From IMG/VR virus record IMGVR_UViG_3300033148_005555, positions 1-44,879 of that record: 44,879 bases of DNA, one strand, 5' to 3'. Under the pieces are notes generated by a model. It was given only the letters and a program-made list of their open reading frames with translations, was not told the DNA's origin and did no database searches. This DNA comes from a virus. Positions 1 through 44,879 of this stretch are shown piece after piece; the stretch's first letter is position 1; every line of letters begins with the position of its first letter. The position numbers and the translations under genes were made by a program.

Positions 1-6
1 CCTTGA

Positions 7-294
7 TCAATACTTGCTCCTTCTGAGTAGCAACGGTACGTACAGTGCAGTCACAGCAACCACTACCAACACGAGGTAGCCGAAACCCCGATGCAGACGC
101 TCCGCAGCCAACAACATGGCATAAAGAACAGCAAGCACAGCAAGCCATGCGCAAGTGTAAGTAACCCATGCCCACGCGCGAAACAACCGGGCAACTCTCT
201 GGTACCGTGGAGAGTTCCATTGGAGCTTCCCCGTACCGTACGTGACGTAGCTCCATAAAGCCTTGCCAAGTCGCTCGCTTCCAAGAAAAGTCAT
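7..294 (-). CDS. Small two-helix membrane protein
   Basis: This 95-residue protein is unrecognised. Two strongly hydrophobic stretches, at about residues 43-65 and 70-91, predict two membrane helices in the C-terminal half, ending in a short basic tail (RRSKY). The N-terminal 40 residues are basic and soluble. It is the last gene of the leftward run seen at this window edge. Its ATG at 294 has no clear Shine-Dalgarno sequence. A holin or spanin-type role is possible from size and topology, but nothing specific supports it. Confidence 0.55.
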   Translation of the reverse strand: MTFLGSERLGKALWSYVTYGTGKLQWNSPRYQRVARLFRAWAWVTYTCAWLAVLAVLYAMLLAAERLHRGFGYLVLVVVAVTALYVPLLLRRSKY

Positions 295-334
295 ATGCTA
301 CTCATCATCGTCACAACACCCGTGGATCGTTACA

Positions 335-571
335 TTACTCATAATGGTATGCAGTGTAACGGCTTGGTATCTCAACCTTCTCGTAAGTCTGCCGAAAAAT
401 GTCATCCTTGCAAGGGTACTGCTCGCCTTTAACGCCAGTGATGATCCAGTCTCCCGGCTCAGCAACCATGTCTCCCTCCAACGTGTGGATCACGGTTCGC
501 TCCGCGCAGCGTCGCGCCCGAACGATCACTGGCTTTTTGCGGTAGAGATCATCCTTGTTGTTTTCTTTCAT
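335..571 (-). CDS. Conserved small phage protein ([12 protein letters not shown] type)
   Basis: This 78-residue protein belongs to a small family that I recognise from many phages and prophages but whose function is unknown. Its hallmark is a C-terminal half with [12 protein letters not shown], then YPCKDDIF and TYE, after an N-terminal KKPVIV strand. A perfect GGAGGTGA ribosome site lies four bases before the ATG at 571. The ATG overlaps the stop of the upstream gene (ATGA), so translation is probably coupled. The fold looks like a small beta-rich domain. I infer no enzymatic role. Confidence 0.75.
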
Positions 572-783
572 CTCTCACCTCCGTGTAGCAGAAGCCTCCG
601 CTGCATCTGCCGAGTGATTTGTTGGATTCTGTCTGGCGACAAGGCCTGAGCACACGTCAAGACAACGACCCCATGGCGAACGTCTACGTCCACCGGCTCG
701 TAGCGCACTCTAGGGCGTCGATCCGGAACGAACGCCAGTAACATCAAGATGAATGCCAATGTAACCTTGTCAAAGTTCGTCAT
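568..783 (-). CDS. Small single-helix protein
   Basis: This 71-residue protein of unknown function starts at the ATG at 783, which overlaps the TGA of the upstream adhesin gene. It ends in an ATGA overlap with the next gene, so the three genes form one coupled series. Residues 7-19 are hydrophobic (one membrane helix or signal anchor), followed by a charged region and a Gln/Arg-rich C-terminal helix. A longer reading frame runs upstream into the adhesin gene, but the overlap start fits the local spacing better. Confidence 0.5.
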
Positions 784-2690
784 TGCACCTCCAATGACAC
801 CAGCCCCAGCTTCTGCGGCAGCATCGCCAGCGCCCAAGTGCCGTCGGGTTGCCAGGGCGCGAGGAGCTTGGCGTGCAATGGCGGCGATTGGCAGTGCGAT
901 TCCCAGCCGCTTACGCAAATGCCCCTGTAGTCCCAGTAGAGCCGCGCAATGCTGCGATAAGAGCACTGGGTCTCGGCGGCGCTGATGGCGCGGGAGTAGA
1001 TGGCGATGAGGGCTTGATCCATATTACCGTAGTAGTCGCCAGCACGACCAAGCCAAGGCTGACCTTTGGATAATTGAGAGTCAGCACTGTACGCTGTGTC
1101 AACAGTCAAGGGCGTACCGTCAAGGTAAAAGGCGGACTCTTCTATGTCCGTCTGCCCACTACCAGGAACTGTGACGGCTAAGACGTGCCAGGTTTCGGTC
1201 TCGATAGTCTCGGCAAAATAGCAATAGTTTTCGCTATTGAGATAGATTAGTGGCTTGCTCTGATTGCCCCAGTCGTTTGGTGACCTCGCGTAGACAGCCG
1301 GACGCGAATCTGTAGCGGACCAACTGATCACAGGCTCGCCATCTGTAGCGTCATGCATCCGTAGCACGGCAACGACAGTAAAAGCATCCGGCTTCAATGC
1401 GGACTCATCAGGCAAGGCAACGTAATCATCCACCCCATCAAACGTCGCCCCCTGCACCACGCTCTCCTCGGCCGGGTTGGTGTAGACGGTTGCGGTGGAG
1501 CCAATTTCGAGCTGGATGTCCGTGAATGTGATCGCGCCGAAGCCGCTGCTGTTCGGATCGCGCAAGCCAAGATTCCAGGCATTGCCGTCACCCGTGAATG
1601 TCGTGCTGTAGCGAGTCGGCGTAGCCGTCACGGTCAGATTGGCCGTGCTGCCGTCCTTAACCCACTGGAGCGATGTGTTTCCGGCGGAGCTGATAGTGGC
1701 CGAAAGAACGTAGTCCGCGCCGTCTGTCGTCGTGAAGCTCTGCACCACCTGCCCATTCTGAGCTGTTGGTGTGAAAGTGGTTGCGGTGGTGTTCGCGTCC
1801 GTCGCAGTCCAATTGCTGTCCGTCAGATCTTCCGTGCTCCCCGGTTCCAGGAGGTTCCGGCTGCTCGGCGTCAACTGCGGGTCGTTCGTGTCCTCAGCCT
1901 CATCATCAGAGCCGCGAGAGGCAGTGTTCCCGTTGCCCGACCAGTCATGGAAGGTTTGCTGGGCTTCGGTTTTTTGGTAGGCAGTGGCAGAGGTGCCGGG
2001 TTCGAGTTGCATTGCCGTAGCATAACCATCAATAGTCGTGCCGTCACCGGTCCATTCTGGATCGCCATCAGCCTCTGCAAAGGCCACGTGAACGCAACAC
2101 TCCGTATCTGAGCCAGCGAATGAAACAGCGATTCGGTACCAACCGCCCCCAAGAGACGATATCGTTGGGTTGCTGTGGTTAGATCCAGATGTTAGAACTT
2201 CGCCGTTTGTCAGATCAAAGTAAGTGGTATTTGAGTCAGTTGGACTGGTATCCTCACTAACCAGATAGGCAACGCTCTTGTCGGCAGCCTTGACATCGCA
2301 CGAGAGCGAGTAGACGACTCCTGAATCTCCACTGAAGCTCTGCTGAACCCTATGACTCTGCCCATCGGTAGTTGCCGCAAGCGCCCATACGGTAGCACCC
2401 CTTGGAGATGTCCCGCTTGCGTTGACAGTGGTACGGACTTTCAGCCACACCGAACTGTCAAACACCTCCGACCACCGCAGCAAATTCCGCCCCACCCAAA
2501 ACCACCGCGCACCGGGCACCAGCGTGGGGTCAGGGCCGAAGGTGTAGAGGGCGGCAGGGTTGGCGGGGAGGCCAAGAAACTGAGCCACGCCCTCACCGTG
2601 GTGGGTGGGTAACTCAAAACCACGGCGTACCTGTGCTACTAGAACCCATACCGTCGCCGTGATAGCCAACAATAAAAGGAACCGACGCAC
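780..2690 (-). CDS. Secreted or virion adhesin with repeat modules and LamG-like lectin domain
   Basis: A 636-residue modular protein. Residues 1-20 form a hydrophobic signal-like segment (RRFLLLLAITATVWVLVA). Two related beta-sandwich modules follow. Each opens with RNLL, continues with an S-x-W strand and ends with an I-x-LE-G-T-A-Y strand (about residues 68-240 and 280-408). This pattern is typical of carbohydrate-binding modules in phage tail and receptor-binding proteins. Residues 415-600 resemble a concanavalin/LamG domain (FDGVDDYV, then FTVVAVLRM). The start is a GTG preceded by GGAGGCG. Function is inferred as host-surface or glycan binding. The N-terminal hydrophobic segment is unusual for a plain tail fibre and could be an anchor. 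Confidence 0.65.
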   Translation of the reverse strand: MRRFLLLLAITATVWVLVAQVRRGFELPTHHGEGVAQFLGLPANPAALYTFGPDPTLVPGARWFWVGRNLLRWSEVFDSSVWLKVRTTVNASGTSPRGATVWALAATTDGQSHRVQQSFSGDSGVVYSLSCDVKAADKSVAYLVSEDTSPTDSNTTYFDLTNGEVLTSGSNHSNPTISSLGGGWYRIAVSFAGSDTECCVHVAFAEADGDPEWTGDGTTIDGYATAMQLEPGTSATAYQKTEAQQTFHDWSGNGNTASRGSDDEAEDTNDPQLTPSSRNLLEPGSTEDLTDSNWTATDANTTATTFTPTAQNGQVVQSFTTTDGADYVLSATISSAGNTSLQWVKDGSTANLTVTATPTRYSTTFTGDGNAWNLGLRDPNSSGFGAITFTDIQLEIGSTATVYTNPAEESVVQGATFDGVDDYVALPDESALKPDAFTVVAVLRMHDATDGEPVISWSATDSRPAVYARSPNDWGNQSKPLIYLNSENYCYFAETIETETWHVLAVTVPGSGQTDIEESAFYLDGTPLTVDTAYSADSQLSKGQPWLGRAGDYYGNMDQALIAIYSRAISAAETQCSYRSIARLYWDYRGICVSGWESHCQSPPLHAKLLAPWQPDGTWALAMLPQKLGLVSLEVQ

Positions 2691-2703
2691 ATTCGCCTCC
2701 TAC

Positions 2704-3057
2704 TCAAGGCCGTACTTCGGCCACCCAAACGACTCCATCTCCGTTTGTGGCGGCATCGACGTAGATTGCGCTCAAGTCGTAGGTATACCGTTTCTCGACC
2801 ACAGGGAATGTAATACTATCACCCGCAGCCAGCTGGACTCCTCTGGAACTGGAAACCGTACTGGCCCCGACGTAGACGTAACCTGTGTTGTCGGTCTTTG
2901 CCTGAACCGTGATCCAGACGGCGCGAACCGTGGAAGAGGTAAGCGCCTCGGCCGTACCAGCGGCACTCACATCCTTACTTCCGTCACGAATCCGGGCCAG
3001 TCCAATCGAGACCAGCGCCAAAGTCAATATACATAACAGCGAAACACGTTTCACCAT
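2704..3057 (-). CDS. Probable virion-associated beta protein with signal-like N-terminus
   Basis: A 117-residue protein with a hydrophobic N-terminal segment (residues 5-20) and a beta-rich remainder. That part (WITVQAK, YVYVG, GVQLAAGDSITFPV, LSAIYVDA, DGVVW) is the strand pattern of small decoration or fibre-accessory proteins in phages. A strong AGGAGG site sits eight bases before the ATG at 3057. It lies directly upstream of the adhesin gene in transcription order, so a role in the same host-facing structure is plausible. The exact family was not identified. Confidence 0.55.
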   Translation of the reverse strand: MVKRVSLLCILTLALVSIGLARIRDGSKDVSAAGTAEALTSSTVRAVWITVQAKTDNTGYVYVGASTVSSSRGVQLAAGDSITFPVVEKRYTYDLSAIYVDAATNGDGVVWVAEVRP

Positions 3058-3111
3058 AACCAGATCCTCCTAGTATCAAGTCTTCCGGGGCCGAGCGGGA
3101 TTGTCAGTGGA

Positions 3112-3306
3112 TTACAGATCATCGTCATCGTCAATCATCGCGTGGTATCGCGGGAACTTCGCCGAGTAGACGCGCTCCAAACGCACAGCCATCGCCCGTG
3201 GGCCGGGGTCCCATGGGCGGTTCTCGATGTAGTTATCCAGCCATGCGTCCCATCTACTCTGTACTTCGGGGCGTTGAAAACGGATTTCCGGTACGCGTGA
3301 CGCCAT
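3112..3306 (-). CDS. Hypothetical small acidic-tailed protein
   Basis: A 64-residue protein of unknown function, rich in Arg, Trp and Pro, ending in a run of aspartates (IDDDDDL). The ATG at 3306 follows one base after the stop of the methyltransferase gene, so it is probably translated by coupling. A longer open frame extends back into the methyltransferase gene but is likely fortuitous. Confidence 0.5.
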   Translation of the reverse strand: MASRVPEIRFQRPEVQSRWDAWLDNYIENRPWDPGPRAMAVRLERVYSAKFPRYHAMIDDDDDL

Positions 3307-3307
3307 C

Positions 3308-4240
3308 TTAGAACAGCCTCCGACAGCTGGGGCTGAACCAGATGCGCTCCTTAAACCGGTTGCTCTGGCTTCGAACATTGGGAGACTTGGCCATAGTTCC
3401 CCAGCCGCCGCCAGACGACCATTTATACACTTCCCAACTGTCCGGCATATCGTACTCGCCTTCGTACCCGCAAAGCGCAATACGCACATCTGGGTCATTC
3501 CCATTCTTCATACACCAATCGTAAACAGCGGGGCCTGGCTCATTATCGCTCTTGTCGCTCATGTATATCCCTACACAGCGTAATGACTTGTCGTAAGGCG
3601 GGTCCAAGAACACTCCTACCGGAGCAAGCTTCTCATCACCCGCCCGCTCAACACACCGCGACCAGTCTCCACAAAGCACTCGCGCCGGCTCCAACCGGTG
3701 CGACAGACGCTCCATAAACCGGACTACATCCTCCTGTCTACGGAAAACCTTGATCCCCCTTAGCATTGTAAGATCTGGCTGTTTTGTATGAAACTTGGCA
3801 CTACCGTAACCCCCAATAGAGGCTCCGATCAACAGGCATTGGCCCCAAACCCACCAGCCAGCAGACTTGACATCATAGAACTCCGGGTCTTGGAACATTC
3901 GTTCCCGGAAGCCGTCGGCTCGTTGTTTGGCCAAGTAGTTGTTGCGAGCGATGAAGTCGGCGAGGCTGGAAATATGGTACGCGTGATAAGCCACTTTGTC
4001 GGGCTCCGCGCGAACCGCGCGCCAAAAGTTCACAATCATACAATCAAGGTCGTTCAGCACAGCCGCCCTCAAAGCTTCCGGGTAGGGACAACTCAAATAG
4101 ACCGCTAGACTACCGCCAAACGGCTCCACGTAAGTTTTCACGCGCCCAAAGCGCTTCCACACCTCGTCAGCCACTCTCCACTTCCCGCCAATGTATGGAA
4201 ACGCGATAAGGCGATTATCAGAGTGTTGTTTCATGGGCAT
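3308..4240 (-). CDS. DNA adenine-N6 methyltransferase, Dam/D12 class
   Basis: A 310-residue protein of the D12 class of adenine methyltransferases, which transfer methyl from S-adenosylmethionine to N6 of adenine in DNA. The N-terminus carries the family start (FPYIGGKWRVAD) and the SAM-binding motif VEPFGGS at about residues 38-44. The catalytic DPPY lies near residue 217 (FLDPPYDKS). The target-recognition insert lies between them. Length fits the family. Two ATG codons, at 4240 and 4234, are possible starts. There is no matching restriction gene in the window, so it probably serves self-protection or regulation of phage DNA. It stands among late genes. Confidence 0.85.
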   Translation of the reverse strand: MPMKQHSDNRLIAFPYIGGKWRVADEVWKRFGRVKTYVEPFGGSLAVYLSCPYPEALRAAVLNDLDCMIVNFWRAVRAEPDKVAYHAYHISSLADFIARNNYLAKQRADGFRERMFQDPEFYDVKSAGWWVWGQCLLIGASIGGYGSAKFHTKQPDLTMLRGIKVFRRQEDVVRFMERLSHRLEPARVLCGDWSRCVERAGDEKLAPVGVFLDPPYDKSLRCVGIYMSDKSDNEPGPAVYDWCMKNGNDPDVRIALCGYEGEYDMPDSWEVYKWSSGGGWGTMAKSPNVRSQSNRFKERIWFSPSCRRLF

Positions 4241-4243
4241 CTA

Positions 4244-4444
4244 TCAGGAACCCCGAGCCCCCAAACTCTCACGTCGCTGGTACCGCCTTTCAACCTGTTC
4301 GATGTAGGCAGATCGGGCAGGATCATCTTCTGTGGAACGTGGAATCTGAGGAACCCGGGAGTTGCCCGTGGCGCTTTTAAGTGTCGCCCGCCTGATGATT
4401 CCGGGTGACCTCATTTCCCATGAGTACATAAACTGGCGCGGCAT
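4244..4444 (-). CDS. Small DDPARxxYI-motif protein
   Basis: A 66-residue protein of unknown function. Its C-terminal 27 residues (RSTEDDPARSAYIEQV and on) align with the end of the small protein at 10008-10202 (RSLDDDPARAKYIDEV). The two are therefore paralogs or share a docking motif. I place the start at the ATG at 4444, which has GGAGG just upstream and gives a length matching the paralog. A GTG at 4495 in the same frame is too close to the promoter-like box at 4499-4508. The gene ends seven bases before the methyltransferase ATG. Confidence 0.5.
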   Translation of the reverse strand: MPRQFMYSWEMRSPGIIRRATLKSATGNSRVPQIPRSTEDDPARSAYIEQVERRYQRRESLGARGS

Positions 4445-4498
4445 TGGCCTCCGATTTGACCCACTTGTCCTCCAACACAAAGAGAAGCGGGTCACCTT

Positions 4499-4508
4499 CT
4501 ATAATACA
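4499..4508 (-). promoter_or_regulatory. TGTATAATAG-like box (TGTATTATAG)
   Basis: One member of the recurring TGTATAATAG box family of this genome, with one mismatch. It stands in the short gap between the tape measure end and the small DDPAR gene and reads leftward. No -35 element is evident. It would drive the methyltransferase and distal late genes. Confidence 0.45.
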
Positions 4509-4548
4509 AACCCGGTGAACCGGTTTCACCACAATGGTTACAGGGATT

Positions 4549-7500
4549 CTAAGCCACCACTCCCTGAGTCCTCAGCGTACTGGCGATGGCGTCAGCGATT
4601 TCCTCCGGCGAGGCGTTTGTCTGCGCGTTCACGTTGACTGTAATGGAACGTGCGTCCCGGATCTGGCCCAGGAGTTCCTTAATGGGATTGATATTGCCGG
4701 CTACGGCAAACGCATACTCCTTAATCCCCCATAGCGCCTCCTTGATGCTGTCGGTGGATGCAACTTGGAACCCCAAATTTGTGTCCATCTGATAGAGGTA
4801 CGTGCCCAAGGCGAACAAGTCCTGGTGAAGGATGTCCAGGCTGAGGTTCGTTCCATCAATCCCCAGTTTCATGTCGTCGAGTTTGGATGCGCTGGTTTCG
4901 GTAGCCGCGCGGATGCTATTCAACCGGGTCATGAGGAGGCTTCCAGTAGACGTGAACACCGATTCCAAATTCCACAAGGAAGTTTTAATGTTATCCGTGT
5001 TGGCAACCTCGTACCCCAACTGCTCCAACGACTTCAGCGAGGCGGTCATTATTCCACCATCGGCCCTGTCGCCCAAGTACTGTGTCCCGCGGCGAGTGTT
5101 TTCCTCGATGGCGTTTAACGTGGTCTCCTGGCGCGCCCTTTGGAAACCTGCAACAATCCCATTGGCCACGGTAACACCCAGATTAGCCCAGCCCAGGGGA
5201 CCCCCACCAAGGGCGCCACTAATCGCTCCGCCGGCACCGCCGCCTCCCGCGGCTCCTGCTACTCCACCGCCACCACTTACAGCACCGCTTACAGCTCCTA
5301 CCGCACCACCTCCGCCACCGGAAAACAATCCCTTAATCCATCTACCAATTTGGCTAAAGGCATCAAACAAACTCCCCGGTCCTTTCTTCAACAGGTCAGC
5401 GACGGCCTGGTTGACAAACTGCTGCACCGCGCTTACACCGTTCTCGACAATGGAGGACAACAATCCGGAACCCAACTGTTTGAACGCATCCTTGAGCGAG
5501 CCTGGCTCAGTCCCCAAGAGTATCCCCACCATTTTCTGAACACCGTTGGTAAGGCTGGTGGAAATGTTGGTGATCATGTTATCCCAAGGAGCCTCCACTT
5601 GAGACAGCCCGTCCGGCCCTTCCAACTGTGCTTTGAGGTCTTTAAGGAGCTGTTTCTGTTTCTCAGGTACCTCTTGGCCAACCCTCTCGGCGTACTCCAC
5701 CTGGGCCTTTAGGGCCTTGTAGATGGCGGATTTCTTCTCATAGTCGGTCGCCAAGTCGGAACCCAGGATGGCGTCGCGGGCGGCAATGGCGTTGTCGCGG
5801 ACTTTCCTGAGATCTGTCTCTGACGTGATCCCGAGGCTCTGCAGGTTCGCGTTCAGGTCATCGGTCCGCGTGACCAGATTGTCAAATCCTTCCAGCAACG
5901 GTGGAACTGTAGCAGCGGCATCCTGATTGGCGGCGACTAGGTCATTGACTTCAGCCTCCATCTGATCGAAGGCATCAACTAGGTTCCAACCGGTCCGCTC
6001 CTGCTCCTCCATATTCTGCCGCAACTCGATAATGGAGTCAATCAGTTTGTCCTGTTCCTGCTCCATCTCCCGAACCCGGCGCACGGCGGCTAGCATTGTA
6101 ATGTCGTGAGTGCGTTTCAGACGGTCCTCGAACTTCTCATATTGAACCTTTGTCTTTTTGGCGGAATCGCCCAAACCCTTGAGGGATAGGCGGGCTTTGT
6201 CCACCTTGGGCTTGGCGTCCTTATGCGCCTTGCCCACATCCTCTGTCTTCTCGGCCAGTTTATCCGATTCCTTCGTCGCATCCGCGATGACTTTCTTGGC
6301 ATTGTCGAACGTTCCGCGAAGCTTCTCAATGGAAGATTTCACGCCTGGGATCTTCGTCAACCAACCGAGCAATTTCTCCAGAGCACCAATAATGGTATCC
6401 AAGACTGGACTAAGAACCGCCGAGAAGGCGTTGGCAAGGTTCTTGACGTTGTTCGAGAAGTTTCGGAAGCCGGCCTCAGCCAACGGTTGGATGACGTTCC
6501 AAAGCGCCTGAGCCTGCTTGACCAAAGCCTCAAACGCAACACTCACTATTGTACCAATAAGGTCACCTAATTCGGTCAACTTGCCCCACAACGCCTCAGC
6601 CGCCGCTTTCAATGCCTCAAACGCGCCAATCGCAGAAGCCAGCTGGATTGCAGCAATAGTCTCGACCACCAGGCCAATCACTTCGACAAGTTTGTCCCAG
6701 ACTCCGCGAAACGGCTCCAACACTGTACCTACGGCATCGGAGATACTTCCCCACAAGTCCGTCATCGTACTCTTGGCGCTGTTAAACGCCTCCACTACCG
6801 CGTTTACAGCACTCTTGATCGCATCCCAAAGGTCGCGGAACCCGGAGGACACCATATTTGCCGCGGCATCCAAGAACGCAGAGCCCAAAGCGCCAATGGC
6901 ATCAACGACTGGCTCTAACGTATTGTGCCAAAGGTCGGACAGCGCCGAACCAATCGCCTTAACAGCGTTCTGGACAGGTTCCAGCTGCCACAACCCCCAA
7001 GCCGCCGCAACCGCAGCCACAGCCCCCGCCGCTGTGCCAAGGATGGGAAGAAGTGCACTAATAGTCGCCGTCAACCCCGTTGTTCCCAGGAGAGTTCCAA
7101 TACTCGTCAACGCCATCGACATACCACCAAACGCCAGCAATAGTGGCCCAATAGCGGCAGCCAAGGCGCCAACAGCAACCGCGGCGTACTTGATTGGATC
7201 TGGAAGTTTGGCAAACCAAGCAACCAAGTTCTTCAAGGCTTCGGTAGCCGGGATGACAAGCTTCTCCAACAACTCGTTAATCAGCGGGAACAACGCTGCG
7301 CCAATATCGCCCAGGATATAACTCAACGAATCCTTCAAGTTCGACCACCGCCCCATCACTGTTGTGGAGAAGTTCTCCATCAAGCCGGCGAACCGTTGGT
7401 TGATTCCCTGGATCAGCACTGGCAGGACTTCGCCGACCGTGAACGCGCCTTTCTGGGCTAGCTTCATTGCCTCGGCTTCGGTCTTGCCAATAGCTTCGGC

Positions 7501-7908
7501 GAGAATGCCCCAAGCCGGAATACCAGCCTCAGCCAACTGGCGCATTTCCTCACCAGAGACTTTGCCTTTGGCGCGCATCTGGCCTAATGCCAGAGTGATC
7601 CGGTTGATCAGGTCCGCACCACCTCCAAGACCGGCTGCGGCGTTCCCAACGGCGGTCATCGTTGGAACAACGTCCTTCGCCTCGAATCCCAGCGCCATCA
7701 TCCGCTGGGCAGCAGTCACCAAGTCCGGGAACTCAAACGGCGTCCGGGCAGCGCATGGTAGTAAATCCGATTTCCGCCGTCTGGAGTTGGGAAGCCATAC
7801 CGACAGCGGCATTGCCCAACATCGCCAACGGAGCCGTAACACCGGCGCTAAGTGCGGCACCTCCGGCGAGCATCTTGCCAGACATCTGCTCAAACCGCGC
7901 AGACGCAC
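4549..7908 (-). CDS. Tail tape measure protein (main reading frame)
   Basis: This frame holds nearly all of a tail-length tape measure protein, about 1,060 meaningful residues. It begins with the conserved tape-measure N-terminal domain signature ARTPFEFPDLVTAAQRM and GEEMRQLAEAGIPAWGIL. Repetitive helical Ala/Lys-rich segments, a hydrophobic stretch and a Gly-rich segment (about codons 865-915) follow, and the protein ends in a short beta tail. The first 40-odd codons of this frame are not tape-measure-like. The true N-terminus lies in another frame (7733-7975). The protein would set tail length and be ejected with the DNA. Confidence 0.85.
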   Translation of the reverse strand: MRLRGLSRCLARCSPEVPHLAPVLRLRWRCWAMPLSVWLPNSRRRKSDLLPCAARTPFEFPDLVTAAQRMMALGFEAKDVVPTMTAVGNAAAGLGGGADLINRITLALGQMRAKGKVSGEEMRQLAEAGIPAWGILAEAIGKTEAEAMKLAQKGAFTVGEVLPVLIQGINQRFAGLMENFSTTVMGRWSNLKDSLSYILGDIGAALFPLINELLEKLVIPATEALKNLVAWFAKLPDPIKYAAVAVGALAAAIGPLLLAFGGMSMALTSIGTLLGTTGLTATISALLPILGTAAGAVAAVAAAWGLWQLEPVQNAVKAIGSALSDLWHNTLEPVVDAIGALGSAFLDAAANMVSSGFRDLWDAIKSAVNAVVEAFNSAKSTMTDLWGSISDAVGTVLEPFRGVWDKLVEVIGLVVETIAAIQLASAIGAFEALKAAAEALWGKLTELGDLIGTIVSVAFEALVKQAQALWNVIQPLAEAGFRNFSNNVKNLANAFSAVLSPVLDTIIGALEKLLGWLTKIPGVKSSIEKLRGTFDNAKKVIADATKESDKLAEKTEDVGKAHKDAKPKVDKARLSLKGLGDSAKKTKVQYEKFEDRLKRTHDITMLAAVRRVREMEQEQDKLIDSIIELRQNMEEQERTGWNLVDAFDQMEAEVNDLVAANQDAAATVPPLLEGFDNLVTRTDDLNANLQSLGITSETDLRKVRDNAIAARDAILGSDLATDYEKKSAIYKALKAQVEYAERVGQEVPEKQKQLLKDLKAQLEGPDGLSQVEAPWDNMITNISTSLTNGVQKMVGILLGTEPGSLKDAFKQLGSGLLSSIVENGVSAVQQFVNQAVADLLKKGPGSLFDAFSQIGRWIKGLFSGGGGGAVGAVSGAVSGGGGVAGAAGGGGAGGAISGALGGGPLGWANLGVTVANGIVAGFQRARQETTLNAIEENTRRGTQYLGDRADGGIMTASLKSLEQLGYEVANTDNIKTSLWNLESVFTSTGSLLMTRLNSIRAATETSASKLDDMKLGIDGTNLSLDILHQDLFALGTYLYQMDTNLGFQVASTDSIKEALWGIKEYAFAVAGNINPIKELLGQIRDARSITVNVNAQTNASPEEIADAIASTLRTQGVVA

Positions 7909-7975
7909 GATCCAAGGCAGACGTGAAGTTCGCCGCGTTCATCCTCAAGTTGACGAGCAGCTCACCAAGTACCAT
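7733..7975 (-). CDS. Tape measure N-terminal fragment in a different frame
   Basis: An 80-codon frame with the ATG at 7975. It encodes the normal start of a lambda-type tape measure protein: LGELLVNLRMNAANFTSALDRA, a basic helix, then a hydrophobic helix (LSAGVTAPLAMLGNAAVGMA). It runs up to FTTM and then hits a stop within nine residues. Homologs continue with roughly 15-20 residues before the TPFEF motif. Here those residues are absent and the downstream motif lies in the other frame. The pattern fits a deletion of 3n+2 bases near 7755-7765, either real or an assembly error. Confidence 0.7.
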   Translation of the reverse strand: MVLGELLVNLRMNAANFTSALDRASARFEQMSGKMLAGGAALSAGVTAPLAMLGNAAVGMASQLQTAEIGFTTMRCPDAV

Positions 7976-8064
7976 TGCGTGTATCCGTTACTGGGAAATT
8001 TGCCCTCTAAGGCACTTTCAGCCTGAACCCTGTGTTTAGCTATGTCGGGATGCTGAGGGATTGC

Positions 8065-8418
8065 TTACGCTTGAGGAATCGTGTCAGAATCGACACATTC
8101 GGGGTGCGGTTGCTCATCGGCATGGGGGTACCCTTCGGTCAACGGCTTCAGCATTCCACGCGCTTCCATTTCATCACGAGTAATTCCATGTCGTTTGAGC
8201 CATTTGCGCTCAGAGGACTTCGAGAAGTTCTCCGACACCCAGCGACCGACACGACAGCACAACTCATACTCACGACAACGGTAAGGCGAGATGTCCTCGC
8301 CTCCAGGAAGGCGGCCATAGCCTTCCTCTTCGTCATCATGACATGAATCACAACAACCAGGGAAGCCCGGCAACCGCGCGAGCCGATGGCACGTGACCGG
8401 TCGTATCCATTTGGTCAT
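8065..8418 (-). CDS. Cys-rich hypothetical tail-region protein
   Basis: A 117-residue protein of unknown function. A cysteine/histidine cluster (GCCDSCHDDEEEGYG, then YELCCRV) in the first half resembles a motif I recall from uncharacterised phage proteins, and it could bind zinc. The second half is helical and charged. The ATG at 8418 overlaps the stop of the 51-residue gene upstream. It lies directly before the tape measure gene, where tail assembly chaperones often sit, but I see no chaperone or frameshift signature. Confidence 0.55.
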   Translation of the reverse strand: MTKWIRPVTCHRLARLPGFPGCCDSCHDDEEEGYGRLPGGEDISPYRCREYELCCRVGRWVSENFSKSSERKWLKRHGITRDEMEARGMLKPLTEGYPHADEQPHPECVDSDTIPQA

Positions 8419-8570
8419 TGGACTGCACCCATCTCAGAGGGATTGGCCGGCGGCTGAGCCCAATTCTGGCTGGTTGCAAATGGAGGGTTAGCGGGCCCAG
8501 GAAGGGGCCGCCGGCCAAATTCGGAAACGCGTTCCAAGCGATAAAAGGCGACGCTGTCGCGTTCCTCCAT
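8415..8570 (-). CDS. Very small hypothetical protein (51 aa)
   Basis: A 51-codon gene that starts MEERDSVAFYRLERVSE and continues as a Pro-rich, probably unstructured tail. AGGAGAAG lies four to six bases before the ATG at 8570. The start overlaps the stop of the upstream gene (TGATG) and the end overlaps the next ATG (ATGA). This coupling on both sides is the main evidence that it is real. Function unknown. Confidence 0.5.
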   Translation of the reverse strand: MEERDSVAFYRLERVSEFGRRPLPGPANPPFATSQNWAQPPANPSEMGAVQ

Positions 8571-8752
8571 CACTTCTCCTTCCGATCTTTGCGCGGCTGA
8601 AAGCAGTCGCAGTCGTCCTCTCCAAATTCATTCAAATAAACAATGCCTATCGAGGGAATTTCCTCCTGCGGGGCAAAACAGTAACCCCAGTTTGCTCTGA
8701 CGTGCTCGAACCACTTACAATCCCGACAGCGCTTTGATTTACCTCGCGGCAT
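8570..8752 (-). CDS. Small zinc-ribbon-like protein
   Basis: A 60-residue protein whose cysteines (CRDCKWFEH, WGYCF, then CDCFQ) suggest a small metal-binding knuckle, a common theme among phage accessory proteins. The ATG at 8752 is chosen because GGGAGGTG precedes it by five bases. A GTG at 8779 is an alternative. Its stop overlaps the next start. Function unknown. Confidence 0.55.
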   Translation of the reverse strand: MPRGKSKRCRDCKWFEHVRANWGYCFAPQEEIPSIGIVYLNEFGEDDCDCFQPRKDRKEK

Positions 8753-8843
8753 CTGGCACCTCCCTGACCTGCAAGTCACCCGGCCATTCGTTGAACGGGA
8801 TCTTTCTGCCGCGCTCCGTGATCTGCTTCAGGAAAAATTGCAC
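8739..8843 (-). CDS. Possible 34-aa peptide gene
   Basis: A GTG-started frame encoding about 34 residues (QFFLKQITERGRKIPFNEWP and on). It bridges the otherwise empty gap between two small genes and overlaps both. The Arg/Lys-rich start and the NEWPGD ending look protein-like rather than random, but there is no good ribosome site. Low confidence. Confidence 0.3.
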   Translation of the reverse strand: MQFFLKQITERGRKIPFNEWPGDLQVREVPDAAR

Positions 8844-9157
8844 GCGAGCTGCTTCCCATCAATCTCGCCGCTGCACAGGCCGTCAATGATCTCCAGCAGC
8901 GTTTCAATGTCTCGCCTGTAATAGGTGGCGTACTCCAACAATGTCTTCAGGTGTTCCTTGTCACGTTCCGACGCTGACGGATCAACCTTGAAGCGTGTCC
9001 AGAAGCGTTTTGGCGGCAATTCATAGTGCTCAGCAACTGTAAAGTCGTAGCCATCCCTGTAGACCGATGCGAAGATTGGAATGGGGCAATTCTTGCAACG
9101 CCCTCGGACCGACCTGAGCAAGTGTGGCATCACTCGATTTCCATCAACATTCGTCAT
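8828..9157 (-). CDS. Hypothetical helical protein
   Basis: A 109-residue protein of unknown function. A CKNCPIPIF motif near the N-terminus may bind metal together with nearby residues. The C-terminal half is helical (LKTLLEYATYYRRDIETLLEII). The ATG at 9157 overlaps the TGA of the upstream 54-residue gene. A start at 9172 is also possible but ignores this coupling. Confidence 0.5.
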   Translation of the reverse strand: MTNVDGNRVMPHLLRSVRGRCKNCPIPIFASVYRDGYDFTVAEHYELPPKRFWTRFKVDPSASERDKEHLKTLLEYATYYRRDIETLLEIIDGLCSGEIDGKQLACNFS

Positions 9158-9318
9158 TTCCATCCCTCGCATTCCATATGGGAGCCCAGCCCTGTAGGCT
9201 CCGTAGGCTCAAACAACGAGGCCAGCCCACCCCACAAGTTGTCCAGCGCCTCCTGAACGTCTGGGTCCAACCTGTTGCCGTTAGATTCATTCGCGTCGTG
9301 CTTCTTATCATCAGTCAT
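9154..9318 (-). CDS. Very small hypothetical protein (54 aa)
   Basis: A 54-codon acidic gene. It starts MTDDKKHDANESNG and carries a short helix (DPDVQEALDNLWGGLASLF). AAGGA lies about nine bases before the ATG at 9318, and the stop overlaps the next ATG. It fills the space between its neighbours exactly, which supports it. Function unknown. Confidence 0.45.
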   Translation of the reverse strand: MTDDKKHDANESNGNRLDPDVQEALDNLWGGLASLFEPTEPTGLGSHMECEGWK

Positions 9319-9344
9319 GACCAGCCATCCTTACGGCGGCGCTG

Positions 9345-9698
9345 TCAAATCCCAATGTAGTTGAGCTCCACCTCAAACACGGAATCTGGAACGTGAAGAA
9401 CATCTTGGAGGTCCGCCAACGTTCCACTTAAATGGTCCCATGGGCAGCCAGTCAAGTGGCGCCCAAACACCCCAGGCTTGCGGTATGGAGGACAAGTACA
9501 TGGGTAGCGCTTCCGAAGTGCCTCAACAAGACGAGCCGTCATCAACACGGATTCCCCACCCATTAACTGTGAAGCCAAGTCCACCAAACCCTGTACCGTT
9601 GGGTCATGTGGATCGATCTCTTGGGCCAGATCACAACTGTCAGCCTGAAGCGCGTTCCAAATGGGACCCAACTTTTCGCGTAACTCTTTGTTCGTCAT
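9345..9698 (-). CDS. Hypothetical protein with Cys cluster
   Basis: A 117-residue protein. The N-terminal 70 residues are helical (TNKELREKLGPIWNAL). A central CTCPPYRKPG, with a later HLTGC, could form a small metal site. The ATG at 9698 overlaps the stop of the upstream membrane peptide gene (ATGA). A much longer frame continues upstream but reads through that gene out of frame and is rejected. Function unknown. Confidence 0.5.
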   Translation of the reverse strand: MTNKELREKLGPIWNALQADSCDLAQEIDPHDPTVQGLVDLASQLMGGESVLMTARLVEALRKRYPCTCPPYRKPGVFGRHLTGCPWDHLSGTLADLQDVLHVPDSVFEVELNYIGI

Positions 9699-9835
9699 AG
9701 GTACAAGTTCAGCAAGCGGGCCAGCCAGCCCACCATCCAGTAAAGGCCCACAACGATGAGCCCAACGGTAACACCTACCAGGATCAGGCATACAACAAAC
9801 CCAATCCAAACCGCTAACATTTGCTGAGGAGTCAT
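9695..9835 (-). CDS. Single-pass membrane peptide (46 aa)
   Basis: A 46-residue peptide that is almost wholly hydrophobic: it starts MTPQQMLAVWIGFVVCLIL, continues with VGLIVVGLYWMVGWL, and ends in a short polar tail. GAGGA precedes the ATG at 9835 by five bases. The stop overlaps the start of the next gene. Size and composition fit a small holin-like or membrane-anchoring peptide, but this is inference. Confidence 0.55.
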   Translation of the reverse strand: MTPQQMLAVWIGFVVCLILVGVTVGLIVVGLYWMVGWLARLLNLYL

Positions 9836-9837
9836 TG

Positions 9838-10011
9838 TCATCCTCTCTCCATACCCACGATAACAAAGCCAGGGGAGGCGGTGGAAGGGAGACCGTGCAA
9901 AGACCTTCCAAACAAAACGCCTCCCCCACGATGATGCGAGTGCTCATCCCGTCGCCAGTAGCTGGCGCCCCGAAAACAACCACCGGCCTGTAGACGGCTC
10001 TCAAGCATCAT
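9838..10011 (-). CDS. Possible small Gly/Arg/His-rich protein
   Basis: A 57-codon frame from the ATG at 10011, which overlaps the TGA of the upstream DDPAR gene. It ends two bases before the membrane peptide start. AAAGGA lies about eight bases upstream. The composition (FRGASYWRRDEHSHHRGGG) is unusual, and the frame could be chance. The coupling pattern on both sides is the only support. Confidence 0.35.
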   Translation of the reverse strand: MMLESRLQAGGCFRGASYWRRDEHSHHRGGGVLFGRSLHGLPSTASPGFVIVGMERG

Positions 10012-10202
10012 CGAACCGAATCCTTTGACTCCAGCTTCTTGCACACCTCGTCAATGTACTTGGCGCGGGCTGGATCATCGTCCAAGCTGCGATTCACTCG
10101 GATGGGGTGACGGTGGCTCATGATCTTCTTTGGCGCTCTGTGCAGGTGGGGAGCCTCGTACGGAATTTCGTCCCAGGGATAGTAAGGCTTGTAGTTAGGC
10201 AT
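10008..10202 (-). CDS. Small DDPARxxYI-motif protein, second copy
   Basis: A 64-residue protein. Its N-terminal half is rich in Pro, Tyr and His. Its C-terminal half carries the RSLDDDPARAKYIDEV motif shared with the gene at 4244-4444. The start at 10202 is chosen over 10208 because AGAGG is then correctly spaced. A TGTATAGTAG box lies just upstream. Function unknown. The shared tail may be an interaction motif. Confidence 0.55.
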   Translation of the reverse strand: MPNYKPYYPWDEIPYEAPHLHRAPKKIMSHRHPIRVNRSLDDDPARAKYIDEVCKKLESKDSVR

Positions 10203-10217
10203 CGTCATCCTCTATTG

Positions 10218-10227
10218 CTACTATACA
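10218..10227 (-). promoter_or_regulatory. TGTATAATAG-like box (TGTATAGTAG)
   Basis: A promoter-like box reading leftward, one mismatch from the genome consensus, about 15 bases before the ATG at 10202. It lies in the only gap between the terminase-like gene and the small-gene train, so it is well placed to start that transcript. Confidence 0.5.
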
Positions 10228-10237
10228 AACTCACGCA

Positions 10238-10891
10238 TCAGGAAGTACTGTCAGCACCCTCCACGACAGAAGCCTTCTCCAACAGCTTGCTCAGTGTCTC
10301 CAACTCCGCGGTAGTCAACACGCTCAAGTTGGCTGTCTGGACACGGACTGGACCCCCACCAGGGCCGGACAAGCGCTGATCCAACTGGTCGCTCTGCCCC
10401 AAGTACTGTTTGCCTAGCCAGATGAGCATTGTACGGTCGCCGCGCTCCGCCAGCGTCCACTGGAGACGCCTCAGGCTCACCCTGCCACGGGCCAGAGCTT
10501 TCTTAAAGCAATTAAGGTATTCATCACGGGCGAGCAGTGTGGGCTTGCTGATCCCCAAGTAATCAGCTATCTCTTCACTTGTGCACTGGTGCTCCAACAT
10601 CTTCTGTACTACATCCCAGTCAATGGGGATCGGCTTACGCCCACGGCGTTTGTCTCCATTGATCCCGGACTTGTATTGCTTGGGTGGACGATTGAGGTTG
10701 GGAAGCCGTCCAATATTGTACAGACGGTTATGGCGTTTGGCTGGTTGGGGTTTCGGTTGGCGGGCTTTGGGGTCGAGGTGCTGCCAGCAGAAGTAGTGCC
10801 CCTTATCCTTCCCGTTGGAGTGACGGCGGCAGCGGCGTCCCGTTTGGGGGTTCTTGTACTCACACTGAGGAGGAGCTTTCTTACTTGGCAT
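10238..10891 (-). CDS. Terminase small subunit-like HTH protein
   Basis: A 217-residue DNA-binding protein. The N-terminus holds a Cys/His knuckle (CEYKNPQTGRRCRRH, then FCWQH) of a kind seen in phage DNA-packaging and HTH proteins. A Lys/Arg/Pro-rich linker follows. Residues 110-185 contain a helix-turn-helix (TSEEIADYLGISKPTLLAR) and the continuation RLQWTLAERGDRTMLIWLGKQYLG, typical of terminase small-subunit-like proteins. That family recognises packaging sites on phage DNA. The ATG at 10891 overlaps the end of the upstream gene. No large subunit, portal or capsid gene is in the window, so the packaging role is a family inference. Confidence 0.65.
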   Translation of the reverse strand: MPSKKAPPQCEYKNPQTGRRCRRHSNGKDKGHYFCWQHLDPKARQPKPQPAKRHNRLYNIGRLPNLNRPPKQYKSGINGDKRRGRKPIPIDWDVVQKMLEHQCTSEEIADYLGISKPTLLARDEYLNCFKKALARGRVSLRRLQWTLAERGDRTMLIWLGKQYLGQSDQLDQRLSGPGGGPVRVQTANLSVLTTAELETLSKLLEKASVVEGADSTS

Positions 10892-11240
10892 TTGTTGAAC
10901 ATTCCTCCATGGTGAGTTCGAATGCCCAACGATCACAGCCCGGAATACGGACTAATTGCCAATGATGAGCTGTACGGTTGGGTGTACTGTAACTGTAGCG
11001 AGTACCCATAATGGAAGACAATGTTAGTGGTGAGGGTGGACGGATACGTGCCCAGGCGTTTACCACTTCGTTGAGAATGATTCGGAACACGCGCCCACGG
11101 ACGCGTTTGTTCACTCGGGCGAATCCTGAATGGACATAAGACGCGGCCGCTGGGCCCGGAAGAGCGAACAAGTAGTTTCCGCTCGGTGAATACACGGCCA
11201 CTCGGCGTGCGTACTTCTTGACGTTTCTTACACAATCCAT
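10881..11240 (-). CDS. Hypothetical protein
   Basis: A 119-residue basic protein of unknown function. It is beta-rich and has no recognised motif (RRVAVYSPSGNYLFALPG, WARIRPPSP). The ATG at 11240 has no Shine-Dalgarno sequence, and the frame is open further upstream to a promoter-like box at 11315-11324. An earlier start such as a GTG near 11310 is therefore possible. It ends by overlapping the terminase-like gene. Confidence 0.5.
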   Translation of the reverse strand: MDCVRNVKKYARRVAVYSPSGNYLFALPGPAAASYVHSGFARVNKRVRGRVFRIILNEVVNAWARIRPPSPLTLSSIMGTRYSYSTPNRTAHHWQLVRIPGCDRWAFELTMEECSTNAK

Positions 11241-11314
11241 GGGTTTGGGGAATAGTCGCGCCGGCCAGGGTGACCGAGTTTGTAATGAGCCCCGCGACAG
11301 GCTCGTTTCCACCT

Positions 11315-11324
11315 CAATTATACT
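11315..11324 (-). promoter_or_regulatory. TGTATAATAG-like box (AGTATAATTG)
   Basis: A leftward box with a perfect TATAAT core, within the end of the gene at 11347-11928 and its short downstream gap. It would drive the 119-residue gene and the terminase-like gene. Confidence 0.4.
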
Positions 11325-11346
11325 ATACCGTACGTGGGGCCGAAAG

Positions 11347-11928
11347 TCAATAGTCGCGGACTTCCCAAAACAATGTATTCCACCCCAGGACACCCACACC
11401 AATTGGGTAGGTGCTAAGTTCCACGACCGCTTGTGGATAGTTGGACATTACTTCCTCTAATTTGTCCATACTGGGTGGATCGAGAAAGAACCGCAAGATC
11501 TCCAATGCACGTATCCCCCAAACGTGGTCCATCTGGTCGTAGGCCTGACGGATACCGACCCCACTAAACAGGGCATACCGCATTATTGGGTTTGGGATGT
11601 GGGAAGGCCCACCGGCGGTGACTTCCGCCTGGAGGCAAACTCGATGGTCTGGAGAACTTTCATCGGCCAACACTTCGTTGGGCGAGTACCCCCAGCGCAC
11701 TAATCGTTGGGCGTATTCCAAAGCCCGGTGGCCAGGCACACGATACCGCTGCCCGCGGCGATCACCCGGACGAACACAGCGAAATGACACCAATGGGGGC
11801 ATAGGATCAGGCGGGCGGCTCAAGAATTCCGACAGCCACCATTGGCGCAGCCGGTTACCGAAATCCAGCCGCAGCGAGCGCGCGTAGAACTCCCGCTTGT
11901 CCTTGATTCGACGCTGTACACAAATCAT
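11347..11928 (-). CDS. Conserved hypothetical protein of the nucleotide-metabolism cluster
   Basis: A 193-residue protein whose C-terminal pattern (DKLEEVMSNYPQAVVELSTY, then NTLFWEVRDY) matches a protein type I recall in other phages without a known function. The N-terminus is basic. GGGAGGTT stands six bases before the ATG at 11928. It overlaps the end of the HD-domain gene by 74 bases, which is long but common in this genome. Its position after hydroxymethylase-like and nucleotidase genes hints at nucleotide or DNA modification, but no catalytic motif is visible. Confidence 0.55.
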   Translation of the reverse strand: MICVQRRIKDKREFYARSLRLDFGNRLRQWWLSEFLSRPPDPMPPLVSFRCVRPGDRRGQRYRVPGHRALEYAQRLVRWGYSPNEVLADESSPDHRVCLQAEVTAGGPSHIPNPIMRYALFSGVGIRQAYDQMDHVWGIRALEILRFFLDPPSMDKLEEVMSNYPQAVVELSTYPIGVGVLGWNTLFWEVRDY

Positions 11929-12421
11929 GCCAAACCTCCCTCACGCTTTCGCCCAGCGACAAGTAGGGCTTGAGGTCTTCCTTCAACGTTTTCATCCAGT
12001 CTTCAGCGAACACATTTCCGCGTGACCGCTCAATCAACGCGTAGATGAACATTTCCATCAAATCGGCGCAATGAAGGTAGTCCTTTTCCACTGGGGACAA
12101 TTGTGGGAAAGAATCACAGCAGTTACTCAGCGCTTCTTGCTCCATCTGGTCCAAGACTGCTTGCGCCCCACGATTGTTCTCCTCCAAGCGCTTCTTGGTG
12201 GCGTAAGGGATGTCGCCTGTCTCCAACTCGCCCATATCGTGGAGGAGCGCAGCCTTCAGTATGCCCACCGTCATGAATTCCTCTGGTACAATCCGCAGAA
12301 GGATTAAGGCCACACCAAAACTGTGTTCAGCCACCGATTGGGGTGTAGTCGTCTCGGCGGTGTGCCAGCGCTTGACCCGCCCCGCCATAGACGCTCGAAT
12401 CAACTTTCCAGCTTCAATCAT
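11855..12421 (-). CDS. HD-domain 5'-deoxynucleotidase (YfbR-like)
   Basis: A 188-residue HD phosphohydrolase. The metal-binding residues are visible: His33 in AEHSFG, His61-Asp62 in LLHDMGE and Asp120 in HCADLME. The RW pair at residues 18-19 is typical of YfbR-type deoxynucleoside 5'-monophosphatases. Such enzymes remove phosphate from dNMPs. In phages with modified bases, they or relatives deplete the normal nucleotide pool. GGGAGAAG precedes the ATG at 12421, which overlaps the TGA of the thymidylate synthase-like gene. That coupling supports joint action on pyrimidine pools. Confidence 0.8.
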   Translation of the reverse strand: MIEAGKLIRASMAGRVKRWHTAETTTPQSVAEHSFGVALILLRIVPEEFMTVGILKAALLHDMGELETGDIPYATKKRLEENNRGAQAVLDQMEQEALSNCCDSFPQLSPVEKDYLHCADLMEMFIYALIERSRGNVFAEDWMKTLKEDLKPYLSLGESVREVWHDLCTASNQGQAGVLRALAAAGFR

Positions 12422-13476
12422 TTCTTCTCCCTTCGCTTTTGGCGTCGCTGCTCTATCCTACCCAACCACTGAAGGCAAGCATGTTTCCAGTCTACGTGAT
12501 CGCCCATCTTTCCCAAAGCGGCGCGCGCGGCTTCAAGATCGTTCGCCTTGTACGCCCACCAGGAATTCCACATAGGCGCAGCCACCCTGTTGAGTATGGG
12601 GTTTCGGTATGGGTAATTCCGAAAGTACTCATCGCCCGAGTTGTGAATCCAAACCGCAAGCTCACCATCAAACGAATCGAAGTCGCTTATCAACGGAACG
12701 CGCGTTAGCTTGCCACTAATATACAGATCCTCGCATGAGTTCGCTGCTCCAGATATGTAGCGGTCGGCAATGTCCTCGTAGAAGTGCCAACTATTGGACA
12801 CCTGGTACATCGTCCCCACGGGAACGCCCACGCCAGCTGCCACGTACTCCAACAGGTAACTCATATGCACAGCGTTTGCACCATACGCACCCCAGATAAC
12901 ATCGTTACTGCGGTTGCATATCGTCATGCTCAGCTCCAGTTGGCCCAATGGGCCTGTAGGCCGAAGGTAGAAGTACACGTTTGTGTTGCAGGGTAAGTCT
13001 TTGGCGTTCCACACTGGGTTTAAGTCGGATTCCGCGTCCCACATCTGTAAAACCACACGCCGGTCGTGCGGGCGTTCTTTAAGCATGTGTATCACGTGCC
13101 AAAGCTGATCGTGGTCGTTAGAGTGGCGGACTTTGAAGTGGCGTCTCCAGCGGTATCCGTAGGCGCCATGGAAGATGACTCCATCGTCGCTGTATTCCTT
13201 CATGCGGCTGTTGAAGTTCGAGATCCATTGGACGTCATGTCTTCCAGCCAGCATCCATAATGCCTCGAAGAAATGGAAGTATGGATTGCAGTGGCGGATT
13301 GGATCCCAGAGAATGCGCTCCAAGGGCCTCTCGTACACGGTAGTCACAGGGCAAGGTGCCTCCCAAACGGCACCATTGCGCGAGGGCCTCTGGATTAAAT
13401 GGTGCTCTCGTTCTCGCCAATAGTGCTTGGCCCTTTCCCAAGCACCGTTCACGTTTCGTTCTTTGATAGTCCACAT
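12418..13476 (-). CDS. Thymidylate synthase / dUMP hydroxymethylase family enzyme
   Basis: A 352-residue member of the thymidylate synthase superfamily. The catalytic cysteine is Cys163 (DLPCNTNVYF). The RSND motif at residues 189-192 and the HFYEDI region fit the fold. The substrate-binding loop reads WGAYGAN where true ThyA has LGxPFN, so the specificity Asn is shifted by one. This loop type occurs in phage enzymes that hydroxymethylate rather than methylate deoxypyrimidines. The neighbours favour 5-hydroxymethyl-dUMP synthesis, but ordinary dTMP synthesis cannot be excluded. A TGTATAATAG box lies ten bases upstream of the ATG. Confidence 0.75.
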   Translation of the reverse strand: MWTIKERNVNGAWERAKHYWREREHHLIQRPSRNGAVWEAPCPVTTVYERPLERILWDPIRHCNPYFHFFEALWMLAGRHDVQWISNFNSRMKEYSDDGVIFHGAYGYRWRRHFKVRHSNDHDQLWHVIHMLKERPHDRRVVLQMWDAESDLNPVWNAKDLPCNTNVYFYLRPTGPLGQLELSMTICNRSNDVIWGAYGANAVHMSYLLEYVAAGVGVPVGTMYQVSNSWHFYEDIADRYISGAANSCEDLYISGKLTRVPLISDFDSFDGELAVWIHNSGDEYFRNYPYRNPILNRVAAPMWNSWWAYKANDLEAARAALGKMGDHVDWKHACLQWLGRIEQRRQKRREKK

Positions 13477-13485
13477 AGCTATGTC

Positions 13486-13495
13486 CTATTATACA
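13486..13495 (-). promoter_or_regulatory. TGTATAATAG box before thymidylate synthase-like gene
   Basis: A perfect copy of the genome's TGTATAATAG box, reading leftward, only nine bases from the start codon. The transcript leader would be nearly absent. It separates the nucleotide genes from the PLP and radical SAM genes upstream. Confidence 0.6.
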
Positions 13496-13497
13496 GT

Positions 13498-14316
13498 TCA
13501 AGCTCCGATGTTCCAAAATAGAACAGGTGCGCGCAACTCCTTCAAGTTCTCCACCAACCAAACCCATGTCTTCAAGTCATAGTACGCATTGCAAGGAAAT
13601 GGAGGGGCTGGACCCGGGCGCGCCTTGTCGGAGTAGGCGTATCCCTCATCCACGATTCTCACAAGTTCTCTCAACTCGTCTGGAGGCAGCGTGATCCATT
13701 TCGACAGCAGACTATACACAGTACGCTTTGACCTAGAATACCCCATATGAAGAATGAACCTCGGAAGCCTGCGTATTCTCCTTTCAAGAAAAGCCTTCCA
13801 AAAGCCCATAAGAACCCCAGTAGCTATTGTTCCCGATGATATAGGGACTACGACGGTTTTGTACTTACCGATCTCGGTCCGACAAACTTCGTCCGCCGTC
13901 TCAGTTACCGATTCAGGAATCTGTATCGCATTGGGGACCATGTATGCTCCTTCGGGCAAGTCCCGTCTCGCCCTATGATAAAGTATTGATGACCGCCCAG
14001 CAGTAAGTGGCCTGAGTTCAGCCCCCAACTGTTTAGCGCGAAACTGGGATGGGCGAAGGGTTCCCTCAGTGTCCGCCTTCAGTCGAGGGTAATACACGAT
14101 GCACTTCTTCCCGAGCGTTTCACACGCTGCTGCGACTGCCCAACCCGCTTGGGAGTGAACTGTATCCAAGACGCCAATTACGGGCTCCTGGCGCTTCCGT
14201 ATGTGAGCCAACACACCACGAGCTTTACTGAATTTTGGGCCACCGATACAGCAGAGGTCCTCTCGCTTTACGTACATTCCATGGTATTCTTTCACGGGAG
14301 TCGATTTCAACCTCAT
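13498..14316 (-). CDS. PLP-dependent enzyme, ACC deaminase/D-cysteine desulfhydrase-like (copy 1)
   Basis: A 272-residue fold-type-II PLP enzyme, related to ACC deaminase, D-cysteine desulfhydrase and the tryptophan synthase beta family. The N-terminus has the family signature YVKREDLCC followed by GPKFSKARG, where the first Lys aligns with the Schiff-base lysine. The phosphate-binding loop is PISSGTIATG. The start at 14316 follows the stop of copy 2 closely and has GGAG upstream. A longer frame is possible but overlaps copy 2. It is about 50 residues shorter than bacterial relatives. Copies 1 and 2 share their plan and the exact end VLFWNIGA. It probably acts on amino-acid-like groups, perhaps on DNA bases. 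Confidence 0.7.
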   Translation of the reverse strand: MRLKSTPVKEYHGMYVKREDLCCIGGPKFSKARGVLAHIRKRQEPVIGVLDTVHSQAGWAVAAACETLGKKCIVYYPRLKADTEGTLRPSQFRAKQLGAELRPLTAGRSSILYHRARRDLPEGAYMVPNAIQIPESVTETADEVCRTEIGKYKTVVVPISSGTIATGVLMGFWKAFLERRIRRLPRFILHMGYSRSKRTVYSLLSKWITLPPDELRELVRIVDEGYAYSDKARPGPAPPFPCNAYYDLKTWVWLVENLKELRAPVLFWNIGA

Positions 14317-14320
14317 AGAA

Positions 14321-15061
14321 TCACGCTCCAATATTCCAGAACAAAACTTTGCCGCGAAGCTGGTCTCTATTTTCAACCAACCACTTCCATGCTTTTGCCT
14401 CATAATAGGGCGACGCGGGGAATGGAACTCTAATACGAGATTGATCGTCGTACTGGTAACCCAAATCTACGTACTTCAACCAGAACGTTGGGCGAACGTA
14501 ACGCGAGTATCCCAAAACCCCATACACGCGTTCCCTTTGAACTACCCTCATCAACCCGGCCAAGTGAACTCCAACGCCCACAGGAACCACCAAAACGTCT
14601 GGGCGTCCCCAACGGTCCAGCGTCTTCTGGTATTGCTCGGCAACTTCCAAACGCGTCTCTTCCAACCGGAAACCAGCGGGCATAAAATAACAAGACTTAA
14701 ACTCATCCTTCGCATGAGCAGTCATTATCGCCTGACGCGTCGCCATTGTAGGCCAAAGATCTGCCCCAAACTCCTTCTTTGCACGCATTTGTTGGGGCGG
14801 GATTGTCTTCTGGCCCTTGTACGTTGGATACACTATGGTACAACGGATCTTCAACTCGTTACAGCAAATCGCGGTAACCAACCCATTCAATGATCTGAAC
14901 GTATCCACACAAACAACATGACGTGGCCGCGGGTTCATACCCTTCAGGTGTCTCCAAGCGCCACGAATCTTGGACAATTTCACCATGTCGCAGCAAAGAT
15001 CTTCTCGCTTCACCCAAACCCCATCGTACTTCTCCACAGGCGTGTAGTCCAACAGCTTCAT
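14321..15061 (-). CDS. PLP-dependent enzyme, ACC deaminase/D-cysteine desulfhydrase-like (copy 2)
   Basis: A 246-residue paralog of the next gene. It starts MKLLDYTPVEKYDGVWVKRE and has the Schiff-base region VKLSKIRG. The phosphate loop VPVGVGVHLAG is altered from the usual Gly/Ser-rich form. It ends with VLFWNIGA, like copy 1. The ATG at 15061 is one base after the radical SAM stop, so translation is coupled to it. Two diverged tandem copies suggest a heteromer or two successive reactions. Neighbours suggest DNA base hypermodification, but amino-acid catabolism is an alternative. Confidence 0.7.
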   Translation of the reverse strand: MKLLDYTPVEKYDGVWVKREDLCCDMVKLSKIRGAWRHLKGMNPRPRHVVCVDTFRSLNGLVTAICCNELKIRCTIVYPTYKGQKTIPPQQMRAKKEFGADLWPTMATRQAIMTAHAKDEFKSCYFMPAGFRLEETRLEVAEQYQKTLDRWGRPDVLVVPVGVGVHLAGLMRVVQRERVYGVLGYSRYVRPTFWLKYVDLGYQYDDQSRIRVPFPASPYYEAKAWKWLVENRDQLRGKVLFWNIGA

Positions 15062-15062
15062 C

Positions 15063-17636
15063 TCAGAACAGTTTTGAGCGCCTTGCATCCACAGTCTTAA
15101 CGCATGGGACTCCAGGGTCAACATCCCGATCATACACGCTGTACTTGAAGTCGCCCATCCGCAACGCCTTCGCCGCCCCGAACAGCTTACTCCCACAGCG
15201 CCCGCGGCATTCCGGGTCACCATCGGCGCACCGCAAACATCCGCTTGGAGGGCATTCCTTGACTTCGCGGAACGGCTTGCCCAAGCTGGTCCTAGTAAAC
15301 ATGGGAACTCGTTTGCCGTGGCACTGGTCGGACGTCATGTAAAGTGGATTCATACTTACGCCACGGCTGATCATGCCTCCCGTAACCGGGTCATACACCT
15401 TCTCGTACTCGTAACACAGCGCCATCGTGACCTTAGCCTTCTTGCACTCCGCCTGAAATCTGTCCAAGGCGTGCTTGCGATAGCTCAGGTCTATGGTGGT
15501 TTGGCTCCCCACTGTGTAGTTTAACACAGACTGTAGCTCATCGGCTGCGTCTCGGCCAAATCTGCCAGCTACTTTGTGGATTAGAGCACTCTTCCAGCTA
15601 TGAGCTACCTCCACGAACTTGAAGATGCAGTGGTTTGCGCCAGCTTTCGACAACTTCCAAATCAGCTCCACGATATCATCTACGGAAACGACTCCAGGTA
15701 CAATGGGGTTAATCTGAATGGACACGTAAATCCCCGCCTTGTGGAGTGATTCTACCTGATCAATCAGATCTGACAAGTCTGGAGCCCAAGGCGATAGCCT
15801 CCGCCAACGCTTCTCATCAGGGCAGTTGATCGACATCTGAGCGTAGCTGTACGGGTTGCGCCGCAATAAGTCGTATGCCCAGTCCGGGTAGATCATCCGT
15901 GACAGAAAGAAGATGGGAAGTCCGGCACCCACAAACACCTCAGCCGCCTGCTGTGTATTGTGGTAGATGTCTTCCAGCGGAAGGAATGGTTCCGTGAAAC
16001 TGCTGAAGTATCCGGCGGCAGCCGTTTTCATCTGTGATAGCGACTTCCTCACGAACTCTCCATAATTGCGTGGTACCGTCGTTATCCCTTGACCACGGTA
16101 TCCACGAGTCCCGGAATTGACGTAACAGTTGTGTACAAGCACCCCGTCTGCGCAGAAGTTCTCCGTATCAGTTTGAACGTCATACACAACTACGCTTCCA
16201 CGGACTACTTGCTTGCGGATGACCGTAGTATACCTTTCTGTTCCAGCACCTTCCGATCCCAAAGCTCTACTGGGTACCTGCGCTGAAAACGCTCGAACCG
16301 CTCCTTGCTCTGAAGAGAGAAATAACCTTTCACCTCTATAAACTTGTGCGAATCCGGGAGCCAAAAATCCGGTATGTACGTTTCGTCGCCCAGTACTAGC
16401 GTTACAGGTTCGTATTCCCAACGCAAACCCTCTTTGTCCAAGTATTCTGCCACCAATCGTTCCCACTCCGAACGCATGTGGATACCTTTGTACACACCGC
16501 GTTTGGATGAACGGTACCCCATTCTGCCCAAGCGCATGCGCTCGCTCATCTTCAGCTTCCACTTCAAAGACTTCGGCCGCCCCACCGCAGGATTCCGACG
16601 TTTCAAGAACGCCTCCCTCATTCGCGCACGAGTCTCCGGCGACCTTTTGATGCCCTTCAGTTTGCAGGCATTCTTGTTCCCTCTGGAAATCAAACTGCAA
16701 TGGATTCTGAAACAATCGTCGCAAAGTTTGCGGCGTCTGGGTATCGGGGAAGAGCACATACGGCAAGACCCCAGTGGCTTCTTCCCGCGCTGGTTTCCCA
16801 ACATGGCTTCGGATATCTCCTTCATACGAGATTTGTTGCACTGTCTGCAGTACTTGGCGTACTGAGTAGGTACCGGGCGAACACCACAAATTGCGCACAA
16901 AGGCATCACTGTAGGCGGTTCTGGCAAACCTTTGTTCCTGAACTCCATGCGCTGAGAACGCCGCCAATTTGAACAGTGTTCGCAATACAGCGCCCGATCC
17001 GACAACGTAGGACGCTCTTTGCAGATTCCGCAGATCCTTCTCAGTTCCAATAGTCTCGACCTCCTCTCCAATCTTTAGTTGCCCGGCAGGGACCCAACCT
17101 CTGATCCTAGAATATATCAGGTGGTCTGGCGTAAGCCTCAAACGGCGACCATCAGCCAGCTCCAGTACCAAAGTCCGTCTGACCACGCGGCTCAAGCAGC
17201 CCATAACCTTGGCCGGTCGCCAACCGCTAACATTACGGCCCCACACGGTATCGCCCACTCGCAAAGACTGTATCGGAACCCAACCATCTGGCGTAGCCAC
17301 ACGTGTACCCCCAACCATGCAAAACATGCAGCGAACTGGGCATGTTCCGCCGTAAGGCTGAGTAAGCACCGCCTCGGTTTCACAAGGTCTCGGCCTCACG
17401 TTGTTCGGCTCGTACTTGCCCTTGTACCATCCTTGAAGAGGCTTTGCATTATCGACAATTGTGTGAGGCGTCGGGTCTAAGTACACCTTCACTCGTTTCC
17501 GGTTCTCCGAGCCGCGCAGCATGGTAACATACCAATACTGGTACCGGAACCCAGTTTCCTCATCCAACTCTACTGGGCCTTCCGTTTGTCTTGGCTCAGT
17601 CCTCATGAAGTATTTGTATTTTGTGGTTTTTGGCAT
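15063..17636 (-). CDS. Radical SAM enzyme (SPL/COG1533-like) interrupted by an intein
   Basis: The 857-codon frame encodes a radical SAM enzyme of about 459 residues split by a 398-codon intein. The mature cluster motif CPVRCMF-C is formed only after splicing: the third cysteine is the first residue after the intein. The N-extein has 105 residues. The C-extein continues GTRGYRG, SSFTEPFLPLED, ISIQINPIVPGV-like strands and a Cys-rich end (CPPSGCLRCADGDPECRGRC) that may bind a second Fe-S cluster. It resembles the spore photoproduct lyase/DNA repair photolyase group. AAAGGAG precedes the ATG at 17636. Its neighbours suggest modification of DNA bases, but repair is possible. Confidence 0.8.
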   Translation of the reverse strand: MPKTTKYKYFMRTEPRQTEGPVELDEETGFRYQYWYVTMLRGSENRKRVKVYLDPTPHTIVDNAKPLQGWYKGKYEPNNVRPRPCETEAVLTQPYGGTCPVRCMFCMVGGTRVATPDGWVPIQSLRVGDTVWGRNVSGWRPAKVMGCLSRVVRRTLVLELADGRRLRLTPDHLIYSRIRGWVPAGQLKIGEEVETIGTEKDLRNLQRASYVVGSGAVLRTLFKLAAFSAHGVQEQRFARTAYSDAFVRNLWCSPGTYSVRQVLQTVQQISYEGDIRSHVGKPAREEATGVLPYVLFPDTQTPQTLRRLFQNPLQFDFQREQECLQTEGHQKVAGDSCANEGGVLETSESCGGAAEVFEVEAEDERAHALGQNGVPFIQTRCVQRYPHAFGVGTIGGRILGQRGFALGIRTCNASTGRRNVHTGFLAPGFAQVYRGERLFLSSEQGAVRAFSAQVPSRALGSEGAGTERYTTVIRKQVVRGSVVVYDVQTDTENFCADGVLVHNCYVNSGTRGYRGQGITTVPRNYGEFVRKSLSQMKTAAAGYFSSFTEPFLPLEDIYHNTQQAAEVFVGAGLPIFFLSRMIYPDWAYDLLRRNPYSYAQMSINCPDEKRWRRLSPWAPDLSDLIDQVESLHKAGIYVSIQINPIVPGVVSVDDIVELIWKLSKAGANHCIFKFVEVAHSWKSALIHKVAGRFGRDAADELQSVLNYTVGSQTTIDLSYRKHALDRFQAECKKAKVTMALCYEYEKVYDPVTGGMISRGVSMNPLYMTSDQCHGKRVPMFTRTSLGKPFREVKECPPSGCLRCADGDPECRGRCGSKLFGAAKALRMGDFKYSVYDRDVDPGVPCVKTVDARRSKLF
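16205..17050 (-). CDS. Homing endonuclease nested out of frame inside the intein
   Basis: A 281-residue protein read in the +1 frame relative to the intein, wholly inside it. Three CxxC-x12-15-CxxC zinc units (CGICKERP...CEHC, CAICGVRP...CRQC, CRMCSSP...CDDC) fill the N-terminal 110 residues. NUMOD3-like basic repeats follow (GIKRSPETRARMREAF, SLKWKLKMSERMRLGR). The end is a PD-(D/E)XK nuclease domain (SEWERLVAEYL, YIPDFWLPD, FIEVKG). Such enzymes spread introns and inteins by cutting empty alleles. The start is the TTG at 17050, nine bases after an AGGAGG site. This frame, not the intein frame, carries the protein-like signal. Confidence 0.85.
   Translation of the reverse strand: MELRRICGICKERPTLSDRALYCEHCSNWRRSQRMEFRNKGLPEPPTVMPLCAICGVRPVPTQYAKYCRQCNKSRMKEISEAMLGNQRGKKPLGSCRMCSSPIPRRRKLCDDCFRIHCSLISRGNKNACKLKGIKRSPETRARMREAFLKRRNPAVGRPKSLKWKLKMSERMRLGRMGYRSSKRGVYKGIHMRSEWERLVAEYLDKEGLRWEYEPVTLVLGDETYIPDFWLPDSHKFIEVKGYFSLQSKERFERFQRRYPVELWDRKVLEQKGILRSSASK
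17059..17065 (-). promoter_or_regulatory. Internal Shine-Dalgarno AGGAGGT for the nested endonuclease
   Basis: A seven-base perfect anti-16S match inside intein coding sequence (it encodes part of GEEVE in the intein frame). Nine bases separate AGGAGG from the TTG at 17050. This supports independent initiation of the nested gene rather than frameshifting. Confidence 0.75.
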
Positions 17637-17655
17637 TGTTAACTCCTTTGGAATC

Positions 17656-18702
17656 CTACCAAATCATCCTAACCTTCGCACGACGCTGCGACTCCTCCAA
17701 GGCTCTCAAGTATTTCGGAACCACCTCTTGCGGGCTATGGCTCCCCAATGTCCTCTGGTACCCATCTAAAAGCTGAGACCGCAAAGAGTTGGCGTAATCG
17801 GGATCTTCGTAGCAATGCTTCAACAGCTTGGCCAACTCTACCGCGTTTCCAACAACAATGCAATTGACCCCGGGAATCATCTCATCGTCAGGTAGAATCC
17901 AGTCACGGTGGATCACCAAAATGCAACCTGCGTCCATCGCCTCCAAAAACGTGTATTGGGTTCCACCGCCATCGTCCCTGATCTTAGACATGTCTACCGA
18001 GATTTTGTATGAGGAACAAATCTTCACACCTTCTTCCAATCTGGGAGGGAAATTCCCGGAACTCTGCTGGTACTCTGGGTACTTGGGAATAAGTACACGC
18101 TTGCTCCAAAGCCGCTGGTCGAAACCGCGAATATGAATCCGTGCCGCGTCTGGAAGCAAACGATTTGCATCCAATAAAATGTATGTTCGTTTGTCTGAAT
18201 CGACTCGTGCTGTGGAAACCGCCAAGTGGGGCCTTGTACGGAGATCACTAACTCTCTTGTTAAATGGGACATATGGATGAGGGACTATTGTGGAAGCCGG
18301 GAGGATTCTCTTCATAGCCTTTCGAATCCCAATAACCCGGCTAATGTACTTTTCCACAATCGTGCGCGCAGTCCGGGAGGACTTTAACTCCTCAGGATCA
18401 TGGATCACCAAAGCAGCCCCAGCACGAATAAGATTCAGAACTCTGGGCCACATCCGGGCGTGTACCGCTGTTATCAAACTCCATGTTGGATTCTCAGATA
18501 TAATTTGGACAGCGTGATCAAGACTGACTACGGACGCAGCCACGCCAAAGAACTTTGTTGGCCGCCCATCAGTCTTGGATTGCGGGCGTACCAAGTACAG
18601 TGCTGCTCCGTTCCCAAACGACCTAGCCAGGTGAGCTGTGTACGTCGACCAACCGCCTTTCAGGTTCGAGGGGCTCACATAGAATAAATTCACTCCAGGC
18701 AT
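17656..18702 (-). CDS. GT-B glycosyltransferase (GT4-like)
   Basis: A 348-residue glycosyltransferase of the GT-B fold. The N-terminal domain has NLFYVSPSNLKGGWSTYTAH, the usual Gly-rich entry loop. The C-terminal nucleotide-sugar site is GGGTQYTFLEAMDAGCILV, then NCIVVGNAVELAKLL, matching the E(x7)E-type region of group 1 transferases. It lies between the pyrophosphorylase-like gene (nine bases upstream) and the radical SAM gene. No surface-polysaccharide genes are nearby, so transfer of a sugar to modified DNA bases is a reasonable inference. Glycosylation of a virion or host molecule is an alternative. Confidence 0.75.
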   Translation of the reverse strand: MPGVNLFYVSPSNLKGGWSTYTAHLARSFGNGAALYLVRPQSKTDGRPTKFFGVAASVVSLDHAVQIISENPTWSLITAVHARMWPRVLNLIRAGAALVIHDPEELKSSRTARTIVEKYISRVIGIRKAMKRILPASTIVPHPYVPFNKRVSDLRTRPHLAVSTARVDSDKRTYILLDANRLLPDAARIHIRGFDQRLWSKRVLIPKYPEYQQSSGNFPPRLEEGVKICSSYKISVDMSKIRDDGGGTQYTFLEAMDAGCILVIHRDWILPDDEMIPGVNCIVVGNAVELAKLLKHCYEDPDYANSLRSQLLDGYQRTLGSHSPQEVVPKYLRALEESQRRAKVRMIW

Positions 18703-18711
18703 CCCAACCGT

Positions 18712-19641
18712 CTACCAACCATACAATGAGTACTTGTACCGAGATCGCAAATTTCCTTCACCCAACTTCGCTCTGAGGTATTTGTCAGTCTCGCAAAGGC
18801 TGTGCTCGATGTCCCGCAGCTCCAGCTTCGGAACCCAGGCAGGGAGCGCGCGGCGAGACAGCGAAAGCAAGTGCCGCATCTCCACCAGAGCGAGGTCATC
18901 TTGAAGACTCCGTTTCACGGGAACCCCCGCCAAGCGGTTCAACCCGCGTTTTGCGCCTGGGCCCGCATTCGCCCAAGTGTTTATGTCCTTCGCGTTACAC
19001 AAGTATCGTGTATGGCGAAGGTCCGTTGCTACCTCGTAAGCCAAGAATCCACCCCATCCCTCGAATCCCATCAGATATTCCGTCCAACCTTGTATGGTGT
19101 CCGGCCCGTCTTTCCCAAACTTCACGCCACAATCGCGCTGAAACTGTCGATACAGCGGATCGAGGACACCGAACACGGTGTAATGCACCTTGGGGACGAA
19201 GCCCTTGCCGAATTTGTGCCCCGTATCGCCACGTAGCATGTACGCGCCGGTGTAGACCTTCAGCCCACGTGCCCTACGCGATTCCAGGACATCGTAGACT
19301 TCACGAGGGTCCCAACGGTGAGGAAGCGTTGTTTCATCGAATAATTCATACAGAGTTGGAGGCCAGTTTATCTGGCGGGCAATACAGAGGAGAAACCACA
19401 AATTACGGTGATGGTGCCAGCGCTCGCGTATGTTTTCCCGAATCCAAATGGTTACGCGATCCAGTTCCCGGAACACATTACAGAAGCGGTAGTCCCGCAG
19501 AATGGGGTCACACGTCCATTCAGCCTGAGGTCGTTTCTCCACAAACCTGCGTATGTAAATGCGGTGGCGCTCACGTATCCAATACCACAAAGGAGCTGGA
19601 TCCAACCGCCTCGGCTTCAGATCGCTCGTGTTCTTATTCAT
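18712..19641 (-). CDS. Alpha-glutamyl/putrescinyl-thymine pyrophosphorylase-like protein
   Basis: A 309-residue helical protein. The diagnostic stretch is DYRFCNVFRELDRVTIWI at about residues 45-62, followed by LYELFDE and GKVHYTVFG-like segments. This matches what I recall of the aGPT-PPlase/5-hmdU-kinase helical family. Those enzymes act on pyrophosphorylated 5-hydroxymethyl-dU in DNA and replace PPi with an amine or amino acid. No P-loop is present, so it is not the kinase itself. The ATG at 19641 is chosen because it is preceded by a TGTATAATTG box. It is the first gene of the leftward modification operon. Confidence 0.65.
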   Translation of the reverse strand: MNKNTSDLKPRRLDPAPLWYWIRERHRIYIRRFVEKRPQAEWTCDPILRDYRFCNVFRELDRVTIWIRENIRERWHHHRNLWFLLCIARQINWPPTLYELFDETTLPHRWDPREVYDVLESRRARGLKVYTGAYMLRGDTGHKFGKGFVPKVHYTVFGVLDPLYRQFQRDCGVKFGKDGPDTIQGWTEYLMGFEGWGGFLAYEVATDLRHTRYLCNAKDINTWANAGPGAKRGLNRLAGVPVKRSLQDDLALVEMRHLLSLSRRALPAWVPKLELRDIEHSLCETDKYLRAKLGEGNLRSRYKYSLYGW

Positions 19642-19652
19642 CACTATCATTC

Positions 19653-19662
19653 CAATTATACA
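19653..19662 (-). promoter_or_regulatory. TGTATAATAG-like box (TGTATAATTG) of the modification operon
   Basis: A leftward box eleven bases from the ATG at 19641, on the left edge of the divergent region. It would start the pyrophosphorylase, glycosyltransferase, radical SAM and PLP genes. Confidence 0.55.
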
Positions 19663-19797
19663 AGGAATCAACATGGAAAGTAAACACGAGGCCGGTTCTA
19701 GCCAATCAACCCCCAAGTTAACCCCCAACTCAACCACGAACCCAGCCAATTCCCAAGTCAAGCCCCAAGCGCAGGCCAGTTAATTTCACCCGGTTGC

Positions 19798-19838
19798 GGG
19801 GAGGAAAGGGGATGGTTTAAGGGGTATAGAGGGGTGGG
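19798..19838 (+). other. Putative G-quadruplex motif
   Basis: Four GGGG tracts (19798, 19808, 19821, 19831) separated by 6, 9 and 6 bases, with a further GGG at 19836. The tracts lie on the plus strand. Such a motif is rare by chance and lies in the middle of the divergent region. Confidence 0.5.
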
Positions 19839-19971
19839 TAACTGGTATAGTTAAACCCCGCACCCGGTGCCCGTTGTGCCCTTAGACCCGACTAGACCCG
19901 CCCGCTAGCGCACCCGGCGCTCTCGGCACCCGGGTGCACGGTTAGCCGATTGGTACTTTACTCGCTCCGTT

Positions 19972-20001
19972 GAAAGAATTTTAAAAACCGAAAATTCTTT
20001 C
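19972..20001. repeat. Inverted repeat, 11-bp arms
   Basis: GAAAGAATTTT at 19972-19982 is an exact inverted match to AAAATTCTTTC at 19991-20001, with an 8-base spacer. It may be an operator, or a stem-loop at an origin. It has no U-run, so it does not look like a terminator. Confidence 0.55.
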
Positions 20002-20083
20002 CGCAAATGGGCTGGTCCAATTCACCCAACTCGGGCCGTAAATACAGCCCAATCTTCCACGAAAGCACGAAAGCGGCGAAAGG

Positions 20084-20093
20084 TGTATAATAG
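20084..20093 (+). promoter_or_regulatory. TGTATAATAG box of the replication operon
   Basis: A perfect TGTATAATAG copy reading rightward, 33 bases before the ATG at 20127. There is no TTGACA-like -35 at the right distance. It opens the replication gene set. Confidence 0.6.
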
Positions 20094-20126
20094 AAACCGT
20101 GGATCGCTTATCGCGGAGGATCAATC

Positions 20127-20579
20127 ATGAACGACATTGGACAATTGGAGAGATATCTGCGTCATTACATTTCCCAAATACGCCGGATAGTGTCCAAGGC
20201 CGATGGCGTCCCTTCCAATCACGTTTTCCTTCCATTGAAGAATGGAGACGCACTGTCCATGCTAAATTGGGCGGTTTGGGCGAAGCGCTACAACATACCA
20301 CTCCCACGCGTCGTCGCCATTGTCCGTCGACCCTACACGAAGCGACGCGGTTGGAGGGCGGGACTTCTTGGCGCTCCAATACGCGCACTTACAGGCCCCG
20401 GAGCAAGGCGCAGGGTCGCCGAACACGCCAATCCAAAACCGCCCGACTCGATCACGCTCCCACTGGGAAGGTTACGTGCTCGGTCTCCTGACCAGTATGC
20501 CCGGCTAGCCGAGCAGCGCCGCATACAGATGTGGGCATACCAGCGCAACTTGCGATTGAGGGCGATCCCGCAACCATGA
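20127..20579 (+). CDS. Hypothetical basic protein
   Basis: A 150-residue protein of unknown function and the first gene of the rightward replication operon. The N-terminal 60 residues look folded (IGQLERYLRHYISQIRR). The rest is Arg/Pro-rich and probably nucleic-acid binding or disordered. GGAGGATC lies before the ATG at 20127. The gene ends in an ATGA overlap with the helicase gene, so a helicase-loader or accessory role is conceivable but unproven. Confidence 0.55.
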   Translation: MNDIGQLERYLRHYISQIRRIVSKADGVPSNHVFLPLKNGDALSMLNWAVWAKRYNIPLPRVVAIVRRPYTKRRGWRAGLLGAPIRALTGPGARRRVAEHANPKPPDSITLPLGRLRARSPDQYARLAEQRRIQMWAYQRNLRLRAIPQP

Positions 20580-21946
20580 TCAAGGCTGGCTTCTGGAAAA
20601 GCGCGAACTACCAAGACTACTTGCTTGCGCTCCTTACACGCGACGCCAAGGCATGTATCGAGTGCGGCCGGTGGCTGACAGGGAAGGACTTTGAGCCCAT
20701 CCCAAACGTGCCGGATGGGCGGGAACGGTTCATCACTGGAACCGTAGTGTTGGAGTTCTTTCAGCAATACCGCAAACCAATCAAGGATCTCCTGGAGTCC
20801 CAGCTACGTGCGTACATGGAGAGCTTGAACCTCACTCCTCGTGTTCAACACTCCACACTTAGCTACGCCAAGCGGATTCAATCCCTCAAAGTACCACATC
20901 CCAAGGCAATCATTGACCGCATCGTCGAATACAAAGTTGAGCGGCACCGTACCCGACTTCTACGACAGTTGGCCGATCTCCACGGAGCGGGAAGGCTAAC
21001 CGACAAGGATTGGGAACAAGCGTTCCGCGATGGGCTACGAAGGCCATCAAAGCCCAAGTCATTGGATTTCTTCAGCGATGAGTCAGTAGCCGCCCGCATT
21101 CGCCGCCGTTCCCAAACTCGTTTTCGCTCCGCACCTTGCTTCCTAATCGATCCGCTTGACCAACTGGTACAAGGGATTCGGTCCGGGCAGATTGGTTTGG
21201 TGATTGCCCCCACGAAGCGTGGTAAGAGCCTTTTCTTGATATGGGTCAGCGCCGCGTATGTGGTTCAGGGGCTAAATGTCCTCCACTTCACTTTGGAAGA
21301 TCCCAAACCAGATGTGGAGGATCGCTTCGACTCCGCCATAACCGGAATCCCAATCCATGAATTATCAGATTCATCCAAGTTCCAACGGCGATGGAAGCTC
21401 AGGAAGCGTCTGTATCGGTCCCAATTGAAGGTCATCGATGGAACCGACCAGTCACTCAGTGTGGCAGATATCGAGAGTGAGTATTTGGCTCAACGGGAGG
21501 AGGGATTCTTTGCCGATGCGCTGGTAATCGATTACGACGATGAGATAGCACCTGCGCGCCGTCTGAACAAGCGAAACGAGGAGCTGGATCAGATATACAG
21601 AGACCTCCGCCGCCTTGCGTCGAAGTACGACCTGATCGTTTGGACTGCTGCCCAAACCCAACGCGGGACCGAAGACCTGAAGATACTTCAAGGCAGCCGT
21701 GTGGCCGATGCGATTGGGAAAGTACGGAAGTGTACGATGGCATTAGGGCTGGGCAAGAGCGATTGGGACGTAGAGGATTCCATTTACATTTGGGTGGCTG
21801 CGCATAAGTTCGACCGTATGAACTGCGGGTGCGACATCGTAGGCGACAAGTCACGCATGGTGATCTACGACCCGGTTGCGACTGAACGAGAAGCTAGGAA
21901 CAATAGCGGAAGCTCAACACCGGATTTGGATGGTATGGAGTTTTAG
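20576..21946 (+). CDS. DnaB-like replicative DNA helicase
   Basis: A 456-residue helicase of the RecA-fold DnaB/gp41 type, which unwinds DNA ahead of the replication fork using NTP. Walker A is APTKRGKSLF (about residue 211), with a Lys-Arg in place of the usual glycines. Walker B is ALVIDYDDEI (about residue 315). The later WTAAQTQRG matches motif H3. The N-terminal 190 residues are helical and contain a CIEC pair. The start at 20576 overlaps the previous stop. The primase follows after a structured 120-base gap, as expected for a helicase-primase pair. Confidence 0.8.
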   Translation: MIKAGFWKSANYQDYLLALLTRDAKACIECGRWLTGKDFEPIPNVPDGRERFITGTVVLEFFQQYRKPIKDLLESQLRAYMESLNLTPRVQHSTLSYAKRIQSLKVPHPKAIIDRIVEYKVERHRTRLLRQLADLHGAGRLTDKDWEQAFRDGLRRPSKPKSLDFFSDESVAARIRRRSQTRFRSAPCFLIDPLDQLVQGIRSGQIGLVIAPTKRGKSLFLIWVSAAYVVQGLNVLHFTLEDPKPDVEDRFDSAITGIPIHELSDSSKFQRRWKLRKRLYRSQLKVIDGTDQSLSVADIESEYLAQREEGFFADALVIDYDDEIAPARRLNKRNEELDQIYRDLRRLASKYDLIVWTAAQTQRGTEDLKILQGSRVADAIGKVRKCTMALGLGKSDWDVEDSIYIWVAAHKFDRMNCGCDIVGDKSRMVIYDPVATEREARNNSGSSTPDLDGMEF

Positions 21947-21957
21947 CCGAACTTGGG

Positions 21958-22044
21958 AAATCTCAGGTCTAAGCCATTCCTAAATCCGCCCGTGGGTAAA
22001 ACTACATCGGCAAGGCGTAAGATGGCTTAGAGCTGACGAGATTT
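21958..22044 (+). other. Long imperfect stem-loop between helicase and primase
   Basis: Two arms pair over about 19 bp. AAATCTC (21958-21964) pairs with GAGATTT (22038-22044), and TCTAAGCCAT (21968-21977) pairs with ATGGCTTAGA (22022-22031), with small bulges between. The loop of 44 bases contains further short stems. It fills most of the gap before the primase gene, which has a GTG start and no clear Shine-Dalgarno sequence. A leader RNA controlling the primase, or a replication structure, is possible. Confidence 0.5.
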
Positions 22045-22069
22045 GCCGGGATTGGTGTTTTAGAACGAC

Positions 22070-22969
22070 GTGCCTAGACTCGAACAACATCTAAGCGTTC
22101 TTCAACGGGCAGGCGTCCCATTCAAGGTGAGCCGAGACAACGTTCAGATCTGTTGTCCATTCTGTACCGAACGTGGCGAGACGCCAGACCATAGATTCCG
22201 CCTAGGTCTCACCGCTAGTGGTCTGGGCCATTGCTTCAACTGTGGGTGGAAGAGCCGGCGTGGATGGGGTGCCGTGTATCGAGCTTTGGGGATTCGGTCC
22301 TCCATCGTTGCTCGTAACCAGGGGAACCCAGTGACTCTGGAACAAGAACCGTTGGAGGATGTCGGACTCCCAAAAGGATTCATCCCATTGTGGAAGGGCA
22401 AACTCCCAAGCCAACAGCCACTCAACTACCTCAAGAAGCGTGGTGTAACTCCGCAGCAGATCCGACGTTACCAGATTGGTTCATGTTGGAAAGGAGAGTT
22501 GGCCGGAAGAGTTGTCGTTCCAATAGTGTGGAAGGCTAAGGTTGTGGGTGTTGTCGCAAGAGATTTTACGGGGCAACAACGGCGGCGTTACCTGAACACC
22601 GGAAAAAAGGCCATATGGGGCCCACTCAAGCCAAAGCTGAAACGGATTCACGTCTTTGAAGGCGTATTCAAGGCAATGCGGGCCGAGAACGTCCTGAGGC
22701 AGCCTTGTGTGGCAATTCTTGGATCCCAACTCAGTGGGTTTCAAGTGTACCAAATAGATCACGTTCAACCTGATGAAGTCGTCCTATGGCCTGACCCTGA
22801 TCGCCCAGGAATATTGGGGGCATCTCAGTCGGTCTACAAACTCCAGGAGTTGGGTATCACTGTTTATTTGGCGAAGGTTACGCGTCCCGCAGACGAATGC
22901 CCGCTGGAAGAGATCGCCCAAGCCTACCGATCCCGCCAGCCAGTGGGTTGGATAGGGGCACTTCTGTAA
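22070..22969 (+). CDS. DnaG-like primase (zinc ribbon plus Toprim)
   Basis: A 299-residue primase, compact compared with bacterial DnaG. The zinc ribbon is CCPFC (residues 28-32), with CFNC at 55-58 (GLGHCFNCGW), the classic CHC2-type entry. The Toprim core shows the acidic residue in HVFEGVFKAM (about residue 200) and DPDRPG (about residue 240). It makes RNA primers for DNA synthesis with the neighbouring helicase. The start is GTG at 22070. No separate helicase-binding domain is evident. Confidence 0.8.
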   Translation: MPRLEQHLSVLQRAGVPFKVSRDNVQICCPFCTERGETPDHRFRLGLTASGLGHCFNCGWKSRRGWGAVYRALGIRSSIVARNQGNPVTLEQEPLEDVGLPKGFIPLWKGKLPSQQPLNYLKKRGVTPQQIRRYQIGSCWKGELAGRVVVPIVWKAKVVGVVARDFTGQQRRRYLNTGKKAIWGPLKPKLKRIHVFEGVFKAMRAENVLRQPCVAILGSQLSGFQVYQIDHVQPDEVVLWPDPDRPGILGASQSVYKLQELGITVYLAKVTRPADECPLEEIAQAYRSRQPVGWIGALL

Positions 22970-22994
22970 GGACTTTACTTCTGCGTGCGACCAT

Positions 22995-23004
22995 TATATA
23001 ATAA
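22995..23004 (+). promoter_or_regulatory. TATATAATAA promoter-like box
   Basis: A rightward box 15 bases before the ATG at 23019 and close to the genome consensus. It lies in the gap after the primase and could start the HTH and nuclease genes. Confidence 0.5.
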
Positions 23005-23018
23005 TGATGAGGACGAAT

Positions 23019-23204
23019 ATGAAGACAAATATGAAGAGAAAGCTAAGCCACAGAGCGAAGTTGACACCGGTCCAGGTACGAGCGATCCGGCGCAGCCAAA
23101 GGCGTCAAATGGACCTCGCCAAACGCTATGGCGTCAGCCAAGCAACAATAAGCAACATAAAGCGAGGCGTTGTCTACAAGGCGGTCTCTGATGGAAGACA
23201 GTGA
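23019..23204 (+). CDS. Small helix-turn-helix protein
   Basis: A 61-residue basic protein with one clear HTH: LTPVQVRAIRRSQRRQMDLA, then RYGVSQATISNIKRG. The same HTH form is found in small phage regulators and beside HNH enzymes. It could be an autoregulator of this region. GAGGA lies before the ATG at 23019. Two earlier ATG codons (23004 and 23007) are possible. It overlaps the start of the nuclease gene. Confidence 0.65.
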   Translation: MKTNMKRKLSHRAKLTPVQVRAIRRSQRRQMDLAKRYGVSQATISNIKRGVVYKAVSDGRQ

Positions 23205-24132
23205 CCGCGGTGCCGTTCTTTGGATAGACGTGTACGGGCTGGTGTTCCAGTCCTACCATGCCTTGAAGAACATGGCCACGAAGCGCGGGTTCCCAACAGG
23301 CGTGATTATTGGCACACTGTCAAGCTCGCTCAAAGCGAAGCTCCAGTTTCACCCCCAACAGATATTTGTGTGCTGGGATTGTCCGAGGATTGGGAATTGG
23401 AGAACCCGCAAGAAACCAGATTACAAACAGCCACGAGGAGAAAAGGATCCACGCATGAAGTGGGCGCTGAGCGAACAGATCCCTCTCCTCAGGCGACTGA
23501 TCAAGAATCTCGGCTATACCCAACTCTACAACCCCAATTTGGAGGCCGATGACCTTATGGCGTTGGGGGTGTCCTTTGTGAGCGAGACCCGCCCCGGTGT
23601 CCGTCAGGTTCTCCTCACGTCCGACAAAGACCTGTATCAGTTGTTTGAGTACCCGGGCGTATCAATTGTCAATCCCCATTCCAACAAGTCAAACTCACGC
23701 CGGCCCCTGGGACGAGCCGAAGTGGAGTCCCAATTCGGCATCAATGTCGAACGTTGGGCTGAGTACCTGGCCCTAGGCGGGGATAGTTCCGACAACATAA
23801 CCGTTCCCGGGATGGGGCCGAAGACGGCCATCAAACTGATACAAAAGGGAGTGGATCTACGCAAGCCCCTTGAGCGGCAGCCAACTCCGCTGAAGGAATA
23901 CTTGACGCCTCGCTGGAGTGCTTTGCAATTGGCTTACGAGTTGGCGCACCTTCCACGATCACCCAGAGATGAACGAATCCGCCAATTCACGCCCGGCATG
24001 GATATGAGTAAGGTTTTGGCGTCGCCGAGTTTGAAAAGCGCGCACGTTCGGCGGCGCAACATCGCCAAGATCTTGAGCCAGTGCCAAGCAACTCGGCTCT
24101 TGTCTCAAGTGTCAAAACTTGGACTATGGTAA
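23191..24132 (+). CDS. 5'-3' exonuclease / flap endonuclease (FEN family)
   Basis: A 313-residue FEN-family nuclease that removes RNA primers and 5' flaps. The metal-binding acids are seen in LWIDVYGL, FVCWDCP, NLEADDLMA and TSDKDLYQL. A helix-hairpin-helix DNA-binding motif follows (SSDNITVPGMGPKTAIKL). It complements the PolA fusion at 26010, which lacks a 5' nuclease domain. The ATG at 23191 is preferred over a GTG at 23170. It overlaps the HTH gene. Confidence 0.85.
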   Translation: MEDSDRGAVLWIDVYGLVFQSYHALKNMATKRGFPTGVIIGTLSSSLKAKLQFHPQQIFVCWDCPRIGNWRTRKKPDYKQPRGEKDPRMKWALSEQIPLLRRLIKNLGYTQLYNPNLEADDLMALGVSFVSETRPGVRQVLLTSDKDLYQLFEYPGVSIVNPHSNKSNSRRPLGRAEVESQFGINVERWAEYLALGGDSSDNITVPGMGPKTAIKLIQKGVDLRKPLERQPTPLKEYLTPRWSALQLAYELAHLPRSPRDERIRQFTPGMDMSKVLASPSLKSAHVRRRNIAKILSQCQATRLLSQVSKLGLW

Positions 24133-24142
24133 GGAGACATGA

Positions 24143-24667
24143 ATGAACAGCCAATCAAAACAATCAAAAGACGTGATAATTAAATGGGTCCCGGGCTTGG
24201 CTGGGCTTGCACGAAGGTACTGGCCCAAACTCCCAGCGGATGTAAAGCCCTTCTACGGGCCAGATGACATGCTTCAAGAGCTCATCTGCCTTGCTATGAA
24301 GCATATGAGGTCCTACGATCCCGATCGAGCCAGCCCCGGAACATACATAATGTCCTGCGCCCGAAACGATTGTATAATAATCGCACAACGCTTGTCCAGC
24401 CAAAAGCGGTCAGCCGACATGAGGCCGCTTTCCGACGAGAACTTGCCGTCTAGGCGTTTTGAGGGTTGGCAGCTATCGGAAGCCATCAGCATATTCCAGA
24501 AGTTTCTGCAGCAGTGCAGCCCCAAAGCACTAGACGCAGTTGGTACGCTGTTCAGAACGAACAATCCAAGGTCGGTGAAGAGGTCCTTGGATGAGATCCG
24601 ATCCGCCGCAGAACAGGTGGGGTTGCGACCGTCCCACCTACGTCTGATCAAAGGCTGGGTGTGCTAG
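24143..24667 (+). CDS. Phage sigma-70-like factor (region 2 like)
   Basis: A 174-residue protein whose residues 35-80 fit sigma region 2: GPDDMLQELICLAMKHMRSY, then DPDRASPGTYIMSCARNDCI. This is the DLxQEG...YDPxRGxxFxTYA pattern of core-polymerase and -10-binding factors such as T4 gp55. The C-terminal half is helical but has no clear region 4. AAGGAG stands before the ATG at 24143. It is the natural candidate to read the TGTATAATAG boxes of this genome. A plain structural resemblance cannot be excluded. Confidence 0.6.
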   Translation: MNSQSKQSKDVIIKWVPGLAGLARRYWPKLPADVKPFYGPDDMLQELICLAMKHMRSYDPDRASPGTYIMSCARNDCIIIAQRLSSQKRSADMRPLSDENLPSRRFEGWQLSEAISIFQKFLQQCSPKALDAVGTLFRTNNPRSVKRSLDEIRSAAEQVGLRPSHLRLIKGWVC

Positions 24668-24673
24668 AGCCGT

Positions 24674-24943
24674 ATGGGTGTCGAATGCGTACGTTGTGGA
24701 CGTTCATTTTCGCGTAAAGACATATTGGATGGGCGTTACGCAATGGACACGTTCATGTGTTGGGATTGCTACGTGAAGATGCAGTGTTCCCCATACGGTG
24801 TATGCTGCTTTGGAAAACCCACAGTCCTAAACGCTGAGGGCAAAGTGACCCATTATGGCTACAACCCAGAAGATCCATATTGCAAAGAAGTTTGTCCTCA
24901 CAGGAAGCATTGTATAAATATCCTTAAGGAAGGTGTTTTATGA
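24674..24943 (+). CDS. Small Cys-rich metal-binding protein
   Basis: An 89-residue protein with at least ten cysteines. CVRCGRSFSRKDI with CWDC forms a likely zinc ribbon. CSPYGVCCF and CKEVCPHRKHC form a second Cys/His cluster. Function unknown; nucleic-acid binding is plausible. It begins six bases after the sigma-like gene and overlaps the clamp gene by four bases. Its last codons contain a TGTATAAATA box. Confidence 0.6.
   Translation: MGVECVRCGRSFSRKDILDGRYAMDTFMCWDCYVKMQCSPYGVCCFGKPTVLNAEGKVTHYGYNPEDPYCKEVCPHRKHCINILKEGVL
24911..24920 (+). promoter_or_regulatory. TGTATAAATA box before the clamp gene
   Basis: A rightward box 20 bases before the clamp ATG, inside the end of the Cys-rich gene. 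It contains TATAAATA, the exact T4 late promoter core, so it is a notable member of the family. Confidence 0.5.
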
Positions 24944-26013
24944 AGATCCAAAACAATGAACTAGACTCTGTCCTGAAGTTGATGGACTGTATCCCAGACA
25001 ATTCGAGCGTAGCCACCCCAACAGCCGGAAACGCGCAGTTGGGGTTTGGGGATGGAAGAATGACAATTTGTGTAGCGGGAGTGGGTGCCGCCCATTCAAG
25101 TGTGAAGGTTTCTGAGCTTCCGAAAAGCCCAGTAGCTCCAATAGCGGTGAGCCGGAAGCATCTATCCGCGATGATCCGCGCGGCCAAAGATTGTGGTGAA
25201 CCCCAATCGACGTGGGCGATAAAGGACGCCCAGGTTACTGTGACGTTCGGGAGCCGCAGATTCAACTTTAGCGCAGTGGAGCCTACCGGATACCCGGAGC
25301 CCCCAAAACTCGAAGGTAAGACGTATAAGCTGGACGCCGAGTGGATCCGTGATTTTGGGTTGATGCGAAACTACATTAGCCCATCGGTGGAGGACGTCAA
25401 CGCCATCGTGTGCAACCGGAAGACCATGGTTGCCTCGGATTATTTTCAACTGGCGCTCGTGGAGTACAGAAGCATCAATCTTCCGTCATTGGTAATACCC
25501 GGCCCACTGGTCAACGTCCTGATCGGCTACGGTGAATCCGATAACCCGCCAGCCCTGTACGTCCAGAAGGACACTATGGTGCTGGACGTGCCGAAACTGG
25601 GGACCCTAGTGTATCCGAAGGCCACATCATACCCAATTGCGCGGTTAAAGAAGGTCATCACGGAATGCAAGGCCGTTAAGCCATCCATCTACGTGAAGAG
25701 TTCGGAGTTGTTGGGGGCGTTGAGAACGCTGAACACGTTTGTGTTCGATTCCATAGCGTCAGAGATAGCCGTAGACGTTGGGGGTAACTCCATAAGTTTT
25801 GAGATGGCTCTGCAATCTGGGAACGTTTCATCCAAATGCAGAGCCAAATGTAACGCAAAGCCAAAAGGAAAGTGGTTTCTGCGGTCGCTTTTGAAGTGGC
25901 TTGAATATGTGGCTCCGTATGATGTAGATGTAATGATCGGAGTCAGCAACAAGGTGTGGAAATTCCAAGCTGAGTTGAACGACAGAACCTTCTGGATGGT
26001 GATTCCCGCGTGA
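24940..26013 (+). CDS. DNA polymerase sliding clamp (beta/PCNA-like)
   Basis: A 357-residue protein with the length and repeated strand-helix-strand layout of a bacterial beta clamp, read from three similar segments. The segments carry clamp-like pieces such as ISRKHLSAMIRAAKDCGEP-type (residues 67-85) and KSSELLGALRTLNTFV (about residue 250). No strong motif exists in this family, so the call leans on length, pattern and context. Polymerase, clamp loader and SSB all follow. It ends in a GTGA overlap with the polymerase gene. Confidence 0.65.
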   Translation: MKIQNNELDSVLKLMDCIPDNSSVATPTAGNAQLGFGDGRMTICVAGVGAAHSSVKVSELPKSPVAPIAVSRKHLSAMIRAAKDCGEPQSTWAIKDAQVTVTFGSRRFNFSAVEPTGYPEPPKLEGKTYKLDAEWIRDFGLMRNYISPSVEDVNAIVCNRKTMVASDYFQLALVEYRSINLPSLVIPGPLVNVLIGYGESDNPPALYVQKDTMVLDVPKLGTLVYPKATSYPIARLKKVITECKAVKPSIYVKSSELLGALRTLNTFVFDSIASEIAVDVGGNSISFEMALQSGNVSSKCRAKCNAKPKGKWFLRSLLKWLEYVAPYDVDVMIGVSNKVWKFQAELNDRTFWMVIPA

Positions 26014-28712
26014 AAAGAGATCTATTTGGGCGTGTAGTAAGTTCGTTATCCAAACCGCGTTCACGCAATTCAGCGTTCGGACCACGCGGATGCCGAAACT
26101 GCACACTGCGAGGAAAGTCCCGACGGATATTGGGTTCCGTGAATGGAAAACGCGTCCTTGTTTGGGGGATGGCTCCGGGGCTGGACGAGGACAAAGAGGG
26201 CATGGAGTTTGTCGGGAAAAGCGGGAAGCTTCTTTGGACCGCTTTCCAGGAGGTTGGTCTATCCCGAGAGGACGTGGATACCCAGAATGTGGTTCGCTGT
26301 TGCCCCAAGGAAGGCGGACGTCTGAGAGACCCTACTGAGAAGGAAATCTACTGCTGCAGCTATTACAATGAGCGTGCTATCCAAGCAGCCTACGGGAAGG
26401 CAGCAGTACACTTGGTGTTGGGCAACACGGCAGCGTACTCGCTGTTTGGACAAAAGGGTTCATCGTCTTCGGTTCGTTGGGATGAGGGCTTGAACGCCTA
26501 TGTGGTGTTTGCCCGACACCCATCGTACCTTTGCAGAATCGGGGCAACACCAAGATCCCAACATCGTGAGTGGTACGCTTTCATCGACCGACTGCGTGCG
26601 GTCAAAACCATGATGGAGCACCCTGGGCGGTGGGGGTATCTGAGATCACTTGACTACAAAGCGTTGACCACCATCGATGGCGTGAACCGGGAGTTGAAGC
26701 CCGTGCTGAAGGCGGCGGCAGCGAGCGGTAAGCGAATTGCGTGTGATATCGAAGACGAACCCGACCCCAATGGCGGGAGACGGATAATTATGGTTGGTTT
26801 CGCGTGGGGTTCGGGGAAGCCGGGTCAATGCTCCAGCTGGAATGGAGGAGCAAGGACTATAGTTCTACACCACCCAGGGGTTGATGGCGACCCACGACGT
26901 GTAGAGAAGTTGAAACGTGTTCTGCGGTCTATAATGAAGTCCGCGAAGGTGAGAAAGGTTTTCCAGCATGGGAGTTATGATGTCACAAGGCTGGAGGAGT
27001 ACTTGGGCGTGAAAATCAATGGCTACGACTACGACAGCCAGTACGCCATGTACCTTCGCTACCCATACCTTCGCAGCGTGAGCCTTGAGACAATCGCAAC
27101 GCTGTTCTTTCCAGAGTTCGCCGATTACAAACAGATCATGAGGCCGTACTACCCCAATCTATCCCAAGCACCACTGGATGACCTCGTTCTGTACAATTGC
27201 GCAGACGCCGACCTAACGAAGCGTGTGGAGTCGAAGACAGCGGATTCGATATCACTACCGCTTCTTCAAACATACATATGGGCTGCTTTCACGTTGGAGC
27301 GTATGGAGGAACGTGGGCCCATACTCGATGAAGAGCTTGCGGAAAACTTACAGAAAGACGTGTCCACCTTGCGAGAGAAGATCCTCAACCGCATCCACCA
27401 AATACCGGGATTGGAACGACTGGATCCATCGAAGCAGGCCCAAGTAGCGGCCGCATTGTACGACAAGATGGGGTACCCGCAACTCCAAGGCAGGTCCACA
27501 GATAAACAGGTATTGGAGATACTGGCAAACGAGTATCATCGAAAGAATCCATTTCCGAGACTTGTGATGGCGTACCGGAAACTGGATAAGATGGAGAACA
27601 CCTATTTGGTGGGGTACCGAGCCAGTGCGCGAAAGAACGGCGGAGAGGTCAGAACGATATGGTGGCTCACGGGCGCAATCACCGGCCGGCTTCGCAGTGG
27701 TCGTGGTGACTCAGCCGAGAAGGAAGGTGTGGTCAATCTCCAGAACATCCACGGCAACCCAACACTGAAGAACATTCTGGTCTCAACTCCAAACTGGAGA
27801 AAAGCCATAAATATCAGCAGCGAGGAAGTATTGGACCTTCCTGTGTTCCTGCAACTGGACTACTCTCAAGCTGAACTTCGGATGTTGGCCGAGATGTCTC
27901 AGGACAAACGTCTGTTGAGCCAGTTTATGAGTGGTGTAGATATCCACTGCCAGGTGGGACACGAGCTTACGGGTTGGCCGGTAGAACGAATTGCTAACGA
28001 CCAGAAGACCAGACGTGCGGTTAAGAACTTCCATTTTGGAATCGTGTTTGGACTGAGCCCGCAAGGCGGAAGCGCATACATGAGAGCACGCGGAATTAAG
28101 ATGTCTGAAGCGCAGTTCGCTCGATTCCTGGACAGATACTTCCAGCGGTACCCAGGCGTAAAACGGTACATGAACGAGCAGCGCCGTAAGGCAGCATCGA
28201 AAGGTTACGTCGAAACATTATTCAAATTTCGGCGTCCCATCTACGAGGATGACAACCGGTCAACCCACGCCGGAAACCAAGCAATAAACAGCCCCATACA
28301 AGGATCTGCGCACCAACTCTTGTTGATTGCGTTAGCGATGTTGCACGCTTACAAGGATCGCTACCCACTCCTCCAGGAGCCCATGATGGAAGTCCACGAT
28401 GCACTATATTTCTTGGTTCGGCTGCGTGATCTTCCAGAGGCGTATAAACAGTCAAAGAGACTGTTGGAGAAGGACGTGGTGAAGTATACTTATCAAATGT
28501 GGGGCTACGGGCTTAGGGTTCCCTTAGTAGCGGAGGCCCAGTTCGGTCTCACGTTGGGCACTCAAGTTGACTACCACGGAGAGGATCCACAAGAGTGCCT
28601 GTCAAAATGGAGGGACAAGTACCAGAACCTGATGAAGGATTCCAAACTACTCGATGATGACACGTACCAACTTTTGGGTGGCTATAAATCCTTCATCAAG
28701 CATCCTGTATAA
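26010..28712 (+). CDS. Fused uracil-DNA glycosylase (family 4), 3'-5' exonuclease and family A DNA polymerase
   Basis: A 900-residue replicative polymerase. Residues 25-190 are a family 4 UDG with the Fe-S cysteines C28, C31, C97/98 and C115/116, GMAPG (usually GEAPG), FVGKSG and HPSYL. Residues 235-420 are a DnaQ-like proofreading domain with D246/E248, D324, Y395 and D399. Residues 430-900 are PolA. Motif A is LDYSQAELR (D616). The O helix is RRAVKNFHFGIVFG, with Phe at the 762 position and Phe at 766. Motif C is VHDALYF, where the usual Glu is Ala. The start is GTG, coupled to the clamp gene. Confidence 0.9.
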   Translation: MKRDLFGRVVSSLSKPRSRNSAFGPRGCRNCTLRGKSRRILGSVNGKRVLVWGMAPGLDEDKEGMEFVGKSGKLLWTAFQEVGLSREDVDTQNVVRCCPKEGGRLRDPTEKEIYCCSYYNERAIQAAYGKAAVHLVLGNTAAYSLFGQKGSSSSVRWDEGLNAYVVFARHPSYLCRIGATPRSQHREWYAFIDRLRAVKTMMEHPGRWGYLRSLDYKALTTIDGVNRELKPVLKAAAASGKRIACDIEDEPDPNGGRRIIMVGFAWGSGKPGQCSSWNGGARTIVLHHPGVDGDPRRVEKLKRVLRSIMKSAKVRKVFQHGSYDVTRLEEYLGVKINGYDYDSQYAMYLRYPYLRSVSLETIATLFFPEFADYKQIMRPYYPNLSQAPLDDLVLYNCADADLTKRVESKTADSISLPLLQTYIWAAFTLERMEERGPILDEELAENLQKDVSTLREKILNRIHQIPGLERLDPSKQAQVAAALYDKMGYPQLQGRSTDKQVLEILANEYHRKNPFPRLVMAYRKLDKMENTYLVGYRASARKNGGEVRTIWWLTGAITGRLRSGRGDSAEKEGVVNLQNIHGNPTLKNILVSTPNWRKAINISSEEVLDLPVFLQLDYSQAELRMLAEMSQDKRLLSQFMSGVDIHCQVGHELTGWPVERIANDQKTRRAVKNFHFGIVFGLSPQGGSAYMRARGIKMSEAQFARFLDRYFQRYPGVKRYMNEQRRKAASKGYVETLFKFRRPIYEDDNRSTHAGNQAINSPIQGSAHQLLLIALAMLHAYKDRYPLLQEPMMEVHDALYFLVRLRDLPEAYKQSKRLLEKDVVKYTYQMWGYGLRVPLVAEAQFGLTLGTQVDYHGEDPQECLSKWRDKYQNLMKDSKLLDDDTYQLLGGYKSFIKHPV

Positions 28713-28715
28713 TCA
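28706..28715 (+). promoter_or_regulatory. TGTATAATAG-like box (TGTATAATCA)
   Basis: A rightward box eleven bases before the ATG at 28727, which has no Shine-Dalgarno sequence. It overlaps the polymerase stop. The downstream transcript would be nearly leaderless. Confidence 0.5.
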
Positions 28716-28726
28716 TAATAACAGCT

Positions 28727-29290
28727 ATGGCTACTCCGAAGAAAGTTAGATCCAATCGCTCCAAAAGGCAGTCCGACACGGGAATTTTGGGCAGCATCCA
28801 CTGCCCAGAGGATTTGGCTTCCAGAGCCCAGCACCTTATGGACAAACTCCCAATCGGCGTGTCTACCTTGGAGAGGGACGCAATTGAGCAACCGCAATTG
28901 TACCTAGAAGCATTGGAGCTTCGGCTGGAAACCTCCCACCGTCGAACCGCTATGGAGATGAACCGCAATCAAGTCAAAGCGGAGATCGAGGCAGCGTTTC
29001 GCATCCAGTGCGAGTCTGACGGAAAACGAGCGACTGAACGCATAGTGGACAACCATCTGGAGACTCACCCCGATGTGCAACGCGCCACCAAACGGCTGTG
29101 GGCTGCCACGGAAGTTGACGAGATGGCCAAAGCGCTTGTTGACGCGTATCGGATGCGTAAGGACATGATACGTGTTGCTAGCGACTTGACTAGTATGGAT
29201 GTCCGACGCGAGGAGGCCATGAAGCTGATGACTCAGGAGAACGAGCGATTGAGAACGTTGGCGGAGAAGAAGTATGGGAAACGGCAATAG
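28727..29290 (+). CDS. Hypothetical coiled-coil protein in the recombination cluster
   Basis: A 187-residue, mostly helical, charged protein without a recognised catalytic motif. Regions such as EMNRNQVKAEIEAAFRI and EAMKLMTQENERLRTLAEKK predict coiled coils. It stands directly before the SSB and RecA/UvsX genes, the place where a recombination mediator such as UvsY would be expected. Similarity to UvsY was not established. It has no ribosome site and starts just after a promoter box. Confidence 0.55.
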   Translation: MATPKKVRSNRSKRQSDTGILGSIHCPEDLASRAQHLMDKLPIGVSTLERDAIEQPQLYLEALELRLETSHRRTAMEMNRNQVKAEIEAAFRIQCESDGKRATERIVDNHLETHPDVQRATKRLWAATEVDEMAKALVDAYRMRKDMIRVASDLTSMDVRREEAMKLMTQENERLRTLAEKKYGKRQ

Positions 29291-29468
29291 CCTGACAACC
29301 ATCACCATATCGTTTTTGGGGCTGGTGGTGTCTGTCCTGGCTTTATGGGTTTTGGCGCCAAGCCTCGCAAAGCGAGCTGCGAGGGCATGGTACACTGAGG
29401 CACAACGGGTGTTCTTCAGTAGACTGGAACGCCCCCACAGAACGAAAGGAGCGAAGCACGAGAAATGA
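29274..29468 (+). CDS. Small single-pass membrane protein
   Basis: A 64-residue protein with one membrane helix (TISFLGLVVSVLALWVLAP, about residues 12-30) and a basic cytoplasmic tail. It overlaps the end of the coiled-coil gene by 17 bases and ends in an ATGA overlap with the SSB gene, which supports it. It is an odd resident of a replication operon and might tether the replication machinery to the membrane. Confidence 0.5.
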   Translation: MGNGNSLTTITISFLGLVVSVLALWVLAPSLAKRAARAWYTEAQRVFFSRLERPHRTKGAKHEK

Positions 29469-30463
29469 CACGAGAAGACTGGAAGAGAGAAGGCCGCCGG
29501 CGAGTCAAAAGCGCGGCAGAGGGCGACCTTTGGTCACCCGAAGTGGGCTCAAACTATATCCGCATCCTTCCGAATAAACGAGGGATGGACTATCCCCCTT
29601 ACCTGGACTGGGGAATCCACCGGAACGTGGGCCCCGATGGAGGAAGCGTTCGCTGCGGACTCGATTTCGGCGAGGATTGTTGGCTGTGCAAACAGGTCAA
29701 CAAGATGGCCGACATCCCGGGGAAAGCCGATCAGGCCAAGCGAATGGAGCGGGCCGATATGATGGTAGTTCAAATCTGCGTTGTGGACCCGGAAACTGGC
29801 GAGTACGGACCGCCCAAAGCGTGGTGGCTTAGCATGGGCAAGCGAAGCAACCGTAGCATGGGCATGAGACTGCTCAGCCTTTTGGTGGGGTCCAAACGCG
29901 ACTACGACCATCCCACCAAAGGGTACAATATCCAGTTCGAGCGCACGGGGACTGGTTTGCAAACCAGCTATGGCCCGTTTGAGCCCGACGTGGAACCGTC
30001 GAAGGTGCCTAGCAACGTGAAGGGCCAGATGAGGCTTCTCGAAGATCTGATTCCAGCCTACGATGAAAGCGTCCAAAAAGATGCGTTCTTCGGCCGCAAG
30101 CGATCTGACCAAAAGAATGCGTCAGGTGCCGATGATGGGGACTGGGACGAGAGTGAGGAAACCGAGGATGAGGACGATGGAGTGCCTTGGGACGATGATG
30201 ACGACGCCGAGGACGCCGAGGACGTGGAAGATATTGAGGACGAAGAGGAAACAGAGTCCGACAGTTCCGATGGTGATGACGGTGAAGACGATTGGGACTG
30301 GGGCGACGATGACGATGGTGAATTGATCGAACACGATGAGCCAGAGGAGCCGCCAGCCAAGCCCAAAACCAAACCGGCAGCCAAGCGGAAGGCCACCAAG
30401 AAGACTACGAAGGGTCCGGTAAAGCGAAAGGCCACCAAGAAGACGGCATCCAAGCAGAAGTAG
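29465..30463 (+). CDS. gp32-like single-stranded DNA-binding protein
   Basis: A 332-residue protein. Residues 1-200 resemble the T4 gp32 core: NYIRILPNK strands and a zinc-binding CGLDFGEDCWLCK. It coats single-stranded DNA in replication and recombination. Residues 218-302 are an extreme Asp/Glu tail of the kind that recruits partner proteins. Unusually, the last 35 residues turn strongly basic with two KRKATKK repeats, like histone tails. The placement before RecA/UvsX and the clamp loader fits the role. Confidence 0.75.
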   Translation: MTREDWKREGRRRVKSAAEGDLWSPEVGSNYIRILPNKRGMDYPPYLDWGIHRNVGPDGGSVRCGLDFGEDCWLCKQVNKMADIPGKADQAKRMERADMMVVQICVVDPETGEYGPPKAWWLSMGKRSNRSMGMRLLSLLVGSKRDYDHPTKGYNIQFERTGTGLQTSYGPFEPDVEPSKVPSNVKGQMRLLEDLIPAYDESVQKDAFFGRKRSDQKNASGADDGDWDESEETEDEDDGVPWDDDDDAEDAEDVEDIEDEEETESDSSDGDDGEDDWDWGDDDDGELIEHDEPEEPPAKPKTKPAAKRKATKKTTKGPVKRKATKKTASKQK

Positions 30464-30466
30464 ACT

Positions 30467-31315
30467 ATGGCAGCAGACATTGTTGACCGAGTTCGGAAGC
30501 GTCTGAAGCACGACCCGTACCGCTGGGAACCCGGGAGGTGGTTGGACACCGGGTTCCCGGCGCTCAACCGGGTGATTGGGCACCGAGAGAAAGGGATTCC
30601 TTACGGGAGGATCTTTGAGATCAGTGGGCTGCAAAGCCATGGAAAGACCGCGGTGGCTTTGGGTTTGGCCGCCGCGGCACAATCTGAAGGGGCCCAAGTT
30701 ATTTGGGCGGACTTCGAGAACACGTGGGACAGGGACTGGGTCAAGATGAGGGGCGTGGACCCCGATTCAGTCTGGCTGTTTCAGCCTTATGTTGGAAAGT
30801 TCCCTGGTGAGTCTGATATGAGAATGATAAGTGGGCAGGAACTGTGCGCAGAGGTGGAGGAAGCGATGAAGACCTTGCCCATGAAGAAGGATGCGCGAGC
30901 GATCCTATTTATCGACTCGGTAGCAGCGATAACTACCATCGAGGAACTTCAGGCTGGAGCAGATAGCCAAACAATGAGGACACGTATGGGGCTCCCGATG
31001 TTCCTGTCGTCGCTGTTGAGAACTTGGGTTGGATTGGCCCAAGTCCACAATGTGTCCATTTGCCTCATCAACCAACTGCGGGAGCAGCCCATGGCGTTTG
31101 GAGACCCTTATTACACCCCAGGTGGACGCGCAATCGAATTCTATTCACACGTGAGAGTTCGCTTGCGGCGGAAGAAGCGCCTGAAGAGCAAGACTCGCGA
31201 GGTGGGGTTGGAAGGTGAGATGTCTGCGGTCAAAAACAAGATTGGTGGGGTTCAAGGTTCCACCATACGTTACAGGCTTCGGACAGATACTGGGGAGTTG
31301 GAGTTCTTTGAATGA
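30467..31315 (+). CDS. RecA/UvsX-like recombinase
   Basis: A 282-residue RecA-fold strand-exchange protein. Walker A is GLQSHGKTAVALGL (about residue 55) and Walker B is AILFIDSVAAI (about residue 145). The QLREQPMAFGDPYYTPGG segment corresponds to the RecA L2 region. It is shorter than bacterial RecA and lacks its C-terminal domain. It lies between the SSB and clamp loader genes and overlaps the latter by four bases. Confidence 0.85.
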   Translation: MAADIVDRVRKRLKHDPYRWEPGRWLDTGFPALNRVIGHREKGIPYGRIFEISGLQSHGKTAVALGLAAAAQSEGAQVIWADFENTWDRDWVKMRGVDPDSVWLFQPYVGKFPGESDMRMISGQELCAEVEEAMKTLPMKKDARAILFIDSVAAITTIEELQAGADSQTMRTRMGLPMFLSSLLRTWVGLAQVHNVSICLINQLREQPMAFGDPYYTPGGRAIEFYSHVRVRLRRKKRLKSKTREVGLEGEMSAVKNKIGGVQGSTIRYRLRTDTGELEFFE

Positions 31316-32310
31316 AGAGGAATTTGGCGTTGGAGCTGAGGCCGAAGCGGCTCAGCGAGATGATTGGGCAGGATGCGGTAGTGAAAGCGCTGCGGGCCAA
31401 AATGTCCAAACGCCCCGCAAGAGCGTTGATGTTCCACGGTCCCAGCGGAGTGGGTAAGACCACGCTAGCGCGAATCGTTGCGCTGTCGGAACAATTGAAC
31501 CTTAAACAATGGGGCGAGCCAACGGACGAGGACTGGGAAGCGTACAACCAGTACGCAATACTGGAAACCAATGCGTCCGAAGTCAATGGGGTGGAGGACG
31601 CTCGCAACATGGTCGAGTTCGCGCGCCACAGACCGCTTCCGCCAAGCACATGCAAAGTATTCATATTGGACGAGGCTCAGTTGTTGACGAGTCAGGCACA
31701 GAATGTACTTTTGAAGCCGATGGAGGACGCGCCTGAGCACGTACGGTGGATAATCTGTACAACGGACCCTCGGAAGATACTTGCCCCGTTGAAGCAGCGT
31801 TGCGCCGCGGCCACGTACCACCTCAAACCTCTTGACTCCAAGGGAATCGTGAAACTTCTCCAGCATGGAGCCAAACATATTGCAATGGGTAAGGAGTTGT
31901 CTTCCGGGCTCAAACGCTTAGCCCAAGAACTGATTTCTCAGGATGTGCGCGCGCCCAGAGCTGTGTTGAACGCCCTGGAACTGTTCTCCCAAGGGTTATC
32001 CCCATCTGCTGCAGTTAGTGGGATACGGGCGGAGGTAGACACATTAGGACTGTTCAGAGCCATAACGAAGGGCAACTGGGCAAGAGCTGCCGAACAACTA
32101 CGCGAGATGGACCCCTCTGAAGCGGTATGGGTAAGAGCTGCGGCAGCCGGCTGGTTCAAATCTTGTCTTCTGCGAGCATCCAATCCAACTGAAGGTCGTC
32201 GTTTCGCCAACGCGTTGAGGGTTCTTACTCAACCAGTCCCATTGGAACAATCGCTCTTGTTCCCGTGGTTAATCTCAACGTTATACAGGATAGCCCATAA
32301 TCAGTGGTAG
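31312..32310 (+). CDS. Clamp loader ATPase (RFC small/DnaX-like)
   Basis: A 332-residue AAA+ clamp loader that opens the sliding clamp with ATP. Walker A is GPSGVGKTTLAR (about residues 43-54), Walker B is VFILDEAQ (about residue 119), and the arginine-finger region is LKQRCA. The C-terminal collar is helical. It would load the clamp at 24940. It seems to be the only loader gene in the window, so it may be homomeric or have a partner elsewhere. Confidence 0.85.
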   Translation: MKRNLALELRPKRLSEMIGQDAVVKALRAKMSKRPARALMFHGPSGVGKTTLARIVALSEQLNLKQWGEPTDEDWEAYNQYAILETNASEVNGVEDARNMVEFARHRPLPPSTCKVFILDEAQLLTSQAQNVLLKPMEDAPEHVRWIICTTDPRKILAPLKQRCAAATYHLKPLDSKGIVKLLQHGAKHIAMGKELSSGLKRLAQELISQDVRAPRAVLNALELFSQGLSPSAAVSGIRAEVDTLGLFRAITKGNWARAAEQLREMDPSEAVWVRAAAAGWFKSCLLRASNPTEGRRFANALRVLTQPVPLEQSLLFPWLISTLYRIAHNQW

Positions 32311-32319
32311 GAGGAGAAG

Positions 32320-35052
32320 TTGAGCAAAGCGCGTTACGTAATTACCAGCGATTGGCACGTGTTGGAGTCGAACCTTCGAGAGTGTGAAAGGGTTACGCAG
32401 GAGCTTCATCAGTTCTGTAAGCGGAACAGCGTTGGGATGGTGCTCCACCTCGGCGATATAAAGTCAACACTGAATCCAGTTGACCAGAACGTGACTAACT
32501 TCTTGGTTCGGTCCATAAAGACGTTTCTGGAAGACGGAATCGAGTTTGCAATCGTTCTCGGAAACCACGACAAGATAGGCATATCCGACAATACGGGAAG
32601 TTGCTTCCCGGTCTTGGAAGCCATTGGCGCTCGCGCTATCGAGGATCTGGCGTCCTTTGTCTACAGCGGCCAGGAGTTCGTTGTTGTTCCCTGGAGGAGA
32701 AGCCTCAAGGAGCAAAGCGACATGCTCAGCGGTTTGGAGCCGAATCCAGACGCCGTGTTGCTACTCCATGGGATGGTGCGTGGGTGCAAAATGAGCCAGT
32801 ATCGCGTAGCTCCAAAGGGGTTGAGCATAGACTTCGGTCGGTGGAAATACGCATTCGCCGGGCACGTTCACAAACACCAAAAACTTGGGCGAAATGCTTG
32901 GTACGTCGGAAGCCCCTTCGCTCACGATTGGGGCGAGGTAAATCAGCCCAAAGGATTTATGGCGGTGCTGGGCAACAATAAGCCCAAGTTTGTTCCGCTA
33001 CATGTGCGGCTGTATTACGATCCGAATGCCCCAGAGTTCAAGAGGCCAACATCAAACCAAGGCGTCCACGTAAGAGTCAACATGGGAACCAACGGCAACG
33101 TTGGTAATGTTGAACGCGTGATAGAGAACGCGAGACGAAGGTACAATGCGGAATACGTCTCCATAGTCTACAGCAGACCAGAGAAGCACCAAACCCTCGA
33201 ACAGCAAGAGTTGGATCCAGTGAGCGAGCTGGTCGAAAAGTATGTGGAGAGAAACCCGCCCCCCAATGACCCTGATCGCTGCGCGGTCCCAATCCTTCTG
33301 TCGCTTCTGAAGCGTCCCACCATCGGACGCCAACAAACCCAATCTCTGAAGTTCATCCAAGCTAGCGCGTCAAACTTCCTTTGCTTCAAGAACCTGTCGC
33401 TACAGTTTGACCCGGGGCTCACGCTGATAACCGGCGAGAACAAAGACTGGGGAGGGTGTAGCAACGGATCTGGTAAAAGCTCAGCGTTGAGCATCGCGTC
33501 AGTTGCATTGTTCGGGAGGACACCCAAAGGGCAAACCCACAACGCGTGGGCCCGCAATCGACGTACCTACGCACGTGTGCAGATGGAGTTTGAGGTAGCT
33601 GGAACGCGCTATCGCGTTACCCGGACCCGTAACACACCATCGCTGGAACTCCACCAGGAGAAGAACGATGGGACGTGGGCAAACCTTACAAGCTCATCGT
33701 TGGAGACACAACGAACGATTGAGCGCATAACCGGATTGAGCTGGGACGTATTCACCAGTAGCTGTTATATCGGGCAGAGCGAACTGGTACGTGTACTCAT
33801 CGGGACCGACAAGGACCGCAAGGATCTGTTCGCAAAGATACTGGATCTTGGGGACTATGAGCTGGCGAGGAAACGAGCACTAGACCTCCAACGTAACGCC
33901 CAACAAGAGGAACAGAGCAGGAGGATGATTGCATCGTCTACAAGCGTTCTATTGGACAACGTAGAGCGAACGCTTGCGGCAGTGAAGGTACCGGATTGGG
34001 ACCCTTCAGAGTACCAACACACGAAACAGAAGGCGAGAAGGGTTGACAAACAACTGGATCAAAAGGAGCAGCAATACAGGAAGGCCCAGTTACGATCGCG
34101 TGAATTGGAGGAGAAGCGTGATTTCATACGTGACCAGTTGAACGACCTTGAGGTGGCTAGCAGAGTTCTGGAGAAGGAGATTCAGCGCTTGAAGGGATTG
34201 GGTGGCGGAAAGTGCCCAACGTGCGGCCAGCCGGTTCCCAAATCACATCTGGCCTCCAAGCTCAAACCGCTCTTGGAGAAACAGAAACGCTTGGCTAGCG
34301 ACACAGTGGCTACCAGGTCATCCATGGACAAGGTTCAAGCGGAGATTGATAAGTTGGAAGCACGGATGGAAACCTTGGAGGAGCAGGTCAGAAAGTTGCG
34401 CAGAGACTCGATGGTAACCAACCACAAAGTGTTGGACCTTGAAACGGAGAAGACGCGCTACGAGGAGGCTTCGGAGCAAGCCGCTGATCTGAAGGCGCAA
34501 CGAGACGAGCTCAAACGCCAATTGGATGCTCATCGCGTCGCGGCGGACGAAATGAAATGGTACTCTGACTTGATGGAGTACTGTAAGACGGCGCTGGGGA
34601 GAAAAGGCATCCCTTCGGTCGTTTGCGCACGCTTGATTCCAAAATTGAACGCGGCGGCAGAAGAGTACTCACAACTGCTGTCCGATGGAACAATAAGCGT
34701 TACGTTTGTCGCATCGGAGGATGGCGCCATAAACGTGGAGATCGGCAACCTTCACGGAGGCGAGGATATCTCCGATCAAAGCAATGGTGAATCCCGTACC
34801 GCATCGCTGATCACCGCGCTCGCACTGCGCCAAAGTGCGCTAACGTCCAATATCCTCGTACTGGATGAACCCGGGGAAGGTCTGGACAGCAAGAACGCCA
34901 AACGGTTTGGAGAGGTACTCGGACAGATCGCATCGAAATTTGGAAGCGTATGGGTTACGACCCACAACCCATTCATCTTGTCCGCACTGGATCCAGACCG
35001 ACACATCCACATCGTGAAGCAAGACGGGATGGCAACGGCTCAAGAGGTCTGA
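32320..35052 (+). CDS. Fused SbcD-SbcC (Mre11-Rad50, T4 gp47-gp46) nuclease-ATPase
   Basis: A 910-residue single-chain fusion. Residues 1-230 are a metallophosphoesterase nuclease with TSDWH, HLGDI, LGNHDK, LLHGM and GHVHKH. Residues 345 on form a Rad50/SbcC ATPase. Walker A is NGSGKSS (about residue 380), long coiled coils flank a zinc hook CPTCGQPV (Cys 632 and 635), the signature is SNGESRTASL, Walker B is ILVLDEPGEGLD, and TTHNPF is the H loop. These complexes process DNA ends for recombination. T4 and bacteria use two genes. The start is TTG behind GGAGGAG. Confidence 0.85.
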   Translation: MSKARYVITSDWHVLESNLRECERVTQELHQFCKRNSVGMVLHLGDIKSTLNPVDQNVTNFLVRSIKTFLEDGIEFAIVLGNHDKIGISDNTGSCFPVLEAIGARAIEDLASFVYSGQEFVVVPWRRSLKEQSDMLSGLEPNPDAVLLLHGMVRGCKMSQYRVAPKGLSIDFGRWKYAFAGHVHKHQKLGRNAWYVGSPFAHDWGEVNQPKGFMAVLGNNKPKFVPLHVRLYYDPNAPEFKRPTSNQGVHVRVNMGTNGNVGNVERVIENARRRYNAEYVSIVYSRPEKHQTLEQQELDPVSELVEKYVERNPPPNDPDRCAVPILLSLLKRPTIGRQQTQSLKFIQASASNFLCFKNLSLQFDPGLTLITGENKDWGGCSNGSGKSSALSIASVALFGRTPKGQTHNAWARNRRTYARVQMEFEVAGTRYRVTRTRNTPSLELHQEKNDGTWANLTSSSLETQRTIERITGLSWDVFTSSCYIGQSELVRVLIGTDKDRKDLFAKILDLGDYELARKRALDLQRNAQQEEQSRRMIASSTSVLLDNVERTLAAVKVPDWDPSEYQHTKQKARRVDKQLDQKEQQYRKAQLRSRELEEKRDFIRDQLNDLEVASRVLEKEIQRLKGLGGGKCPTCGQPVPKSHLASKLKPLLEKQKRLASDTVATRSSMDKVQAEIDKLEARMETLEEQVRKLRRDSMVTNHKVLDLETEKTRYEEASEQAADLKAQRDELKRQLDAHRVAADEMKWYSDLMEYCKTALGRKGIPSVVCARLIPKLNAAAEEYSQLLSDGTISVTFVASEDGAINVEIGNLHGGEDISDQSNGESRTASLITALALRQSALTSNILVLDEPGEGLDSKNAKRFGEVLGQIASKFGSVWVTTHNPFILSALDPDRHIHIVKQDGMATAQEV

Positions 35053-35054
35053 AC

Positions 35055-35543
35055 ATGGTAATCGGGATTGACCCAGGATTAGATGGGGCGGTAGGCTGTA
35101 TAGATTCTAATGGGGAGTTTCGATCGGTCCACGACACACCGACAATAGCCACGAAGCGTGGATCCAAGAAGTACAGGAAGTACAACGTTGCTGCTATGGT
35201 GACACTACTGCGGGAGATGTCTCGCGGGAAGCGCCAATTGGTAGTCGCGTTGGAGGAGGTCCATTCCATGCCGGGCCAAGGCGTCCGTAGTATGTTCAAT
35301 ATGGGGTACGGTCTGGGACTGTGGGAAGCTATCGTTGTTTCGTTGGGGATCGGACTCCAGATGGTGCAGCCTACGGCATGGAAGCGAAAGATGGTGGGAA
35401 TCGGTGCGGATAAAGAAGTGTCGCGGCTGGTTGCGATCCGCCGGTGGCCGGCGGCTGCCGAGGCGCTGTCACGAAAGCGAGACCATGGCCGAGCCGAGGC
35501 GTTACTCATCGCGGAGTACGTCCGGCAGACAACCCTATCGTAG
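35055..35543 (+). CDS. RuvC-like Holliday junction resolvase
   Basis: A 162-residue RNase H-fold resolvase. The catalytic acids lie in IGIDPGLDGAVG (Asp6), VALEEVH, and DHGRAEALLIAEY at the C-terminus, the RuvC pattern. It cuts Holliday junctions and branched DNA before packaging. The ATG at 35055 follows the SbcDC stop by two bases. A longer upstream start would overlap that gene without need. Confidence 0.85.
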   Translation: MVIGIDPGLDGAVGCIDSNGEFRSVHDTPTIATKRGSKKYRKYNVAAMVTLLREMSRGKRQLVVALEEVHSMPGQGVRSMFNMGYGLGLWEAIVVSLGIGLQMVQPTAWKRKMVGIGADKEVSRLVAIRRWPAAAEALSRKRDHGRAEALLIAEYVRQTTLS

Positions 35544-35571
35544 GATTGGTCAAATTTCCCAGTTGCGGTGC

Positions 35572-35643
35572 GCTAGGGGCCAATCCGAAGGCACTCCCCA
35601 CACCTAAGTACACCTATAGGTCCGAATGATGCTAGGGGCCAAT
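35572..35643 (+). repeat. Direct repeat pair GCTAGGGGCCAAT
   Basis: Two identical 13-base copies at 35572-35584 and 35631-35643, 59 bases apart, directly after the replication operon. Possible protein-binding sites. Confidence 0.5.
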
Positions 35644-35683
35644 TTTCGTGCTCGATTCTTCCAACTTGACCCCAACTCTGCGG

Positions 35684-35779
35684 GCTAAGTTGTTGAAACT
35701 AATGAAGTTAACCATCTCTAGAGCTACCGGGTTTTGGATTGTAGTTGCAAGCTAAACTGTTGAAAGACCTACAGTTACC
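35684..35779 (+). repeat. Degenerate direct repeat pair (GCTAAxxTGTTGAAA)
   Basis: Copies begin at 35684 and 35751, 67 bases apart. Each continues for about 29 bases with a shared GTTA-CC ending. The mismatches suggest protein sites rather than recent duplication. Confidence 0.4.
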
Positions 35780-35839
35780 CGGAACGTGAAAATTTTTGGG
35801 TCTCGGCCAATTTTGGGCTTGACTTGGGGTGGTGAGTAT

Positions 35840-35849
35840 TATATAATAG
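35840..35849 (+). promoter_or_regulatory. TATATAATAG promoter-like box
   Basis: A rightward box after the repeat region and just before the structured segment at 35856-36218. It would begin a non-coding RNA and perhaps the accessory operon. Confidence 0.55.
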
Positions 35850-35855
35850 AATCAT

Positions 35856-36218
35856 GAGTAGGAAACCGAACAGGGCGGAAGGAACGAAGCCCAATTCGGT
35901 TTCTGGCTCATGGATCTTTGACATCAGCGAAGTTGCCCGAAAGTCAGGCAAGCTGCTCGGGTAGCGGAGCGCAAATACAGCAACCAGGTCGCCGAAAGAC
36001 GATGGCCGGCAAGACCGGCGGGTCTGCTGAAAGCCCCTGCGGTGGGGTGATCGTAAGCGCCGCGAGAGAAGGAGCCGGAACTAAGCGCCTGGGATGTGGA
36101 GAACGAGAGGTTGATCCCACCGGATAGCATCTCAATCCACCGGAAGGCAGTGGCCTTTCGCTGAGTCCAAAACACAACACAATTGACCCGTCAAGGAGGG
36201 ATTGATCCCTCCTTTCCT
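35856..36218 (+). ncRNA. Candidate structured non-coding RNA
   Basis: A 360-base stretch between a promoter box and a terminator-like hairpin, with no convincing long gene. It opens with a strong stem: GAAACCGAA (35862) pairs with TTCGGTTTC (35895), enclosing GGGC with GCCC. Further stems are TTGCC with GGCAA (about 35933), GCCGG with CCGGC (about 36005), and CCCC with GGGG (about 36038). A 36-codon ATG frame at 35854-35964 exists but has no ribosome site and overlaps the first stem. It does not match any RNA class I know. Confidence 0.45.
36193..36218 (+). terminator. Terminator-like hairpin
   Basis: AAGGAGGGA (36193-36201) pairs perfectly with TCCCTCCTT (36206-36214) across a TTGA loop, followed by TTTCC rather than a long U-run. 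Termination is therefore probable but may be partial. Confidence 0.5.
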
Positions 36219-36283
36219 AATGCGGCCATCGTCGGGTGGCAAGCCCCGAGCGCGAAACGCAGAGCCGGAAAGGAGAACAACAA

Positions 36284-36607
36284 ATGAACCGTATGGACCA
36301 CGTAAATCTCCAGTACGAGGTGTCTAACGACCTCTCTTACACGAGGAGGGCATTGATCACCGCCCTTCGCGATCTTGCCGGCGACCTCAACCGTGAGGCC
36401 GATTACATCAAGGATTCGTTGGATTACACCTCCAACGAGCTTGGCATCGTCCAGTCTCGCGGCTCCGCCATCGATGTTCTAGTAGCCAAGTATGAAACGC
36501 TGAAGGGTTGTTTGAGGCGGATTCAAGGCAACTCCAGCAATGGTTCGCCCCGATTGGTAACATGGCACGACCTGGTGGAGGAAGCCAAGAGGGAATCCGA
36601 GAAGTGA
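36284..36607 (+). CDS. Hypothetical helical protein
   Basis: A 107-residue protein of unknown function, mostly helical and amphipathic (SYTRRALITALRDLAGDLNR, YIKDSLDYTSNELG). AAAGGAG stands before the ATG at 36284. It is the first protein gene of the accessory run. A small regulator or structural helper is possible, but no family was recognised. Confidence 0.55.
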   Translation: MNRMDHVNLQYEVSNDLSYTRRALITALRDLAGDLNREADYIKDSLDYTSNELGIVQSRGSAIDVLVAKYETLKGCLRRIQGNSSNGSPRLVTWHDLVEEAKRESEK

Positions 36608-36630
36608 ACGCTGCCGGAAAGGAGACAACG

Positions 36631-36987
36631 ATGCTAGACATCACAGTCACCCCGAAGGCGGTTATCCACGCCATGAAAAGCGGGGAGGTCAAATCTTCCA
36701 AGGACCTCACGTATTGGCTTCTCGATAAGAGCAATGCCAGGGACCAGATGGAGGATACCTCCAATGGCGATTGCGCCGAGAACAACCTGGGATTGGCCAT
36801 CTTCGAGAGAGCGCTGGATTGGCGGATCGGGTCTACCGTCTTTGATTTCATTCGGGCGGTTGCAAGCCAGTACCACGCCCTTCCCAAAACGTTTCGCATC
36901 ACCTACAACGCACGGAAAGACCAGCTGGTGATCCGGCTGCCCTCCGGACGCGCTTTCGACGAACACTTCCGGGAGGCGGTGGATTGA
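36631..36987 (+). CDS. Hypothetical protein
   Basis: A 118-residue protein of unknown function with mixed helices and strands (TVTPKAVIHAMKSGEV, TFRITYNARKDQLVIRLP). GGAAAGGAG precedes the ATG at 36631. The frame is open further upstream, but that part overlaps the previous gene. It is followed by the first copy of the recurring leader hairpin. Confidence 0.5.
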   Translation: MLDITVTPKAVIHAMKSGEVKSSKDLTYWLLDKSNARDQMEDTSNGDCAENNLGLAIFERALDWRIGSTVFDFIRAVASQYHALPKTFRITYNARKDQLVIRLPSGRAFDEHFREAVD

Positions 36988-36992
36988 AGGTC

Positions 36993-37059
36993 TGACCCCT
37001 CACGCCAGTTCGCTCCTATGTGGAGTGGCCTGGCGCGAGTGGTTAGATAGAAAGGAGAC
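36993..37059 (+). promoter_or_regulatory. Recurring leader hairpin element, copy A
   Basis: It begins TGACCCCTCACGCCAG and ends in GAGTGGTTAG and AAAGGAG before the next ATG. CGCCAG (37003) pairs with CTGGCG (37030), and CGCTCC (37011) pairs with GGAGTG (37022) around a TATGT loop. An outer ACC-GGT and CTC-GAG pairing is also possible. Copies B, C, D and F keep the pairing while changing the bases. Confidence 0.6.
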
Positions 37060-37065
37060 AACGAA

Positions 37066-37305
37066 ATGACAGAAAAGAAGCGAGTCGGTATCTTCTGCGG
37101 CATCTTGGCGGAGCTTGCCAAGGAGGCGGAAGACGAGGAGAGTTTGAATCTGGCTATCGAGATCCGTAAGCGTTCTCGACATCCGAAGTATGGATCCCGC
37201 CAAGCGAAGCGTGACTTGGCCCGACTCCAGAAAGAGTTGGACGATTATGCTCCTTTGGGGCAGCGTTTCGTGTTCCGGAGCAAGTCAGATTACGGGTTTG
37301 ACTGA
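37066..37305 (+). CDS. Hypothetical charged helical protein
   Basis: A 79-residue, highly charged, mostly helical protein of unknown function (LAELAKEAEDEESLNLAIEI, DLARLQKELDDYAP). It has a leader hairpin and a strong ribosome site upstream. Its stop codon is the first three bases of the next hairpin element. Confidence 0.55.
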   Translation: MTEKKRVGIFCGILAELAKEAEDEESLNLAIEIRKRSRHPKYGSRQAKRDLARLQKELDDYAPLGQRFVFRSKSDYGFD

Positions 37306-37365
37306 CCCCTTACGCTAGCCCGTTCCATGAGCGGGCTGGCGCGAGTGGTTAGATAGAAAGGAGAC
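37303..37365 (+). promoter_or_regulatory. Recurring leader hairpin element, copy B
   Basis: A near-perfect 13-bp stem: CGCTAGCCCGTTC (37313) with GAGCGGGCTGGCG (37329) and a CAT loop. It includes two G-U pairs where copies A and D have other pairs. It continues GCGAGTGGTTAG and then AAAGGAGACAACA before the ATG at 37370. Confidence 0.6.
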
Positions 37366-37369
37366 AACA

Positions 37370-37615
37370 ATGGCAGAGATCATGAATCGATTCTACATCT
37401 GGAAGACGCCCGTCACGTTATGGGCGTCCAAAGATCCCGAGGGGCGGCGCGTGTACGCCGTCACCCGCGACCGTGGCGGTGTCGCCGTTGAGCCGCAGGG
37501 CGGGTGGCGTCTTTCCCGGGAGATGGCCATGTATGATGCTCGGCACCGGTACGGGCTGGCGGCCCGACCCCGCCAGCGCTTTACTGAGCCGGGAAGCCGA
37601 AGGAGGCAACGATGA
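37370..37615 (+). CDS. Hypothetical small basic protein
   Basis: An 81-residue protein of unknown function. The first 60 residues form a compact strand-rich unit (FYIWKTPVTLWASKDPEGRR). The tail is Arg-rich. A hairpin leader and AAAGGAG precede the ATG at 37370. It overlaps the next gene by four bases. Confidence 0.5.
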   Translation: MAEIMNRFYIWKTPVTLWASKDPEGRRVYAVTRDRGGVAVEPQGGWRLSREMAMYDARHRYGLAARPRQRFTEPGSRRRQR

Positions 37616-38322
37616 GGTTTGTATTCAAGTCTCTAGCGTACCCGGACGATGTCCGGTATGTTTTCACCCCCAATCGGTGGTCCACCGATAATCCTCACAG
37701 TATCCACCCATCGCTGGCAATGTACAAAACGTTCGGCGATGGAGATACGGCCCACACTCCGGACGGGCCGGTGACCATCGAATACATGCTGGACTGCCTC
37801 GCGTCGCTGGCGGCGGAGGCGCTCGATAACCCCAAACTGGGATACCATGCGGACGATCTTCTGCACTCCCGATACACTGATCGGGATTTCGCGTTTGCCA
37901 AGTCGGTCAAGTACCGGCACGGCAAACGGCGGTATTACAGTGCCGCGGAGCGCAAAGTCTCCACATCGCAGTCCAAACTGTGGGACAAGAGGTATGGGGA
38001 GATCCTTCCATGGATGGACGGATCGGTGGACTCTATCTACGGAGTCCTCTCATCCGAGCATGATGGAATCCTTGAATGCCTCGTACTGCGAAGCGAGATC
38101 CATGATTGGCTGTTGTACAACTACGACTGGTGCCTCAGCCAACTGCCGGGGGAGATGTTTAAGTCCGCTGGCAAGCCAATTCTGGACCACGAGCAAGCCG
38201 TACAACTGGACAGGGTATACCACTTTGCAGCCGAGATCTGCCGCGCTCAAAAGCGATTGGCAGTAATGGGTGAAGGGCTGCGCAGTTGGATAGAACGACA
38301 GAAAGCCAAACAGGTCGAGTAG
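37612..38322 (+). CDS. Hypothetical protein (236 aa)
   Basis: A 236-residue protein with no recognised motif. It has a beta-rich N-terminal part (RFVFKSLAYPDDVRYVFTPN) and a helical, Trp- and Tyr-rich C-terminal half (EIHDWLLYNYDWCLSQLPG). The ATG at 37612 overlaps the previous stop. It stands in the accessory region next to a likely anti-CRISPR gene, so a host-takeover role is possible but unsupported by motifs. Confidence 0.55.
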   Translation: MRFVFKSLAYPDDVRYVFTPNRWSTDNPHSIHPSLAMYKTFGDGDTAHTPDGPVTIEYMLDCLASLAAEALDNPKLGYHADDLLHSRYTDRDFAFAKSVKYRHGKRRYYSAAERKVSTSQSKLWDKRYGEILPWMDGSVDSIYGVLSSEHDGILECLVLRSEIHDWLLYNYDWCLSQLPGEMFKSAGKPILDHEQAVQLDRVYHFAAEICRAQKRLAVMGEGLRSWIERQKAKQVE

Positions 38323-38329
38323 GTTTCAC

Positions 38330-38400
38330 TGACCCAATATGACCTCTTTCCCTTGCCCATTCGTTGAGTGGGCAGGGGTAAGTGGTTAGACAGAAAGGAG
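38330..38400 (+). promoter_or_regulatory. Recurring leader hairpin element, copy C
   Basis: A 13-bp stem: CCCTTGCCCATTC (38350) with GAGTGGGCAGGGG (38366) and a GTT loop. The sequence is largely different from copies A and B, but the shape and the TTC/GAG closing pairs are the same. It continues AAGTGGTTAGACAGAAAGGAG before the Csx3-like gene. Confidence 0.6.
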
Positions 38401-38407
38401 AATGGAA

Positions 38408-38692
38408 ATGATCCGATACTATTCGATTGGGGTTAATTCCCCAATCACGCCTGATGAGCCGCTGCCGCCGCTGCCGGACATTCCGCGCGGCGCGTTAGTG
38501 GTTATCGAGGGCCGCGCGCCGATCTGGCGCTATGGTACGGCCCTCCACCGGCTGCATGGCTCCCCAGCTGGAGCCGTCGCAGTGTTTGACCCCCGGCTCG
38601 GGGCGGTGGTGGTGATGAGCCACCACCCCGAGTACCAGGAGGGGCAGGTGATCGACCTGCCCCAGGAGGCGAAGAATGCTCCTGAAACCTGA
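38408..38692 (+). CDS. csx3: Csx3/Crn3-like ring nuclease (possible type III anti-CRISPR)
   Basis: A 94-residue protein with the hallmark features of CRISPR-associated Csx3: GALVVIEGRAPIWRYGTALH, then VFDPRLGAVVVMSHHP and GQVIDLP. Csx3/Crn3 degrades cyclic tetra-adenylate, the alarm signal of type III CRISPR systems. The expected DPR residues and an upstream His are present, with a two-residue insertion between His and Asp. No CRISPR array or cas gene is in the window, so a counter-defence role is inferred. ATG 38408 is correctly spaced from AAAGGAG; ATG 38402 is too close. Local GC is higher than around it. Confidence 0.75.
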   Translation: MIRYYSIGVNSPITPDEPLPPLPDIPRGALVVIEGRAPIWRYGTALHRLHGSPAGAVAVFDPRLGAVVVMSHHPEYQEGQVIDLPQEAKNAPET

Positions 38693-38861
38693 AGCCATCC
38701 GGGCCCAGGAAAAACGGGCCCGGGAACTGGAGGACCTGACCAACAGGGCCACCGAGGCACTGGCACCGTTGGCCCCACGTACGGACACCGAGATCGAGCG
38801 CGGCGAGATCCAGGCCGCGCTCATCCGCGCGGTGCTTCGCACGCTGGAGGTGGCGCAATGA
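38676..38861 (+). CDS. Small helical protein beside the Csx3-like gene
   Basis: A 61-residue, almost fully helical, charged protein (QEKRARELEDLTNRATEAL, EIERGEIQAALIRAVLRTLE) that could form a coiled coil. GGAGGCG lies before the ATG at 38676. It overlaps the Csx3-like gene by 17 bases and the next gene by four, so the three form a tight unit. Function unknown. Confidence 0.55.
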   Translation: MLLKPEAIRAQEKRARELEDLTNRATEALAPLAPRTDTEIERGEIQAALIRAVLRTLEVAQ

Positions 38862-39595
38862 AGGCCGACCCCCACCACGGCTACATTGTCGCGGTGCCCC
38901 ATCGGGGGCGTATGTACTACGCCCCCGATCGCTCCATCCGAGATGTTCCTCCCCTGGCACACCTCCCCAACGATCTCCGGATCTACGATAATCCGCAGGT
39001 TGCGCTCGCCCGGGTAGCCGAGCTTGGCAGGGTGGATTGGGTGGGCACTCCGCTCCCCGAGCTCCCCTACGCTGTGCTCGTCGAGCTGGACGAGCGCAAA
39101 CATGTACGTGCTCTGGCCCATCTGCACTCCGTGCGCGATGGGCACGCGGTGTCGGTAATGAGCCTCCGGGATGTCCGCACAAGCCGTCGCGGGCGATCCC
39201 AGCCCAGCCAGGTACAATGGCGGTTCGCTGGCTGGGTGCCGAAACACATCCGACCCATCGCGGTGTACCTGGATGGTCAGCTCGTCGGCTGGTTCCACGC
39301 AGGCGGGACTGGCCCTTGGGAAGGCCGCCAAGCCACCGCAGAAGAGAGCACCAGTCACCAGCTCATGGCGTATGGCAGCGTACGCGATATCTGGGCGCCC
39401 TCCCGTATAGTGCGCATGCCCCGGGGTGGCTACCTCGTAAGAGACGGTGCCGCCCGGCGCTGGAGCTTCCACCGCTACCTCCCGACGCGAGTCGAGGTAG
39501 GGCAGCAAGGCTACGATGAGGCGCTCGCTGCGATGCCCGTTTCGCAGACGCCCCGCACCCCAGGGGAGATGCGGGCCCGTGAGCTGTGGGGGTAA
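38858..39595 (+). CDS. Hypothetical protein in the Csx3-like gene cluster
   Basis: A 245-residue protein of unknown function, GC-rich like its two upstream neighbours and rich in Arg, Trp and His. Segments such as YIVAVPHRGRMYYAPD and GGYLVRDGAARRWSFHRY give beta strands. No catalytic motif was recognised. It may share a function or an origin with the Csx3-like gene. Confidence 0.55.
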   Translation: MKADPHHGYIVAVPHRGRMYYAPDRSIRDVPPLAHLPNDLRIYDNPQVALARVAELGRVDWVGTPLPELPYAVLVELDERKHVRALAHLHSVRDGHAVSVMSLRDVRTSRRGRSQPSQVQWRFAGWVPKHIRPIAVYLDGQLVGWFHAGGTGPWEGRQATAEESTSHQLMAYGSVRDIWAPSRIVRMPRGGYLVRDGAARRWSFHRYLPTRVEVGQQGYDEALAAMPVSQTPRTPGEMRARELWG

Positions 39596-39613
39596 CGCAG
39601 TCCGACGCCCGGT

Positions 39614-39684
39614 TGACCCCTCACGCCAGCTCGCTCGTTCGCCGAGTGCGGCTGGCGCGAGTGGTTAAGTTCCAAGAAAGGAGA
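39614..39684 (+). promoter_or_regulatory. Recurring leader hairpin element, copy D
   Basis: It begins TGACCCCTCACGCCAGC. CGCCAGC (39624) pairs with GCTGGCG (39651), and CGCTCG (39632) pairs with CGAGTG (39643) around TTCGC. It then has GAGTGGTTAAG and AAAGGAGACAACA before the ATG at 39690. Confidence 0.6.
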
Positions 39685-39689
39685 CAACA

Positions 39690-40628
39690 ATGCAAGACGA
39701 ATTCGCACTTACAGTCCCTGGGAGTCAAGAAACGACTCTCAAAACGCTTACGGAGCAGATCGACGAGCAGACGAAACTCATCTTCTGCTTCGACAAGTCT
39801 TACTCGATGTCTGATCGTGTAAGTGAATACCTTGAGGAACAGTACGGATGGACTAACGATGCGCTGGCCGCCTTCTGGGCCGATGCGGCGGACGCCTTCC
39901 AGGAGTACGTCGACGCAAACGATGCTGGCATCCCGATAGTGTTTGCGCTGTCGGATGATCAAATACGGATGGTCCGTATGGTTCTTGATAATGGACCTGA
40001 CGTTTTGACTCGCAAACCAATGGATGTCGTTAAGAACACCATTATCAAGAACGATTGGGTGGGGAAGTACAACATCTCAGTCGACTGGAGCAAGCACAGG
40101 CAGAAGCCTCCCCGCAAGATCGACTTGGTCAAGAAGATGGCCAAGCAAGAGATTGTTCGACGGCTCAAGAAGTACCCGGAGGCGGACCTCGTGGTGTTCC
40201 AGTTTGACACATATCCCACGATGATCCTTGATAGCAAGGAGATGGAAGTTTCCACATCCCTGGAGATTGAGACATCCGTGGAAGCGTCCATAGAAACAAT
40301 GGAACCTGGTGGCGGAACCTCGATTCTCCGGGCAATCGCCGCTGCGGTTCAGGCGGTGAATAAGCGGCAGTCCCCGGTGTTCGCCCACCATGTAATTGTG
40401 GTGAGCGATGGCGAAGATGATGTGAGCCCATTGCGGGGTTGGCTGGACGTGTTCAAGGAGGGTGGCATCGTCCTGGACTACATCCACATCGGCAACTCCT
40501 ACGAGGAGAACGAGACCCTAAAGCAAGTGTGCAAGGCCACCGGAGGTAGCTTTGTCGTAGTGACCAATGAGAAGGAGTTTGAGGACCGTTTTGTTGAAGC
40601 GGCAAGGCGCAGACTCCTCACCGCCTAA
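39690..40628 (+). CDS. VWA (von Willebrand A) domain protein
   Basis: A 312-residue VWA-fold protein. The MIDAS metal site is DKSYSM (DxSxS, about residue 35), GGGTS (about residue 207) and VSDGED (about residue 234). A long insert (about residues 60-165) separates the first site residue from the rest. VWA proteins usually act with AAA+ ATPases or as protein-interaction hubs. No MoxR-type partner is next to it. It has a hairpin leader and a strong ribosome site. Confidence 0.7.
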   Translation: MQDEFALTVPGSQETTLKTLTEQIDEQTKLIFCFDKSYSMSDRVSEYLEEQYGWTNDALAAFWADAADAFQEYVDANDAGIPIVFALSDDQIRMVRMVLDNGPDVLTRKPMDVVKNTIIKNDWVGKYNISVDWSKHRQKPPRKIDLVKKMAKQEIVRRLKKYPEADLVVFQFDTYPTMILDSKEMEVSTSLEIETSVEASIETMEPGGGTSILRAIAAAVQAVNKRQSPVFAHHVIVVSDGEDDVSPLRGWLDVFKEGGIVLDYIHIGNSYEENETLKQVCKATGGSFVVVTNEKEFEDRFVEAARRRLLTA

Positions 40629-40640
40629 CCCAAGTCGAAA

Positions 40641-40709
40641 CCTGGCCCAGTGGGCCAGGTCGCGCAGAAATTGTCCTACTGCGCCTGATGAGACAGGACT
40701 GAAAGGAGA
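40641..40709 (+). promoter_or_regulatory. Divergent leader with double hairpin and possible pseudoknot
   Basis: CCTGGCCC (40641) pairs with GGGCCAGG (40652). GCGCAG (40662) pairs with CTGCGC (40679), and the loop bases GTCCT (40673) can pair with AGGAC (40695), giving an H-type pseudoknot. AAAGGAGACAACAA follows before the ATG at 40716. It occupies the place of the recurring element but is not the same sequence. Confidence 0.45.
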
Positions 40710-40715
40710 CAACAA

Positions 40716-41708
40716 ATGGCCCGTTGCAGAAAGCCAAAAATCAAGTTCAAAATTCCGAAACTAACCAAATCCCGACTCCAGCGCGAGGTGGATTACGGAA
40801 TGTGCTCCTGGCCCATCCCGGAAGTCCGCGTTGCGTGCTTACAGACCGCGTTGAACGGTTGGGATGGAGTGCTGGCAACCCATCCGAAACTGCGGACGCA
40901 CAGTCTAATCGGCAAAACCCAGAAAGCACGGGGGTTGGCTGAGGGAACGTCTGTTGTTCCCGAGAAAGAAGCCGCACTGCGGACCGCCTGCAGACTGATG
41001 GAGTCTATCGTGTCTTCGGAAGGCATCGAAGTCCCATCAGTGGACAGTGCCTATCAGAAGGAGCCCAACGCACGGCAGGCCAAACTCGCCGCTGCGCTTG
41101 AGCAGCTGGGAACGATTCTGAAAGACGTGTTCGGTATCAGACTCAATGTGGCGCAGCAAGAGGGTGCCGACGCCCACTCAATCACGTTGTCGGTCAGCAA
41201 GACCATTGAGATGGCGGAGAAGACGGTACAGGTGGGGCCGATTCCGGTTGTGATAGAGGTCGCGCCGCTAATCGTGAGGTCCAAGATCCACGCTGCGAAG
41301 GAGTTGGGAGTGGATGTAGATGCATGGGCCGAACTCCAAGCGGTGGCGGTCGAGCTGTCAAAGCTCGCAAGCGGGAACGTGGCCCCGCAAGTCAAAGCCG
41401 GAGTTCCCAAGGTCAAGGCCACCAAGGCCAAGACCCAAAAACCCGATTGGGACGCGGTAACAATTGACCCGAACTCGCTACCTGAGAACCCGTTTACAGA
41501 CCAATACCATCGGCGGTGCTACGATGAGATGTTGAAATGCAGCACTGTCGCAGAGTTTCGCCAAGTCGTCCGGCAAAAGAAGCTGTACAAGAAGAACGCA
41601 CCGTTCTTCCTCATGTTGTACGGCATGGCCGTTAGGGCCAACGAGGGCAAGCCCATTGACGTCGCCCAGATCCAGGCAAAGTATAACAAAGGAGGAAACA
41701 GTGTCTAA
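40716..41708 (+). CDS. Hypothetical protein (330 aa)
   Basis: A 330-residue protein of unknown function. It has a basic N-terminus (KPKIKFKIPKLTKSRLQRE), a helical core and a Lys-rich linker near residue 225 (KVKATKAKTQKPDWDAV). The C-terminal 70 residues look like a separate domain (YHRRCYDEMLKCSTVAEFRQ). It overlaps the next gene by eight bases. No motif identifies a reaction. Confidence 0.55.
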   Translation: MARCRKPKIKFKIPKLTKSRLQREVDYGMCSWPIPEVRVACLQTALNGWDGVLATHPKLRTHSLIGKTQKARGLAEGTSVVPEKEAALRTACRLMESIVSSEGIEVPSVDSAYQKEPNARQAKLAAALEQLGTILKDVFGIRLNVAQQEGADAHSITLSVSKTIEMAEKTVQVGPIPVVIEVAPLIVRSKIHAAKELGVDVDAWAELQAVAVELSKLASGNVAPQVKAGVPKVKATKAKTQKPDWDAVTIDPNSLPENPFTDQYHRRCYDEMLKCSTVAEFRQVVRQKKLYKKNAPFFLMLYGMAVRANEGKPIDVAQIQAKYNKGGNSV

Positions 41709-42039
41709 GCTCAAGATCGGTCGCATGCAGGCCGATGATAATGTGAGGGTCTACTTTAGCAAGCAGGCCCTCACCAGCCAACCAATGGTAGCGGAACCCG
41801 GCATCCCTTCGGGCAACTCGTTCTTGGACGCCGTACTGGAGATTGAAGGGGTGGATATAGCTGAGATCCACCGTTACCGAGTCGCGGTGCTAAAGAGTCC
41901 GATGTGGGACTGGAGCGAGATCGAGTCCCGCATGCTGAGACTCTTGGCAGCCTTCAACTTGGGTGAAGGTTGCCTCGCAACCCCCAATGATAACTCCCAG
42001 ACCTCCCCTGAAGAGCCTGGGACGAAACGCCCCAACTAA
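41701..42039 (+). CDS. Hypothetical protein resembling Nfu N-terminal domain
   Basis: A 112-residue protein starting at GTG 41701 behind AAAGGAGG. Residues 12-80 show the pattern seen in the Nfu/NifU N-terminal domain (FLDAVLEIEGV, then RYRVAVLKSPMWDWSEIE). It lacks the cysteine motif of true iron-sulphur scaffolds. Function is uncertain; the tail is Pro/Ser-rich. A longer start at 41656 is possible but lacks a ribosome site. Confidence 0.45.
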   Translation: MSKLKIGRMQADDNVRVYFSKQALTSQPMVAEPGIPSGNSFLDAVLEIEGVDIAEIHRYRVAVLKSPMWDWSEIESRMLRLLAAFNLGEGCLATPNDNSQTSPEEPGTKRPN

Positions 42040-42048
42040 CTGGGGCGT
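42027..42048 (+). terminator. Hairpin, 8-bp perfect stem
   Basis: ACGCCCCA (42027) pairs with TGGGGCGT (42041) across ACTAAC and spans the stop codon at 42037. No U-run follows, so an RNA-processing or stability role is as likely as termination. Confidence 0.4.
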
Positions 42049-42080
42049 CGGGAGGTAACAAAACAAAAGGAGAACAACAG

Positions 42081-43175
42081 ATGCTAACTGAGGAAATCGC
42101 ATCTCAACTTCTGACCACGGAAGACGCATCCGTGGTCAAGGACTTCTTGAACGGCACTCCCGTTCCGTCAGGTGGGCATGAGGAGGACGCCATCAACAAT
42201 GCCATTGCAATAGCATGTGGCCAGTTGACCGAGCACGTAGGCCGGACTGATGATCTGGTGCAGTTGCTGAAACTCGCGGTGGAGGCGGAGAGGATCGAGC
42301 CTCGAACCAAGAAGGTAAACCTGAAGAATTCCACCCCACTGTACCATGACGCCGTGGACGCGCTAGATGGCCTCCGTTTCGCGGTGGCGGAGCGCATCGG
42401 AACCGAGTTCCCCGGCATCGAGCCGGTCCTCAGCGACCGACTCCGCCACAAGATTTGGAGTTCGCGGGTTGCCGCAGAAGGCGAGGTGATCTCCCGCGAT
42501 GGACCGTATGAGCTTTCTCTCCGCCGCACCGAACGCCGAGACCACTGGGCCCTCAAGGCGTCGTACTACGAGAATGACGCCCCGAAGAGCATATCCCACC
42601 ATTTGTGGGCAAGGACGGGGCACCTGTCCCACCGACTGCTGGACCTGAGAAGCGTCGTTCATGAAACGCCGGATTCGATGGTAACGGTGCTTTCCGTCGT
42701 GGTAGACTATCACGATGAAGTGAAGGAGGCTCGTCGACGGGACATTCTCCCACTGGCCACCGAAGCCCGAATTACCGACGTAAACGGCATACGGGTCTTC
42801 GCCTGGTCGGCATGGCGACAAGGTGCAAGTACCGACGAGGCACTGCTCCCGCATATTGGGAAGAAGGTTCGCCTTGGTGACCTGATCTTGCAAGTCGGGA
42901 AGTTCCTGCATCTTCCGACGCAGCTGCCAGTGGTTCAACCGAACGCGGCACATTTTACGTTGCCCGCTATTCCGCAAGGATGGACGGTTATACGAGGATG
43001 CCTCCAGGACGTATATTATCTGGTACCTCCGGATAACAACCCTCCATGGGGGATCGAGCTGTACCATCCGGATCATTACAAGGTCCAGTTGACGGAGATA
43101 TCCCCGGGCGATATGATCAGGATCGAGCGCGCTTGTGGGCGCACACAGTACCAACCTCCAGGGGTTGGCGACTAG
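42081..43175 (+). CDS. Hypothetical protein (364 aa)
   Basis: A 364-residue protein of unknown function. The N-terminal third is helical (ASVVKDFLNG, DDLVQLLKLAVEAERI). The middle and end are beta-rich (YELSLRRTERRDHWALKASY; DMIRIERACG). AAAAGGAG precedes the ATG at 42081. No enzyme motif was recognised. Confidence 0.55.
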   Translation: MLTEEIASQLLTTEDASVVKDFLNGTPVPSGGHEEDAINNAIAIACGQLTEHVGRTDDLVQLLKLAVEAERIEPRTKKVNLKNSTPLYHDAVDALDGLRFAVAERIGTEFPGIEPVLSDRLRHKIWSSRVAAEGEVISRDGPYELSLRRTERRDHWALKASYYENDAPKSISHHLWARTGHLSHRLLDLRSVVHETPDSMVTVLSVVVDYHDEVKEARRRDILPLATEARITDVNGIRVFAWSAWRQGASTDEALLPHIGKKVRLGDLILQVGKFLHLPTQLPVVQPNAAHFTLPAIPQGWTVIRGCLQDVYYLVPPDNNPPWGIELYHPDHYKVQLTEISPGDMIRIERACGRTQYQPPGVGD

Positions 43176-43198
43176 CGACAAGAAAAGGAGGATGAAAA

Positions 43199-43363
43199 GT
43201 GAGTATTCAGCAAGCACTGAAACTGGCTGACCAGATCCGTCCAGAGAATTTTGAGCAGGATCTCCAGAAAGCCGCCAAATGGGAGTTGGCAGCAGCGTTG
43301 AAGACGCTTGCTGGCGCTTATAGAAGGACGAAGACGATCACATTGTGCCCGGGCCTCCCCTGA
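43199..43363 (+). CDS. Very small hypothetical protein (54 aa)
   Basis: A 54-codon gene with a GTG start at 43199 behind AAAAGGAGG. It encodes a helix-rich peptide (SIQQALKLADQIRPENFEQD, then WELAAALKTLAGAYRRTKT). The start and spacing are good. Function unknown. Confidence 0.5.
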   Translation: MSIQQALKLADQIRPENFEQDLQKAAKWELAAALKTLAGAYRRTKTITLCPGLP

Positions 43364-43429
43364 TGAGCGCGGGCCGGGGAGAAGGCGCACGGCTCCGGGT
43401 GGCTGTACCGGACCAATGCGTGAGGGAAC

Positions 43430-43482
43430 TGACCCCTCACCCATGCTCATTCACACGATGAGTGGGCATGGACGAGCGGTTA
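43430..43482 (+). promoter_or_regulatory. Recurring leader hairpin element, copy F
   Basis: It begins TGACCCCTCACCC. CCATGC (43441) pairs with GCATGG (43466), and an inner CTCAT pairs with ATGAG. It continues GAGCGGTTAG, but about 80 further bases separate it from the helicase gene, unlike other copies. The gap holds a second CCTAG/CTAGG hairpin (about 43494-43516). Confidence 0.5.
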
Positions 43483-43563
43483 GCCCACTGAATCCTAGGG
43501 CCCAGCGGGTTCTAGGGTTTGGCGGACTGATCACCCAATCGCGCAAGCAGAAAGGAGGCCCCG

Positions 43564-44879
43564 ATGTTGAATCGTTACCCGGGATGGTGCATTGACTGCA
43601 AAACCCGGGTTCCTAAGGAACATGGCATTCTGGTCAAGGCCAACGGTGTGTGGAAGGTGTCTTGCCGAAAGGCCAAAGAAACGCAGAAGGCTATTGAGGC
43701 ATCGCGTGCCACAACGGCCGATGTCCAGGTCCCCGCCCCTGAAGGGCTTGAGTACCTTCCATTCCAGAAGGCGGGCATTGCCTATGCTGTTAAACACGAC
43801 AAGTGCATGATCGCTGACGAGATGGGCCTGGGTAAAACTATCCAGGCAATCGGGCTGATCAATGCTGACGAGTCGCTCAAGAAGGTGTTGGTCATCTGTC
43901 CCGCATCGCTCCGGATCAACTGGAAGCGCGAGCTGGACAAGTGGCTAGTTCGCCCTATGCGGGTGGACATCGCCGCCGGTGATCACATTGACACAACGGC
44001 GGATGTTGTGATAATGAACTACGACATCGCCAACCGCCACAAATCCCGTCTCCAAACAGTGAAGTGGGATCTCATCATCTGTGATGAATCCCGGTACCTG
44101 AAGAACACCAAAGCACAGAGAACTCGTGCGATTCTTGGGAACCTCCGAGAAGGTAAGGGTGCCCTCGAATCGCGCCGGTGGCTGTTCCTCGATGGGAGCC
44201 CAATCCCCAACCGCCCAGTGGAACTGTGGCCAATCCTCCGCACCGCCGAGCTGTTTCACAGTTACATTCATTACACCAAGCGGTATTGTGGGGGCTACCA
44301 CAATGGCTACGGCTGGGTAGCCGACGGAGCCACCAACCTTGACAGCCTCCAGCAGTACCTGCGCGAGAAGTTCATGGTGCGCAGGCGCAAGGAAGATGTC
44401 TTGAAAGAGCTTCCCGCCAAGCGTCGACAGGTGGTGGAGATCCCTTCCAACGGCCTTTCCGCCATGCTCCAGGAGGAATCAGCGGTGATGGAGAAGTACC
44501 TTGCCAAGCTGGAAGCCCTCAAGGCCGAAGTCGAAAAGGCGAAGCAAGACAGCAACCAAGAGAAGTATGAGGATGCGGTTCGCCGTCTTCGGAACACGTC
44601 TTCAGTGGCGTTCGAGGAGATGTCCCGAGTTCGCCATCGGACGGCAGTTGCCAAGGTGCCCCACGTTATTGAATACGTGGACACCATTCTGGCAAACATG
44701 GACGAGCGAAACAGGAAGGTGGTGATCTTCGCTCACCATCACGACGTGATTGATAAGCTGGTCAACCATTACGGCAATCGCGCAGTGGTTCTTACTGGCG
44801 ATACCTCGATGGCCAACCGGCAGCAGGCGGTAGACCGATTCCAGAAAGACCCCAATGTGGAGGTCTTCATCGGTTCCAT
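43564..44879 (+). CDS. SNF2-family helicase/ATPase (3' end outside window)
   Basis: An open frame of at least 438 codons from the ATG at 43564 (after AAAGGAGG) that runs off the window. The N-terminus has a CIDC pair, perhaps a small zinc site. Motif I is DEMGLGKTIQ (about residue 90), motif II is IICDESRYLKN and motif III is LDGSPIPNRPVELWPIL. These fit SNF2/SMARCAL1-like DNA translocases found in phages. The later VVIFAHHHDVIDKL begins the second RecA domain. It remodels or anneals DNA, possibly at forks. Confidence 0.85.
   Translation, partial: MLNRYPGWCIDCKTRVPKEHGILVKANGVWKVSCRKAKETQKAIEASRATTADVQVPAPEGLEYLPFQKAGIAYAVKHDKCMIADEMGLGKTIQAIGLINADESLKKVLVICPASLRINWKRELDKWLVRPMRVDIAAGDHIDTTADVVIMNYDIANRHKSRLQTVKWDLIICDESRYLKNTKAQRTRAILGNLREGKGALESRRWLFLDGSPIPNRPVELWPILRTAELFHSYIHYTKRYCGGYHNGYGWVADGATNLDSLQQYLREKFMVRRRKEDVLKELPAKRRQVVEIPSNGLSAMLQEESAVMEKYLAKLEALKAEVEKAKQDSNQEKYEDAVRRLRNTSSVAFEEMSRVRHRTAVAKVPHVIEYVDTILANMDERNRKVVIFAHHHDVIDKLVNHYGNRAVVLTGDTSMANRQQAVDRFQKDPNVEVFIGS

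What the first reader, a model, noticed from the sequence alone, without database searches (positions are those of the whole stretch)
16128..17321. Intein with a complete homing endonuclease gene nested out of frame, with its own ribosome site
Inteins normally carry the endonuclease in frame as part of the intein protein. Here the intein frame holds only the splicing blocks (A, B, F, G) around about 260 codons of motif-free sequence. The +1 frame of the same strand encodes a clear 281-residue endonuclease (three CxxC zinc units, NUMOD3-like repeats, PD-(D/E)XK core). The nested gene starts at TTG 17050, nine bases after a perfect AGGAGGT. Its two ends overlap the coding of the N and C splicing parts. 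Two frames stay open for about 280 codons, where I estimate some ten chance stops would be expected in a random frame. The result would be one DNA segment coding for a spliced linker in one frame and a free nuclease in the other.
Basis: partly seen in the sequence, partly recalled or inferred. Interest (0 to 1): 0.93.

Follow-up and report, generated by a model that had tools for sequence, protein, structure and literature searches.

The report
Intein hiding an out-of-frame homing nuclease
In this phage gene, one stretch of DNA is read in one frame as a self-splicing intein linker and in a second frame as a complete DNA-cutting enzyme; codon choice shows that both readings are kept open by selection, and the same layout recurs in other phages with two unrelated nuclease families.

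Summary
Window 16128-17321 (-) encodes a 398-residue class-1-type intein in the CxxxCxxC motif of a phage radical-SAM protein; about 80 related phage sequences lack it at this exact site. Nested in the +1 frame is a 281-residue nuclease ORF (16205-17050): three double-CxxC zinc units plus a T7-endonuclease-I-like core with its catalytic E/D/E/K intact, preceded by AGGAGGT. The overlap is not chance: about 16 stops are expected in the intein frame and none occur; 0 of 78 critical codons end in T, against 55 of 202 elsewhere (P=2e-9). A second assembly (17 SNPs, no indels) keeps both frames. The same layout recurs with unrelated nucleases: DUF559/Vsr-like in helicase inteins (Vibrio, Pseudomonas, Corynebacterium phages) and HNH_3 in terminase inteins. 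In some terminase genes the same HNH gene instead separates two intein halves ('fractured'). Best explanation: the intein splices in cis around a meaningless open linker, while a free nuclease is translated from an internal ribosome site and drives homing; this may be the contiguous forerunner of fractured split-intein genes. Splicing, separate translation and cleavage are untested. A 2025 preprint I could not read may pre-empt part of the novelty.

The parts
15063..17636 (-). Host ORF: radical-SAM protein (YuA gp12 / phrog_9252 family) with intein, 857 codons; spliced extein 459 residues
16128..17321 (-). Intein, 398 residues, C1 to N398; followed by +1 Cys (16125-16127)
   Evidence: intein-free alleles
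17283..17321 (-). Intein block A (residues 1-13)
   Evidence: sequence
17100..17141 (-). Intein block B region with TxxH (residues 61-74)
   Evidence: sequence
16146..16193 (-). Intein block F (residues 377-392)
   Evidence: sequence
16128..16145 (-). Intein block G, VLVHN end (residues 393-398)
   Evidence: sequence
17059..17065 (-). AGGAGGT ribosome-binding site of the nested gene, encoded by the GEEV codons at the end of the N-splicing subdomain
16205..17050 (-). Nested nuclease ORF in the +1 frame, TTG to TAG, 281 residues
16712..17032 (-). Three zinc units (C7/C10/C23/C26, C52/C55/C69/C72, C96/C99/C110/C113)
   Evidence: sequence
16208..16504 (-). T7-endonuclease-I-like catalytic core (residues 183-281; E197, D228, E239, K241)
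16207..17048 (-). Intein-frame linker overprinted by the nuclease; no stops, no recognised domain

Best explanation
This is a mobile intein whose homing endonuclease is a separate gene overprinted on the intein's linker. (1) Ribosomes starting at the host ATG read straight through, making an 857-residue precursor; the Hint halves fold around the roughly 280-residue meaningless linker, splice in cis and restore the radical-SAM CxxxCxxC motif. (2) Other ribosomes start inside the same mRNA at TTG 17050, using AGGAGGT encoded by the end of the N-splicing subdomain, and make a free zinc-finger/T7-endonuclease-I-like nuclease. (3) The nuclease cuts intein-free alleles at the radical-SAM motif in co-infecting phages, and repair copies the intein in. 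Selection removes every stop from the intein frame because one stop would destroy the host protein. Shown by sequence: both frames, the intein blocks, the nuclease family and catalytic residues, intein-free alleles, avoidance of stops. Inferred: splicing, internal initiation, cleavage and homing. The layout recurs in phages with DUF559/Vsr-like and HNH_3 nucleases in other host genes. It is plausibly the contiguous counterpart or forerunner of 'fractured' genes, in which the same kind of nuclease lies between two split-intein halves.
For: Intein and host. Intein-free alleles at the exact site in about 80 loci. Nuclease. Dual-frame selection: 0 stops vs 16 expected; 0/78 vs 55/202 codons ending in T before AA/AG/GA codons (Fisher 1.8e-9); two-fold pyrimidine codons 0T/19C vs 17T/15C (4e-5); the T deficit is made up mainly by C. 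Second assembly keeps both frames. Ribosome site. Recurrence: DUF559 nuclease frames inside helicase inteins L194, L201-L206, L225, L226, all with 0 stops in the intein frame vs 4.6-14.6 expected (P0 <= 0.0025 each; Pfam DUF559 about 1e-11 in the four scanned); HNH_3 frames (1e-9 to 7e-17) inside terminase-type inteins L193, L210, L212, L217, L218, L220, L228. In the helicase group divergence is highest at nuclease codon position 3 (0.63 vs 0.48 and 0.44), so the nuclease frame is the constrained one. Fractured versions with the HNH gene between intein halves: Lactobacillus phage CL2, Brochothrix phage BL3 (decayed HNH), Vibrio phage 1.245.O.
Against: No expression, splicing or cleavage data. 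The start codon is TTG. Only one close relative of the window element exists in the collections searched, so selection on this nuclease could not be tested across species. Single-sequence AlphaFold models of both proteins were uninformative (pLDDT 38 and 32). For the HNH group the nuclease sequence alone gives few stops in that frame (expected 0.3-2.6, single-locus P0 0.02-0.71), so openness there is weak evidence locus by locus, and those loci were singled out partly because they were open.
Confidence: 0.85

Rival explanations
1. The nuclease is made as a fusion to the intein N-half by programmed ribosomal frameshifting, not by internal initiation.
For: The frames overlap and the host ORF is translated through the region. 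The nuclease frame is open upstream of the TTG only back to a TAA at 17077-17075.
Against: Only about 25 bases are available for a shift and I saw no slippery heptamer there by eye; a strong Shine-Dalgarno with good spacing precedes the start; GAGG before an ATG recurs in six of nine helicase loci.
Confidence: 0.06
2. Sequencing or assembly indels moved an in-frame nuclease domain out of frame.
For: Inteins usually carry the nuclease in frame.
Against: A second assembly agrees without gaps; two compensating indels plus a codon pattern with 0/78 T-ending codons cannot come from errors; the layout recurs in isolate and metagenome phages.
Confidence: 0.01
3. The nuclease frame is a relic of an inactive gene, and the region persists only as an open linker.
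For: TTG start; no cleavage data; homing nucleases often decay after fixation.
Against: Full-length ORF, intact zinc pairs and catalytic residues, ribosome site kept; in the helicase relatives the nuclease frame is the better conserved one. All three SNPs in the overlap change the nuclease protein, which is the one point in favour of relaxed constraint.
Confidence: 0.12
4. The intein-frame linker is itself a functional protein domain rather than a spacer.
For: It is kept open under selection.
Against: No family match; its composition matches synonymous recodings apart from slight proline depletion; linker identity is lower than nuclease identity in the helicase group.
Confidence: 0.05

Closest known systems
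Canonical large inteins with an in-frame homing-endonuclease domain (LAGLIDADG or HNH)
   Same: Splicing blocks A, B, F, G; insertion in a catalytic motif; nuclease between the N and C splicing subdomains
   Different: Here the nuclease is in another reading frame with its own start and stop; the intein frame there is an anonymous linker
ShiLan domain and Pacc40 insertion (out-of-frame HNH in phage methylases; PMC11855218, Genes 2025)
   Same: Homing-type nuclease hidden out of frame in an insertion that stays open in the host frame
   Different: The paper finds no splicing domain and no detectable ribosome-binding site; openness there is weakly significant (2.3 stops expected, P0=0.0185)
Fractured genes: split inteins with a free-standing (EDxHD/Vsr-like) endonuclease between the halves (Dassa et al. 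2009, NAR; not held, known from memory and from citations in held papers)
   Same: Free nuclease gene at the intein HEN/split site; Vsr-like class in the helicase relatives
   Different: Here N and C intein parts remain one continuous ORF; the nuclease overlaps rather than separates them
[quoted passage not shown]
   Same: Cited in PMC11855218 for overlapping reading frames in actinobacteriophages; may describe inteins of this layout
   Different: Could not be read, so its overlap with the present finding is unknown
T7 endonuclease I / phage Holliday-junction resolvase fold (PF05367, phrog_9019)
   Same: Core sequence and E/D/E/K catalytic residues
   Different: Fused here to N-terminal zinc units and, by inference, used for homing

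Membership tests
Class-1 cis-splicing intein | Cys1, block A, block B TxxH, block F, block G His-Asn, nucleophile at +1, one continuous ORF | tested here: met
Class-1 cis-splicing intein | Precise absence from homologous alleles, leaving an intact host protein | tested here: met
Class-1 cis-splicing intein | Actual protein splicing | not testable with these tools
   needs expression
Large intein with in-frame endonuclease | Endonuclease motifs in the intein reading frame | tested here: not met
   no nuclease family in the intein frame; the nuclease is in the +1 frame
Split intein / fractured gene | N and C intein parts on separate ORFs | tested here: not met
   857-codon continuous ORF; met instead in CL2, BL3 and 1.245.O terminase genes
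ShiLan-type out-of-frame insertion | Out-of-frame nuclease within an insertion open in the host frame | tested here: met
ShiLan-type out-of-frame insertion | No splicing domain | tested here: not met
   intein blocks present
T7 endonuclease I-like PD-(D/E)XK nuclease | Family profile and catalytic E, D, E, K | tested here: met
   the Pfam match is below the curated cut-off (22.3 vs 29.1 bits)
NUMOD3-containing homing endonuclease | NUMOD3 repeats | tested here: inconclusive
   no Pfam NUMOD3 match at E<=1; resemblance by eye only
Homing endonuclease | Cuts the intein-free allele and drives conversion | not testable with these tools
   intein-free alleles exist; no cleavage data
Group I intron | Intron RNA family match (Rfam) | tested here: not met
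   no Rfam match in the window at gathering threshold

The most novel reading that the evidence does not exclude
Overprinting a free homing-endonuclease gene on the linker of a contiguous intein is a general third way for phage inteins to carry their nuclease. It arose independently with at least three nuclease families, uses the coding of the end of the N-splicing subdomain as a ribosome-binding site in two of them, and is the evolutionary bridge to fractured genes and natural split inteins, because a single stop in the linker frame separates the intein halves.
Probability: 0.5. Interest if true: 0.92.

Novelty: new variant of a known kind. Interest (0 to 1): 0.85.

Why it matters
It separates the two functions that inteins normally fuse, splicing and homing, while keeping them on the same bases, and it shows long dual-frame coding under measurable selection (16 stops expected, none present, at 53% G+C). 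It makes an open question testable: how homing endonucleases enter inteins, and how natural split inteins with free nucleases between the halves arise. The nested and fractured states coexist for the same HNH family in terminase genes. It also means that intein surveys reading only the host frame miss these nucleases and misclassify such inteins as large but nuclease-free.

Tried and rejected
Structure prediction of both frames from single sequences gave unusable models (pLDDT 38 and 32), so no fold search was run. Close relatives of the whole element: only one contig; the genome scan found only other PD-(D/E)XK-like proteins, not in inteins. 63 Chloroflexota inteins were screened for long alternative frames; the six longest or most unusual were read and were R/P/G-rich junk, mostly from GC-rich coding, so an open second frame alone is not evidence. 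One of them (L185) has an HNH-like sequence in frame. Pseudomonas phage EKU1 and phage ERS-1 looked like interrupted radical-SAM genes but appear to be frameshift-ridden records without inteins. Group I intron: no Rfam hit. Promoter inside the intein: none above chance. Constraint on linker composition: none beyond stop avoidance, apart from mild proline depletion. Literature searches found no held paper describing this layout in inteins; the most relevant preprint and Dassa 2009 are not held.

Full report
WHAT IS IN THE WINDOW. The minus strand holds a single 857-codon ORF at 15063-17636. Its outer parts belong to a phage radical-SAM family annotated 'DNA repair photolyase' (phrog_9252, 6e-147), which includes gp12 of Pseudomonas phage YuA and the M6 homologue. 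Removing residues 106-503 leaves 459 residues that align along their length with YuA, Rhizobium and Bordetella phage proteins at 50-53% identity and restore the conserved C...C.FCY motif. Beside it lie two PALP-type PLP enzymes, a thymidylate-synthase homologue, a 5-hmdU DNA kinase helical-domain protein (PF18723, 7e-47), a glycosyltransferase-like gene and an HD phosphohydrolase. From general knowledge of such phages this is the gene set of thymine hypermodification; in phage EKU1 a similar cassette surrounds the same gene. No Rfam family and no tRNA was found.

THE INTEIN. The 398 inserted residues carry blocks A, B, F and G in one frame, Cys1, TxxH, a His-Asn end and Cys+1. Pfam Intein_splicing aligns from residue 46 to 398 across the long middle (4.5e-6, below Pfam's own cut-off), and NCBIfam's intein end models hit both ends, the C-terminal one above its cut-off in the host protein. 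With the middle removed, the halves match the NrdJ-1 intein structure (1e-6). Eighty loci were fetched from IMG/VR with the extein alignment, besides the isolate phages; apart from the near-identical copy, every one that could be read across the site is intein-free at exactly this point.

THE NESTED GENE. In the +1 frame the codons from 17050 to 16208 encode 281 residues: three double-CxxC zinc units, a basic middle, and a core matching phage Holliday-junction resolvases (2e-15), Pfam Phage_endo_I (1e-4) and T7 endonuclease I structures (3e-4), with all four catalytic residues aligned. A free-standing relative with zinc, linker and core exists in Agrobacterium phage OLIVR4. The gene begins at intein residue 91, just after the N-splicing subdomain, and its stop falls at residue 373, just before block F. 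AGGAGGT stands 8 nt before the TTG.

NOT CHANCE, NOT AN ERROR. Synonymous reshuffling of the nuclease, with its own or the phage's codon usage, puts a mean of 16.4-16.6 or 16.0 stops in the intein frame; the real sequence has none, and the third frame has 15. In this relative frame a stop appears whenever a codon ending in T precedes AA, AG or GA. None of 78 such codons ends in T, against 55 of 202 elsewhere (Fisher 1.8e-9). The missing T is replaced mainly by C (41% at these codons, 16% elsewhere), so this is not general GC enrichment. A second contig from a named metagenome assembly differs by 17 SNPs and no indel over 6688 bases. Its three SNPs in the overlap leave both frames open; all three change the nuclease protein and two also change the linker. 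Given the nuclease protein, the linker shows no further compositional constraint apart from slight proline depletion.

IT RECURS. I checked eight of the phage inteins most similar to this one. Two have an out-of-frame nuclease: the terminase of Tetrasphaera phage TJE1 has an HNH_3 gene (3e-14) and the helicase of Vibrio phage 1.088.O has a DUF559/Vsr-like gene (6e-12), each over its Pfam cut-off. Searching with those nucleases gave more. DUF559-type nucleases are nested in helicase inteins of L201-L206 (L202 has the length of Vibrio phage CP-T1, which is a hit with the same gene), Pseudomonas phage MR14 and Corynebacterium phage phi673. HNH_3 nucleases are nested in terminase-type inteins of L210, L212, L217, L218, L220 and a Rhodobacteraceae phage, and in a further host gene in L223. 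In the helicase group every locus has zero stops where 4.6-14.6 are expected (P0 <= 0.0025), and divergence is highest at nuclease codon position 3, so the nuclease frame is the constrained one. Some pairs in that pooled alignment are poorly aligned, so its identities are approximate. The HNH group sits in a frame where few stops are expected, so openness is weak evidence there locus by locus, and those loci were picked partly for being open; what counts is that a nuclease profile and intein plus host profiles occupy different frames of the same bases. In six of the nine helicase loci GAGG from the codons of a conserved Asp-Glu-Val lies shortly before an ATG, much as AGGAGG comes from Glu-Glu-Val here. 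A screen of 63 Chloroflexota inteins turned up none of this layout among the candidates read.

LINK TO FRACTURED GENES. For the same HNH family in terminase genes the intein can also be in pieces. In Lactobacillus phage CL2 the N-half ends in a stop, the HNH gene follows, and the C-half is read in another frame. Brochothrix phage BL3 looks the same with a decayed HNH. In Vibrio phage 1.245.O the C-half is a separate annotated gene. A contiguous intein with a nested free nuclease needs only one stop in its linker to become such a split arrangement. The direction of this change is inference.

MECHANISM AND RIVALS. I favour cis-splicing around an open spacer plus internal initiation of a free nuclease (0.85). 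A programmed frameshift has only about 25 bases in which to act and would ignore the ribosome site. An assembly artefact is contradicted by the second assembly, by codon choice and by recurrence. A decayed nuclease is possible but the catalytic residues, zinc pairs and ribosome site are intact.

KNOWN OR NEW. The nearest published element I could read is the ShiLan insertion (PMC11855218): an out-of-frame HNH in a phage methylase, with no splicing domain and no detectable ribosome site. My test there gives 2.3 expected stops (P0 0.0185). That paper cites a 2025 preprint on actinobacteriophage inteins with 'non-canonical architecture', which is not held and may describe inteins of this kind. 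I therefore file the finding as a new variant of a known kind: it is an intein by every sequence test, but not a canonical endonuclease-domain intein and not a split intein.

VERDICT. The sequence claims are established. Splicing, internal initiation and homing are inferred from anatomy and family knowledge and need the experiments listed.

Noticed in passing
L193 (TJE1) 2501-3454; L194 2501-3568; L201-L206; L210, L212, L217, L218, L220, L223; L225, L226, L228: Out-of-frame nucleases nested in contiguous inteins of terminase, helicase and other phage genes; the isolate records mostly name only the host protein.
   Followed up: yes
L224 (CL2) 506-2700; L227 (BL3) 481-2300; L229 (Vibrio phage 1.245.O) 661-4389: Terminase genes fractured by an HNH gene between the two intein halves; BL3's HNH is decayed; the 1.245.O terminase also carries a second, contiguous intein.
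   Followed up: partly
window 11855-19761 (-): Cassette consistent with thymine hypermodification: thymidylate synthase homologue, two PLP enzymes, radical SAM, 5-hmdU kinase helical-domain protein, glycosyltransferase-like protein, HD phosphohydrolase.
   Followed up: partly
window 26010-28712 (+): One ORF joins a uracil-DNA-glycosylase-like domain (7e-19) to a family A DNA polymerase (1.8e-67).
   Followed up: no
L009 (Pseudomonas phage EKU1), L012 (phage ERS-1): Radical-SAM homologues broken by many frameshifts without an intein; the records look error-rich.
   Followed up: partly
L210 528-3191: A terminase with two Hint regions (residues 51-121 and 546-855); only the second carries the nested HNH.
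   Followed up: no
L208 2394-3215: HNH relative with a second frame open over 274 codons but no intein blocks or host domain recognised.
   Followed up: no
window 11704-11776: Nine of the 17 SNPs between the window and L002 fall within 73 bases, which suggests local recombination.
   Followed up: no
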